From NCBI GenBank assembly GCA_963922205.1, contig CAWUHX010000113.1, forward strand, positions 558,001 to 622,000: 64,000 nt of DNA. Direction: 5' to 3'. The notes under the pieces are model-generated. The model searched no databases. It saw only the letters and a list, made by a program, of their open reading frames with translations, and had not been told where the DNA came from. Shown here piece after piece: positions 1-64,000 of this stretch; within the stretch, counting starts at the first letter, position 1, and each line of letters starts with the position of its first letter. The DNA comes from Romanomermis culicivorax. Taxonomy: Eukaryota > Nematoda > Enoplea > Mermithida > Mermithidae. Both the position numbers and the translations under genes were made by a program.

Positions 1-640
1 GGTCATAGCTCGAAACTTTTTGCAAAAAATGTCGGTTTTCTGGTGGTAATAAGACGCAAGTTAATGAGAAACGTTCAGAAAACACATCAGAAATGATTTT
101 GAACGATTTTTAAGAAAAGAAACTAAAAAAATTGATTTTTCCTCATAGAAAATTTTGTGGGCTTTTTCCTCCAATGGAGTAAAAAGCTTTTGGCAAAAAA
201 CACTGGTTAAAAATATGCGGCGGTGTTGCGGCTCGCTCGCCTCCACCGATTTTCTGAATAAAATGGAAATATGGATAAAAACTTCGAAAATTGAAATTTT
301 TCCATTAACCTTAAGCTTCACCAATTTTTCTATGGTTCGGAATTTTTGAAACGTATTGTTTGAATACGTTTTTGCGTTAAAAAACAATGACAGAAAACAT
401 CTTTCGATATCAGTGTTTTCTCTGTGCAAGGACATTTGTGCCGATTGGCACAAAGGGCTGAAAAAATTTGTGCCTATGTCACAAAATAATTTTTCACCCT
501 GAAAGCATATATATTGGAAACCTTTGGAAAAGTTTTATACCAAAAGTTTGATAAAAGTATAACTAAAGATACTTTCACCGCACTAATTTGCAAAAAATCG
601 TGCCTATTTTATTTCATCTAACCACGTCAGTGAGATGGAA
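1..640. repeat. Dispersed AT-rich repeats, two modules
   Basis: Bases 1-211 recur in inverted orientation at about 34,690-34,877 with long stretches of identity (for example the shared ACACATCAGAAATGATTTTG). Bases 385-640 recur at about 39,640-39,890, including the palindromic core GTGCCGATTGGCAC and the ending CAGTGAGA. No coding potential is convincing here. The modules are interspersed repeats of unknown class, identified only by comparison within the window. Confidence 0.6.
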
Positions 641-1148
641 GTCAAAAAGTAAAAATCAATAATTCTTTTTCTGAATTAGATAATGTTATCCGTGGTGTAC
701 CGCAGGGATATAAGTGATCAAATTATGAGTGAAAACTTCTTACTTGCTATTGACCTTAAAATATACAACATCTTTATGTCTTCCTCTACTTTATAAAAGG
801 ATCTTGAACAAATTGAAATTTGGCCCATTGCTTGGCAATTGGAAATTTCAGAATCTAAAAGTTGTATTTTGTACATGGGAAACAATAATCTTCATATTCC
901 GTATGTTATGGGTGGAAAAATAGGCCTGTCTGTGACAACTACGTTGAGGATTTAGGTATGCAGCATACCGTATGCTGATTGATTCTGATCTTAAATTCAG
1001 GGAACATTACCGTTCTATAGCAAAGAGGGCTTACTTCCGTTCTTCACTGATTTTAAATTCTTCCTTTCCTAGAAATGAAAGAAACCTTACTAGACCTTTT
1101 GTTACATATGTCCGCCCAATTTTGGAATATTTTGCAACAGTATAGAAC

Positions 1149-1473
1149 CATACATGTAATTGGGGAGGAAGTGCTATGGGAACCCCCCCCCCCAGAAATC
1201 GTCGACCATATGGCTAGCCATTGGGCCCCCCCCCCCAGGATTTTCCAATCATATGGCTAGCCATATGGTAGCCCTAGGGACCACCATAGTTTTAGTCGGA
1301 AAAATACTGATAAATGTCATTTTTTCCATGAAAAATGTCAATTTTTAAACAAAAATTGGTCAAAAACGTCAATTTTCTCGGCGCTTCGCGCCATAAGTAC
1401 ATATTTTATCATTTTTTAGACAAAAATTACTACTTTTTAAACCGTTTTTCGGACATATTTCATGGAAAAAATC
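1149..1473 (+). mobile_element. CATACATG-family short DNA transposon, inserted in the LINE
   Basis: It starts with the terminal sequence CATACATGTAA and has C-runs, the motif GTCGACCATATGGCTAGCCA and a CGGCGCTTCGCGCCAT hairpin shared with copies at 18,680, 25,743, 26,021, 31,568 and 35,501. The flanks repeat GTATAGAAC (1,140-1,148 and 1,474-1,482), and removing the insert restores the LINE reading frame. The far terminal repeat present in the complete copy at 31,568-32,003 is missing, so this copy is internally or terminally shortened yet bordered by a 9-bp duplication. Confidence 0.75.
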
Positions 1474-2047
1474 GTATAGAACCCTCATTTTGCTACTGAC
1501 ATCCAATATTTGGAAGATATCCTGAGAAAATTCACTATAAGAGTAATACGTTTCAGGTCAGTGTTATCTTATGATCAAAGACTTGAGGAGTTAAAATTAC
1601 AAAAACTTGAGACTCGTAGATGATGTTCAACACAATACGTGGTAAATTCTATGAAGTTTAACATAATACGTGGTAAATCATACCTAGACTTTGATAAATA
1701 TTTTTTTTTTAAATTTCAATGTCACTCGCCAGACACACAATTTTAAACCAAATCAAAATTTTGCTCGCAGTTCAACTTTTAAATTTGATTTTTAATAGAT
1801 ATATCAGTACTTGAAATTCTTCACCAAGTGAAGTTCTTAATGCCTCTAGTTTGCACTCATTTCAGGATAAACTCAAGTTTCTACAAATATATGAAATTCA
1901 CGGGGTGTATTGCATTAGGTGTTACATCTGTAACCTGCGTACCCTATTGCGTTTACGTTCTTTATTTACTGTAGCTGAGCTTCTCTTATTTTATATGTTC
2001 GCCTAATTTATTTAAACTATTTTGCCTCATATTTAGACGTAATAAAC

Positions 2048-2122
<75 letters not shown>
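2048..2122. repeat. (TTA)n microsatellite, LINE tail
   Basis: About 25 uninterrupted TTA/ATT units lie directly downstream of the LINE relic. Translation of the reverse strand gives a meaningless poly-isoleucine reading. Confidence 0.9.
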
Positions 2123-2123
<1 letters not shown>

Positions 2124-2331
2124 GAAATTTTTTTGTGTCAAAAACCATATTGTGGCACAAAAAACACTGTTAGAAACTGTAATTCTAAAGCATACCCATA
2201 AGATTAGATTAATAAGATGACCTTTTTTAATCGAAAATTTTTCAACACAAGATGCATACCCAATTGTTTTCTCACCATTTTTAAAAACGTTCATGTTGTA
2301 GACTGACTTTTGTGTCGTTGTGTCGGTTAAT

Positions 2332-2413
2332 AACAATTTCAGGTCTTCCTATCGCCAAATCCAATTTAGCACTAAATTTATGTCTTCGACGCAAAATACT
2401 GGACGCCGATCGT
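2332..2413 (+). promoter_or_regulatory. KATNB1: 3' splice site and first coding exon of katanin p80
   Basis: A TTTCAG acceptor lies about 38 bases before the ATG at 2,380. The start codon opens a 34-nt coding exon ([11 protein letters not shown]) that ends at a consensus GTGAGT donor at 2,414. The acceptor upstream of the ATG could close a 5'-UTR intron or be a spliced-leader trans-splice site. The sequence alone cannot tell. Confidence 0.55.
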
Positions 2414-5400
2414 GTGAGTTTTCGTTTAACGTTAATTGCTTGCTATCAAAATTCACAATATTTTTCTGAAGATTATCATTGAAATTTTGATCAATTTTCC
2501 CGATTCACATACAGCAAATAATAACGTTCACTCATTCATATGTTTGCACTTTGCAGATACTTTAACATCCGACGCTTCTAATGTTTTTTCATGCGCCGCT
2601 TTTAGCGAAAATTCGGCTGAAAATCTGCTCGTCACCGGCAGCTCGAATTGTTCCGTCACGCTTTGGAATCCGTCCGTCAGTGAGAAAGACGCAGTTACGG
2701 TAGGTTTTCAATTTAAGCGGAATTTGAATTGGCGGAAAAAATTGCCGGAGTTTTACATTTCAATTATGAATCTTTCCGAAATCGAACAGATAGAGATAAA
2801 ATTGATTTTTATTACAGGAATAATTGTTAAAATTTTCTCATTTTCCAGGTGTTCACCGGTCATCAAAGCGTCGTCGAATGCGTCTCTTTATCCAACGACG
2901 ATACGAAATTAGCGGCCGGCGGTGCTTCGGGAGCCTTGAAAATTTGGGATATCGTTAAAAATCAATGTACGTCATTTAAATAGGGAAATTTCACGCAACG
3001 ATTTTTTTAATTGCGCCCATTTTCGCAGTCTTGACCACGTTCACCGGACATCACGCAAACGTTTCGTGCCTTATTTTCAATCCAACGGATAGACAAATTT
3101 TGGCGTCGGGCTCGATGGACGCGACGGCCAAATTATGGGATATCAGGAGTTCGACCAAAAAACATATTTTAAATTTGAAGGTGAAAGTTGGGAACTCAGT
3201 CGTGCCTATCATATTGTAAATGTTTGAATTTACATTTTTTGACTCGACCTTTGAACGTTCGGGATAAAAACGAAGTAGCTCTTCATTTCCAAGGTTCTTT
3301 CCTAAAATATAAATATCGATAATCATGTATTTTTAGGGAAAGCCCGCTTAAAAATCTGATACAGTAAACTTACGCTGGTTTTAGTTACAATTTTAGCAGT
3401 TTTGAGCTGATATGAAAATATGAAATTTTTGACAAGATATCTGAATAATTATGGGACCGTGGGTTAATACCGGTGTAAAGTGAATAATCGTCACGTTTTT
3501 TCTTTTAGGGTCATAGCAAAAAAATTTGTTGTCTGGATTTCAGTCCCGATGGGAAATGGTTAGTTACCGGCAGCGAAGATTGCACCATTATGGTAATTTT
3601 TTGTTTTGTTTTTGAAAACTCAGTTTTTACTTTTTGAAAATGTGCTTTCCAGTCTAGAAGATGAGTAGTCGTTTCAGAAGGACGTTTTACTTTTATAATT
3701 TGACATTCAAGAAACGAAATTGTGGAATAGTTTTTCAAATTTTTTTGAATTCAACTGATTTCACCCATCGAAAAACCTTGCCGATTTTCCAGAAATTCGA
3801 TTCCGTTTTGATAGAAACTTTGATTACGTTATGCTTGATGTCTTTTCTTCTCTATTTCTTCAGATTTGGGATTTGACAGCCGGCGGAAAATTACTCATGA
3901 AAATTTCGGGTCACTCGGGCGCCGTGTCGAGCTGCCGATTTCACCCTAATGAATACCTCTTAGCTACGGGAAGTTCCGATAAAACTGTTCGATTTTTCGA
4001 TCTCGAAACCGCCGAATGCGTCGGTCAAAGTGAAAATGATTCGCAAGCCATACAGTAAGAGTTTTAGTATGAATAACAAATATCTAAAATGTTTTGTTCG
4101 TCTTTTCCAGGCAGATTATGTTTCATCCGTCCGGCGCCTGCCTTTTTGCCGCCAGCAAATGGAATTTGAAAATTTTTGGGTGGGAACCAATCAGATTGTA
4201 CGACGTTTTACCATTGGTCGGCGATGATACGGCTCCGGATTTACCATCAAATATCGCCGTCGGTCCGTTGGGTTACTGCCAAAATACAATTTTCGCTTCG
4301 TATTTCACGAATCGCGGCGCCAAATTTCATATCCGAAAATTGATCGAACAAAATTTGAAACCATTTCTACCCAATAACCATTCAATTTTGAACGAAAATT
4401 TATCAAATTTGTCTTTAAACCATGCCCCCAAAAAAGACCAATCATTTTTCGACGACGCGCAATCGAGCAGCCAATCCGATTCTTCGCCGTCTTTGAACAA
4501 CTGCGGTGGTCGAATGAGGCGTAGTTTTTATAAGAAAAATTCGCCCGATTTTTCTGACGCCGCGAATGATCAAAAAGTGAAAAGTAGTTTTTTCAAAAAC
4601 GGCGTTGATTCTCTAGCTACGACGAGTGACGAAGAAAGCAGTAGTTCGTTAGCCGAAACGCTGACCACGACTTCGACGGACGTGACGACATCGTCGGCGG
4701 CCGCCGTTTCTAATCTAAAAAAGACACCGTCGCGTGAAAATTTGAAATTTGATGTGATAAATGATTCTACGACGCCTTTTCAACCGAAGCGTACTTGTAC
4801 GTTGAGTTTAAATTTTGTTCCAGATTTTTGGATTTTGATAATTCAAAATTATGAAATTTTCCACTTTTTGATCTCAAACAACGCTTTCATTAGCTTCTAA
4901 AACGTAATTTTTAGAAAGTTCTTTTGTTCTTTAATCTTTCGATTATTTTTAGTGAAACGTTCGCCGCCCAGAAACCCAGCTCCAAAAGAAGAAGATAAAG
5001 TTGTTAATCGACCTTCAGATTTTCCAGTCAAAATTGCTGAAGAAAAAGATAAAAAACGACCATATCAGAGGGTTAAAGCGACAGTTAAGCCGTTGAGACC
5101 GCAACAGCCTTTAGAGGTAAATTTTATAAATTTTTTAGTCCTGAAATGCTCAGACCTGGAAGTCATTTTCTGAAATTTTTCCTTGTAGAAGTTGACATTA
5201 TTTTGAATCCGAAAATTTTGCATTCAATGTTCATGGAAATCGGCAATAATAATTTTGAAATTGGCGTGAATGTTGAACTCAAAAAAGTTGAGAGTTTACT
5301 TTTGTAGTTTAAATTTCGACATTTGCATGATACGAGTTCTTTTACTCAATTCTAGTTATCCCCCGATGCGTCGTCCGCCGACCAAACGATCAATAGTTTC

Positions 5401-8400
5401 GGAATTCAGAATCAGAGACCTTGGAATTTAAAAATTAGCGCTGAAGAATTTTTACCGAGCAAAGTAAGCCTTTGATAAAATGTTTTATGCATATAGTTGA
5501 AATCGGACATGCACGGCGAGAATTTTACGAGGGAGGGGGTCCTCGGACTTTTAATTGAGAAGAAGTGAGGGGGATGCGAGTGCAGGGTTTTTTCCCCGTG
5601 CCCGGTCGATCCGTACTGTACGAAAATCTAGTGAAAAATTTCCGTACCATCATACCCATTTCCGTACAATTATTATTTTCTATTTGCATCATATCTTGTA
5701 GACAGTTCAAAGTATAGATAAGTCGTAAGTGTAGAGACATGCTTGTTTACTCTAAAATTGATAAATTTACTTTACGTATATCAGAAAAACAATTAAACGC
5801 TAATTTTCTTGAACTTCATTCAAATCGTAGCAGTTTTTTGCAACTGGATTTCATTAGTTTTGGAAAAAAATAATGAAAAGTTTGGTTAGACTGTCGATAA
5901 ATTTTTAATTTCGAGACTTCTAAAATGTCGTAAAATGCATTTTTCAGCTTATTCTTCTGCAACCATAGATGACCGATCGTAAAGAAAGGTTGCGAAAAAT
6001 TCCGGAAGCAGACATCTTTTAGTCGAAGATCGTTAATGACGGCGCCCAGCGTCCAATATTCTAGCATGCAAAAAATGTTATCTTTTTCATTATTTATTTA
6101 ATGAGGCACGCACCCGATAGTTTGAATCATACCTGTAAGAGGTCCGACCAGTTGGGGGGGGGGGGTCGAAAAAAGTCGAAATTTTTCCCAAAAAAGGCAC
6201 TTTTTGCCCATTTTTTCTAGTTTTTCACGACTGTGGGGGGGTATATATGGTTGGCCAAGTTGGGGGGGGGGGGGGTCGCCCCACAAAACCCCCCCAATTA
6301 CAGGTATGGTTTGGATTCCTCAAACAGAAAAAACATCTGTCATTTTTTTGCGCTGTTGATGTTTGAGTCATATCCTAAATGGGGAGTTTCTGTTCACAAA
6401 ACAGTAAAATATTCAAACACTGCAGAAAGATCGAGAAAAATCTTGATTTTTTCAATTATGTCAAGAAACAATATACGAGATCGAACATTCATCCATAATC
6501 ATTTAAATGTGGTGCGAAGCGAAGTAAAATTTTCAGGATTTTTTGTTGTAAATTGCATGCAAACGAATTTTTAGACAGGAAATCCTAAATCAAAAGAATC
6601 GCTAGGCCTTAGGTTGCATTATGCATCAGAAAATCCGTACCGTTCAGAAAACTCGGTAAAAGTTTTCCGTAACCAGCCTAAAAAAATAAAGTGCGGAAAA
6701 ACCGTCGTGAGTGGGCAAAAAAACAAAGCTCCATACATAAGCATGTTTATCATACCTGTACTTGGGGGGGGGGTTGGGGGACCCCCCCCCCCTACTTGGC
6801 CAACCCTGTACCCAAAATCATCCCCCCCCAACCCCCCCCCAGTTTGGAAAAAATTAAAAAAATTTTCAAAAAAGTGTATGTTTTTCGGCCTTTTTTGGGA
6901 AAAATTTCGACTTTTTCCTACCCCCCTCCAAAATTTCGGATTTACCCCCCCCCCCACCCCCCAACTGGTCGGAGGTCTTACAGGTATGATGTTTATCGTA
7001 CATAATATACGTGAAAATAACAAAAACTGTCTTCAAAAAGTTCAGGGAGAGTTTCTTGTCTGTCCAGGGTCTCAGGTAGGACGGTCTACTCCCTACACCC
7101 CTTATGTGCATGTATGGTTGAAATCCTATTTAGTATCAAATGACCAATGAAAAATTAATATAACTAGAAAATATGTGTTCAGGATTGTTGGCGTAATTTT
7201 GGCACTCGATTTTTTACTCACTTTTTTCATACCTCAATTACGCTATAACCTTATTTTCTATTCAAATCCCTTCTTTTCTTCTTCATCCAAGAAAATGCGA
7301 ACAACATTATCATGCTAGGCTTTCTCGGATAATGTAAATTTTGCCTCGTAATTTGCTTATTATATTCCGTTCATATTCTCAACTTAGCGACTAAATTTAG
7401 TTCTTGCTCTCCCTTTTAATTATCGATCCAAATTATCCGGGAGCGATATTCATTCTCGAAATGATGTTTCGTTTCGTTAATATCTTTTCTACCTTTTTGA
7501 AAAAGCGCGACTTTCGAGAGTTTCTTCTAAGCTGGTGATGCTAATTGAGTCAGAAAATCTCACATCCACCGTTTGGGCTTAAAATTGATGCATTGAAAGT
7601 TATGTGAATGGATAAAATTTCCTATAAATTACAAAATTTTAATAGCATACAGACAGGTCTCTTGGAAATTAAAGTTTTGGGAGCTGTTTGCAAATGTAAT
7701 CTGCAAGTTTCATCCTAGCCTGATATTCAAAGTCAGGATAATAAAAAAAAGCAACATGCTAAAAGTCGATGGTGGTCGCTGTGGGAAAACTTGATCCTTT
7801 GTCACATTGATGATCAAAAAAGGGTAGTCAGCAAGCAAAATAGGGGAAGATTAATCAAACTGCAACCGCTCATAACTCCGCCAAAAATGGGTTTGCATTT
7901 TTTAATAGATAGATCTATCGTTTGGTATCAAATTTATTGCATTTGGAAAAAAAATTGCGTCTCGCCTTGAAAAGTCAGACCAAAACTCCCAACACGAACG
8001 CTGATCTATGGTTTAGCACCTCAGTCACTAGCCAGCCAAGCTAGCACATTCCTTGTTTATCATCTACTATAGTTTTCTAAAGCCTGGAAGAACTAAACAT
8101 TGACCGTCTGATTTCTGAGCTACTGTTGTTCATTCTGATAATCGTGAGCAGAAGTATTGAATAAATTTGATGTTTTTTTAAACTTTCAATACGTACTTTT
8201 TTCTTTAACTGCCAGCTGTAAAGCGTTTAAAACTTTTTTAAAACTGATTAAAATAAAATCTTAGATAATGAATTCACTGATCGTTTTTCGTCAAGAACTG
8301 AAATCCAGCGATTTATAGATTCTATTAAAAAATAATCTGTGAAAAACTACAAAAACAAGTCATTTTATATTGGAGTCATGCCAATCAGCTTGAGAATTTC

Positions 8401-11400
8401 GAACATGTATAAAATTCAGCTAATTCTACTCTAGAATGTAAAATATCAGTATATCTAAAATCTGCTCTGGCTACTGTTGAACAGTATTTTTAGGCGACCA
8501 TACCGTATATAAATATACAAAAGATGAAAAAGGATTCTTATTTTCACAAACAAAAGTTTTGAAAAAGAAAAAATTTGAGAACACGTGAATATTGCAGTAT
8601 AAAAATGAAGAGCTAATAGGCAACGTTATTGCGTGAAATTAAGATCTTAAGATTTTGTTAGTATTATTTTGAAGGCATCGATATTTGGACTGGTGATAAC
8701 ATGTTAGAGCAGAATATTCCATTTATCAATACACAAAACAGAAAAATAAAATTTCAGAACGGTTTTAAGAAATTTTTCGCGAGAAACATCCCAGAGATTC
8801 CAGACAGATTAACCATATAACCATATTCCAGAATGGGTCTAACATATATTTTAAATGCCCTAATTTTAAAGTCAATCAAGTTGAAATTAAAGCATTTTAA
8901 TATTTGATTGGCCACTTTTGATGCTTTTCTAAATATATGCGACGGTGTGATGACGAATCAATGTTGACACCCTTAACTTCAGAAACCTTGGGAATCAGAC
9001 GTTCATTCCGGCAATAATCATTGTTGGAGTTGTTTTTACCGATTTATAGAACTGTACATTTCGAAAAAATATACAGGGTGAGCCAAAAAAAGCGACCAGT
9101 GGTACTGACTTTTATAGCTTCCGAATGGATAAAGCTTTTTTGATGCGGTTTGCTGCCATCGACAGATAAAACATCTGGCATGAAAACTGAAAAGTCTAAA
9201 CTCTATTGTTCAAATATTGACCGACAAGAATCAAAAATACTAAACGTAGATTTTTTTTGAAAAAAATCAACATGTTTTATAACAGAAAAATACAATAGAT
9301 CCAATCATAAGAACCATATAACAGCTGAAAACTTCAAGAGGGTCGTTTAAATGTGTCCTCCTTTCTGTTTCACCACTAATTTTAATCGTTTTTCGAACTG
9401 GTCAATGGCAGAATTGATTTTACTCTTTTCCAATTTAAAAATGAAAAGCTCTTGATTTTGGAAAAATTCTGCCCATATTGAAACAAGAAACTGATGATTT
9501 CAAATTACGTGTAAATTACAAATCTGGGTGATTTTTAAAGCATTCTTGGGTTTGAGCAATATTACAAAACCTTTTTCACCATAGCACAACTTTTACTTTG
9601 ATTTTACAACTTTTACTGTTTCAAAAATCGCCACTTTTATAAAATTTCTATTTATGCAAAAGCCATAAAGGCTGGCAATATATAGAGCTCTTATAACAAA
9701 GATAAATAGAGGATTCTAAGGCAGCAATCCGCATTAAAAAAGCTTCATCCGTTCGAAAGTTATGAAAGTCAGCACCGGTTGCGTTTTTTGCCTCACCCTG
9801 TATAAAATAGTCAATTTATTGCCCATTTATTCAAAATATTCGAATTCGATTGTAAAATATCAGAGTTACTCGAACTAGTATATTGTGATGTCAGCAGAGG
9901 AAACATAAGTATCACTAGTGACTTGGTGAAAATATTATTCACAAAAATTAGAAACAAAGTGCGTCCAAAAAAATGGAACCCCTCTTGTGAAAGGAATCAG
10001 TTCAATTAGTATACCTGCTCAACAATAATTCGTTGTTATCTATAACAAAAAAGTTCGTCAATCAATGCAAGAGAAATCTATTTACTCCATCAAATCTTTT
10101 TTGTAATCAATTTTGCATGTGAAACAGAATCAATATAGACTGTATCTAAGTTAGATGTTTTCTCAAACATTCTGGCCGCTTTTATAAATTTTTGGTTATT
10201 TATTTTATTTTGTATAAATGTACACGAAATGCAATAATATATTCTAACTCGGTGAGTTTAGTTTAGATCTTTGTATACGTGATAGGATTTCTCTATTTGA
10301 TCTATTCATTTCGGCTTGATCCAATTTACTCCCTTGTGAAAAAAACAATTTTTTTGTCGGAAAATCGATTCTAGAGAATCGGTCAGTATGCAAAAAAGTT
10401 AACGACGCGCCATAAATCTAAGCCAAAGCTTTTTTCAATAGCTAGTTTTCCACACACAATACCCCAGAAAATTGAAGCTCCGGTTCTTTCTCCCCTTTTC
10501 TGTTTCGCGAAATCAATATTTTTCTCTCGTCTCTTTCGTGCCTCAAATTTAGCTCCTAGACTCTATTACAGTAAACAACACTATGCAACTAATAATTTGC
10601 ATATTCTCGCCAGACTAAAAAATTAATTGGCTTCCGGCCTCGGTTCATTTATTAATCCATTTTTATTAAAGCTGCTCTCATTATATGTTCGCATCTGCCA
10701 CGGGCGATTGACTTTTAGCTTTTGTAATTTCATGCAATCTATATCCGCACCCGATATTTCTACGGCCTAAAATTGGTCATTATTTATTTTTGCCTGATTT
10801 AGTCGGCTTGAAAATGACGTTTTTTCCTATATTTTACGCGGAAATTTTTTCCCCTTCGTCATGATCCAAAATAATAGCAATAATTTTAGTCCGTCGAAAG
10901 TTTTGGGCGGATATTCGGCGACGACAACGCCGGTTATTTTTAAGGCTAAATTAGGAAAAAAACCGTTGATAGTAAGAGCTAAAAATAGACGAAAATGATT
11001 TTGGCGTTAAATAATTTCTAGTAATCGTCGTTTTATATTTTTGGCGCCTTTTTCGTAATGTTTCTTGATTCATTTTCTAGTTATAGTCTCTTTTAATACA
11101 TTTCGTCTTTTTCTTTTTTCTGCTTTCAGCTCCTCCTCCGCATCTTTATTTTGCGTTTTTTAATCCTCTGAAGGTTTCTTCATTATCAGAATCTCCTATA
11201 AGGGAAGGTATGAAAAGTCCTAAAAATAGAACAGTGGATATCCGATACCCGAAGGCGTTATTTTGGCGAGCACTCATTCTGTTGATTCAGTGTCCCTTCG
11301 TTTTTTCGTTGTAGACCGGGTGGCCGACTGTGCCATCTGGCCGACTGTACTGGGTGGCCGACTGCAGCACATGGCCGACCGTACCGGGTGGCCGAATTCA

Positions 11401-14400
11401 ATTTGAAATAGTTTATATGTCGAACCTTATGTAAAATGTTTCTGCGCGAAATGAGAATAAAATGTTGCTGAAGGTGCGTTTCAATGTACAACATATCATC
11501 AAAAAATGCAAGAGCAACGCAAAAATATGTTAATTACGTAAAAGCACACAAGGATACGTATTTGAATTCAAAAGTTTTCATTTTGTAAGAAATTTTTCCC
11601 CTCGTATCCGTTCACTTTGTTGAGTATATTTGTTATAAAAATGAATGAAAATGATTTTGAGGCTGCAGAATATCTGTTGACAGTTCATTGAAATTCGACG
11701 TTGCTCAAGTGCGTCTAGCTTACGCGGCCCACTTGTTGGGAGCTGGTTTGTACTTTTGAGCACCGCAACATTTGAATTTAAAACGTTTTATAGAAACTAT
11801 TTTCATTCAGGGTGATACTTGACATTTATATACAAGAAAATCTTAATTTTGGAGTACTATTTTCAATTTTCATGACAGAAAATGCAAAAAATTCACAAAT
11901 ATTCTTTTCAAATAAAAGCACCATGCTGATATTCCACAAATGTAAAGGCCCTATGGCATTTACCACTGCCGAACCCATATATCGAAAAAAGTAATGAGCT
12001 AGAGACATTCCAAAGTATGACCCTTGGATAATTTACTCAAGTAAAGACGAAATTCCGTTATTGTTGTTTTATCTTTCTTGAAAATTCTATTTTTTGCCAA
12101 GTTCTAACATATTTTATTCATAGTTTTTTGCTACGAAAATATTGAAAAGAGTCAATAGAATTAATCAATCTAGGCTTTTATAATGAATTAAAAAATTATA
12201 AAGGGCATATTTCTGCACTTAATTAGCATATTTTTGCGTCGCTCTTGCATTTTTTGATGATATCTTGTGTATTGAAACCTACATTTAGTAACATTTTATT
12301 CACATTTCCACTTACATATAAACTATTTCAAATTGAATTCGGCCACCCGGTACCGTCGGCCATGTGCTACATTCGGCCAGACGGCACTGTCTTCCACCCG
12401 CTACACAATCCGTTTTTTAATTTTATTTTTATTTTCTTTTTCATAAGTTTTCCTTTGTATATTCTCTATTTTTATTTTTTATTTGGTCCTTCAGGCTTTT
12501 TTCAGTCGGCGCCTAATAATTTGGAAATACCTCCTAAAATTTTGATTTATATATTATATTTTAGTGAATTATATTTATTTTCATTCAATGTTAGATTTAG
12601 AGTCAGTGTTTTACAGGCTTTGAAACCAGAAAACACCGAAAATTTTATTATTCAGATTGGTCCAAATACCGTTTTTCCACAAATCATACTTTTTGGAGAA
12701 AAAAATTTCAAAAAAGGAAAAAATGTCACAGCTTGACACGGAACAGATGAATTTTGATGCATTTTTAAGGTCAAAATTTCAATTTTTCTAATTTTTTTGA
12801 CTATAACTTTAAACATGTAGCCGAGTTTGAATTACATGCACAGCATAGAAATTCTGCTGGGGGTCAGCCAGGAGAGAGGGTGGAATAAGGTAGGTCTTCT
12901 AACATCCAAGCGGGATGTTCTTCATTTTATATTAGTCAGATTATGTGAAATTATTTTCCTAGAGTGCACTTTTTAAAGTTTTAATGTTACTTTTTTGGAC
13001 TTCAATATGCTTTGTTTGGAAAAATTGTTGAACTACAGCATCATTCCCATTTTTATGACAGCTTTCTCTTCTCTCTTGCTCATTTTCCTTCGTCATCTTC
13101 TCGATCATTGCTGGAGTAGTCAAATCTGCTGTGGGTCAATCAAAGTCTTCTGGAGGTCAAACTCCCAACACTCCCCTCACGTGCATATATGATCATCATG
13201 GAAGTGATTTTGAGAAATTTCAAGTTTAATTTGATTTTTTTTAATTCATGAAAGTGTCAGGCCTGTAGTCGTGAATTTTTTTGAGGGGCAGCACACATTT
13301 TTTCACTTGATTTACTATAAAATTGGCATTTCAAACTTGACTTTTTTTTGAAGAAAAAACCAAAAGTCTTTTTTAAACATTTGAAACATTTCTGGGGGCA
13401 TGCTCCCTGCAAATCCTTTTGGCTACAGTCCTGTAAAGTTAATGTTTCGGCATTTTAAATGTCAGAATCTAAAAAAATGTTTCGGCACTAAGCAACGGAA
13501 TGATAGGAGACAACGGAAGGATCATGAACAGAAGCTGCATTTTCCAATACCTTATACTTTTATGCCAGAAGGACATGAACTCAAGTGCTGTCTTGGAAGA
13601 ATGTTGTGCAAAAGTATACGAAATATTGTGTTTTTTACATAACAAAAGAAATATTTTTTGCGCGAAGATTTTCTGGCCAGTCTTTTTATATTTAGAAAGA
13701 GATCTGCATTAGAAAAACACTGCTTAGAAATGAAATGTTCAACATTTTTTTTGATTACGTATCAACTGATTGAATATCCATATAATTTAATTATACTACA
13801 TACCACTAAGCCTGTAGCCAGAAATTTTTTCGGGGGGGGGGGCACACATTTTTTTCACTCAATTTACCGTAAAATTAGCATTTCTGACTTGACTTGAAAA
13901 AAAAACCAATGGTCCCTCCCTACCTTTGCCTTTTTTCAACACTTCAAACATTTCGCAGGGGCCATGGCCCCCCCAACCCCCCTGCCTACAGGCCTGCATA
14001 CTCCAGTGTGTTAGAAGCCTTTTTTGGATACTCTTGACCACAAATTCTTGGCTCACTAAATTGAAATTTGGCTCCTGAAAATTCAGGCATATGTGCCATT
14101 TGGCTCAAGATTTTTAAAGCAAAAAAGGCCTGATAGTTATCCGTCCGTTAATTTTAATTTTGTCTTATTTTTCTTAACTTTTAAATTTTATCTTATTAGC
14201 TCCAATTTTTCTTTAGTGTAGATCATTCAATATTCTTTAGCTTCTTTTTCATATCGTTTTTCTATTATTTCTCCCTTTTAAAATATATTTCATTTTCTCC
14301 TTATCTTTTTCTTATCGTTTTTTTCGAAATTTATGTGTCTTTTTCAGCTTTGTACTCGTTTATTACTGTATTTTCTTATTTTTTACGCCTCGCTCTTCGA

Positions 14401-17400
14401 TTATCTTTGTTGTTTTCCCTTTGAAGATCACTGAGTTGGTTATCTCATTCTTTCTTTTTTTGTCTGTTTTTATCTTCCGTCAACAATTCATCTTTTTCGA
14501 TTGTATTCAGTTTTTTTTATTATGAGTTCTTCATTTTTCTACTTGGTTATATGATCTAACTAGGGATGTCCCGGTGCCACCTTTTTTGCTGGTGCCGGTG
14601 CCAAGCTTATATGATTTTTTTGCCTATTAAATTTGAATTTTGTGTCCTTTTATCGTCATCAATTATCTTTCTAATAACTGAGCTTGGTACTAACTGTTTT
14701 TTTGCAGATTACATTCTTAAATTAAGTTCAAAAATAAATTCTGAAGAATGACCACTTCTGTACTCCATTCATTTTGAGATGATCAATCCAATAATCCCAT
14801 GGAAGTAAATTCAATGCCGAAAAAACTAGTGAAACTTATTACTGTAATCAACGAAAAATATTTCATCAGTGGGCAGCAAACAGGGCAGGCGAAAGTTTCC
14901 TTCTATAGCCTACTTAAGTAGTCAAAATTTGTCAAGTAGAGCTCAGGTATCAAATGTGCGAATCGACAGTAAATAAGCATGACGTTTTTCAATGATTTCG
15001 GCCTTTCCCCTTCTTACGTAGAAATTAAACATTTTTAGTACAAAATTTTCCGCCCATTGAAAATTGCGTATAAAATTGTACTTTTTTCTTTGGTTTTCGC
15101 TTAATCTATCGTAATAAATTAAACGAGCCATAGTCGCTCTTCTGTTATCTGAAAGCTTTTTACCATTCTGACAACAAACGAAATTAAGGCAATATGCAAC
15201 TAATACATTAAAGAAATAAGCCGAGGTGGTGAAGATACGGCCTTGGCGCAGCAGCTTCAAGAAGCACTCGGCAGGCTATCCATCGACCGACTAATATGAA
15301 ATATTTAGCAAAGTAAAAACTAACAGGAAAAGCATAAATTAAGGTTCAAACAGGGAAAATATACAAATGACGGCAATTGAACGATCTTAGAAAGTAGTTT
15401 CACCCGGCGCCGGTGTCTGGGACATTCCTAGTTTCAAATTTTCATGTCTTCTCTTTATTCATGTTTTCTTTCTTTTCTTTGCTATTTTGTCAGTTTCCAT
15501 TATTTTTCTTTTTTTACTTTCTTTGGTTTGTCTACTGTGGGTTTTTAGTAACTCCTTCACTTTGGCTTTGTTAATCGTCAAACTCTTCGTATTTGTCGTT
15601 TGTCTTTTCTATCATATTATTGTGTTTTTTAATGTTATATTTTAGCTTTCTTTTTTGTTTTCTTTTTCCGTTTTGTTTTTTTATTATTTTTTATTTCTTT
15701 TTGTTTAAATTTTATTTTTATGATTTTTTTATTCTTTCTTAATTTCGTGTTCACATATTGTCAAACATTTTATTCTTCCTGAAAATAGCCTATTAATTAA
15801 TGGAAATTTGATATTTTCATATCTTTCAAAGATTTTAAAATAACTTTTCTTCTTCAGAATTTTTATAAATGGCGGAATTTATCGAACTTTGATAAACAAG
15901 TTCAAATTCCGTTAACTAAAATTCCAATTCTTTGAAAAACTTTTTGATATACACGTTTTTCGCCAAATTCTTGAAGAAATTCAATTTTTTTCGTATCTTG
16001 AATTTAATTTTTAAAATATATCGATCTTGAATTTCAGCTGTGACGCGTCATTTGCTTTTGGAGCGCAACTATTTTCTAAGCCAAATTTTCGACTAAAAAT
16101 TCTGAGAATTATGCCGGAAATTTAGCCAAAACGCAGTGAACCGTCGATTATAATGATTTTTTTTTCTCTTTTCCAGGAAGTCATACCCTTTTCGCCGTCG
16201 GCTACGATCCCGCCCCAATTTCCGTCGTTGAATAACTCGCCAACGGTGGTTTCCGAAGACGAATGCCTACAATTGATAGAAAAACAAGCGTCGAGCGTCA
16301 ACGCCGTTCTACAAAATCGATCGCGTAGTACGGCGTTGATTTTTTCGATTTGGAAATCGCAAGGTTTGAAACGAGCGATCGATACGACGATTAGTATGAA
16401 TAATACGGCCGTTTTGATCGATCTATTGAACGTTATGAATTTTAGAACGTAAGGATGGTAGTTTTTAGCAAAATTTTTGCATTCTGTTGCTTAAATTCAT
16501 AATTTATTAAATTTGGTAACTTATTTTTAAGTCAATTGTTCGAAAAGTGAGAATTGCCTTTTCTGGTAGAAAATAATCATGGTCGAGCAAGAAGTAGTTA
16601 GATATATTTTTCAGCGTTTGTCCCCATGATCTAGCTTTCCCTAATTTTCTTCGCCTATATTATTCATACTTTTCACTCATTGTTAAGTTTTACTGTTTTT
16701 TTAACCAAAAATAATTTTTTCTAACTTTTGCAGCAGAAATTTGAAAGATGTCTAAATTTTCGGTCACTCATTACTTTACTCATTAGAAACTTGCCGGTTC
16801 CCTTTTTCGGACCTCCGTAATCTGTTATATTCATGATTTCAATCAAAATTTTGTTTTCAGAAGAATACAAATCGTAAAATTTTCCATTTTCGTTTCTTTA
16901 TTTTTTGCGCAAAAATTTAAGCTACAGCTTTTGTATTTGAAATACTAATAATTTCTATCCAAAAAATGTACTTCTTCAACCTTAATAGAATTGATTTTAC
17001 AGTTCCGTTCTTTTTTCGTATTTTTGATTAAAAAATTGACGTGGATTCTGATTTTTAATAAAAGTCAGTTTTTTGATTCTGATCATTAATTTTGGATTTT
17101 TGCACGAAGTACCTGAATAAATTGATTATTTTTTGATTCTCCGTAATAATTTTTATCCTAGTCCTCCAAAAATATGCAAATATCTTTCGGAATTCTACCG
17201 ATATTTAAATTGGTCACATTGCTAGTATTTTCATGATATGTTCGGAAAATTCCAGGTTGTGTCGGAAAGACATTAAACTGCCAGTAAAAGCGCATATTCA
17301 CCTCACCTTTCGTTCAAAACTGATTTGAAGAATGAACTAAAAATCGTATATTTTGCGGTTATCGCCGTGGTAATATATTCAAAAATGAAAATTTTCGCGA

Positions 17401-20400
17401 AAATTTCATAAATCTTCGGGAATAAAAGTTCATTTTTGAGCTATATGGGTTATTTGACTGTTAGGCATTTGATGTTTACGATTAGAATCCGGGAATATTT
17501 TTGTTTTTTCGATGGATTTTTACCGAGCTAATCCAAAAATAATAGTTTTTCGGTTGAATCAAAATGTTATAAATTTTGATTAGGACTATGAATTTTTACT
17601 GTCTAACGATTATTAGGAGATTTAAAATGCTAAAATCGCAGAAGTTAGTGGCAAATAAACTCGTACAATGCAAATTTTGATAAACATATATAATGATAAT
17701 TCATGTCGATACAATTACAGATTCACTTTAGTGTTCTTTGAACTCAGGGCCTTAAACGTGGGAGAAATAATCGGCAGTGAAATTAAATCATCAGAACTAA
17801 ATACTGTCGTGTTGCTCAAATTCTTGTAGCCTGTTTACCTTGAGATGCTAGATGCACCGGAAACAAAAACGCAGGGTCAGTTTGAAACGCAATTTTTAAG
17901 GAGTAAAAATTTTTATTACTGTAGAAAAATATGGAATTTTTTCATGACAAAGATGAAGCCAAAATCGAAGCAACAACAACATGCTTATCCATTTTTGTTC
18001 TTGATGCAATTAATTGCATCGACACCTAAATGCATTTGACCAGATGATTGGAAGAAAATTTTAAGCTAGTGTGTTTGTTGCTGACGGACCAGAAAGTTTT
18101 TATCATTGATTACTGTAATAAGTTTAGTATTTGTTCTGACTTGAAGTTACTTCAATGGGTTTCCTGTATCTGTCATTTCAGAATATATAGGCTATAGTTG
18201 AATTTTTGTCTTAATTTGTAAATAAAGTTCCAGAGTTTTCGTAAGCTCTGAATGTTTTCAAAACCCTAAGTTTGTTTGAAACGAATATTATGCTTTTTTT
18301 CTCAAATTGATTGAAATTTTGACCATATTCGATAGATTTGATAATAAAAAAAATCCGGTTACGGCGTTTGAGTTTTTGAACAAATTTGAATCTAAATTTT
18401 TTATTATTCATTAAACTTCTAATTTGTAAATTTTTTCTTCAATTTTTAGCAGTCTTTGGTCGTTAGACGCGTGCGTATTAATTTTACCGCAAATTCAAGA
18501 GCTTCTCCAATCCAAATACCCCCCTTACGTGCAAACGTCGGCCGAAGCTTTACGCCTAATGCTCAAAGATTTCGGACGCCTGATCAAAGACGGCCTGAAA
18601 ATTGTGCCTTCCATCGGTGTCGATATAACGCAAGAAGAAAGGTTAATTTTTAATCTCTAAACTTTATTGTTCTGTTAAGCATACATATGACGGGGCCCCG
18701 AGATTTGGTGGGGTGGAGCGACTTTTTTAGGCCAGGGGTCAGTGATTCCCAATATTTTGGGGGCGGGGTTTTTGAAGGAAAAAACATTAGATTTTTTCAC
18801 GAAAAAACTCTGAAAAATAGTTTAAAAATAGCAATTTTCGTCTGAAAAGACCGAAAAAATGTATTCATGGCGCGAAGCGCCGAGAAAATTGACGTTTTTG
18901 ACCATTTTTGTTTGAAAATTGACGTTCTTGACCATTTTTGTTCGAAAATTGACATTTTTCATCAAAAAATTGACGTATTTCAGTATTTTTTAGTCGAAAA
19001 GTATGGGGATCCCTACAACTACCATATGGCTGGCCATGGGATTGGAAAATCATGGCGGTAGAGTCGCCCCGTGGCTAGGCATATGGTCGACGATTTCTAG
19101 GGGGTTCCCATAGCACTTCCCCCAGTGATCGACCGCGCTCAAAATTTCACCGGGCCAGGGCCTGAATTTTTCACCGGGCCTTGCACCGGGCCCCGGCCCG
19201 GGCTTATTGCATAATATCTAGGCTAGTCAAAACAGTCATATAAGAATGTGAAGCATGAAACAAAATATACCCCGGCACCGGGCCCGGGCATGGTCTGACC
19301 GGTCGGGCCCGGGTACCCGGTCGATCGCTGACTTCCCCTCAATTACATGTATGTCAAAGAGGTCATCGATTATCAAAAATTTTAGAAGGGAGTCATCATT
19401 GAAAAAACAAGATTGAGATCTTTCCGTACAAAGTCTTGGAAAATGGTTTAAAAATGGTAGTTGTTGCTAAAAATCATTAAAGTATTTGTTTATAGCGTCA
19501 AGCACCGAAATAAATGATATTTTCGACCGATTTTGTTCGGAAACGACTATTTTCTACGAAAATATTGACTTTTTCCAGTTTTTCAACCAAAAAATAAAGT
19601 TCTTCTGGTGGCAGATTCTGATGGCCGCCATATGGCCGTCGTTTGCTGGGGGGAGGGAGTTATTATGCCTTACATCATCTATGGCTCTGAAGGTGGTTCA
19701 ACCTTCCTTCGATCGATTCATCTTGTCAATTTTTCCAATTTCACTACGCGAAAGTTTTTCGTTTATTTATATGCAACGGTCTTGAAATTATTTTATGAAT
19801 TTTTAAATTGGTTGGGAGTTTTCGTAGTAGCTCCCTTTTCAATGAAAGTTCAGAGAGAAATAGTTTTCCTAAATTATGGGTGATTTAACATTAAATATTT
19901 AATTTTATGATTTGCACGAGCGAATCTCCATGGAGAAGTTGATTGTGGCACAATTGAAGAAACAAGAAAAAGAAACAAAGGAACGATAAAAGTAACAGAC
20001 TAGAAGCAAATGAAATGAGAAAGAACGAAAAGAAACGAAATGAAGAGACGGGTAAAGGAACAGAGTAAAAAGAAAACAAACAAGCGAAGAAGAAACAAAA
20101 GAAAAAAGAAAACGAACAAAACGAAAGAATAAAGAGAATAAAGAGAATAAAGAAAAAAGAAACAAACAAAGAAAGAAATCATAAAAGAAAAAAAATAAAA
20201 GAAACATTAAGCAAACAAAAAGAAAAAGACCAACGATAGAAACGAAGAAATGAAAGGTCTGAAGCGAAAAAAGAAACAAACAAAGAACTGAAAGAGAAGA
20301 AAAATAAAAGAAAAAAAGAGGAGCAAACAGGCAAATGAAAAAAAAACGATTACGGGAAAGAAAAATAAACGACTAAGTAACAGAAAAGAAAGAAACAAAA

Positions 20401-22010
20401 CAAAAAATATGAAAAACACAATTAATGGAGAATGAATAAACAAAAAATCAAATAAAAACGGGGCGAAGAAAGGAAAAAATGGAAACAAGAAACAAAAAAT
20501 GAAAAACACAATAAAATAGATTAAAGAAATAAGAAACAAATTGAGGGAAAAAGAAGAAAGAAAGAAGATAAGAAGGAAGGAAAATGCGAAGTAGGAAGGA
20601 GCAAAAACGAAAAGAAAAACACTAAAGAAACAGTGAAATGAGAGAAGGAAAAACAAATATAGGTGAGACAGAAAATAACACAAAAAACCACGAAAAATAA
20701 GCGAAACAAAACGGAAAAGAAGGAAACTAGAGAAGCAATGAAATGAAAAAAGAAAATTAAACAAGCAATTTGAATTGAAAGAAATGGGGAACGAAAGAAA
20801 GAAAAAGCGAAGAGAAAAGAAACGGAAAGGAAAATAAAAAAGGAAATGAACAAGGAAAGAAAGAACGAATAAAGAAAAGAAAGAAAAAGCGAAATGAGAG
20901 AGAAAACGGAATGAAAGAAAAAAGGCAGCGAAGCAAAAAACAAGACGGAAAGGATAAATGAAAAACAATACATGGAAGAAAGGGCAAAAGAACACACAAA
21001 CAAACAAACAATAACAAATCAGAAATAAAAAATGAAACAAGTAAGGAAAAAATAAACGAAAGGAGAAATCAAAGTAAGAAAAAAATAATATAGGGAAGGA
21101 AGAAAAAACAAACAAGTATACAAACAAACAAAAACGAAATGAAGGAAAGCCTGAACGAAAGAAAGAAAAAAGGGAAAAGCAAAAAAGAAGAAGGAAAAGA
21201 GAGAGTAACTAAACTAAAGAAAAAACGAATAAATGAAAGAAAGAAAAAAGAAACAAACAAAGGAATAAGAGATTATATTATAGAAAAAACGCATGAATGG
21301 AAGAAAGAAACAAATGAATAAATGAAGAAAAAATTTTATAGAAAAAAACGAATAAATGGAAGAAAGAAAAAAGAAACAAACAAATAAAGAAATAATATTG
21401 TGGAAAAAACGAGGAAAGAAGAAATAAAAACGCAAAGCGAGACACAAAAGAAACAAAGAAAAAGAAAAAAGAAGAAATGAACGAGGGAAGGAAATAAAGC
21501 AACAAACAAAGCTATAATAAATTATAGAAAGGAAAGAAAAGAACGCCGAGAAATGAAAGAAACAAAGAAAAAGTAATGCAAACCGTAAAAAATTTTATTT
21601 TATCGATAAACCATCGAATGTTCTAAAAAATGCCGATTCTCACTTGAGAAAAGATTCTGTTCTGATTTCCATAATGGTTTACTTCTTCACCATTTTGATT
21701 CCCTTGATCTCTGATATCTCGAATTATTAATCGTTTCTTATAATATTTTTAAAAAATCCTATTTTTATTCCATTTTTTTGTTTATCTTTTTCTCAAATTT
21801 CAAGTCAATTTTTTTAGGTACAATAAATGTCAAAAATGTTACGTCGAATTATTGTCGATAAGGAATTTTGTTCAAACGACGATGAAAAATGAACGAAATA
21901 CGTCGTCGAGGGATAAAATTTCCATGATCGCCGGTGGTCAACAATTCACGATGGCGTCGCATCTCCAACGAGAAATTTGCCTGCTTTTACAACAAGTCGT
22001 AGAATCTTAG
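2380..22010 (+). CDS. KATNB1: Katanin p80 WD40-containing subunit B1 (KATNB1-like), 12 exons
   Basis: This is the regulatory subunit of the microtubule-severing enzyme katanin. It binds the AAA ATPase p60 through its C-terminal con80 domain and targets it to centrosomes, spindle poles and cilia through the WD40 propeller. Exons inferred from splice sites and phase are 2380-2413, 2557-2699, 2849-2966, 3029-3180, 3509-3592, 3864-4054, 4111-4796, 4953-5116, 5356-5463, 16177-16448, 18450-18641 and 21818-22010. They total 2,337 nt, exactly 778 residues plus a TAG stop, with every junction in phase. The human protein is about 655 residues; the excess lies in the serine-rich linker. All introns are GT-AG and most acceptors are TTTYAG-like. 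The gene converges on SNW1. Confidence 0.92.
2557..4054 (+). CDS. KATNB1: KATNB1 exons 2-6: WD40 propeller
   Basis: Successive exons encode WD40 blades with clear GH and WD anchors: VTLWNPS (exon 2), FTGHQSVVE to LKIWDI (exon 3), FTGHHANVS to AKLWDIR (exon 4), KGHSKKICC to [12 protein letters not shown] (exon 5), and [31 protein letters not shown] (exon 6). The wording of blades 4-5 ([22 protein letters not shown]) is diagnostic of katanin p80 rather than a generic WD40 protein. Approximate residues are 12-240. One blade is split across a 271-base intron. Confidence 0.92.
4111..5463 (+). CDS. KATNB1: KATNB1 exons 7-9: last blade and low-complexity linker
   Basis: The large exon 4111-4796 completes the propeller ([28 protein letters not shown]). 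It then runs into a Ser/Thr/Asp/Glu-rich, poorly conserved linker (residues about 330-470). Exons 4953-5116 and 5356-5463 continue with a basic, proline-rich stretch ([20 protein letters not shown]). Low-complexity linkers of this kind separate propeller and con80 in all p80 proteins. The linker here is longer than the human one, which explains the larger size. The donor after base 5,463 is GTAAGC and opens the giant intron. Confidence 0.85.
5464..6127. other. KATNB1 intron 9, first part: no feature recognised
   Basis: This is mostly AT-rich intronic sequence. A G-rich block near 5,525-5,580 and a CGTGCCCGGTCGATCC stretch near 5,600 stand out in composition but match no other copy in the window. 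Confidence 0.5.
6128..6308. mobile_element. CATACCTG-family short DNA transposon, copy 1
   Basis: It is 181 bp, bounded by CATACCTGTAA and TTACAGGTATG inverted termini. It has subterminal runs of 9-12 G flanking a TGGTTGGCCAAGTTGG core. The flanking 8-mers GTTTGAAT and GTTTGGAT differ at one base and look like an aged target-site duplication, which suggests hAT-type transposition. Confidence 0.8.
6751..6988. mobile_element. CATACCTG-family short DNA transposon, copy 2, perfect 8-bp duplication
   Basis: It is 238 bp with the same inverted termini as the copy at 6,128 and long G and C runs (G9, C10). It is flanked on both sides by ATGTTTAT (6,743-6,750 and 6,989-6,996), a perfect 8-bp target duplication. 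No transposase frame is present, so it is non-autonomous. Confidence 0.88.
6997..8650. other. KATNB1 intron 9: AT-rich sequence without recognised feature
   Basis: I read both strands and found no exon-like frame in phase, no terminal repeats and no clear match to other repeats in the window. Confidence 0.45.
8650..9860 (-). pseudogene. LINE relic (same family as 36.7-38.7 kb), interrupted by a mariner-like element
   Basis: Read on the minus strand with frame changes, about 8,830-8,900 gives [19 protein letters not shown]. This is almost the same wording as the LINE at 37.2 kb ([17 protein letters not shown]). Near 8,680 comes the C-terminal [16 protein letters not shown], equivalent to the WNMLPSHV segment of the other copy. 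Beyond the insertion at 9,074-9,800, sequence comparable to the WQLSM..KC region resumes. Stops and frame changes are many. Confidence 0.65.
9074..9800. mobile_element. Tc1/mariner-type MITE with about 100-bp inverted ends
   Basis: It is 727 bp, begins CAGGGTGAG and ends CTCACCCTG, with the TA dinucleotide on both sides as expected for a Tc1/mariner TA target. Roughly the outer 100 bases at each end are imperfect inverted repeats (for example AAGCTTTTTTGATGCGG and its counterpart CCGCATTAAAAAAGCTT). No transposase coding is visible. It sits inside the LINE relic, so it is younger than that insertion. Confidence 0.82.
9861..11310. other. KATNB1 intron 9: AT-rich sequence without recognised feature
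   Basis: No coding frame, terminal repeat or RNA gene could be supported. Some stretches near 10,800-11,000 are less AT-rich, but give no protein similarity that I recognise. Confidence 0.4.
11311..12404. mobile_element. Non-autonomous element with about 200-bp inverted repeats and GGCCGAC minisatellite ends
   Basis: The left end (GTAGACCGGGTGGCCGAC) and the right end read in reverse (GTAGCGGGTGG) pair for about 200 bases. The arms include GGCCGAATTCAATTTGAAATAG and the ATTTTTTGATGATAT/ATATCATCAAAAAAT block. Each end has several copies of a 'GTGGCCGACTG'-like unit about 19-24 bases apart. The interior is AT-rich and encodes nothing recognisable. Long arms with subterminal repeats suggest a foldback or hAT-like DNA element. 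No clear target duplication was found. Confidence 0.75.
12405..13259. other. KATNB1 intron 9: T-rich sequence, no feature
   Basis: A strongly T-rich stretch follows the previous element (about 12,410-12,490). The rest is ordinary AT-rich intron without recognisable genes. Confidence 0.4.
13260..13431. repeat. GCCTGTAG-family short repeat, copy 1
   Basis: It aligns as a direct repeat with 13,810-13,993: the shared order is GCCTGTAG, GGGGCA.CACACATTTTTT, a CACTTGATTTAC-like block, then AACATTTC and a GGGGGCA/GGGGCC block. It ends GGCTACAGTC. It is an aged copy of a small element of unknown class. Confidence 0.6.
13810..13993. mobile_element. GCCTGTAG-family short element, copy 2
   Basis: It is 184 bp, bounded by GCCTGTAGCCAG and CTGCCTACAGGC, which are inverted repeats with one mismatch. 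G10 and C7 runs lie just inside the ends, a design like the CATACCTG family. No convincing target duplication was seen. Confidence 0.65.
14002..14560. other. KATNB1 intron 9: T-rich tract
   Basis: Pyrimidine-rich, T-dominated sequence runs to the next element and resumes after it (15,440-15,780). The element at 14,561 may therefore have inserted into one long T-rich tract. No gene is seen. Confidence 0.45.
14561..15430. mobile_element. Element with TAGGGATGTCCC inverted ends
   Basis: It is 870 bp, with TAGGGATGTCCCGGTGCC at the left and TAGGAATGTCCCAGACACCGGCGCC (reverse) at the right. GGTGCCGGTGCC sequence lies near both ends. The interior has a 105-codon minus-strand frame (14,943-15,260) that matches nothing I know. 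It is probably a non-autonomous hAT-type element. Flanking 8-mers do not match, so the class is uncertain. Confidence 0.65.
15440..16176. other. KATNB1 intron 9, end: T-rich tract and acceptor
   Basis: The T-rich tract continues to about 15,780, then AT-rich intron follows. The intron closes with TTTTCTCTTTTCCAG just before 16,177, a strong acceptor in the right phase. Confidence 0.6.
16177..22010 (+). CDS. KATNB1: KATNB1 exons 10-12: con80 p60-binding domain
   Basis: Exon 16177-16448 carries the con80 start ([43 protein letters not shown]). Exon 18450-18641 carries [45 protein letters not shown]. Exon 21818-22010 carries the Cys pair [12 protein letters not shown] and the C-terminal helix [16 protein letters not shown] before TAG. 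The order and wording follow vertebrate p80 con80, which is helical and binds the N-terminal domain of katanin p60. Phases are 2, 2 and stop. No clear AATAAA signal was noticed within the next 200 bases. Confidence 0.9.
16449..18449. other. KATNB1 intron 10 (2.0 kb), no feature
   Basis: AT-rich intron with GTAAGG donor and TTTTTAG acceptor. It contains two TTACTGTA motifs but no recognisable gene or terminal-repeat element. Confidence 0.5.
18680..19353 (-). mobile_element. CATACATG-family DNA transposon, interrupted by another element
   Basis: It runs from a degraded CATACATATGA end to a clean TTACATGTATG end. Inside, in order, are the GTGATTCCCAATATTTTGGG block, the GGCGCGAAGCGCC hairpin, CCATATGGCTGGCCATGGGATTGG and GGTCGACGATTTCTAGGGGGTTCCCATAGCACTTCCCC. 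This is the reverse order of the copy at 31,568. The last part is split by a 208-bp insertion, after which the matching sequence resumes and reaches the terminus. Confidence 0.82.
19123..19330. mobile_element. hAT-type MITE nested in CATACATG element, perfect 8-bp duplication
   Basis: It is 208 bp, with ends CAGTGATCGACCG and CGGTCGATCGCTG (inverted, one mismatch). It is flanked by ACTTCCCC on both sides (19,115-19,122 and 19,331-19,338). The interior is very GC-rich at both ends, with repeated CCGGGCC/CCCGGG units. An 8-bp duplication plus CA..TG ends fits the hAT superfamily. Confidence 0.88.
19360..19665 (-). repeat. Diverged CATACATG-family copy
   Basis: This weaker match runs in the same order as the neighbour: GGTCATCGATTATCAAAAAT, GTCTTGGAAAATGGTTTAAAAATGG, AGCGTCAAGCACCGA (degraded hairpin), CAACCAAAAAATAAAG, GCCGCCATATGGCCGTCG. 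It has no intact termini. Confidence 0.55.
19953..21573 (+). repeat. 1.6 kb purine-rich, nearly T-free tract
   Basis: The + strand consists almost only of A, G and scattered C, built from irregular GAAAGAAACAAACAAA-like words with very few T. It has no fixed period, so it is simple-sequence expansion rather than a tandem satellite. Several long reverse-strand readings rich in Phe, Ser and Leu (up to 306 codons) are by-products of the composition and not genes. It lies in KATNB1 intron 11. Confidence 0.85.
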
Positions 22011-24513
22011 GTTTTCGTTCATTTATTTTTTCTTTCTCATTGTAGATTAGATTCGAGTTTTTTATGTAGGTACTGTTTCTCCGCGATGTTGTATATAGTT
22101 CTCCTTATCAAAGAATCCAAAATTTGAAATCTGAAATTGTATTTTTTTGTAGTTTTGTTAAAAACCTAGACTTTCGTTGAAAACACGATTTCATCTGAAA
22201 ATTTTTTGACGAAGTAACTTTATTTATCGATTATTTTTGGCCAAAGTTGAACGTCTACTGCTGCTAAAGAAATTTGACGGGTCTGACGACACCAAGATAG
22301 TAAACCTTGTAGTTTTGCATTTTATGTTACAGTAACCTCTGGTCTTGCTGACGTCAGACCTGCTAATCATTAATCTATGCTTACGGTCATCGATATGTGT
22401 GTTGTATATGCAAGTTTTTATCATTGATGTATACAGTAAGACAAATATCTTAACGGCCATCGCTTTGGGCGTAAATTTTCCTCCGAATATTTTTACCTAT
22501 CTTTTGAGGATCTTTTCTCTATAATACGATCGATTCCGACTCATTCCTTGTAGTTTAAAATATAGCATTCTATTTTTTTTTCTTTTTTCCCCTTGATTCT
22601 TCATTTTTTTCGTCTCTTGTATGTTATTCCCATTTTAACAGATATATGATTGTGAACATTTTCGAGCCTTGGGCGATTTGATGTGTATAATGTTCTTTCG
22701 TGTCAAGTTATTTGATTGTTGATTAAAATGGTCAACGTCGAAAAACTGGTTGTTATATTTACTTCGCGCGGGACCTATATACTTGAAAAATCTGTATTTT
22801 GTACGAATGTCGGGAAATTGCCTTTTAAAAAATTTATTCCTGATGGAAATCGATCAAAAATATTAAATTCTAAGATGAGCTATCGAGCTAATGCTAAACG
22901 GAGTTTCATCTGATGAGAGATGCTTAAATTCAAGCATTCATTGAATTTGTGAAGCCCTGTTCAGAAGTGAAATCGCCGACTGTGGACAATTTCTGGGATT
23001 TAATTGTCGATTTGTAAAATTTATTATCATTCGGGGAATCGAGAATATTATTTTATCCAGTATTCGGGGAATCGGGACGTCGGGTTATAGGGACTAATGC
23101 ATTGTTCGGGAAAAGGGGAATTTTATTCATCATTCAGGGGAACGGGGCGTTGGTAGGAAGTGGATGTTTCGGGGAATAAGAACACAATCAAAAAAACATT
23201 TTGGGCAAAACATTTCCCTCAGAAAAAAACAAACTGAATATAACCAAACAAAACATTTTATAATGCACACTGAATGCTTTTTAATTTTTATATCGCTTAG
23301 GCAAAGCTAAAAATAACCTTGTGATGACTGGAGCAATTTTTTCTTCTTATGCTTATGTAAAAAAAAAATCGGCGACAATCCTGGAAAATAGAACAGTGAT
23401 CTATTTCCTAAATATGATACACGATTCCTAGGATTAAAATCAATACCAAAAATCCTAGGATTTCTTCACTTTTGAACTGGGCTTAAGTAAGTACGAATTT
23501 TCATATTTAGAACACTTTCTGTTTCTATGCCAGATCATCAAATTTTAAGTCAGCCTCGTCGATGCTTAATTAAGAAAAACAACTTGAAATTTTGTCTGGG
23601 TCCCTACAGTAAATAAACTTTTGAAAAATACTGATTTGCTGCATACAAGTTAAAATAAACATTTCTTTGTCACAGGCCCGATTGAAAAAATTGTGTACAA
23701 TCTATCTTTTTTCAGGGAGTCTTGCGGCTGTAAAATTTGTTTCTGTGAATACTCGGAATATTTTACAATTTCATTGTAGATTTTCAGCCGAAAAACTCAA
23801 TCAAATCAGTCGCGAATAATTTTACCCAATTATTTTCTATATGTAAATATATTAGTTTTGACACATGGTATCACTACTGAATTTATAGTAAACTTTCTCA
23901 GCACAAGTACGATAATCTATTTTGGAATCATGGTGACGTGTTAGCAAATCGCGATATAAGACGTATTTTTTCATAAAATGCTTGTAAATTGAAAAGCAAC
24001 AAAAATTGGTTTACACAAAACTCTTACTGTAGATGAACTTCGTGTAAAGTGTAGATTTCCAATAATACATACAACGGGTCTTGAATGAAACCTTTAAAAC
24101 ATGGCATGGTACTTGCTTTTTTATCTTGTATTTACATGCTTTAAAAAAGACTACAGTAATCAGAAATTTAGGAAATGTATCAAAATTGCTTTCACAACGC
24201 CCCCATTTATTGATTTTCGTGTCCATCGCAACAATGAGATTTCAACGAATAATAAAATATTTTGTGATTTTATTTACACAAGAATGAAAAACAATCACTC
24301 GTACATGCGGTTTGATGAGCGAAATTCCAGATTACGCCAAAAATCTACCGTAGAAAAATGTGGAATATCATCCTACAGTAAACCAGATTTTTGGTTTTTC
24401 GGCTCAAAAGTGAATTTGCTATCATTCAAAATTGGAAATTTTGAACTCCGACTCATTTTTTAAACGCACGAAATCATAAAAAATGAACGACTATTTTTCA
24501 CCGTTTCACTCTC
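22011..24513. other. Intergenic region between convergent genes
   Basis: This 2.5 kb separates the katanin stop from the SNW1 stop and must hold both 3' ends. A cluster of TTCGGGGAA-like words occurs at 23,031-23,186 (ATTCGGGGAATCG, ATTCGGGGAATCGGG, TTTCGGGGAATAAG), a short irregular repeat. TACTGTA/TACAGTA motifs recur. No additional gene could be supported. Confidence 0.5.
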
Positions 24514-24730
24514 TCATTTCTTCCTTTTACTTGGAAAATCTGTCGCCGTCGAAGAAGAATCCGGACCTTGATCGCCCGCGCCGCGTTTCCTACCTTCTTT
24601 AGCGCTTTTCAACAATTGACCCAAACCGAACGGATCGTCGCCTTCGGATTTTTCGAAAGCGACCGGTCCCTCGCGACGAACGCCCGAGGATGATGATTCG
24701 GCGCCGGAAAATCCTTTGTCCGGGACAAAT
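24514..24730 (-). CDS. SNW1: SNW1 last exon
   Basis: After the acceptor TTTTTTGTCCAG the exon reads FVPDKGFSG, REGPVAFE, DPFGLGQLLKSAKEG and a basic terminus before the stop. It is the conserved C-terminal segment of animal SNW1 (FVPDKEFSG, DPFGLDKFL). An upstream in-frame extension with an alternative acceptor at about 24,768 breaks the phase with the preceding exon, so the start at 24,730 is preferred. Confidence 0.9.
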
Positions 24731-27700
24731 CTGGACAAAAAAGGGTCATCGGAAAAAGACACTAAATCTACAGGAATCAGAATCATTTTTTCTGAGTGTT
24801 AAATTTTGAGCAAGTGCATCCTAGAATAGACGTTTTGAACGCGAGCAAAATTTTTCGGCCTAAAATTGACCAAATCGGGAGTCGATGGATAGATCTCGTC
24901 GAGATCAAATAAAAAAATTTATCAAAAATTGTGCATCTTTATTCTTGACGAAGTTATGTACGATCAAAGTTTTACTGTAACCGAGATACGACCTCATTTC
25001 CGTAATAATTCAATCTCATACCACATAACAATCAGGCATTTTGACGTAAGCCATACATAAATCCCAAAAATGATCACGTGAAATAAGATTCCATGATTCT
25101 AAATTTTCGTACATAAAGGAATTGACAGATAAATCTATTATTGAAATTGTCGTCAATTTTCCAAAATTATTTGACTCGAAGTTGAACCAAACATTTTGAA
25201 AACCTTACACAATTTCACACAAAGTGAGTCAATTCTGGAATCATTTCAATGTTCTTGTAAAGTGATTAAAGAATCTTCGGAAAATAAATTCGCAAGATTT
25301 GAAATCGTTATCTAAAGATTCTATCGAAGTAATTTAAAAGTTTGGATCAGAACATCACACAAGGAAAATATTCCACAAATGTTACAAGAATCTCAATTGA
25401 ATATACTGAGAAAATTGTATAATTTCAATTCTATTCCGACTTCAGAAACTTGAACCAAATCAAAATATTCTGGAATTCATGCACATTGCTTAAAATCGTC
25501 AAGATCAAGTTTCTCATTCATCAGTTTTGCAGAAACTTTTGCAAAGTTTAGCGATTTCTAGGCTTATGACTAGTGTTTCTAGAAAAAATTTCCACTCGAA
25601 ATCTATTCAGATAAGGGTCATGATTTTGATATCATTTTCTCGAATTGTTGGATTTTCTATACCAAGCCATGATTTCCCAGATTAAGCATACGATTCATTC
25701 AACGAATGCTGCACTTTAGTGATAAAATAGAACTGCTGTAAATATACATGTAACGGAGCCCTGAGGTCTAGGGGTCGCGACCTTTTTGGCGCCGGGGTCA
25801 TCGATTCCCCAAAACTTGAACGAAGGGACCCCTAAGAGGAAAAAATCGATTTTTCCCCAAAAAGTCTGAAAAACGGCTCAAAAATGGTAATTTTTGTCTA
25901 AAACACCGTAAAATGTATTCACAGCGCGAAGCGCTGAGAAAATTGACATTTTTACCATTATCTGATCAAGAATTGACATATTTCAGTATTTTTCTAACCA
26001 AAACCAAGGAGGGTCACTATCATACATGTAACGGAACCTCGAAGTCTGGGGGGGTCGGGCGACTTTTTTCGGCCGAGGGTTAGTGATTCATGAAAATTTC
26101 AAGCGGAGGGATCTCTAAGGAAAAAATCGATTTTCACCGAAAAGTGCGAGAAATGGTAATTTTTGTCTAAAAAAATCCGTAAGAAATATTCATGGCGTGA
26201 AGCGCCCTTTTTGTTCAAAAATTGACATTTTTATTAAAAAAATTTACATTTTTCAGTATTTTTCCAACCTGAAGTGGGGTTCCCTATAACTACCATATGG
26301 ATTTGAAAATCCTGGGGGTCATCCAATGACTAACTATGTATATGGCCAACGGGGAGTTCCTATAGCATTTCCCCCACAATTATATCTATGGCTAGAAAGA
26401 ACACGGTGGAAGAATCTAAATTTTTGGTTGGCCCTAATTTTCCCATTTTTTTGCTTGTTTTCAGTTCGTGATTTTCGCTGTTTTATCAAATTTATGAAAA
26501 ATTACTGATTTATAGCCGCTTGAAAGCATATAAGCACATAACCTATTGGTAAATAAATATTAAAATTTTGGAATTACGCACACTAATCTCTCACAAAAAC
26601 CATAATTTTAAAGTTTAACAAATCTTACTGTAGACATTTGTACTTAATGCTACTGAAAAAATTAGAATTTTGATTCCAAAACACAGCAAAGTTGGACATA
26701 TTTTGGAAAGAATTTGCTAGAAAGTGATATCTTAAAATGCCTCTTTTCTAGACATTTTCACTATCCATAATGCACATTTTTCGTCAGTGTGATGTAAACT
26801 AAATTTATGATTATTCACACATGTCTAGTACTCCCTCTACATCCAACCCTCTTTTTAGTGCAAAAAATTCGGAGTCTGACGTTTTTTTTCTACTCAAAAT
26901 TCGAAGCGCATTTTTCAGACACGCCGTTAACATTTTTGTTTCGAATTTAATCAACTTCTTACTTATTTGTATTGATAATTTTATCTAAATCGTCCCCGTA
27001 AATATCTTTGTCGAGATTTTTACCCGGTCGATAAATCGATTGCGAAATACCTTCGTTCGTACGCCAAGGTTTACTGTAAACGGCGTAAGTTTCGTCATCG
27101 AAAGCGCTACCCGAATCTAGACCTTTCGATTGATTAAATAAACGTTGGTCGAATTGCGTTTCATCCGTTCGGACTTTGGCGTCCGGTAATCCGAGGGCGA
27201 TTTGTTCGCTAATATCACGATCTTTATCGCGACGAAGTTTGGCTCTAGGAAAAAAAAGACGGCTGACTTTTGAACGTCGAAAATTGAAATTGTTTACTGT
27301 TTTTCCGGGGCGGCGCGAGCGATATTGCGGTCCCTAGAAAAAAAAATTTGAAAAATTACATGAAAAATAGTCCAAATATTGTAAAAATTATTGAAATTAC
27401 GGAATTGGACGTTGAAACTTTAGAAAAACAGAACCACTTAATAGAGATGGGACGGATATCCGGATCCGGATCAGATTACGTGGATTGCAATTCTCAGGAT
27501 CCGATGGATTTTTGTATTCCGTCAAAGACTGAAATCCGGTCATAATGAGAACTTCATCTACGTGGGTTTCCAAAACTTTTTCATAATTTCCAAACCAACA
27601 GTAGCCGAATTTTACTCTACTCCTTCGAACGACTTTTGATGGGACTGTGAATGTAAACTTTTATTTTTTCTGTAAGAAACAGGTTAAATCATAAGTCTTG

Positions 27701-30700
27701 ACACGTTACTGATTCCACCGATGTAACTTAACTTTCTGAATGAAGCAGTAATCCAAATCAGGCTTTTTCATGCACAATGCACGTTTTCCGGCCGTGCAGA
27801 AAAATCTCTGAGCATTTTCAGCACACAAAATCAATTTTTAATGGAGAATTAGTCAAAATTTTTGGTGTTTCTACTGACAGAGTCGATAAAAAGATGCATT
27901 TCTCGATTTTTCAACAAGAATTCAAAATTTTGCAGAGCGACGTACTGGATCAATAATTATGACATGATTTACTAAACATATATCGGGTACCCGGGCCCAA
28001 AACAAGACCCGACTATTTTGTTGGACCCGGACCCGATATTCTTAAAATTTTGGAACTGGGTCACTGTTAACATTTTGGACCGATATTTTTAAAATATGCT
28101 ATACCCGATACACCTCTGATTTATATATTTTACGTCTAAGTTCTGACCGTCATGTTCATTTGTCTAATTGTGCCATTGTTGAATATAAACACTGTGCTTG
28201 ACATACTTCCTGATTTTCAATCATGGTCATTTGGAACTTGAAAAAAATGTTCAGTGTAGATTTTTCCGAAAATTTGCGAGGGTAGTGTAGCTAAATGTCC
28301 GTTCACTAAACACTCCATTTTGTCCCAAAATTAGGCACCCAGTGATCAATTTTAAGGACTTTAGGATGGGGTAATACCCCCCTCATACCCCTCCCTATGG
28401 GGTTGTCTGTTTACTGCTCAGGAAACATCGTTCAATCCTGACGTCTCTCCACCCTAGCACAAAAATTATAAATTCCTTGTCCCCAAAACATTAAAATTTT
28501 CATCAAAGGCGAGGGGTTTGAATCAAAATCCGAAAGAAATAAGTCACATTTTAACTAGAACATCACCTCCTACGTTCATCCAATTTATCCCTGCGAATTT
28601 GATCACGTTGAGCTGCTTCTTCGTCTCCGACTTCGCCGCCGCCGCCTTTCACCTCGCGCCTAATGCCGGCTCGTTCTTCGCGCGCTTTTTGGGCCATCAT
28701 TCGCATTTTTTGTTCCTTTTCTTCTTTTTCTTTTTGGGCCAATTTACGCTCTAGAGTGGAGCGCATTTCTACCGCTTCCCTGGCCTGAAGAAAATATTCT
28801 ACAAAAAGCGGGATAGCAAAATGTAAATTTTCAAAACATGAGTTTTACGGAAGACTTCGCACTTTTTTGAAATAATTTGTCAGAAAAAACCGAAAATTAT
28901 CGCTGTTTTCAACTTGAACATTCAGAAATGTTAATTTTATGTACGAAAATTCATTTTCTACAAAAAATTGAAATTTACGCATCTGTCTGGCATTGAAAGT
29001 CGATTTATATAGAAAATTTTTAAACTAAATTTTGGCGAAAAAATTAAACATCTTCGATTTTCAAAAAATTAAGAATTTTACTTTTCTTCTACAGGAATGA
29101 AAAAACCAGACTTTTCTGCGAAAAACTGAAATCTTACTAGTCATCCTACAAGTCAAGTTTTGTGAAAGTTTTCATATTCCTCGAATCAAATTTATGAGAA
29201 AAACTAACATTTTAGTGTCTCTAATTTTTAAAAATTCGAAAATATACTTTTGCACTAATAATCAGTGAATCCGCTTTCTCCGCAAACAATTGAATTTATG
29301 CGTCTTTATTGATCAAAAGTCGACTTTTATAGAAAATATCCAATTGTTAAACTAAATTTCGGCACACAATCAACAATTTTTTAGTGCCTCTGAATTCAGG
29401 TGGTCGAAAAGATTATCTTTTTTTTTGGGAACAATAAAAAGTCAAAATTTTTCAACAAAAAATGGAATTTATGCGTATTTAGGTCATGGCAAATTGAGTT
29501 GGATCTAATATACTTCGTAATTTTTTAACTTAATTACTCAAACTTTCTACTGCATTAAACGTTTAAAAACTCGAAAATTTCACGTTTCTCTGACGAGAAT
29601 CGTCAAAAGTTGGACTTTTCATCGAAAAATATAAATTTATATGTCTTTTTTTCATTGAAAGTCAAGTTTCATAAAAAATTTCGTATTTCTTAACTGAATT
29701 ATTAAATTACAAGTATTCACTTTTTCTAACGTTTGAAAAATGCACAATTTCACTTCTCTTCGACAAGAATGGTCGAAAATCAGACTTTTCAACAAAAAAG
29801 GGGAATTTATGTCTTTCAAGTCATTGGAAGTAGGCGTTCTGGTCAATTCGAATTTATGCATCTGTTCACCGTTTAGTCCTCGGGAGTTGAGCTTTACAGA
29901 TTTCCTTTCCATTTTGTCATTTTGAAATCTAATTTTGACGAAAAACTGACACGTTTCAGAGCCTTCAACTATTGAAACTCGAATATCTCACTTTTCGTTT
30001 GTTAAAATAATCGAAGAACCATAACTATTCTTTTTAAAATTGAAAATTTATGCGCCATTTAGTCATCAAAATTCGAACTTTATGGATCATTTCGTAATTT
30101 TTGAATTATAAATTATGAGGAAAGACTAAAACTTTTGGTGCCACCGACCTTTGAAATCGCGAAAATCTCACTTTTCTATCTGCAATGTACAATGCTTCGG
30201 ATAATTTGGCGAAGTTTTCGTTAATATGAACTTGTTGTAATCCTCGACCGTCGGCCGCCAATCTTTTATCCAAAGGAATCGTATAACCTTTGGCGTTTTT
30301 CCAATTAGATATGCAAGGCGGTATTTTCCATTCTTGTTGTTCTTTGGCTGTGACCTTGAAATTTAAAAAACTGGACAAAAATGAAAAATTTTAAACTAAA
30401 AAATGTAGATTTTCGAGAAAAACAGATTTCAGAATTTTTTTCCGAACGTTTTTTCACGAAAGAATTTTCCAAAACAAATTTTTGTTTTTAAAAACGAATC
30501 TTCACTCACTTTTCTCGTCGGCGAATGTATAACGGGCGCCGGAGGGCTGGGAGGCGCTCGGGGTATCTTTTGATTAATTTTGAATTTGGGTGGCTCCATG
30601 GGATCTTTTTGGGCTTCGACCATCCGAATGATACCCTGTTGAGCGCCGCTATTGAACTGAGCGCCTTGTTGGCTGGGCGTGTAACGGATGTATTGGGCGG

Positions 30701-31510
30701 GGCCTAATTTTTCGGCGTGCCGAACGGGTAAGGCGGCTTCGACTTTCGATTGGGTTAGTTTTTCCAAAGCTAATCGCGTTTTTTCTGTTAGCTGAAAAAA
30801 AATTGGCGAAAAATGACGGAAAAAACGTAAAATTTGACATTTTTCTAACGCGAAAAATGGAGATTACAAAACATTTTGGTCATCATGGATCGAAGTTGGA
30901 CGAGCTTTACAGCTGCTTACATTTTGAACTTCTTCTTCATCCGGCTTTCGCAATGATTCGTCGTTTTCATCGAGGACTCGACTTTTCGTATCGCTCAATT
31001 TTGAATAAATAACCTCAAAAACGAAATCTCAAATGTAAAAATGTAAATTCTGACCACAGAATTTTCCTCAATAATTTTATTGAGCACATTTTGCTCACTT
31101 TATCCTTATCGTGACCATGTTTTACAATAGCATCGTATTGAACTTTGCCTTTAGCGTCTAACGTTAAAGCCAACGTATTCGATTTTTCCTTTTTATCGCC
31201 TCTACTGCTACGACCCATACCCAACGGGAATTGAGCGACGTGGATTTCGGGGAAAGCGCCGCCGTCGCCGAAATCCTGCGTGACGAAAAACAGGAAGAAA
31301 TTTATTCCTAATAAAACAAGAGCGCGATTTTTGGCTAGAACCTGGTCATTTCGAGGAAGAAAATTTTTCCGGCGACCGTAAGGGGGCGGTTCTTTGACGG
31401 CGGCGACGACGGCCGTCGATTTAGACGTATTGACGGTCTTGCCGTGTTGACGGAACCAAGGGTCTTTGGCCGCCCAGTCTTCGCTTAGATTGGAAGGTGG
31501 CGGTAGAATT
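24514..31510 (-). CDS. SNW1: SNW1/SKIP (Prp45/BX42) splicing and transcription co-factor, 9 of about 10 exons
   Basis: SNW1 is a component of the activated spliceosome, where it contacts snRNA and Prp8-associated proteins, and a co-regulator for Notch and nuclear receptors. Exons inferred on the minus strand are 31510-31342, 31275-31099, 31013-30921, 30791-30510, 30354-30172, 28784-28567, 27333-27298, 27244-26963 and 24730-24514. Phases agree at every junction and the total is about 551 residues (human 536). The missing piece is a short first exon of only about five or six residues ending in phase 2; I could not place it upstream of 31,510. The end is a basic SKRKK tail, as in the family. Confidence 0.93.
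24731..25742. other. SNW1 intron, AT-rich, no feature
   Basis: Ordinary AT-rich intronic sequence; no repeat termini or exon-like frames were found. Confidence 0.45.
25743..26020 (-). repeat. CATACATG-family copy, incomplete
   Basis: It starts TATACATGTAACGGAGCCCTGAGG and includes the CGCGACCTTTTTGGCGCCGGGGTC block and the AGCGCGAAGCGCTGA hairpin. It breaks off at CAAAACCAAGGAGGGTCACTAT, directly next to a second copy. Confidence 0.7.
26021..26390 (-). mobile_element. CATACATG-family copy, diverged but end to end
   Basis: It runs from CATACATGTAACGG to a degraded CAATTATATCTATG end, with the AGTGATTCATGAAAATTTC block, a damaged hairpin (GGCGTGAAGCGCC) and TACCATATGG, TATAGCATTTCCCCC. It abuts the incomplete copy on its left, so two insertions of the same family are adjacent. 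Confidence 0.7.
26963..27333 (-). CDS. SNW1: SNW1 exons 7-8, including a 36-nt micro-exon
   Basis: The micro-exon 27333-27298 encodes DRNIARAAPEK, equivalent to the human DRNLSRAAPDK, between TTTTTCTAG and a GTAAAC donor. The intron after it is only 53 bases. Exon 27244-26963 encodes RRDKDRDISEQIALGLPD, FDQRLFNQSKGLDSG, ETYAVYSKPWR, SIYRPGKNLDKDIYGDDL. These are conserved SNW1 segments involved in spliceosome contacts. Confidence 0.92.
27442..28118. mobile_element. Possible hAT-like element in SNW1 intron
   Basis: The left edge AGAGATGGGACGGATATCCGGATCCGG and right edge TATACCCGATACACCTCTG resemble each other when one is reversed. GC-rich CGGGTACCCGGGCCC and GACCCGGACCCG blocks lie inside the right part. 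The match between the ends is imperfect and no target duplication is seen, so this is tentative. Confidence 0.4.
28567..28784 (-). CDS. SNW1: SNW1 exon 6: charged helical region
   Basis: The exon encodes AREAVEMRSTLERKLAQKEK, then a long Lys/Glu/Arg-rich helix (MRMMAQKAREERAGIRREV) and a Gly-rich break, ending DQIRRDKLDERRR. It corresponds to the human segment beginning AREAVEMRAQVERKMAQKEK. The acceptor is TTTTCTTCAG, the donor GTGATG. An antisense frame across it is not a gene. Confidence 0.92.
28785..30171. other. SNW1 intron 5 (1.4 kb), degenerate internal repetition
   Basis: The intron contains a loosely repeated unit of about 110-130 bases: words like GAAATTTATGCGTCTT..TCAT..AAAGTCGA and ACTTTT(C)TTC.ACAAGAAT recur around 28,975, 29,290, 29,465, 29,635, 29,805 and 30,045. 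It looks like an old tandem duplication. No coding is apparent. Confidence 0.5.
30172..31510 (-). CDS. SNW1: SNW1 exons 1-5 of those found: SNW domain
   Basis: In order: LPPPSNLSEDW and EPPPYGRRKNFLPR (31510-31342); DFGDGGAFPEIHVAQFPLGMGR and SNTLALTLDAKGK (31275-31099); VIYSKLSDTK to KPDEEEVQN (31013-30921); LTEKTRLALEKL, VRHAEKLGPAQYIRYTPSQQ, KDPMEPPKFK, PSPPAPVIHSPTRK (30791-30510); KEQQEWKIPPCISNWKNAKG, PLDKRLAADGRGLQ, INENFAKLSEALYIADRK (30354-30172). These are the signature blocks of the SNW domain. Introns here are short (67-155 bases). The donor after 31,342 is the unusual GTTCTA. Confidence 0.93.
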
Positions 31511-31567
31511 CTGCGAAAATAGAAGTAAATTTTCTTAATTGATTCTCATGTTGGTTATGCTCTTAAC

Positions 31568-32003
31568 CATACATGTAATTGGGGGGGGGGGGGTGAAGTG
31601 CTATGGGAACCCCCCCCCCCAGAAATCGTCGACCATATGGCTAGCCATTGGGCGACCGCCCCCCAGGATTTTCCAATCCTATGGCTAGCCATAGGGTAGC
31701 CCTAGGAACCCCCATACTTTTGGTCGGAAAAATGTCAATTTTTTGATGAAAAATATCAATTTTTGAACAAAAAGTGGTCAAAAACGTCAATTTTCTCAGC
31801 GCTTCGCGCCATAAACACATTTTTTATTATTTTTTAGACAAAAATTACTATTTTTTGAACTGTTTTCGGACTTTTTTCGTGAAAAAATCGAATTTTTTTC
31901 CTTCAGAGACCCCTCCCCCAAAATTTTGGGAATTACTGACCCCCGACCCAAAAAAAGTGGCCCAACCCCCCCCCCCAGACCTCGGGGCTCTGTTACATGT
32001 ATG
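31568..32003 (+). mobile_element. CATACATG-family DNA transposon, complete copy
   Basis: It is 436 bp with CATACATGTAA and TTACATGTATG inverted ends. G13 and C11 runs lie near the left end and C9-C10 runs near the right, with a CAGCGCTTCGCGCCAT hairpin in the middle. Flanking 8-mers CTCTTAAC and CTCCTAAC differ at one base, suggesting an 8-bp target duplication. It is the reference copy for the family in this window. Confidence 0.85.
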
Positions 32004-32573
32004 CTCCTAACAGCAGATTTTTCTGACTAAAACGAGGTTTTGGACGGGAAAAAGTCGGGAGACGCAGTGACTGAAGTCAGTTACGACGTGGAAGTTGCTT
32101 CTATACCCTCAGCAACCTGCCTGCGGTAATCGGGGTTCCAACAGAGTTTTCATCCTTATTCAATAAAGATACTTATAAAAGTGAAAACACGTTAAGAAAA
32201 ACCAATCCGTGCTTCAAAAAGAGAAAAAATGGAACCATGCACTGCGTACATGACTCTTTGAAAACAAAATATGTATTTTGTTGCGTTTAAGAAGGTAAAA
32301 ATCCCTACATAAATTTTCTGGTGCACGGTCAAACATCATTAATTAATTAATTCAAGCATTCAAAACGGAGTTTTCAGTTTGCTTTGATTGCTTTCATGCT
32401 TCTACAGTGCGCCATAATCTTCATCTTGAATGAATGAAAGCATTTAAAAATGTAATTTTTTGAATTGTGGAGCTTAGAAAAAATGTAGCCATACCTAAGT
32501 TATGAAATTCTTTTCCTTTTTCTGAATGAAATACGGCATTTTCCCCCCTTTTCATTAATCATATCATTAAATT
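32004..32573. other. Region upstream of SNW1, no feature
   Basis: AT-rich with a short TTAATTAATTAATT run. The missing first exon and promoter of SNW1 may lie here or further right, but nothing can be assigned. Confidence 0.35.
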
Positions 32574-32782
32574 CATACCTGTAAGAGGTTCCGACCCGTT
32601 GGGGGGGGGGGTAGGCTAAACCCAAAATTTTGGTGGCGGGTGGGGTCGAAAAAATCGCAAAAAAAGTCGAAAATTTTCCCAAAAAGCCAAAAAAGGTACT
32701 TTTTCCCAAGTTTGGAGGGGGTGGTTGGGTATAGGGTTGACAAAGTTGAGGGAGTCCCCCCCCCCCCCCCAATTGAAGTATG
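32574..32782. mobile_element. CATACCTG-family short DNA transposon, copy 3
   Basis: It is 209 bp, starting CATACCTGTAAGAGGTTCCGACC and ending in a worn AATTGAAGTATG. G10 and C14 runs are present. The flanking ATTAAATT and CTTAAACT agree at six of eight bases, consistent with an old 8-bp duplication. Confidence 0.75.
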
Positions 32783-34689
32783 CTTAAACTGTTGCAGTCG
32801 ATTCGAACTTCTTATTTTTCTGCATTCAGCATTACTTAAATATTATACTTATGTTCCTTTTTTCAATAAAGTGATCAAACCAACGATAAGTGATCTTTTT
32901 TACAAAATGACCTCCTTTTGTTGAAAACTGTATCAAAAGGATGCATTTTAGAGTGTTTTAGAAGATTCAATGCTTATATGTTGAGCTTACTCTACAAAAT
33001 ATTTCCCAATAGAACTTACTCTGAGAGAGAAATAGACATTATTTGAAACGACGAATAATCGCAGCGATGTTTACGTAACTAGCCGATTCGCAATAATGTG
33101 TCGAATTTGGGCTTGATATCTGTATAAAAAGAAATTTCCATACTATAGTCGTCATTTCATGCTATAAGAAGAAACAAGGAAAAAAAGTGGTTCGGACCGA
33201 CTTTAAACCAACATTCTTTCCAAATCTGGTTTTTTAGGAGAGAAAAGTTCCAGAAGGGGAACAATTTTGGGCTGTTTCCTAATTTAGAAAGAAAATTTTG
33301 GGGTTCGACACGGCAAAATTGTATTTTCATCGTCATTTTTGAAATTCAGTAATTATTTTTTTCGAATTATCCAAAATATCTATCTTGGCTTATCAATCGA
33401 TTTTTGATAATTGTAATCATCTTAAAATAAAGTGTAGTGCCTCTTTCATAAGCAGTAATCTTCGATATTATGTTCCAATATTTGGTAAACATTAATATTT
33501 TTCTCTTACATGTATTATTAGATAAAAATAGGGTTTTATAATTCTTTGTACCTCCTGTACTTTTCAAAATAGAGCAGAGTTTTAGTCAAGGATTATGATA
33601 GATGCGATTTTCAGAAACTTTAACTTTCGTTCGACTTGCGCATTAATAAAGTTGTGAAAGTATGAATATTTAATTAAATTTGTAAAATAACAGAAAAATT
33701 TGAACAAAAAATAAACCTTATCTTTCTTGTGCTAATTTTCGGGAAATTTTCTACACCCTGAACGACCGTTTTCCTCAAAAAGGTATTTTGAGAAGAAAAA
33801 TTTAGAAATTCGGAAAAAAATTTAGGCATGGTTCCCCTTAAAAAAAATTTTAGAGCCGAAGATTGGAAAGATGCATTTTGGAGAACCTTAAAACGTCGAG
33901 ACCTCAAAATAATCCAACGCTTTGCGCAGGTCACGATTAGAATTTTCATTATTTTTCATCAGGTGCGGCCGTTAGCATTGTATGTATCTACGTCTACTAG
34001 CCAATTAACCTTCAACAGTTTTTATCAATTGAATTATGTCATTTCTTTTTTTCAATCATTAAAAATTATTTTTTCCGAAAATCAAAATTTTCCTTTCATC
34101 GTCACATTTTTTTCCAATCGCTTTAACGTGAACATTTGTATGGAAAAATAATGAAAATATCATTCTATACTGTAAATTTAGAGCTTTTGTTCAAATGAAA
34201 TTGTGGCAAAAATTCAATTAACAACGTCCTAAAATACAAAAATACAAACATTTTGAGAAAGAAATTACAATATATTAGTATGATTTTAATTTATTTCTTA
34301 TTTTCGTGAAGATTCATTTTCCGGAGTTTTAAAAGGCGCGAGCTCATAAATTTTTCCAGCGCGCGCATAATCGATTCTCATCTGCATCGGTCGACAAACT
34401 AGTCTTCATAAAATTCAATGTCAACAATTTTATCGAGGGTGTAAAGGTGGATGATTTTATCTGTTACGATGGGTAATTTGTGTATATTTGTTTTAAAATC
34501 AGGTAAAATGATTTGAAAATGTTTTGCTTTCCGAAGAATAAAACTTTGGTGATGTTGTGGTTTGCTTTATTTTTACTTGGTTCAGATCCACCATTGCGAA
34601 ACTTTAAAAAACCCTGATAAAACCCATAAGAACCTAAAAGACCCATAAAAACCGAAATTCAAAATTTTGAAAATGGGGTTTTTTCCCGT
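32783..34689. other. AT-rich intergenic sequence, no feature
   Basis: Short unassignable frames only (for example 107 codons at 33,828). No protein similarity is recognised and no terminal repeats are seen. Confidence 0.4.
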
Positions 34690-34880
34690 CCAGTTTTTTG
34701 CCAAAAACTTTTTGCCCCATTTGAGGAAAAACCACAAAAAAATTTTCCTTATAAGGAAAAATCAATTTTTTTAGTTTCCTTGCTTCAAAATCGTTCAAAA
34801 TCATTTCTGATGTGTTTTTTGAACATTTCTTGCATCTTATTCCACCACAAAAACGACTTTTTTGTACAAATTTTCCAGCT
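34690..34880 (-). repeat. Inverted copy of the repeat at bases 1-211
   Basis: In reverse orientation it matches the window start nearly base for base for about 190 bases, ending at the GGTCATAGCT motif. The class is unknown. Confidence 0.75.
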
Positions 34881-35500
34881 ATGACCTGCTTATAAATAAA
34901 TACTTATAAGTGTGTCTAAAAGAGCCAAACAAGAGAATAATTCATTTGTTTTGTTCAAAGATTGTACATTTGACTTCATTATTTGATAACTATTCTAGCC
35001 AAGTGAATTTAGATTTCCAATAGATTCGAAACGACCGTTTTTTTGTTGTGTTGCAGAGTCTTTTTGTGCATCATCCAGCTACATTTTTTCATTGTCACTG
35101 TGATCATACCCGTATTCAGGATTTTAAAAAAGGGGGGATTTTCCAAAAAGTTTTTAGAATTTACTGAATAAAAAGAAAACCATTTTTGCAATAGAGACGA
35201 CTTATTTTCAGTTACTTTATGTGTGCTTGGATTAGTGGCTAAATTCTATCTTTGACGAAAAGTACGTAAACATAAGTATTTCAGCTAGGATTTATCAAAG
35301 TTCAATGTGCTTTAATGATTTTTTTACCCTAAAAGTTATTCAGCTTTATCTCGAAGGGGAAAAAATTTTCGGGGTCTTTCCCCACTTTGGAAAAAGTTTT
35401 GGGAAAAAACACGCTGCTCTCCATAAAATATAATTTATATATTATTACGAATCATGGATGTGTGTGAACAGTTATATGAACAAATATAATCTAAAAAATA
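34881..35500. other. AT-rich intergenic sequence, no feature
   Basis: Nothing recognisable was found on either strand. Confidence 0.4.
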
Positions 35501-35777
35501 AAAAAGTCCGAAAAATAGTTCAAAATATAGTAATTTTTCCCTAAAAAGACCGAAAAAATGTATCCATGGCGCGAAGCGCCAAGAAAATTCACATTTTTTA
35601 CCATTTTTCGTTCAAAAATTGACGTTTTTAATCAAAAAATCGACATTTTTCAGTATTTTTGCGACCGAAAGTATGGGGTCGCAACGGCTACCATATGGCT
35701 AGCCATTGGATTGGAAAATCCTGAGGGGGCGGTCGCCTAATGGCTAGCCATATGGTCGACGATTTCTGGGGGTTCTC
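35501..35777 (-). repeat. CATACATG-family copy lacking both termini
   Basis: It contains AAAGACCGAAAAAATGTATCCATGGCGCGAAGCGCC, the hairpin and the CATATGGCTAGCCATTGGATTGG...GGTCGACGATTTCTGGGGGTTC block in the same order as 18,680. It starts inside the element and stops before the terminal repeat. Confidence 0.7.
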
Positions 35778-35861
35778 TATTAACTGTTTTTTGCTAGTCG
35801 TTTTTTTGTATTCTTTTTTACAATCGACTATCGAATAAATATTATTATAATTATATTGTTT

Positions 35862-36087
35862 GGTATCAGTGCGCCTAGTGGCCACCCATCTTATAACGTG
35901 TGTAATGCAAAAGGTATCTAGAGTAACCTTAGGCAACAGTATGAACCTCAACAGGCTTACATAATTTTAGGCTCAGGCTTAGGATTAGGATGTCATTTAG
36001 CAAGCACATTATACTAATTATGCCTCTTCAAGTACCTTTTGCATAACACACGTTATAAGATGGGTGGCCACCAAATGCACTAATACC
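35862..36087. mobile_element. 226-bp foldback element
   Basis: Two arms of about 50 bases are inverted copies: GGTATCAGTGC..GTGGCCACCCATCTTATAACGTGTGT..GCAAAAGGTA on the left and its reverse complement on the right. The middle is about 110 bases. The arms would form a strong hairpin. No coding capacity is present, and its class is unknown. Confidence 0.75.
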
Positions 36088-36188
36088 CAATTGTTCCTCT
36101 TTTAAATTTGGTTAATCTCATGTATTTTGATCTTAAAAACACACATTTATCATTGTTTTAGTGTACCTCATGTTTTTGTCTGTCGACC

Positions 36189-36592
36189 AATGTTACCCAC
36201 CCATGTTAATTTTTTTTCGTTCATAAATTTTGAATGATTGATCTTGTTATTTTCATTCATATAGATATTTTCATTACCTCTTAACTTGCTGTATCTGAAT
36301 AATACAATATTTTTCACGTCGAGCACTTTTTTAGGTCAATTGATCAAAGTTACCCACCATATTGACTGCCGGGAGTAGATTAACGAAAAATTTTTTGCTC
36401 TTGATGATGTTCATCATTTTGAGCTGAACTTTTGTGACAGCAAAGGTCGATAGTTATGTTACCTCTCATATCCAAAATTTGTTTTGTTGCGTTATGTCTG
36501 TGATGAGATATAACGATTCTACTTGTACAAAAAGTAACTTGAACAGAAATCATAATGGCGATCAAAGTTGACCATGATGGTGGGTAACATTA
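36189..36592. repeat. Possible short element with AATGTTACCCACC inverted ends
   Basis: AATGTTACCCACCCATG at the left and ATGATGGTGGGTAACATT at the right are inverted repeats. A third GTTACCCACCAT occurs at 36,350. It could be a small element or an ordered array of a short motif. Confidence 0.45.
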
Positions 36593-36737
36593 GTCAAAAA
36601 GTGAGCTCTTTTCAACGATCTACGGTAGGTTAAATCTGCATGATACTTATGAAAGGATGTGTTTGATCGATTTGTCTGACATTTTTTATAAGTTCCATGA
36701 AACATTTTTACGAATACCCCTTGTGTAACAAGTTTCA

Positions 36738-38698
36738 AGAAGAAGAATAAGAATAAGAATAATTTATTCGTCATTAGAAAAAATAAATTCAGAAAATAAC
36801 AAAGAACAAAATATTATCACGAGCTTAAAGGCGATTAGTATCGCGCGGATATAAGCTCAAAAACGCAATGCATCGTTTTTAAATACATGAACATTAACGG
36901 CAGATGTAACGTGACTAGGTAGCATATTCCACGTATCAATATATCTATTACAAAAATCTTTTTCGAGTAATCGTGTAGGAAATTTTGTCTTATATAATTT
37001 ATATGGGTTGTTAACACGATAATTAAAATTACTGTATACAAAAAAATTATATGAGTTCAAAATGCCATTACAGACTATAGAATAAACATAAGCATAAATC
37101 AGTTATAGTTCTCCTAAATTCAAGAGAATGCAGACTGGCGGACTCCAATCTTTCTTGATAATTCCTAGAGTTAAAGCCATATAAATCGTTTTGTGAACCA
37201 CCTCTGAACTTTCTCTACCCTTCGTATTTCACCATTAGAGAAGGATTCCAAATAGGACTGGACTACCATACTCAAGGATTGGGCGAACATAAGTTTTAAA
37301 TGCCCTGATTTTCAATTCATTTATATTTGAGTTGAAACATTTAAAAATTAGATTTGATACCCTAAAAGCCTTCTTGATCATGTAATCACAGTGCGGAACA
37401 AAACTGAGTTTTTCATCAACATAAACACCAAGATCTTTCATTTCAGTGACAGCATCAAGATCACATTCACCAATTTTGTACTTATTTGATGGATTATTTT
37501 TCCCCAAATGTAAGACTGCACATTTAGGCAATGACATACTGAGTTGCCATTCCTCAGACCAATTATAGAAACTGTTTAAATCTTCCTGGATTAATACTGT
37601 ACTGCATGCATCATTAAAAATTTTAGCATCATCTGCAAACAGGTAGAGATCACTGTTAATTATATCACTCAGATCATTTATAAATATCAGGAACAATGTT
37701 GGACCTAACACACTTCCTTGAGGAACACCACTAATTATTGGTGTTGGAGCAGAAATGGTATTACTTAGTTTTACACATTGAGTTCTATTTGTAAGGAAGT
37801 TACAAATCCAATTCATTGTGAATTAATCAATTTTATATCCTTTCACTTTTTTAAGAGCTTTGAATGTGAGACAGTATCAAATGCTTCTTAAAATCAATGT
37901 ATACAACATCAACAGGACAGGAACTTGATCATCCAACTTCTTAACCCACTTAGTTTTACATTCAAGAAGTTGTAAGACACATGATTTATTCTTTCTGAAT
38001 CCAAACTGCCTACTACTGAATAAGGCATATCTGTCAAGATCACCTACAATATCCTTATTAATTATTCCTTCCATGATTTTGCATGGTACACAAAAAAGTG
38101 ATATGGGCCTGTAGTTTTCAACTTTGTCACGGTCCCCTTTTTTGAAGATTGGAACAATGTTTGATGTTTTCCATAAATCAGGTAATGTGCCAGTCCTATA
38201 AGAAACCTCAAAGATAATACTAAGAGGTTCAGCAAGAACAAGGTGCAACTTTTCCAGAAAGTAGGCACACAGACCATCAGGTCCAAGGAAAAATGTGGGT
38301 TTTAGATTTTTCAGCGTCAACAAAACTCTCATGAAATCAAATTTAACTGACTTGAGATATTCAAATCCTTTACCACGAAAAGGAGGACTTTTTCCATCAT
38401 TAACAGTAAAGACAGTTGCAAAATATTTGTTGAAAATATCACATTTGTCAAAGTCACTACTAACTTCAATATTATGATAATGCAATGTAGGGATCATTTC
38501 TCGCTTCACAGTTTTGCTGTTGACGAATTCATAAAACTTTTTTAAGGAGGGGGATTTCAATAGAGTTTCTCCTTTCTTAGCATAATGGATATTCATTTCG
38601 TTTTTAAGTTTCTTTGAAATTAACTCCAACCTGTTCTTGTTTTCAGTATTTCTGTTGTTGGCATATATAGTCCACAATTTACGTTTATACGTTGGAGA
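36738..38698 (-). pseudogene. CR1/L2-type LINE, 5'-truncated, ORF2 with frameshift and stop
   Basis: Minus-strand reading gives the pre-RT linker (LKKFYEFVNSK), then RT blocks: LGPDGLCAYFLEKL, LPDLWKTSNIVPIFKKGDRDKVENYRPIS, SRQFGFRKNKSC, SGVPQGSVLGPTLFLIFINDL, the catalytic YLFADDAKIF, and the thumb end [19 protein letters not shown]. The C-terminal segment with IDTWNMLPSHV follows near 36,900. Between 37,816 and 37,877 the frame is broken: the expected IDFKEAFDTVSH segment is readable only after a shift, and a TAA follows. No endonuclease domain remains, so it is a dead 5'-truncated copy. The end has a degenerate TTCTTATTC tail. Confidence 0.85.
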
Positions 38699-39215
38699 AG
38701 TCGAATCGACTCAATTTTGACCAAAGTTACCCCACTTTACCTTAATGACATATTCATTGACGGCACGAAGCACCGAAATTTTTTTGCATTTTCAGCCCTC
38801 AAAACGTCCAAAAATCAAGGAAATTTAATGTTTGACCAGCCAAATTTTGGAATTTTTTTACAAGTCGGTTCCCTTCCAAATTATGGTCCAAACTGACATT
38901 TTTGGACTCCTCAAAATGCCAGCTATCCAGATCAGTTCTGAAAATCCAGGCACTCATGGCATTCAGGAACTCATTTGAATAAAATCTACATGCATCTCAC
39001 ATAGTCCTCGTCACTACAGAAAAATCCTACCTACCTCAAGAATCGAACCTGGTCCACCAGCCTATGGACTTAATGCGTTTACCACTACACAATTTCACCA
39101 GAATGTATAAACACTATATTCCTTTAACACCCTTGATACTATTTTGACTAATAACTTCATTTGGAAGAGCCTCAACAGTGCTGCGCCCTTCTGGCGCAGC
39201 TGCTGTACCCTAAGC
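38699..39215. other. Repeat-derived intergenic sequence
   Basis: It contains a CGGCACGAAGCACCGAAATTTTTTTGCATTTTCAGCC block that recurs at about 40,310-40,400. The 39,020-39,090 stretch resembles the reverse complement of a tRNA-like or spacer sequence but does not fold as a tRNA by eye, so it is not called. Confidence 0.4.
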
Positions 39216-39436
39216 CATACCTGTAATTGGGAGGGGGGTTGGGGGAACCCACTCCCAACCAACTTGGCCAACCATATACCCAACCTTCCCCCAGTTAGGA
39301 AAAAATTATAAAAAATTGGCAGAAAAGTATATGTTTTTGGCCTTTTTTGGGAAAAAAATTGACTTTTGTCGACCCCCTCCCCCAAAATTGCGGATTCAGC
39401 CCCCCCCCCCCAACTGGTCGGACTTTTACAGGTATG
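39216..39436. mobile_element. CATACCTG-family short DNA transposon, copy 4, perfect 8-bp duplication
   Basis: It is 221 bp, with CATACCTGTAA and TTACAGGTATG-like ends, flanked on both sides by CCCTAAGC (39,208-39,215 and 39,437-39,444). It has the same internal order as the copy at 6,751 (C-run, AACTTGGCCAACC, TTGGCCAAG-like, then AACTGGTCGG). Confidence 0.88.
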
Positions 39437-39579
39437 CCCTAAGCCTAAGCCTAAGGAAAAGTTTAAAGGAAAAATAAATGTCTACTCACTAGTCACAAAA
39501 ATTCATGCTCAAAATTAACAAACAACTCATAGACAATAATTAGGCTGAAGGCCGGGAACCGACTTATAAAATTTAGCCC

Positions 39580-39900
39580 AAATTTTTCGTGCCGGCTGGC
39601 ACAAACGCTCAAAAATTTTTGTGCCAAAAACACTGTTTTGGCACAAAAAAACACTGAACTGAAACAGAATCCCGTACAGCGTTTTTTTGTGCACGGACAT
39701 TTGTGCCAATTGGCACAAGAGGCCAAAAAAATTTGTGCCAATGGCACAAAAAAATTTATTTACTAGCAACCTTACTGAAAACTGCGGAAAAGTTTTAGGC
39801 CAAAAATTTGATAAAAAGTTAACGTTTAACGCATTAATTTTTGTAAAAATCGTGCCCAACTTATTTTTCAGCTAACCATGTCAGTGAGACAAGATAAACT
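39580..39900. repeat. GTGCC..GGCAC palindromic repeat, long copy
   Basis: It contains GTGCCGGCTGGCACAAACGC, GTGCCAATTGGCACAAGAGG and a TTTTGGCACAAAAAAACACTG block, and ends with a segment matching 500-640. The motif GTGCCAATTGGCAC is a perfect palindrome. Related fragments are at 430-480 and 40,400-40,480. Confidence 0.65.
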
Positions 39901-41104
39901 GTGCAAAAAAATTGTTCACGAAAACCTAAAAAAATGGAATGCTGAGAAAATTTAAATTAGCTGTTCAGGAAGTTCGAATTGATTCAATTTTCGACTACGA
40001 ATATGAATAAGATATATTTAACAATGTAAAGACTAGAGAAAATAAAGTCGAAAATTGTGTAACTTTTCGATCCAAACATTGTACCATTATCAACGATATC
40101 AGTTTTTCTATTTGAATCACTCAAACACAAAAAGTAAGAATTCCAGTTTTAAATCCGAATCTGACTGAATTCGCAGAGAATATTCAGAATTTCTTTTCAC
40201 TCATCAGTCTTGACAGCCTATAAAGTTTGCTGCAACAATACTAATACACTGTTGGAAGAGAAATCATCACGTCAAATATACGAATAGGAAATATTATATC
40301 CATTGACTTGGCGCGAAGCGCCGAAAAATTTTTGCATTTTCAGCCTCTAAAACGTCTAAAAATCAAGGGAATTTGATGTTTCACTAGCCAAAATTTTTGT
40401 GCCAATTGGCACAAACGCTCCAAATTTTTTGTGCCATTCCAATTTTTTTTGTGCCAAAAACCATGTTTTGACGCAAAAAAAAAACGCTGACTGACCCCGT
40501 ACTTATGCAGAATTCAGCACATACAGTGAACAACATCCTCAATCCTCCAAATCAGTACACTTCAATACATAGTGACATAAAAGCAGAAACAACACAAAAA
40601 ATCGTCAAGCAAGTTTGTCTATAGTCTGCGTTTTATGAAATGCTCATAAACGGAAAAATTACTAAAAATTGGTCCGTCTCGAAATTATTTTCTCAAAGCT
40701 TTTAGAGAAGTTTTTACTCAAATTCAATACTGAGACACTTTTTCTCCTGCAACGGCGTGTCCACAATACAGCGAAGTCTCAAAAGAGCGAATCTCAATAC
40801 AGCGAATAGCAAACGTTCTATGCATCAGAGTAAACGCAAAAATCATTTTTATAGTGAATATCCAAATTAGGTAAACTAAAACCGTTTTTGCTAATTGAGA
40901 TTGTCGATTTTTAGTTGCATTTGTCCATCTAAGTTTCTCATGCTTTTGTGCAGCAGTTGTGGTAAAATTGTTTTGTACGGAGCTTAATCATAAAAAAAAT
41001 TAAATCAATGAAATAAATAAAACAAAATTAAATCAGCAAATAAGATAGAATGAATGAAGTAATTAAGCAGTAAATGCAGAGCAAAAAACAAATAATAAAG
41101 AAAT
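39901..41104. other. AT-rich sequence with repeat fragments up to the LTR element
   Basis: Fragment 40,310-40,490 combines a GGCGCGAAGCGCC hairpin with the GTGCCAATTGGCAC palindrome. The rest is host-like AT-rich DNA. The last bases before the element are AATAATAAAGAAAT. Confidence 0.5.
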
Positions 41105-41522
41105 TGTCACAGATTTCGCCATCCATGTCACATTTTACACCATGTCAGGTGTATGACATGTGGATTTGGGAGAGCTGGAGAGGTTTGGGTATCTCATCAG
41201 GTGATACCGTGTTTTAGACGTCACATTGATGGTGAACCATATCAGATTGATCCTATTACAGTGAGTAATAGGCTGTGACTCCTGATGGATACTGGCATTT
41301 TCCCCAGGCTTCCCAAGTTGGCGTTGGGGCCTAACCTGGCAAATGATGGCTATAGAGAGGTCTATAGTTGGTTCTCTTGTGTTGTCCTTGGGGTCTTGCT
41401 GTAGGGTAACGGACAACGCTGCCAGGCTAGGTGCGACAATCCCCGAGTCCTACTCAGTGAGAGTGGGGACAGGGTCACCCGTGAAGTGACCTAAATTATG
41501 GGACCCGATTATGAACCAGACA
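41105..41522 (-). repeat. Inferred 3' LTR of copy 1
   Basis: The boundaries are inferred, not seen as a pair. On the minus strand the segment starts TGTCTGGTTC directly after a purine run (AAAGGGGGGC) and ends CTGTGACA next to host AT-rich DNA, giving TGTC...GACA ends. The length of 418 bp is typical. Part of the same sequence (52,627-52,890) recurs at the matching place of copy 2. Confidence 0.65.
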
Positions 41523-41533
41523 GCCCCCCTTTA
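41523..41533 (-). other. Polypurine tract, copy 1
   Basis: On the minus strand the sequence CTAAAGGGGGGC abuts the LTR start TGTCTGG. This is the expected place and composition for the second-strand primer of an LTR element. The equivalent in copy 2 is 52,891-52,901. Confidence 0.6.
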
Positions 41534-43088
41534 GCCCGAACCTGAGAGGTGGAGGCCCTACTTATCTGTGGAAACCTCGGGAAACCGACTTAGGAAGGAT
41601 TTCCCAACAAATAACCCACAAATAACAATAATCCCCTGAGAAGACTCACCTAGTCCTGTTTCTCAAGCGATTACGACGCAACGGGCGGCAAGTCCCTGGA
41701 TGCTTTCGGTCTTCTGGCACTGGGAGCGGGGGATGCAATCCTCAAACGTCCTAGGCGGCGAGCGGCGGCGAGCGGCGGCGAGCGGGAGGGAGCGGGAGCG
41801 AGCGGGAGGCGAAACTCCAACGTTTAATTCACGAACCGGGGCGGTCGGACACCTGGCACTGATGGGCAGCGGGGTACTGTAGGCGGTGAGCGGCGGACGC
41901 AGTAAGAAATGCAAGGGTATGCAAATTTATTTAAAATAATAGGCGGCAGATGCAGTCAAGTATATAAAAATATGCAAATTGAGCAGGGCGGCGGACGCGA
42001 TGACAACCGGACGAAAGCTTGGTGAACCCAAGAATGAGCGAAACATGTCCTTTTAAGGACATGTTTGGCTACAGCTGCAGCTTGGGCGGAGTTTCTCGGC
42101 GCTCAAGCTAACTTCTGCAGCTAGACGCGATGCAGAGGATGCCTATGAGCACATAGACATTTTTTCATTCACATGCGTTTAGCACTGAGGCCGGCTGCAG
42201 TGCCTATGCTAAGCATATGAACGTCTTTAGCTAAAACTTCTTAGCTAGTCGTTTTGCGTAACAAAAACGACGCTAATTTTTGATGATAAGAGGTGCGTGA
42301 GCGCACCAAAAATAGCCATGTGCTCGTGGAGCACGACTGGCGGAAGTTTTTAGCTAAAGGGCCTACTGTAGCCCGCGTTTGTAAAGAAATAAAAATACAA
42401 CAAAACGAAACATAGAAATGCATGAAAAATATAAAAACAAACGTAAAATGCATGTGTAAAAATGAAATAAACAAAAGCATGTTCGAGTAATAAATGAAAC
42501 ATGAAAAATAACAAAATGTCGGCATGATCAGGATCACGTGACGTTGGAGAATTGAGCGGCACGTGACACGGCGGTCCTTCGAAAAAGGGCGTCCTCGTCC
42601 TTGCAGTGGTCAGTAGTGAGGTTTTGTACGGCGTGTCCGTGGTCGTAGGTCATTCCAAGGTGTGACGGCAGAAGTGGTCGAATAGGTCCGTTGGGTTGTC
42701 GGCGGGTGGCGCCTTCTTTGATCGTAATTCGTTCGGCGGTATGGTGACCGGAGGTTGTTGATGTGTGGAGTTGCGGACATTGAATATCCTGTGCGACAGT
42801 CTAGAACACAGAAAAGAAAAAATTTTCAGGGCAAGATGTAGGCTATCGCAGAGGATGCGCCCCAGTGAGGTACAGATTGTCGGGCTATCGCAGAGGATGC
42901 ACCCTGTGAGGTGTAGGCTATCACGTGAGGATGCGCCTAAAGCGTGACGCTTAGGTTGCTGAACGCTCTCTTCTATCCGCTAAGATCCAGCATGGACAAG
43001 AGTGGATACTTCGTGAGGGGCACGGCGGTCCTTCGAAAAAGGACGTCCTCGTCCGTAAGCGGGGACAATGAAGAGAGTGCATCTTGAG
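41534..43088 (-). other. Long 3' non-coding region of copy 1 with repeats
   Basis: This 1.55 kb lies between the integrase stop and the polypurine tract. It holds a GAGCGGCGGCGAGCGG minisatellite (41,757-41,811), a 24-base perfect palindrome AACATGTCCTTTTAAGGACATGTT (42,042-42,065; here described as two 9-base arms around TTTTAA), three repeats of a GGCTATCGCAGAGGATGC unit (42,838-42,937) and a 33-base direct repeat CGGCGGTCCTTCGAAAAAGG.. at 42,568 and 43,022. A 98-codon hydrophobic minus-strand frame (42,241-42,537) is not convincing as a gene. Such a long 3' region is unusual for gypsy elements. Confidence 0.65.
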
Positions 43089-46000
43089 TTACGGGTCGGG
43101 AACCTCTGCATCAAGATGGGGGTCAATCAGATTCGGTGTAAAGTCCCGGCTTATTGAAGGATACAATAAGGGTGCCGAATCTGTTGCCTGTGAAGTGGGA
43201 GGTGTATCCTCTGCTTCACTCGGTTGTTCAGGGGACACGTAAAGTCGAAGCTGGTTGACATGTACAGTGTCTTCCTGATCCATCTCGAGACGAAGTGTGA
43301 CATTGGGATATGCCACACTTGTGACAAGGTAGGGCCCATCGTAGATGGGCAGCAATTTAGGAGTGAGTCCACGTTTGTTGGAGGTGGGCAGTTTGAGCAC
43401 CTGATCCCCTACTTTGTATGAGACATCATGTGCCTTCCGGTCGTACGACCGTGCATAGGCTTCCTGTGCTTTCTCAATCCGACTCTGGATTAAGGTTAAC
43501 GCATTCGTGAAATGACGTTTGACCTCCATATCATACGAGGAAACATTAATGATATGGGCCGGAGGGTTGAATGAGAGCGCGGCATCAACAGGGAGCATGG
43601 GTGTGCGACCGTACATGAGTTCAAAGGGCGAGTACCCTGTTGACTCATTCATGCTGATATTGACGGCAAACACAGCGTATGGTAGGTGTTCATCCCAATC
43701 GGTATGTCCTTGATGAACATACATACGTAGCCGTGTGGCTAGCGTCTGATTAGCTCTTTCCACTTCGCCGTTGGTCATCGGATGATAGGCGGTAGAGTGG
43801 ATTTTCTTCGTTGCGCAGATCCCAGTGATCTCAGTCATCAGTTTTGATGTGAAATCAGTGCCACGATCTGACTGAAGAATCTGCGGTGCCCCGTGCCGGC
43901 AGACAATTTGCGTTACAAACAGCCGGGCTATGGTGTGCGCAGTGATGTCCGGAGTAGCAAAAGCTTCGACCCATTTCGTAAAGTAGTCGATAAAGACTAC
44001 GATGAAACGGTTGCCAGCTTCGCTAGTGGTCATTGGTCCCATGCAGTCAACACCTACCCGGTGAAACGGTCCCGTTATGGTGATAGGTTTCAGGGTCGCA
44101 GTGGTTTTCTGTCGAGCGGGCTTATTCCGTTGGCAAAGATCACACCGCTGACAGAAGGACTTGACATCCCGACTGAGGGAGGGCCAGTGGTATCTGCGAG
44201 CAATGAGCCGCGCAGTACGTTTAGCACCGAAGTGTCCAGCTAAGATGTCATCGTGATGAGCCCGGATAATGGTAGTAACCATGGATTTGGGTATGACGAT
44301 CTTATTGGACTCGCCTGTCCATTTCTGAAGAACGTTATCCAACAGATGGTAGCCTCGCACATCATTCTGGTCGCCCAGGGGCTTAAGAGAGCGAATGATG
44401 TCGGCTAACTCCGGATCCTCCAGCTGAGCAGCGAAAAGGTCGGGGTGCTGCGCACCGATGGATATCTGGGCATAAGACTCTGATCGTACCGGGCGCTCCG
44501 CGCCAACAGTGATCGGTGCTGAATTACTTGAACGCGCCAGGTGCTGCACACCATCGGTCAAGGTCCTGGATCGCGCCAGGTGCTGCGCACCATCGGTGAT
44601 CATCATAACGTGCCCCTCAGGTCTGTAGAGGGGAGTATCATCAATACTCTGACCGGTGAGGGAGTTAGGATCCGGCAGGCGTGATAATGCGTCAGCATTA
44701 CCATTAGACTGACCTTTTCGCGGCCGAATTGTCAGTTTGAATTCGGCGAGCGCGAGTCCCCACCGAGTGATCCGAGCAGAGGGGTTAGGCTTCTCCAACA
44801 CTGCTTTGACCGCGGTATGGTCAGTCTGAACAACCACCTCGTGCTGGAAGAGGTATGGTCGAAAGTGCTTGACGAAATGGACAACAGCGAGAGTCTCCAG
44901 TTCTGTAATGGAGTAGTTTTTCTCGGCCGCTGTTAACCCTCGGCTGGCGTACGCGACAGGATGGTCGTATCCATGTTCGTCTAACTGGCTAAGAACCGCT
45001 CCTATCCCCGAAATACTTGCATCAGTTTGAAGGATAAAGGATTCCGAAAAGTCCGGATGGCGCAGGATAGGAGGGTTGGTCAGCAGGCGGCGGAGTTCAT
45101 CGAATGCCTCCTGCTGAGGTTTTGACCACTGGAAAGTAGTTTCCTTCCGTAAGAGCTTGGTGAGTGGCTCGCTGAGCCGGGCACAACCAGGGATGAAACG
45201 CCTGTAGTAAGACACGAGGCCTAGGAAGGACTTGATGTCTTTGGCGTTTTGTGGAATGGGTAGGTTTTGGACGGCGGCCAGCTTGGCTTGGTCAGGTTCT
45301 AGGCCGCTCTGTGAGATGCGATAGCCTAGGTATTCTACCTCTGAGTGCGAGAACTTGCACTTGCTCAGTCTGAGCTTCATTCCACCCCGGCGAAGACGGG
45401 CGAACACATCTGCCAGGCGCTCAAGCATTTGGGTGTGAGAGTTCCCGAACACCAAAATGTCGTCGAGATAAGTCAGAACCGTGCGCCATTGGATTCCAGT
45501 AAGGAGGAGGTCCATAAGGCGTTGAAATGTCCCTGGCGCGTTGCATAAACCGAAAGGCAAATAATTGAATTCGTAAAGTCCAATAGGCGTATTAAAAGCC
45601 ATCTTTTCTTTATCCGCCTCGGCAATCGGGATTGACCAATAAGCGTTAGCCTGGTCAAGAGTAGTGAAATACTTCATACCCTTGAGTGTGTCGAGAATGT
45701 CATCTATCCGCGGGAGAGGGTAGACATTCTTTTTCGTGACCTCGTTAAGACCACGAAAGTCGACACACATACGGTGAGAACCGTTTTTCTTGCGCACCAG
45801 GACAGTATTAGTAGCCCACGGAGACGTGCTCGGCCGAATAATACCTTTCTCCTGGAGCGCCTTGACCTCTTGCATGATGAGATCCTTCTCCTTAGGTGAG
45901 GACCGGTAAGGGAAGCGGCGGACTGGGCGGGCATCGCCCGTGCTGATTTCGTGCTGGACGAGATCAGTGGAACCTGTGTCCTTTTCATCAAGAGCATAAA

Positions 46001-49000
46001 GGTCGGTGTATGCAACCAGCAGATCGAGTAAGGCTGCCCGGTCCCGAGGGGAGATGTCCGGTGAGATTACAGCATTGGCCTCGACCCACTGACGATCGAG
46101 GACGGTGTCTGAGTCGACCGGTGATTCCCGTGAGGGTTCACTATGCATCTGCACATGACCGATGGTCGTGTGCGGGTAGAGAACCACGGAATGAGTACTC
46201 GGGTTGACTACCTGAAGTGGTATGTGACCGTTGGTCACGGTACTCACGCTTCCAGCAAAATATACGTGTCTTTGAGATCCGGTGAGGTGCTTCGGAAAGA
46301 AGGCCACCTCAGGCACGTTCGTATAGATTGGTGGGACAGGGACAGTGAATCGTGTCAGGGAGCGAGGCTCTAGAATCACCAAGTCCTTCAGGGGCAAAGC
46401 GCCGCGGGCAGAAGGTGGGCTGTGGATGAGATTGTCACAGGGGATCCTACTTTCTTCGAACTGGAGGAAGGATTTCTCCCAGTTCAGACTGACACAATTG
46501 AACCGGCCGAGGAAGTTGGTTCCAAGGACCAGTTCAGCTGAACAGTTCTCCTGTATTTGGACCTGAATCCGTTCAGAGACATCAGCCACTGTAACTGTGA
46601 TGTAGGCTGCTCCTAGCAGTGGGATCGGGGACCCATTGGCTGCGATAGGGCGTGCCCTGGTTTGTGATAGTGACAAGTTGGGCAGCTGGGCCGCTAACTT
46701 GTGGTCCAGGAGTGAGAAAACGGCTCCTGTGTCGACCAGTGCCTTCGCTTCTACCCAGTTGTTGAGGAGAACTTTGATATGGGGTGTCCGAATATCATTT
46801 GGGTAAAAAGCCGTGACCACATGACCGGAATCAGGTGTGGTGGCACCACTAGCGTGTTTGGTCTTACCGGACCGCTTTGGAATCGGCAGTCCCGTACGAC
46901 GTAGAAGACCTACTAGAGCGTATCCGACAGAGGGTTCCGGGTCATTCAGAAGGGTGGACTCATCCTGCACCGTTAGTACGTGGTCTGAGTGATCCTTCGG
47001 ACTCTGAGTAGCTCCTAGTGATTCAACCTCGGTGTCGGATAGCGGAGGCGCGTTTGGCACGGGTGATGTCGGAGCATCTGAATCACTTGGCTCACGGTAT
47101 CGGCCCTTCTCTAGCGTAACTGGAGAGGTTCCAGGCGGAGGTCGAGGGCAACCTGACCCGTGCAAGGTCGACAGATGACGACTTGCCCGTCTAGAAGAGG
47201 CCCGGGATCCCCTAGTTGACCCACGTGATGAGGCAACTGAGGAGGCCCGTGAGTGTGGCCGAGAGATGGACGAAGCCCTGGACCGCGATCGTGATCCCGA
47301 CCTGTGTGAGTTTCGCGAGAGAGCACGTGTGTTCTCCCACCAGGGGTCGATCTGGTCAATCTCCGGCGTGGTCAGCAGGAGGGGTAATTCTACCGCGTCC
47401 AGCCGACAAACATTACGTTGGTAGTCAAACATAATGTTCTTGAACTGTTCTAAGAAGTCCAGTCCGAGTATGAGGTCAACAGGTGCCCAGAAGGGAGACG
47501 TAGTCTTGCACACATGGAGATGTACATCGATCCGTGTGTTCGGCTGGCGGTTTCCGGGCAACATGATTTCATATGGTCCCGAAAGGATGGTATGAACGGC
47601 TTTACCATTGATGCTCATCAATGGGTTAAAGTCGTGATGTTGCTGGAACGCCATGACCGCCTTCGGACTTTCTTTAGCCAAGGCCTTATGAAGACGTTGG
47701 CTAATGATAGTGCGTGGGCAACCCGTGTCAAGGAAAGCAGGAGTTTCCTTGGTGTCCAGCAGCACGACGAAGCACGGTGTGATTCGGTCAAGCTGGGAGG
47801 GCACATCGTTTTGCACGTAGTGAAAACCGATCCAGCGTTGGACTTTACGGTAAAGACCCAACGGGGAGAAACGGCTAACAAACCGGACCTGTTTGCTCCG
47901 CAGACGGTAGCTGAGATAATAAGATACACCAAGATAGGCAAGGTATCCGGCACCGATCAGCACTGTCAGGGTAATTAGGATGTTAAAGATCAACTGGACC
48001 GGCGTGCTCAGGACAGCATGCAAGCCCTGGGCGAGGGTGTGTTGTTGACCCGTAATAACATGGTTTGCTGCCAAACCGACACCTCCCAGAGAGGCCTTGA
48101 TGTCGGTTCCTACCCCTGCAAAGGCCTGGTAGATGGCATCTGGTTGCAGGGATAGACCAGCGGTAAAGTTTACCAGCCGGTTTAATACCGCTTCAATTTG
48201 CTCAGTCTTGTAAACGTACTGTTTAAAGAAGGCAAAGTTTGAAGGGGTCATCGCCAACTGGTCATGGAAGAGCGCCCGTGCCTCAAAGTGAGTGATGTTG
48301 AAACGCTGCTTCCAGAAGAGTTCCAGTGGGATGTGGCTCACATGGACCGCGCCAGACTCAGTAAACCAGCCCGAGCGATTTCGGAAAATCCCTGTAAAGT
48401 GGTGATGACACGGCACAATTGGGCTGGATTTAATGAGATCCGGACCACCGGGGGTGGCGAAGTAGATGGTGCCGCCAACCTGTACAGGTAAGTACTTGTA
48501 GCAAACGTTCCCCACCCGGTACGAGTGATAAACGTAGGTGGCGTTGACCTTCTGACACGGCCATATTGTCAGCGCGTCGCCTGTGAATTCCGCCGTCAGG
48601 TCATTCCTCTGGAGGAATGCCCGGGCACCCAGGGTAGGGTCGAAGCGAAGCAACTGCCAAGTCAGATCAAGATAGCGTTGAGCGTGAGAGCAGAGCTCAA
48701 GCCACGTGAACCGGAAACCGTTAATTTCCGACTCCTTGATCTGCTGAGCCAGATAGTTCAGTTTGGCATTGACAGGATCGGGACGGCTGTCTGTTGCCAC
48801 TCTGAACAAGTTTTGGGTCAAATTGTATCTCCCATGGATGCGATGGAGAAGACCCTGATCCGTCCGGACTGTGGTGGAACGTAGTTCTGGGCACAGTTGG
48901 AAGACACGGGAGTTTCCCGGGATCTTGAGGGCAACCTGTAGATCATCGATGATGACGTGGTTCCCTGACATGGACGCAGTGTAATTTCCCTTGGGGTGAT

Positions 49001-51641
49001 AATGACACCGCGCCGTGAAGTTTTGTGCAGGCCAGACAATGACCCCGTCTAGAGTAGTGCACTGGCCTGCAGTGGGACTGCATCCACCTACATCGCCTAA
49101 GGTGCTTAGGGCCGTAGTGCCGTCCCACGAAGCGACTTGTCCCTCCTCGATGAAGAGGTTAGTCACTGTCTTGCAGACGTTGCTGCAGCACCATTCGTAC
49201 ATCACTCCCAATGTTTGGTTTGTGCTATAAAAGCCAGGGCGAATGCCGACAAGTTTTTGTGAACCAAACATCTTAGTGCGATGTGCTAGCGTGCATGCCG
49301 CAGGCGCTAAGTGCTGAGTGGTCATGACGTCTGCAGTGATGCCCCTAGAGCCGAAGAAACCAGTGTTGGTGCAGACTTTGCGGGAGCGCAATGTGCATTT
49401 CCACGCTGTGGCTGTAATCGGGTCTGAGCTAGGGACATACACCGTAACATTCATGCGCTGCGGGCTCCATGAAGATTGCGGTGGTTTACACTCTACACGC
49501 TGGGGTAACTCAAGTGGATGTCCTCTTCTTGAGAGACCGCAAAATTGATACTGAGCCGCCGGTGCTGACAAACTCACCCCTAGAAACAGTGATGCTACCA
49601 AGGTCAATTTTATTGTCAAAAACAACATTACAAACGTAATTTGTAAGTGTTCACTGAATTTCACAAATCTGGCCTGAGGGGCAGTGTCAGATTTCTTCTT
49701 CGTCGCTGTCGGACGAGATTGATTCCTGACCGGGGAAATCGAGGACCAATCCACCGCACGGGTGGATTTCCCGGAGGATACCAATTTTTGGCGACCGTGG
49801 GGCGACTGCCGTTGGGAACGGGGATTCCTCAATGATGCTGACATCTTCGTTAACCGGACATAAGGTCTCGTCGACGGCCATGTGTTCGACGACGGGCGAC
49901 TTGGTCGCAGCGGTCGGAGATGTCGTTTGGGCTGGTGCCGGCGATTTGACCTGGGCTGTTGCCGACGATGTATGTTGGGCTGTTGCCGGCAATGTAGGAT
50001 CATTTGCAGGTTCCTTGGCCAGGGGCGAGGAAGCAGTAATGTCCATTTTCGTTGGCGATGTCGCGGCAACAGGTGGTGCTGCTGCCGGTGATGTAGCGGC
50101 GGCAGCAGGCAGGAGGATCCGACTGGCCTGTTCGACTGCTCGGCGGGCGGCATCGACTGAAGGCGAGGATGGCTCCCCGTCCAATAAGAACTTCTCGACG
50201 GGCGAGATGGTGATAGTCCCATTGGCAATGAACTCGAGTGCCCGTCGGGCGATGTCGGGTCGTAAGAGGCGCATTGAGACGGGTGCTGCAAGCACGACGT
50301 CGGCGGCCGTGAGCACTTCGACATTCGATGGCTCGTTGAGCAGAGTCCACGGCAAATGCGGGTATTTCTTGGCCAGGTCGACTGACCAGATGGCCAACAT
50401 CGCGTCTTGGACGGGCGATGGCGCTGTGAACAAGAAATCGATAGAGTCGTGGACTGAGATAGATTCCTGGTTCCTACTCTAGGATCACCTGAAGAAGAAG
50501 GTAGTATACCTGACAAATTCATGGGCTCGACCTGGTCGAGGACTTCCGTAGCCGAATCTGTGGAAATCGAAGGCGGTGGTCCTGGAGGGACGATGCGGGC
50601 CGGTGGCGCCGAAGATGTCGTATTCGCGGCTGGAGCTGGCTCGGCAGTCTTAATTTTAGGAATGCGATACGATGCGAGGATGTTAGCGTGGCCAACAAAC
50701 TGCGGTGTCGTCGAGGGGTCCAGAGTGACCGGCATCGCATACCTTGGTGGTGGTGGTGGCAGTGGTATGTCCGATACGTTTATTGGTACGGGTACCTGGG
50801 CTGCTTGGACCACTGAAAATCCAATACTGATTACGCAGACAGGATAACACTGTTGTGAAGAATCTGTCAGGTGTTCAGCAAGTGCCTCATCATCCAGGTC
50901 AAGAGGATCTGGATGAGGAGGGCCATTGGTAGCTCCAACGGCGTTGTTGCGGCGTATGGGCTGCCGATATTGGTTTCCTATCCCGTTGGGAGGGTGATAA
51001 CCATTTCTCTGATGATACACATTTGTCCCCTGGGAAGAATAACCAGTATCTTGGTAGACATTCTCACCCGTGTTTGCCGGATTGCGCTGCGGACAGGCAG
51101 TTGATCGGTGCACTCGCACTTGACGACAATGAGGGCATGGCCTATCACATGGGTCCGTGGGATGGGCACGTGTACGGCAAAAATAACAGCGACCACCGTT
51201 AGCGGCGTTGTTACCGGGAGCGGCACCGGTGGGACGCTGGGCCCGGCAGTCGGCGTCGCTATGTGTACACAGTCCGTGGAAGGAGCACGTTTGAAGGTGT
51301 GCTCCCGACGAGCGTCGCCCGGCGGACTGATTTGGTGTCAACGGCTGTGGAGGCGGTGTCTGTTGGATTGGCGTGGGTGCACGTTGCTGGGCCGTGAGCT
51401 TCGCTACGTGGGCCGTGAGCCTGGCCATTTCCTGTTTCAAGCGGCGAACCTCATCGGCGGAGGATGACGACGTTGGAGCGTTTGCTCTGACGACCGTTTG
51501 CGCTTCTGTTAGGCATTTCGGGATTATATCCGGCGTGTTTAGGTTCTGAAGAGAAAACGGCGTTAGATGGAGCAGTGTACCGGATCTCGTCCCGAAAGAT
51601 TTGGGATTCTGCGTAACAGGCTGCCTTGAGTGTCTCTTCAA
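43089..51641 (-). CDS. Gag(partial)-Env-Pol polyprotein frame, copy 1
   Basis: The 2,850-codon open frame carries everything from the Gag zinc knuckles to the end of integrase and, apart from its start, reads the same as residues 253-3046 of copy 2. Its first 55-60 residues are an artefact: an extra T near 51,471 joins a wrong frame, so the true reading begins at about [12 protein letters not shown]. The region upstream (51,480-52,230) still encodes the Gag N-terminus but is cut into three frames by single-base insertions and deletions. Because these differences crowd against the assembly gap, I suspect sequencing error rather than decay. Domains are described at the intact copy. Confidence 0.85.
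49687..50478 (-). CDS. Overlapping Gag C-terminal frame, copy 1
   Basis: This is the same reading as at 61,056-61,847 in copy 2, with no difference seen: open from just after a TAG to an acidic SSDSDEEEI terminus, overlapping the long frame in the -1 phase. It lacks an ATG at its beginning and would be reached by the 65-nt intron at 50,424-50,488. Confidence 0.55.
50424..50488 (-). other. Same candidate 65-nt intron in copy 1
   Basis: The same splice sites are present with identical spacing. Since the two copies are otherwise identical here, this is not independent evidence. Confidence 0.5.
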
Positions 51642-52526
51642 GAGTCGTGAACTCCCTAAACTTGATACTATCTCGGAGGACCGGCTTCAGTCCCCGCAGA
51701 AAGATAGGTTTGATGATAGAATCTCGGACATCCGTCGCGAGGTCTGGATACGCTACCCTGGATAGTCTCTTGAGGTGCTCAAGGTAGACTATCGCGGACT
51801 CTGTCCGCTTCTGCAGTCGATCTTGATCAGCTGCTGATGCAGATCAGAGTCGCGCCCTACCGGAAAATCTCTCCGTAGAAAAAGCCGTAAACTCTTCGTA
51901 GCGGGTAGGTTATTGGAGTGCTGCTGCTAAAGTCCCCGGTAGGGAAGGCGAGAGCAGGACCCGTGAGGCATGACTCCAGAAAAGCGATTTTATACGCATG
52001 ATCTGTCTCGCTTACACCCTGGATGTGTAAAGAAACGAGTAAGATGCGACATAAAATCGGTGAGTAGACTCACCAAAAGCACCGGAGAAGGGTGGGAGGG
52101 GCCATAAAGCTGGACACGGGAGGGTGCCTCCGACCATTTCATGGCCCTCTAACTTTTGGTTGAGGGGTCCAAGAGCATTCTCAAATGCAGCCTGGACTTT
52201 TGTTCTCGATCTGTGAAGGGAGATCAGCTTCCGACTTCATGTCCGAGGGTTCGTTTTCCCGTAAGGTGGTTAGAACAGACGTCCTTGCCCGTGAAGCAAT
52301 TAAGTCAAATTGAATAGAGAGTGGCTCACTGGTCTGTACAGGCTGGGTACTGAGACGGCAGGAACGACGGGGTGTCTCTATTGTGTAAAAATGAAAGTGA
52401 GTACTGACTTTTGAATTCGCGGCGAAAGAGCGCGTGAATTCGGAAAACGCGTGCGCGACGGCGTTTGTGACGTAAATTGATTTAGCTTAAGACTAGCGAC
52501 CACGGAAAGGGAGCTAGAATGGAATA
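51642..52526 (-). pseudogene. Gag N-terminus and leader of copy 1 with clustered indels
   Basis: Compared with 62,840-63,882 this stretch has about fourteen single-base differences with a net gain of 13 bases. Examples are CCGTAGAAAAAGCC for CCGTAGAAAAGCC, GGTTATTGG for GGTATTGG, CTGGATGTG for CTGGAGTG and GACTTTTG for GACTTTG. Most are homopolymer or neighbour duplications. They break the Gag frame. Their position beside the gap points to uncorrected read errors, though real decay cannot be excluded. Confidence 0.7.
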
Positions 52527-52626
52527 NNNNNNNNNNNNNNNNNNNNNNNNNNNNNNNNNNNNNNNNNNNNNNNNNNNNNNNNNNNNNNNNNNNNNNNNNN
52601 NNNNNNNNNNNNNNNNNNNNNNNNNN
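52527..52626. other. Assembly gap of exactly 100 N
   Basis: A round 100-N run normally marks a gap of unknown size. It replaces the outer leader of copy 1 and part of the LTR next to copy 2. If the two units share a single LTR, about 116 bases of leader and 156 bases of LTR would be missing here. Confidence 0.95.
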
Positions 52627-52890
52627 AGTGAGTAATAGGCTGTGACTCCTGATGGATACTGGCATTTTCCCCAGGCTTCCCCAAGTTGGCGTTGGGGCCT
52701 AACCTGGCAAATGATGGCTATAGAGAGGTCTATAGTTGGTTCTCTTGTGTTGTCCTTGGGGTCTTGCTGTAGGGTAACGGACAACGCTGCCAGGCTAGGT
52801 GCGACAATCCCCGAGTCCTACTCAGTGAGAGTGGGGACAGGGTCACCCGTGAAGTGACCTAAATTATGGGACCCGATTATGAACCAGACA
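52627..52890 (-). repeat. Partial 3' LTR of copy 2
   Basis: It corresponds to 41,260-41,522 of the inferred LTR with a single extra C (CTTCCCC for CTTCCC). The outer 156 bases are lost in the N gap. Confidence 0.7.
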
Positions 52891-52901
52891 GCCCCCCTTT
52901 A

Positions 52902-54457
52902 GCCCGAACCTGAGAGGTGGAGGCCCTACTTATCTGTGGAAACCTCGGGAAACCGACTTAGGAAGGATTTCCCAACAAATAACCCACAAATAACAATAAT
53001 CCCCTGAGAAGACTCACCTAGTCCTGTTTCTCAAGCGATTACGACGCAACGGGCGGCAAGTCCCTGGATGCTTTCGGTCTTCTGGCACTGGGAGCGGGGG
53101 ATGCAATCCTCAAACGTCCTAGGCGGCGAGCGGCGGCGAGCGGCGGCGAGCGGGAGGGAGCGGGAGCGAGCGGGAGGCGAAACTCCAACGTTTAATTCAC
53201 GAACCGGGGCGGTCGGACACCTGGCACTGATGGGCAGCGGGGGTACTGTAGGCGGTGAGCGGCGGACGCAGTAAGAAATGCAAGGGTATGCAAATTTATT
53301 TAAAATAATAGGCGGCAGATGCAGTCAAGTATATAAAAATATGCAAATTGAGCAGGGCGGCGGACGCGATGACAACCGGACGAAAGCTTGGTGAACCCAA
53401 GAATGAGCGAAACATGTCCTTTTAAGGACATGTTTGGCTACAGCTGCAGCTTGGGCGGAGTTTCTCGGCGCTCAAGCTAACTTCTGCAGCTAGACGCGAT
53501 GCAGAGGATGCCTATGAGCACATAGACATTTTTTCATTCACATGCGTTTAGCACTGAGGCCGGCTGCAGTGCCTATGCTAAGCATATGAACGTCTTTAGC
53601 TAAAACTTCTTAGCTAGTCGTTTTGCGTAACAAAAACGACGCTAATTTTTGATGATAAGAGGTGCGTGAGCGCACCAAAAATAGCCATGTGCTCGTGGAG
53701 CACGACTGGCGGAAGTTTTTAGCTAAAGGGCCTACTGTAGCCCGCGTTTGTAAAGAAATAAAAATACAACAAAACGAAACATAGAAATGCATGAAAAATA
53801 TAAAAACAAACGTAAAATGCATGTGTAAAAATGAAATAAACAAAAGCATGTTCGAGTAATAAATGAAACATGAAAAATAACAAAATGTCGGCATGATCAG
53901 GATCACGTGACGTTGGAGAATTGAGCGGCACGTGACACGGCGGTCCTTCGAAAAAGGGCGTCCTCGTCCTTGCAGTGGTCAGTAGTGAGGTTTTGTACGG
54001 CGTGTCCGTGGTCGTAGGTCATTCCAAGGTGTGACGGCAGAAGTGGTCGAATAGGTCCGTTGGGTTGTCGGCGGGTGGCGCCTTCTTTGATCGTAATTCG
54101 TTCGGCGGTATGGTGACCGGAGGTTGTTGATGTGTGGAGTTGCGGACATTGAATATCCTGTGCGACAGTCTAGAACACAGAAAAGAAAAAATTTTCAGGG
54201 CAAGATGTAGGCTATCGCAGAGGATGCGCCCCAGTGAGGTACAGATTGTCGGGCTATCGCAGAGGATGCACCCTGTGAGGTGTAGGCTATCACGTGAGGA
54301 TGCGCCTAAAGCGTGACGCTTAGGTTGCTGAACGCTCTCTTCTATCCGCTAAGATCCAGCATGGACAAGAGTGGATACTTCGTGAGGGGCACGGCGGTCC
54401 TTCGAAAAAGGACGTCCTCGTCCGTAAGCGGGGACAATGAAGAGAGTGCATCTTGAG
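52902..54457 (-). other. 3' non-coding region of copy 2
   Basis: It is the counterpart of 41,534-43,088 with the same minisatellite, palindrome (53,411-53,434) and repeated GGCTATCGCAGAGGATGC units. The only differences noticed are one extra G at about 53,240 and the LTR-side base. Confidence 0.65.
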
Positions 54458-57400
54458 TTACGGGTCGGGAACCTCTGCATCAAGATGGGGGTCAATCAGA
54501 TTCGGTGTAAAGTCCCGGCTTATTGAAGGATACAATAAGGGTGCCGAATCTGTTGCCTGTGAAGTGGGAGGTGTATCCTCTGCTTCACTCGGTTGTTCAG
54601 GGGACACGTAAAGTCGAAGCTGGTTGACATGTACAGTGTCTTCCTGATCCATCTCGAGACGAAGTGTGACATTGGGATATGCCACACTTGTGACAAGGTA
54701 GGGCCCATCGTAGATGGGCAGCAATTTAGGAGTGAGTCCACGTTTGTTGGAGGTGGGCAGTTTGAGCACCTGATCCCCTACTTTGTATGAGACATCATGT
54801 GCCTTCCGGTCGTACGACCGTGCATAGGCTTCCTGTGCTTTCTCAATCCGACTCTGGATTAAGGTTAACGCATTCGTGAAATGACGTTTGACCTCCATAT
54901 CATACGAGGAAACATTAATGATATGGGCCGGAGGGTTGAATGAGAGCGCGGCATCAACAGGGAGCATGGGTGTGCGACCGTACATGAGTTCAAAGGGCGA
55001 GTACCCTGTTGACTCATTCATGCTGATATTGACGGCAAACACAGCGTATGGTAGGTGTTCATCCCAATCGGTATGTCCTTGATGAACATACATACGTAGC
55101 CGTGTGGCTAGCGTCTGATTAGCTCTTTCCACTTCGCCGTTGGTCATCGGATGATAGGCGGTAGAGTGGATTTTCTTCGTTGCGCAGATCCCAGTGATCT
55201 CAGTCATCAGTTTTGATGTGAAATCAGTGCCACGATCTGACTGAAGAATCTGCGGTGCCCCGTGCCGGCAGACAATTTGCGTTACAAACAGCCGGGCTAT
55301 GGTGTGCGCAGTGATGTCCGGAGTAGCAAAAGCTTCGACCCATTTCGTAAAGTAGTCGATAAAGACTACGATGAAACGGTTGCCAGCTTCGCTAGTGGTC
55401 ATTGGTCCCATGCAGTCAACACCTACCCGGTGAAACGGTCCCGTTATGGTGATAGGTTTCAGGGTCGCAGTGGTTTTCTGTCGAGCGGGCTTATTCCGTT
55501 GGCAAAGATCACACCGCTGACAGAAGGACTTGACATCCCGACTGAGGGAGGGCCAGTGGTATCTGCGAGCAATGAGCCGCGCAGTACGTTTAGCACCGAA
55601 GTGTCCAGCTAAGATGTCATCGTGATGAGCCCGGATAATGGTAGTAACCATGGATTTGGGTATGACGATCTTATTGGACTCGCCTGTCCATTTCTGAAGA
55701 ACGTTATCCAACAGATGGTAGCCTCGCACATCATTCTGGTCGCCCAGGGGCTTAAGAGAGCGAATGATGTCGGCTAACTCCGGATCCTCCAGCTGAGCAG
55801 CGAAAAGGTCGGGGTGCTGCGCACCGATGGATATCTGGGCATAAGACTCTGATCGTACCGGGCGCTCCGCGCCAACAGTGATCGGTGCTGAATTACTTGA
55901 ACGCGCCAGGTGCTGCACACCATCGGTCAAGGTCCTGGATCGCGCCAGGTGCTGCGCACCATCGGTGATCATCATAACGTGCCCCTCAGGTCTGTAGAGG
56001 GGAGTATCATCAATACTCTGACCGGTGAGGGAGTTAGGATCCGGCAGGCGTGATAATGCGTCAGCATTACCATTAGACTGACCTTTTCGCGGCCGAATTG
56101 TCAGTTTGAATTCGGCGAGCGCGAGTCCCCACCGAGTGATCCGAGCAGAGGGGTTAGGCTTCTCCAACACTGCTTTGACCGCGGTATGGTCAGTCTGAAC
56201 AACCACCTCGTGCTGGAAGAGGTATGGTCGAAAGTGCTTGACGAAATGGACAACAGCGAGAGTCTCCAGTTCTGTAATGGAGTAGTTTTTCTCGGCCGCT
56301 GTTAACCCTCGGCTGGCGTACGCGACAGGATGGTCGTATCCATGTTCGTCTAACTGGCTAAGAACCGCTCCTATCCCCGAAATACTTGCATCAGTTTGAA
56401 GGATAAAGGATTCCGAAAAGTCCGGATGGCGCAGGATAGGAGGGTTGGTCAGCAGGCGGCGGAGTTCATCGAATGCCTCCTGCTGAGGTTTTGACCACTG
56501 GAAAGTAGTTTCCTTCCGTAAGAGCTTGGTGAGTGGCTCGCTGAGCCGGGCACAACCAGGGATGAAACGCCTGTAGTAAGACACGAGGCCTAGGAAGGAC
56601 TTGATGTCTTTGGCGTTTTGTGGAATGGGTAGGTTTTGGACGGCGGCCAGCTTGGCTTGGTCAGGTTCTAGGCCGCTCTGTGAGATGCGATAGCCTAGGT
56701 ATTCTACCTCTGAGTGCGAGAACTTGCACTTGCTCAGTCTGAGCTTCATTCCACCCCGGCGAAGACGGGCGAACACATCTGCCAGGCGCTCAAGCATTTG
56801 GGTGTGAGAGTTCCCGAACACCAAAATGTCGTCGAGATAAGTCAGAACCGTGCGCCATTGGATTCCAGTAAGGAGGAGGTCCATAAGGCGTTGAAATGTC
56901 CCTGGCGCGTTGCATAAACCGAAAGGCAAATAATTGAATTCGTAAAGTCCAATAGGCGTATTAAAAGCCATCTTTTCTTTATCCGCCTCGGCAATCGGGA
57001 TTGACCAATAAGCGTTAGCCTGGTCAAGAGTAGTGAAATACTTCATACCCTTGAGTGTGTCGAGAATGTCATCTATCCGCGGGAGAGGGTAGACATTCTT
57101 TTTCGTGACCTCGTTAAGACCACGAAAGTCGACACACATACGGTGAGAACCGTTTTTCTTGCGCACCAGGACAGTATTAGTAGCCCACGGAGACGTGCTC
57201 GGCCGAATAATACCTTTCTCCTGGAGCGCCTTGACCTCTTGCATGATGAGATCCTTCTCCTTAGGTGAGGACCGGTAAGGGAAGCGGCGGACTGGGCGGG
57301 CATCGCCCGTGCTGATTTCGTGCTGGACGAGATCAGTGGAACCTGTGTCCTTTTCATCAAGAGCATAAAGGTCGGTGTATGCAACCAGCAGATCGAGTAA

Positions 57401-57700
57401 GGCTGCCCGGTCCCGAGGGGAGATGTCCGGTGAGATTACAGCATTGGCCTCGACCCACTGACGATCGAGGACGGTGTCTGAGTCGACCGGTGATTCCCGT
57501 GAGGGTTCACTATGCATCTGCACATGACCGATGGTCGTGTGCGGGTAGAGAACCACGGAATGAGTACTCGGGTTGACTACCTGAAGTGGTATGTGACCGT
57601 TGGTCACGGTACTCACGCTTCCAGCAAAATATACGTGTCTTTGAGATCCGGTGAGGTGCTTCGGAAAGAAGGCCACCTCAGGCACGTTCGTATAGATTGG
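54458..57700 (-). CDS. Pol part: RT, RNase H and integrase, copy 2
   Basis: The reverse transcriptase begins near [12 protein letters not shown] and has the fingers motif [13 protein letters not shown], the first catalytic Asp in [10 protein letters not shown] and the YLDD box, followed by the thumb with [14 protein letters not shown]. The RNase H domain has [18 protein letters not shown] and QTDHTAVK, supplying the D-E-D set. The integrase has the zinc finger ending [26 protein letters not shown] and [10 protein letters not shown] (D-D-35-E), then [10 protein letters not shown], the GPY/F signature of Ty3/gypsy integrases. No chromodomain follows; the C-terminus is short and acidic. It functions in copying RNA to DNA and inserting it. 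All residues needed appear intact. Confidence 0.93.
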   Translation of the reverse strand, partial: PIYTNVPEVAFFPKHLTGSQRHVYFAGSVSTVTNGHIPLQVVNPSTHSVVLYPHTTIGHVQMHSEPSRESPVDSDTVLDRQWVEANAVISPDISPRDRAALLDLLVAYTDLYALDEKDTGSTDLVQHEISTGDARPVRRFPYRSSPKEKDLIMQEVKALQEKGIIRPSTSPWATNTVLVRKKNGSHRMCVDFRGLNEVTKKNVYPLPRIDDILDTLKGMKYFTTLDQANAYWSIPIAEADKEKMAFNTPIGLYEFNYLPFGLCNAPGTFQRLMDLLLTGIQWRTVLTYLDDILVFGNSHTQMLERLADVFARLRRGGMKLRLSKCKFSHSEVEYLGYRISQSGLEPDQAKLAAVQNLPIPQNAKDIKSFLGLVSYYRRFIPGCARLSEPLTKLLRKETTFQWSKPQQEAFDELRRLLTNPPILRHPDFSESFILQTDASISGIGAVLSQLDEHGYDHPVAYASRGLTAAEKNYSITELETLAVVHFVKHFRPYLFQHEVVVQTDHTAVKAVLEKPNPSARITRWGLALAEFKLTIRPRKGQSNGNADALSRLPDPNSLTGQSIDDTPLYRPEGHVMMITDGAQHLARSRTLTDGVQHLARSSNSAPITVGAERPVRSESYAQISIGAQHPDLFAAQLEDPELADIIRSLKPLGDQNDVRGYHLLDNVLQKWTGESNKIVIPKSMVTTIIRAHHDDILAGHFGAKRTARLIARRYHWPSLSRDVKSFCQRCDLCQRNKPARQKTTATLKPITITGPFHRVGVDCMGPMTTSEAGNRFIVVFIDYFTKWVEAFATPDITAHTIARLFVTQIVCRHGAPQILQSDRGTDFTSKLMTEITGICATKKIHSTAYHPMTNGEVERANQTLATRLRMYVHQGHTDWDEHLPYAVFAVNISMNESTGYSPFELMYGRTPMLPVDAALSFNPPAHIINVSSYDMEVKRHFTNALTLIQSRIEKAQEAYARSYDRKAHDVSYKVGDQVLKLPTSNKRGLTPKLLPIYDGPYLVTSVAYPNVTLRLEMDQEDTVHVNQLRLYVSPEQPSEAEDTPPTSQATDSAPLLYPSISRDFTPNLIDPHLDAEVPDP

Positions 57701-60700
57701 TGGGACAGGGACAGTGAATCGTGTCAGGGAGCGAGGCTCTAGAATCACCAAGTCCTTCAGGGGCAAAGCGCCGCGGGCAGAAGGTGGGCTGTGGATGAGA
57801 TTGTCACAGGGGATCCTACTTTCTTCGAACTGGAGGAAGGATTTCTCCCAGTTCAGACTGACACAATTGAACCGGCCGAGGAAGTTGGTTCCAAGGACCA
57901 GTTCAGCTGAACAGTTCTCCTGTATTTGGACCTGAATCCGTTCAGAGACATCAGCCACTGTAACTGTGATGTAGGCTGCTCCTAGCAGTGGGATCGGGGA
58001 CCCATTGGCTGCGATAGGGCGTGCCCTGGTTTGTGATAGTGACAAGTTGGGCAGCTGGGCCGCTAACTTGTGGTCCAGGAGTGAGAAAACGGCTCCTGTG
58101 TCGACCAGTGCCTTCGCTTCTACCCAGTTGTTGAGGAGAACTTTGATATGGGGTGTCCGAATATCATTTGGGTAAAAAGCCGTGACCACATGACCGGAAT
58201 CAGGTGTGGTGGCACCACTAGCGTGTTTGGTCTTACCGGACCGCTTTGGAATCGGCAGTCCCGTACGACGTAGAAGACCTACTAGAGCGTATCCGACAGA
58301 GGGTTCCGGGTCATTCAGAAGGGTGGACTCATCCTGCACCGTTAGTACGTGGTCTGAGTGATCCTTCGGACTCTGAGTAGCTCCTAGTGATTCAACCTCG
58401 GTGTCGGATAGCGGAGGCGCGTTTGGCACGGGTGATGTCGGAGCATCTGAATCACTTGGCTCACGGTATCGGCCCTTCTCTAGCGTAACTGGAGAGGTTC
58501 CAGGCGGAGGTCGAGGGCAACCTGACCCGTGCAAGGTCGACAGATGACGACTTGCCCGTCTAGAAGAGGCCCGGGATCCCCTAGTTGACCCACGTGATGA
58601 GGCAACTGAGGAGGCCCGTGAGTGTGGCCGAGAGATGGACGAAGCCCTGGACCGCGATCGTGATCCCGACCTGTGTGAGTTTCGCGAGAGAGCACGTGTG
58701 TTCTCCCACCAGGGGTCGATCTGGTCAATCTCCGGCGTGGTCAGCAGGAGGGGTAATTCTACCGCGTCCAGCCGACAAACATTACGTTGGTAGTCAAACA
58801 TAATGTTCTTGAACTGTTCTAAGAAGTCCAGTCCGAGTATGAGGTCAACAGGTGCCCAGAAGGGAGACGTAGTCTTGCACACATGGAGATGTACATCGAT
58901 CCGTGTGTTCGGCTGGCGGTTTCCGGGCAACATGATTTCATATGGTCCCGAAAGGATGGTATGAACGGCTTTACCATTGATGCTCATCAATGGGTTAAAG
59001 TCGTGATGTTGCTGGAACGCCATGACCGCCTTCGGACTTTCTTTAGCCAAGGCCTTATGAAGACGTTGGCTAATGATAGTGCGTGGGCAACCCGTGTCAA
59101 GGAAAGCAGGAGTTTCCTTGGTGTCCAGCAGCACGACGAAGCACGGTGTGATTCGGTCAAGCTGGGAGGGCACATCGTTTTGCACGTAGTGAAAACCGAT
59201 CCAGCGTTGGACTTTACGGTAAAGACCCAACGGGGAGAAACGGCTAACAAACCGGACCTGTTTGCTCCGCAGACGGTAGCTGAGATAATAAGATACACCA
59301 AGATAGGCAAGGTATCCGGCACCGATCAGCACTGTCAGGGTAATTAGGATGTTAAAGATCAACTGGACCGGCGTGCTCAGGACAGCATGCAAGCCCTGGG
59401 CGAGGGTGTGTTGTTGACCCGTAATAACATGGTTTGCTGCCAAACCGACACCTCCCAGAGAGGCCTTGATGTCGGTTCCTACCCCTGCAAAGGCCTGGTA
59501 GATGGCATCTGGTTGCAGGGATAGACCAGCGGTAAAGTTTACCAGCCGGTTTAATACCGCTTCAATTTGCTCAGTCTTGTAAACGTACTGTTTAAAGAAG
59601 GCAAAGTTTGAAGGGGTCATCGCCAACTGGTCATGGAAGAGCGCCCGTGCCTCAAAGTGAGTGATGTTGAAACGCTGCTTCCAGAAGAGTTCCAGTGGGA
59701 TGTGGCTCACATGGACCGCGCCAGACTCAGTAAACCAGCCCGAGCGATTTCGGAAAATCCCTGTAAAGTGGTGATGACACGGCACAATTGGGCTGGATTT
59801 AATGAGATCCGGACCACCGGGGGTGGCGAAGTAGATGGTGCCGCCAACCTGTACAGGTAAGTACTTGTAGCAAACGTTCCCCACCCGGTACGAGTGATAA
59901 ACGTAGGTGGCGTTGACCTTCTGACACGGCCATATTGTCAGCGCGTCGCCTGTGAATTCCGCCGTCAGGTCATTCCTCTGGAGGAATGCCCGGGCACCCA
60001 GGGTAGGGTCGAAGCGAAGCAACTGCCAAGTCAGATCAAGATAGCGTTGAGCGTGAGAGCAGAGCTCAAGCCACGTGAACCGGAAACCGTTAATTTCCGA
60101 CTCCTTGATCTGCTGAGCCAGATAGTTCAGTTTGGCATTGACAGGATCGGGACGGCTGTCTGTTGCCACTCTGAACAAGTTTTGGGTCAAATTGTATCTC
60201 CCATGGATGCGATGGAGAAGACCCTGATCCGTCCGGACTGTGGTGGAACGTAGTTCTGGGCACAGTTGGAAGACACGGGAGTTTCCCGGGATCTTGAGGG
60301 CAACCTGTAGATCATCGATGATGACGTGGTTCCCTGACATGGACGCAGTGTAATTTCCCTTGGGGTGATAATGACACCGCGCCGTGAAGTTTTGTGCAGG
60401 CCAGACAATGACCCCGTCTAGAGTAGTGCACTGGCCTGCAGTGGGACTGCATCCACCTACATCGCCTAAGGTGCTTAGGGCCGTAGTGCCGTCCCACGAA
60501 GCGACTTGTCCCTCCTCGATGAAGAGGTTAGTCACTGTCTTGCAGACGTTGCTGCAGCACCATTCGTACATCACTCCCAATGTTTGGTTTGTGCTATAAA
60601 AGCCAGGGCGAATGCCGACAAGTTTTTGTGAACCAAACATCTTAGTGCGATGTGCTAGCGTGCATGCCGCAGGCGCTAAGTGCTGAGTGGTCATGACGTC

Positions 60701-63598
60701 TGCAGTGATGCCCCTAGAGCCGAAGAAACCAGTGTTGGTGCAGACTTTGCGGGAGCGCAATGTGCATTTCCACGCTGTGGCTGTAATCGGGTCTGAGCTA
60801 GGGACATACACCGTAACATTCATGCGCTGCGGGCTCCATGAAGATTGCGGTGGTTTACACTCTACACGCTGGGGTAACTCAAGTGGATGTCCTCTTCTTG
60901 AGAGACCGCAAAATTGATACTGAGCCGCCGGTGCTGACAAACTCACCCCTAGAAACAGTGATGCTACCAAGGTCAATTTTATTGTCAAAAACAACATTAC
61001 AAACGTAATTTGTAAGTGTTCACTGAATTTCACAAATCTGGCCTGAGGGGCAGTGTCAGATTTCTTCTTCGTCGCTGTCGGACGAGATTGATTCCTGACC
61101 GGGGAAATCGAGGACCAATCCACCGCACGGGTGGATTTCCCGGAGGATACCAATTTTTGGCGACCGTGGGGCGACTGCCGTTGGGAACGGGGATTCCTCA
61201 ATGATGCTGACATCTTCGTTAACCGGACATAAGGTCTCGTCGACGGCCATGTGTTCGACGACGGGCGACTTGGTCGCAGCGGTCGGAGATGTCGTTTGGG
61301 CTGGTGCCGGCGATTTGACCTGGGCTGTTGCCGACGATGTATGTTGGGCTGTTGCCGGCAATGTAGGATCATTTGCAGGTTCCTTGGCCAGGGGCGAGGA
61401 AGCAGTAATGTCCATTTTCGTTGGCGATGTCGCGGCAACAGGTGGTGCTGCTGCCGGTGATGTAGCGGCGGCAGCAGGCAGGAGGATCCGACTGGCCTGT
61501 TCGACTGCTCGGCGGGCGGCATCGACTGAAGGCGAGGATGGCTCCCCGTCCAATAAGAACTTCTCGACGGGCGAGATGGTGATAGTCCCATTGGCAATGA
61601 ACTCGAGTGCCCGTCGGGCGATGTCGGGTCGTAAGAGGCGCATTGAGACGGGTGCTGCAAGCACGACGTCGGCGGCCGTGAGCACTTCGACATTCGATGG
61701 CTCGTTGAGCAGAGTCCACGGCAAATGCGGGTATTTCTTGGCCAGGTCGACTGACCAGATGGCCAACATCGCGTCTTGGACGGGCGATGGCGCTGTGAAC
61801 AAGAAATCGATAGAGTCGTGGACTGAGATAGATTCCTGGTTCCTACTCTAGGATCACCTGAAGAAGAAGGTAGTATACCTGACAAATTCATGGGCTCGAC
61901 CTGGTCGAGGACTTCCGTAGCCGAATCTGTGGAAATCGAAGGCGGTGGTCCTGGAGGGACGATGCGGGCCGGTGGCGCCGAAGATGTCGTATTCGCGGCT
62001 GGAGCTGGCTCGGCAGTCTTAATTTTAGGAATGCGATACGATGCGAGGATGTTAGCGTGGCCAACAAACTGCGGTGTCGTCGAGGGGTCCAGAGTGACCG
62101 GCATCGCATACCTTGGTGGTGGTGGTGGCAGTGGTATGTCCGATACGTTTATTGGTACGGGTACCTGGGCTGCTTGGACCACTGAAAATCCAATACTGAT
62201 TACGCAGACAGGATAACACTGTTGTGAAGAATCTGTCAGGTGTTCAGCAAGTGCCTCATCATCCAGGTCAAGAGGATCTGGATGAGGAGGGCCATTGGTA
62301 GCTCCAACGGCGTTGTTGCGGCGTATGGGCTGCCGATATTGGTTTCCTATCCCGTTGGGAGGGTGATAACCATTTCTCTGATGATACACATTTGTCCCCT
62401 GGGAAGAATAACCAGTATCTTGGTAGACATTCTCACCCGTGTTTGCCGGATTGCGCTGCGGACAGGCAGTTGATCGGTGCACTCGCACTTGACGACAATG
62501 AGGGCATGGCCTATCACATGGGTCCGTGGGATGGGCACGTGTACGGCAAAAATAACAGCGACCACCGTTAGCGGCGTTGTTACCGGGAGCGGCACCGGTG
62601 GGACGCTGGGCCCGGCAGTCGGCGTCGCTATGTGTACACAGTCCGTGGAAGGAGCACGTTTGAAGGTGTGCTCCCGACGAGCGTCGCCCGGCGGACTGAT
62701 TTGGTGTCAACGGCTGTGGAGGCGGTGTCTGTTGGATTGGCGTGGGTGCACGTTGCTGGGCCGTGAGCTTCGCTACGTGGGCCGTGAGCCTGGCCATTTC
62801 CTGTTTCAAGCGGCGAACCTCATCGGCGGAGGATGACGACGTTGGAGCGTTGCTCTGACGACCGTTTGCGCTTCTGTTAGGCATTTCGGGATTATATCCG
62901 GCGTGTTTAGGTTCTGAAGAGAAAACGGCGTTAGATGGAGCAGTGTACCGGATCTCGTCCCGAAAGATTTGGGATTCTGCGTAACAGGCTGCCTTGAGTG
63001 TCTCTTCAAGAGTCGTGAACTCCCTAAACTTGATACTATCTCGGAGGACCGGCTTCAGTCCCCGCAGAAAGATAGGTTTGATGATAGAATCTCGGACATC
63101 CGTCGCGAGGTCTGGATACGCTACCCTGGATAGTCTCTTGAGGTGCTCAAGGTAGACTATCGCGGACTCTGTCCGCTTCTGCAGTCGATCTTGGATCAGC
63201 TGCTGATGCAGATCAGAGTCGCGCCCTACCGGAAAATCTCTCCGTAGAAAAGCCGTAAACTCTTCGTAGCGGGTAGGTATTGGAGTGCTGCTGCTAAAGT
63301 CCCGGTAGGAGGCGAGAGCAGGACCCGTGAGGCATGACTCCAGAAAAGCGATTTTATACGCATGATCTGTCTCGCTTACACCCTGGAGTGTAAAGAAACG
63401 AGTAAGATGCGACATAAAATCGGTGATAGACTCACCAAAAGCACCGGAGAAGGTGGGAGGGGCCATAAAGCTGGACACGGGAGGGTGCCTCCGACCATTC
63501 ATGGCCTCTAACTTTTGGTTGAGGGGTCCAAGAGCATTCTCAAATGCAGCCTGGACTTTGTTCTCGATCTGTGAAGGGAGATCAGCTTCCGACTTCAT
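54458..63598 (-). CDS. Gag-Env-PR-PR-RT-RH-IN polyprotein frame (3,046 aa), copy 2
   Basis: One open frame from ATG at 63,598 contains, by residue: Gag (1-about 300, with [16 protein letters not shown] and [11 protein letters not shown]); a CHHC motif (315-328), a CX2CX4HX4C knuckle (348-361) and a CX2CX5HX4C knuckle (365-379); a Pro-rich segment; a basic Ser/Arg/Pro segment (about 590-860) that overlaps another frame; an envelope-like glycoprotein (868-about 1470); retropepsin-like PR1 (DTG 1501) and PR2 (DTG 1833); RT (D2192, YLDD 2254-2257); RNase H (TDAS, D2403); integrase with HHCC finger, D2728, D2788, E2824, and a GPY end. Env between gag and pol is not the usual arrangement. No stop or frameshift separates the genes, so it may be one polyprotein or be divided by splicing. 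Gene symbols are not assigned. Confidence 0.9.
57880..58320 (-). CDS. Second retropepsin-like domain (PR2)
   Basis: Residues about 1,815-1,915 read as an aspartic protease fold: [14 protein letters not shown] gives the active-site DTG (D1833), and [13 protein letters not shown] gives the hydrophobic-Gly motif expected before the C-terminal helix. It lies directly upstream of the RT in the normal pol position, so it is the likely element protease. Retropepsins work as dimers and mature the polyprotein. A beta-rich linker ([14 protein letters not shown] to HTTIGHV) connects it to RT. Confidence 0.82.
58400..58720 (-). CDS. Ser/Arg-rich linker between the two protease domains
   Basis: Between the DTG domains, about residues 1,620-1,730 contain [20 protein letters not shown] and [15 protein letters not shown]. 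This is a run of SR/RS dipeptides like those of splicing regulators or of basic nucleic-acid-binding spacers. It is followed by an acidic [13 protein letters not shown] segment. Its role is unknown. It may bind RNA or be a phosphorylated or cleaved spacer. Confidence 0.6.
58820..59190 (-). CDS. First retropepsin-like domain (PR1), fused to the envelope tail
   Basis: [20 protein letters not shown] carries a DTG at 1501-1503, and [11 protein letters not shown] provides the second signature about 100 residues later, so the spacing is that of a complete retropepsin-like fold. It follows the membrane anchor of the envelope region by about 60 residues. A second, independent DTG domain is not usual in gypsy elements. 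It could be a duplicated protease or a domain used for cleavage between envelope and Pol. Confidence 0.78.
59190..60997 (-). CDS. Envelope-like glycoprotein with signal peptide and membrane anchor, copy 2
   Basis: From an internal ATG at 60,997 (residue 868) a hydrophobic signal peptide ([17 protein letters not shown]) is followed by a Cys-rich ectodomain of about 520 residues. It has nine N-glycosylation sequons and paired cysteines such as [31 protein letters not shown] and CSPTAGQC. A single transmembrane stretch (about 1413-1440, [20 protein letters not shown]) is followed by a basic tail. The cysteine pattern around WKC..C..FFGS and the GVIVWP..C block recall class III-type glycoproteins of chuviruses and rhabdoviruses. 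This is a tentative family reading. Role: membrane attachment or fusion, if functional. The equivalent in copy 1 is 47,821-49,628. Confidence 0.75.
61023..61036 (-). promoter_or_regulatory. Possible splice acceptor just upstream of the envelope start
   Basis: On the minus strand TTTGTGAAATTCAG ends 25 nt before the envelope ATG. A leader-to-env splice from a GTGAGC donor near 63,687 (CCA|GTGAGCC) would make an mRNA starting at the signal peptide. This is a suggestion only. Confidence 0.35.
61056..61847 (-). CDS. Overlapping Gag C-terminal frame (about 264 codons), copy 2
   Basis: In the -1 phase relative to the long frame, this reading opens after a TAG at 61,848-61,850 and ends with TGA after an acidic tail ([11 protein letters not shown]). 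It has a folded-looking start ([35 protein letters not shown]), then an Ala/Pro/Thr/Ser-rich spacer. The composition is that of a real protein, whereas the overlapping long frame here is a monotonous S/R/P/H mixture. The first codon read as a start (61,802) is TTG, so it is probably entered by splicing or frameshifting from gag, not by its own initiation. Confidence 0.6.
61793..61857 (-). other. Candidate 65-nt intron joining gag to the overlapping frame, copy 2
   Basis: The donor CAG|GTGATC and acceptor TTTCTTGTTCACAG bound 65 nt. Removal joins the gag frame (codon phase 1) directly to the overlapping acidic frame and skips the TAG at 61,848. Donor and acceptor resemble those of SNW1 and katanin in this window (for example AG|GTGATG). 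A length of 65 nt is in the range of the short host introns. Confidence 0.55.
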
Positions 63599-63974
63599 GT
63601 CCGAGGGTTCGTTTTCCCGTAAGGTGGTTAGAACAGACGTCCTTGCCCGTGAAGCAATTAAGTCAAATTGAATAGAGAGTGGCTCACTGGTCTGTACAGG
63701 CTGGGTACTGAGACGGCAGGAACGACGGGGTGTCTCTATTGTGTAAAATGAAAGTGAGTACTACTTTTGAATTCGCGGCGAAAGAGCGCGTGAATTCGGA
63801 AAACGCGTGCGCGACGGCGTTTGTGACGTAAATTGATTTAGCTTAAGACTAGCGACCACGGAAAGGGAGCTAGAATGGAATAGGATTATAAGATGTAAGA
63901 TCAGAGTACATCAGGGTGACGCAGAAGGGAATTTATCTGGTCGCCCATGATGGACAGAGGCATGGCCTGAGATA
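63599..63974 (-). promoter_or_regulatory. 5' leader of copy 2
   Basis: This untranslated stretch of about 400 bases lies between the presumed primer-binding site and the gag ATG. It has no long upstream frame. It contains a GTGAGC donor-like site at 63,687 and GC-rich inverted words (GAATTCGCGGCGAAAGAGCGCGTGAATTC) that could form a stem. Confidence 0.5.
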
Positions 63975-63995
63975 TGGGGGAATCGATCCCGACCA
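63975..63995 (-). other. Possible tRNA primer-binding site
   Basis: On the minus strand TGGTCGGGATCGATTCCCCC begins with TGG, the complement of a tRNA CCA end, and lies three bases from a TG at 63,999-64,000 that would open the LTR (TGTCACAG). The tRNA is not identified. Confidence 0.45.
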
Positions 63996-64000
63996 AAATG

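What the first reader, a model, noticed from the sequence alone, without database searches (positions are those of the whole stretch)
54458..63598. Envelope gene sits between gag and pol in one uninterrupted frame
Seen: a single 3,046-codon frame has Gag zinc knuckles, then a signal peptide, Cys-rich ectodomain and membrane anchor, then two DTG protease domains, RT, RNase H and integrase. Known: in env-bearing gypsy/errantivirus, BEL/Pao and vertebrate retroviral elements the envelope lies after pol, usually made from spliced mRNA. Inference: the envelope was inserted upstream of pol, and expression control must differ from known elements. I know of no described retroelement with this order. 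It is the strongest candidate novelty here.
Basis: partly seen in the sequence, partly recalled or inferred. Interest (0 to 1): 0.92.

Follow-up and report, generated by a model that had tools for sequence, protein, structure and literature searches.

The report
Retroelements with envelope inside Gag-Pol
A genome, probably an animal's, carries several families of virus-like jumping genes whose presumed cell-entry protein is encoded in the middle of one giant gene, between the shell protein and the copying enzymes, rather than at the end as in retroviruses.

Summary
On the minus strand, 63598..54458 is one stop-free 3046-codon frame: Ty3-type Gag, zinc knuckles, signal peptide, envelope ectodomain, membrane anchor, two retropepsin-like domains (the first weak), RT, RNase H, integrase. 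It is no assembly join: of 150 scored genomic RT places at 98-100% identity, 74 lie in a stop-free frame of at least 3084 codons. Five further, diverged groups in the same genome and public proteins of unnamed hosts show the same order. The envelope matches PF24664, a fusion glycoprotein family of negative-strand RNA viruses. Two corrections: the window's second copy (43089-51641) is probably the same insertion assembled twice across a 100-N gap; and residues about 590-848 of the frame look more coding-like, and are better conserved between subfamilies, in the -1 frame, giving an overlapping ORF "X" that ends just before the envelope. Best reading: an old lineage of Ty3/gypsy-like LTR elements with Gag-Env-Pol order, probably made as one polyprotein that threads the membrane twice (mechanism inferred). 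A single-ORF Gag-Pol-Env element (Atlas) is published; in what I searched I saw none with Env in the middle.

The parts
54458..63598 (-). Gag-Env-Pol frame, 3046 aa from ATG
62984..63430 (-). Gag capsid (Ty3_capsid PF19259, residues 57-205)
   Evidence: E 6.2e-8
62462..62557 (-). Gag zinc-knuckle-like region (residues 348-379)
   Evidence: motif scan
61056..61847 (-). overlapping ORF X in the -1 frame (263 codons stop to stop; 237 aa from its first ATG at 61769); 58 nt lie between its stop and codon 868 at 60997
   Evidence: coding log-odds and subfamily conservation; codon-shuffle test
59189..60997 (-). Envelope region, residues 868-1470, with 9 NxS/T sites
60935..61015 (-). internal signal peptide, first hydrophobic run (862-888)
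59729..60142 (-). best-matching stretch of PF24664 Monjiviricetes_fusion (residues 1153-1290)
   Evidence: E 2.9e-14
59294..59386 (-). membrane anchor, second hydrophobic run (1405-1435)
58784..59176 (-). first retropepsin-like domain (DTG at 1501), directly behind the Env tail; weak
   Evidence: Pfam only E 0.081
57872..58141 (-). second retropepsin domain (PF13975, residues 1820-1909)
   Evidence: E 9.3e-8
56684..57166 (-). reverse transcriptase core (RVT_1, 2145-2305; YLDD at 2254)
56108..56422 (-). RNase H (PF17917, 2393-2497)
55148..55663 (-). integrase: H2C2 zinc domain and rve core (2646-2817)
52627..53937 (-). 3' LTR of the right-hand copy, its outer end missing at the gap
52527..52626 (.). 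assembly gap of N between the two near-identical stretches
43089..51641 (-). left-hand copy of the frame (2850 aa, without the capsid match), probably the same insertion assembled twice
41105..42568 (-). LTR at the left edge (TG..CA, 1464 bp); partner LTR lies outside the window at L009:3131-4606; AAAT flanks both outer edges

Best explanation
This is a young, highly multiplied family from an old lineage of Ty3/gypsy-like LTR retroelements that carries an envelope fusion glycoprotein of the negative-strand RNA virus (PF24664) kind between Gag and protease. SHOWN by sequence: the order and its spread over several families; LTRs with a 4-bp flank repeat; catalytic motifs; two hydrophobic segments only; no conserved Met at the envelope start; no stop after it. 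INFERRED: the full-length RNA is translated into one Gag-Env-Pol chain. Gag stays in the cytosol, the internal signal sequence starts translocation and is cut by signal peptidase, the envelope ectodomain goes into the ER lumen, the anchor stops transfer, and protease-RT-RNase H-integrase stay in the cytosol on the envelope tail, where the protease frees them. This is the topological logic of flavivirus and alphavirus structural polyproteins (recalled). In the window's family the gag-env linker also encodes an acidic protein X in the -1 frame, reached by a frameshift or by a spliced RNA (an acceptor-like site lies 23 nt before its first ATG), which would give a product that ends before the envelope.
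For: Order and domains. Copies and frames: 74 of 150 RT places in frames of at least 3084 codons; 63 of 73 env places 3480-3486 nt before a listed RT place. Six of 20 fetched loci hold all six domains in one 2472-codon frame. Selection on env in the L017 group: 71 of 119 differences at codon position 3 (two pooled comparisons). Two hydrophobic runs only. No conserved Met: 71 of 73 matches start at residue 2 or 3, two other copies read Q there, and the L015, L017 and L019 groups show none beside the signal. RT and Env trees share three groups. X: log-odds 0.001 in the -1 frame against -0.226 in frame 0; 5-8 against 13-16 amino-acid differences in 7 of 8 copies.
Against: No RNA or protein data. 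A 1:1:1 Gag:Env:Pol chain is unusual for a particle-forming element (recalled). The linker's frame 0 is poorly conserved in the window's family, so ribosomes may not normally read it; that it is free of stops is only moderately improbable by chance (64 of 3000 and 5 of 3000 shuffles). Acceptor-like sites before X leave a spliced scheme open. The eighth copy, L039, shows no preference for the -1 frame (5 against 5), the seven others are one subfamily and not independent, and plain position counts over the linker gave 17, 31, 20. Between L015 and L027 only 6 of 14 env differences fall at position 3. DCG stands for DTG in the protease of the L019 group and L011. P0089, in the same RT group, has Gag-Pol without env; P0006 has env in the middle but its RT falls outside.
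Confidence: 0.6

Rival explanations
1. Env is an optional exon: unspliced RNA gives Gag-Env-Pol (or Env-Pol), while splicing removes the env part to give Gag-Pol, so that the membrane form and the soluble form are made in a set ratio.
For: No stop on either side of env and one frame throughout, so an intron of a multiple of 3 would restore Gag-Pol; an env-less relative, P0089, reads Gag-Pol in one protein; acceptor-like sites exist. A plant element, Ogre, is titled 'partially spliced' in a reference seen.
Against: No donor-like site with 8 of 9 consensus matches in residues 540-1490, and no acceptor-like site in residues 1339-1490; gag before 540 and the stretch between the two protease domains were not scanned.
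Confidence: 0.15
2. Env-Pol is made from a spliced subgenomic RNA whose leader supplies the start codon, and Gag or Gag-X from the full-length RNA, as in errantiviruses but with Pol fused behind Env.
For: No conserved Met at env; acceptor-like sites at residues 550, 558, 581 and 603 (others at 692, 1003, 1280, 1338); X ends with a stop 58 nt before codon 868.
Against: The linker stays open in frame 0 across X, which this scheme does not need; in the L015, L017 and L019 loci frame 0 is the most coding-like frame of the linker.
Confidence: 0.2
3. Assembly or annotation artefact: an env-bearing fragment joined between gag and pol of another element.
For: A 100-N gap and a near-identical duplicate do lie in the window.
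Against: The gap is outside the ORF; the same spacing recurs at 63 of 73 env places and the same order occurs in other groups and in public proteins.
Confidence: 0.01

Closest known systems
Atlas virus, endogenous belpaovirus of the hookworm Ancylostoma ceylanicum (PMC9094657, passages seen)
   Same: LTR element with one stop-free polyprotein that includes Gag, Pol and an Env related to that of an RNA virus
   Different: Env is at the C-terminal end (Gag-Pol-Env), is phlebovirus-like class II, and the RT is Belpaoviridae
Anakin, BEL/Pao with chuvirus glycoprotein in mosquitoes (PMC7642597, abstract and passages seen)
   Same: glycoprotein of a chuvirus (Jingchuvirales) captured by an LTR element
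   Different: BEL/Pao; a figure legend lists the glycoprotein last, and I saw no passage that places it before Pol
LTR-Gypsy fragments with Jingchuvirales glycoproteins in insects (PMC10084718, abstract and passages seen)
   Same: Gypsy-type sequence near this type of glycoprotein
   Different: fragments; no gene order or intact frame in the passages seen
Errantivirus / gypsy of Drosophila (recalled; a passage of PMC12440569, says its env is likely from baculovirus)
   Same: Ty3/gypsy-type element with captured envelope
   Different: env after pol on a spliced RNA (recalled)
TelKA of bdelloid rotifers (PMC5408684, passages seen)
   Different: paramyxovirus F-type protein as ORF3; ORF3 is described as downstream of pol
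Flavivirus / alphavirus structural polyproteins (recalled)
   Same: capsid, internal signal, envelope and anchor in one chain cut by signal peptidase
   Different: positive-strand RNA viruses, unrelated; a likeness of working only

Membership tests
Ty3/gypsy (Metaviridae) LTR retroelements | Pol order PR-RT-RNase H-integrase with Ty3-type Gag capsid | tested here: met
   (Ty3_capsid, protease, RVT_1, RNase H, H2C2, rve in order)
Ty3/gypsy (Metaviridae) LTR retroelements | TG..CA LTRs, 4-6 bp target-site duplication, primer-binding site after the 5' LTR | tested here: met
   TG..CA, AAAT on both outer flanks (a weak sign in AT-rich flanks), TGG-starting site directly behind the 5' LTR; the tRNA was not identified and the polypurine tract is weak
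Ty3/gypsy (Metaviridae) LTR retroelements | RT nested among Ty3/gypsy RTs | tested here: inconclusive
   no named Ty3/gypsy reference clades were included
Errantivirus | env gene downstream of pol | tested here: not met
   env between gag and pol
Errantivirus | env expressed from a spliced RNA | not testable with these tools
   no RNA data
Anakin / Belpaoviridae | BEL/Pao-type Gag-Pol | tested here: not met
   Ty3_capsid and gypsy-type Pol families; no family that I know as BEL/Pao-specific at E up to 1
Monjiviricetes / Jingchuvirales fusion glycoproteins | PF24664 over the curated cut-off | tested here: met
   52 bits against cut-off 27; BDV_G only below its cut-off
Class III fusogens | class III fold | not testable with these tools
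Retroviridae | gag-pol-env order | tested here: not met

The most novel reading that the evidence does not exclude
An ancient lineage of LTR retroviruses in invertebrates builds its particle from one membrane-threading Gag-Env-Pol polyprotein, so that Env tethers both the shell and the enzymes, with an overlapping -1-frame protein X that yields a Gag-side product without Env or Pol. That would be a form of retroviral genome organisation and assembly outside the gag-pol-env plan.
Probability: 0.4. Interest if true: 0.88.

Novelty: new variant of a known kind. Interest (0 to 1): 0.78.

Why it matters
The gag-pol-env order is treated as the plan of retroviruses and of env-bearing retrotransposons. 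A successful lineage with Env in the middle shows that this order is not forced, suggests a second route by which retrotransposons became virus-like, and poses a testable question: how Gag, Env and Pol from one chain reach a particle. It also matters for annotation, since a search for env only after pol would miss such elements.

Tried and rejected
Rejected: assembly artefact as the source of the order; a Gag or Pol domain in residues 868-1470; the left copy as independent evidence (probably the same insertion). Not shown: a canonical -1 slippery heptamer (none in residues 400-860); homologues of X in the 20 loci or the retrieved proteins (none at E up to 1); Pfam or PHROGs hits for X.

Led nowhere: IMG/VR scan with the envelope, no relative (records near the window's genome may be left out there); the envelope against PDB sequences, best E 0.069, to an agglutinin receptor; the envelope alone against the protein database, one unnamed 536-aa relative among 8000 scored candidates; host identity beyond 'probably animal', because the cytochrome oxidase search did not complete; LTR copy number, because that search did not complete. 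Papers: nine searches answered, seen as listings and starts of abstracts; passages of 11 papers were seen. In these I saw no retroelement with env between gag and pol; 'gag-env-pol' occurred in none of the papers held. Subscription papers and Repbase are not covered, and supplements were not read.

Full report
WHAT IS THERE. The window lies in a 359-Mb, 595-contig genome (C113:558001-622000). A tubulin exon gives best PDB matches to alpha-tubulins over its full length (the organisms are not listed there, that the best chains are animal is recalled), so I take the host as probably an animal; the species is unknown. From about 41 kb on the window is G+C-rich (about 0.5 against about 0.34) and holds two long minus-strand ORFs, 43089-51641 and 54458-63598. 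Pfam on overlapping pieces gives Ty3_capsid (second ORF only), PF24664, retropepsin, RT, RNase H, integrase in that order.

ONE INSERTION, PROBABLY ASSEMBLED TWICE. 41260-52526 and 52627-63882 are 99.85% identical and meet at a run of 100 N. The outermost LTR edges, 41105 and L009:4606 outside the window, are both flanked by AAAT, as one insertion would be; in AT-rich flanks a 4-bp repeat is weak evidence. The simplest reading is a single element of about 16 kb whose overlapping contigs were not merged. Its LTRs of 1464 and 1476 bp differ at 6 of 1464 aligned positions plus 12 gap positions. A TGG-starting primer-binding-like site abuts the 5' LTR. About 3.5 kb lie between that LTR and the gag ATG; the longest ORF wholly within L009:1-3130 is 112 aa. 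The window's two ORFs are thus not two independent witnesses.

THE ORDER IS REAL. The window's RT piece scored 150 of 7341 candidates in the genome; the 150 matches are 98-100% identical, on 113 contigs, and 74 of 150 lie in a stop-free frame of at least 3084 codons. The envelope piece scored 73 of 4202; 63 of 73 have a listed RT place 3480-3486 nt downstream on the same strand, 10 have none listed. Both lists are capped and hold the window's insertion twice. A PF24664 search scored 68 of 2320, and rang in 0 of 14 control genomes. Of the 20, 14 show GAG, ENV, PR, RT, the RT/RNase H piece and INT all in order; 5 (L011, L012, L016, L018, L025) show fewer, with the same-strand ones in order; one (L029) is rearranged. 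Six of 20 (L019-L023, L028) hold all six in one frame of 2472 codons from the first Met. By nucleotide identity the 20 form five groups, and none matched the window's 54001-64000 by blastn. Their main envelope matches are 34-46% identical to the window's; the window's first protease piece found no match in them at E 1e-5.

BEYOND THIS GENOME. In a database of 5.8 billion proteins the envelope, searched with a long context, found five proteins among 6425 candidates. P0004 (2973 aa), P0006 (2535) and P0008 (2490) hold a Gag, PF24664, protease, RT, RNase H and integrase in this order in one protein; the Gag match is below Pfam's cut-off in P0004 and P0006, the protease match in P0006 and P0008. 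By blastp with window pieces P0004, P0008 and P0123 (2499 aa, found) show GAG-ENV-PR-RT-INT, P0005 and P0095 ENV-PR-RT, P0007 GAG-ENV. The sources are given as JGI, ENA and 'lgn'; no host is named.

TREES. RT tree, 45 rows, quick method without bootstrap: 17 of 18 env-bearing rows fall in one group (SH-aLRT 94, not starred) with two rows without env. P0089 has Gag and Pol in one protein without env and without a hydrophobic run, so a likely loss; P0085 starts 84 residues before the protease match and says nothing about env. P0006 lies outside, weakly placed on a long branch, so a second capture or an exchange is open; the tree needs four changes of the trait, and starred branches force at least two. 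I gave it 12 of the 20 loci and 34 public proteins of my choice, mostly from the 120 listed; L025 and P0097 dropped out for short matches. The envelope tree (20 rows: window, 11 of 20 loci, 8 proteins) shows the same three groups: L018 (with L025) with P0123 and P0008; window with P0004 and L015/L027; the L019 and L017 groups with L011. P0095 and P0005 are placed less firmly. Env and Pol have therefore mostly travelled together.

ENVELOPE AND TOPOLOGY. The only hydrophobic runs in the 3046 residues are 862-888 and 1405-1435. Residues 840-1500 hold 9 NxS/T sites and no RxKR/RxRR site. In the window, the L011, L015, L017 and L019 groups, P0004 and P0005 a D[TSC]G protease motif follows the anchor within roughly 65-120 residues; in L018/L025, P0006 and P0008 none shows in the 120 residues printed. 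A LLELA-like motif recurs in several of these tails, not in the window's. The Met at 868 is particular to the window: 71 of 73 matches start at residue 2 or 3, L034 and L039 read Q there, and the L015, L017 and L019 groups have no Met beside the signal, while L018 and P0004 do have one nearby. Class III is suggested by weak Glycoprotein_B hits, but no fold was predicted.

THE LINKER AND ORF X. Between Gag and Env the window's family behaves oddly. Frame 0 is open but scores as non-coding (-0.226 per codon), while the -1 frame scores 0.001 and is open for 263 codons (61056-61847), with 58 nt from its stop to codon 868. Against 8 other copies over residues 592-755, 7 show 13-16 amino-acid differences in frame 0 and 5-8 in the -1 frame (11-15 in the third frame); these seven are one subfamily. 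The eighth, L039, shows 5 and 5. Position counts over residues 570-850 were 17, 31, 20, no clear signal. Keeping the -1-frame protein and shuffling its synonymous codons leaves frame 0 stop-free in 64 of 3000 trials; redrawing from RT-INT codon usage, in 5 of 3000; keeping the frame-0 protein leaves the -1 frame stop-free in 7 of 3000. So both frames may be in use, with moderate evidence for frame 0. X has no Pfam or PHROGs match and no relative in the 20 loci. In L015, L017 and L019 frame 0 is the most coding-like frame of the linker. In four comparisons within the L017 and L019 groups 46-69% of linker differences fall at its third positions; L015 against L027 has only 5 linker differences, 1 of them at position 3. 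No canonical slippery site was found. Acceptor-like sites lie at residues 550, 558, 581, 603, 692, 1003, 1280 and 1338, the fourth 23 nt before X's first ATG; no strong donor-like site was found in residues 540-1490. How X is reached is open.

MECHANISM. I hold most likely a single Gag-Env-Pol chain sorted by membrane topology, the protease acting from the cytosolic tail of Env, with X as a family-specific extra product. The chain itself is inferred; what is shown is that no stop separates the three parts in the window's ORF, in the other long frames among the 74 of 150 scored places, and in the six L019-type loci.

COMPARISON. [quoted passage not shown] Anakin joins a chuvirus glycoprotein to BEL/Pao (PMC7642597, passages). 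Gypsy fragments near such glycoproteins are reported in insects (PMC10084718, passages). TelKA has a paramyxovirus-type F as ORF3 (PMC5408684, passages). Troyka encodes no envelope (PMC12440569, abstract and passages). [quoted passage not shown] The passages with 'between gag and pol' or 'upstream of pol' that I opened in PMC5408687, PMC7175516, PMC2577118, PMC6317226 and PMC10714607 do not concern an env in that place. Nine answered paper searches listed no retroelement with env between gag and pol that I could see; most of the listed papers were seen as listing only, and subscription papers and Repbase were not covered.

VERDICT. A real and repeated arrangement, old enough to have split into groups with Env 34-46% identical to the window's and young enough to have about 150 scored near-identical RT places; a new variant of env-bearing Ty3/gypsy-like elements with an untested mode of expression.

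Noticed in passing
window 52527-52626: 100-N gap between two 99.85% identical 11.3-kb stretches: a likely false duplication in the assembly.
   Followed up: yes
window 61056-61847 (-): Overlapping 263-codon ORF in the -1 frame of the gag-env linker, acidic C-terminus, better conserved than frame 0 between subfamilies.
   Followed up: partly
G000 C180 (404, 8769, 17134) and C25 (197813, 206184): PF24664 places at even spacing of about 8365-8371 bp: tandem copies of a shorter element or further assembly duplicates.
   Followed up: no
L011, L014, L019-L023, L026, L028: Protease motif reads DCG instead of DTG or DSG, also in copies with intact frames.
   Followed up: no
P0004 residues 1352-1879: Three retropepsin-like domains in a row, the middle one without a D[TSC]G motif.
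   Followed up: partly
P0006: Env in the middle although its RT falls outside the main env-bearing group: second capture or exchange.
   Followed up: partly
window 20001-22000: Strong strand asymmetry (AT skew 0.59, GC skew 0.29) with A-rich repeats of about 121 bp.
   Followed up: no
window 37877-38677 (-): ORF of 266 aa with a partial, sub-cut-off RT match: perhaps a remnant of another retroelement.
   Followed up: no
L009:1-3130: Most of a leader of about 3.5 kb between 5' LTR and gag start, without a long ORF.
   Followed up: partly
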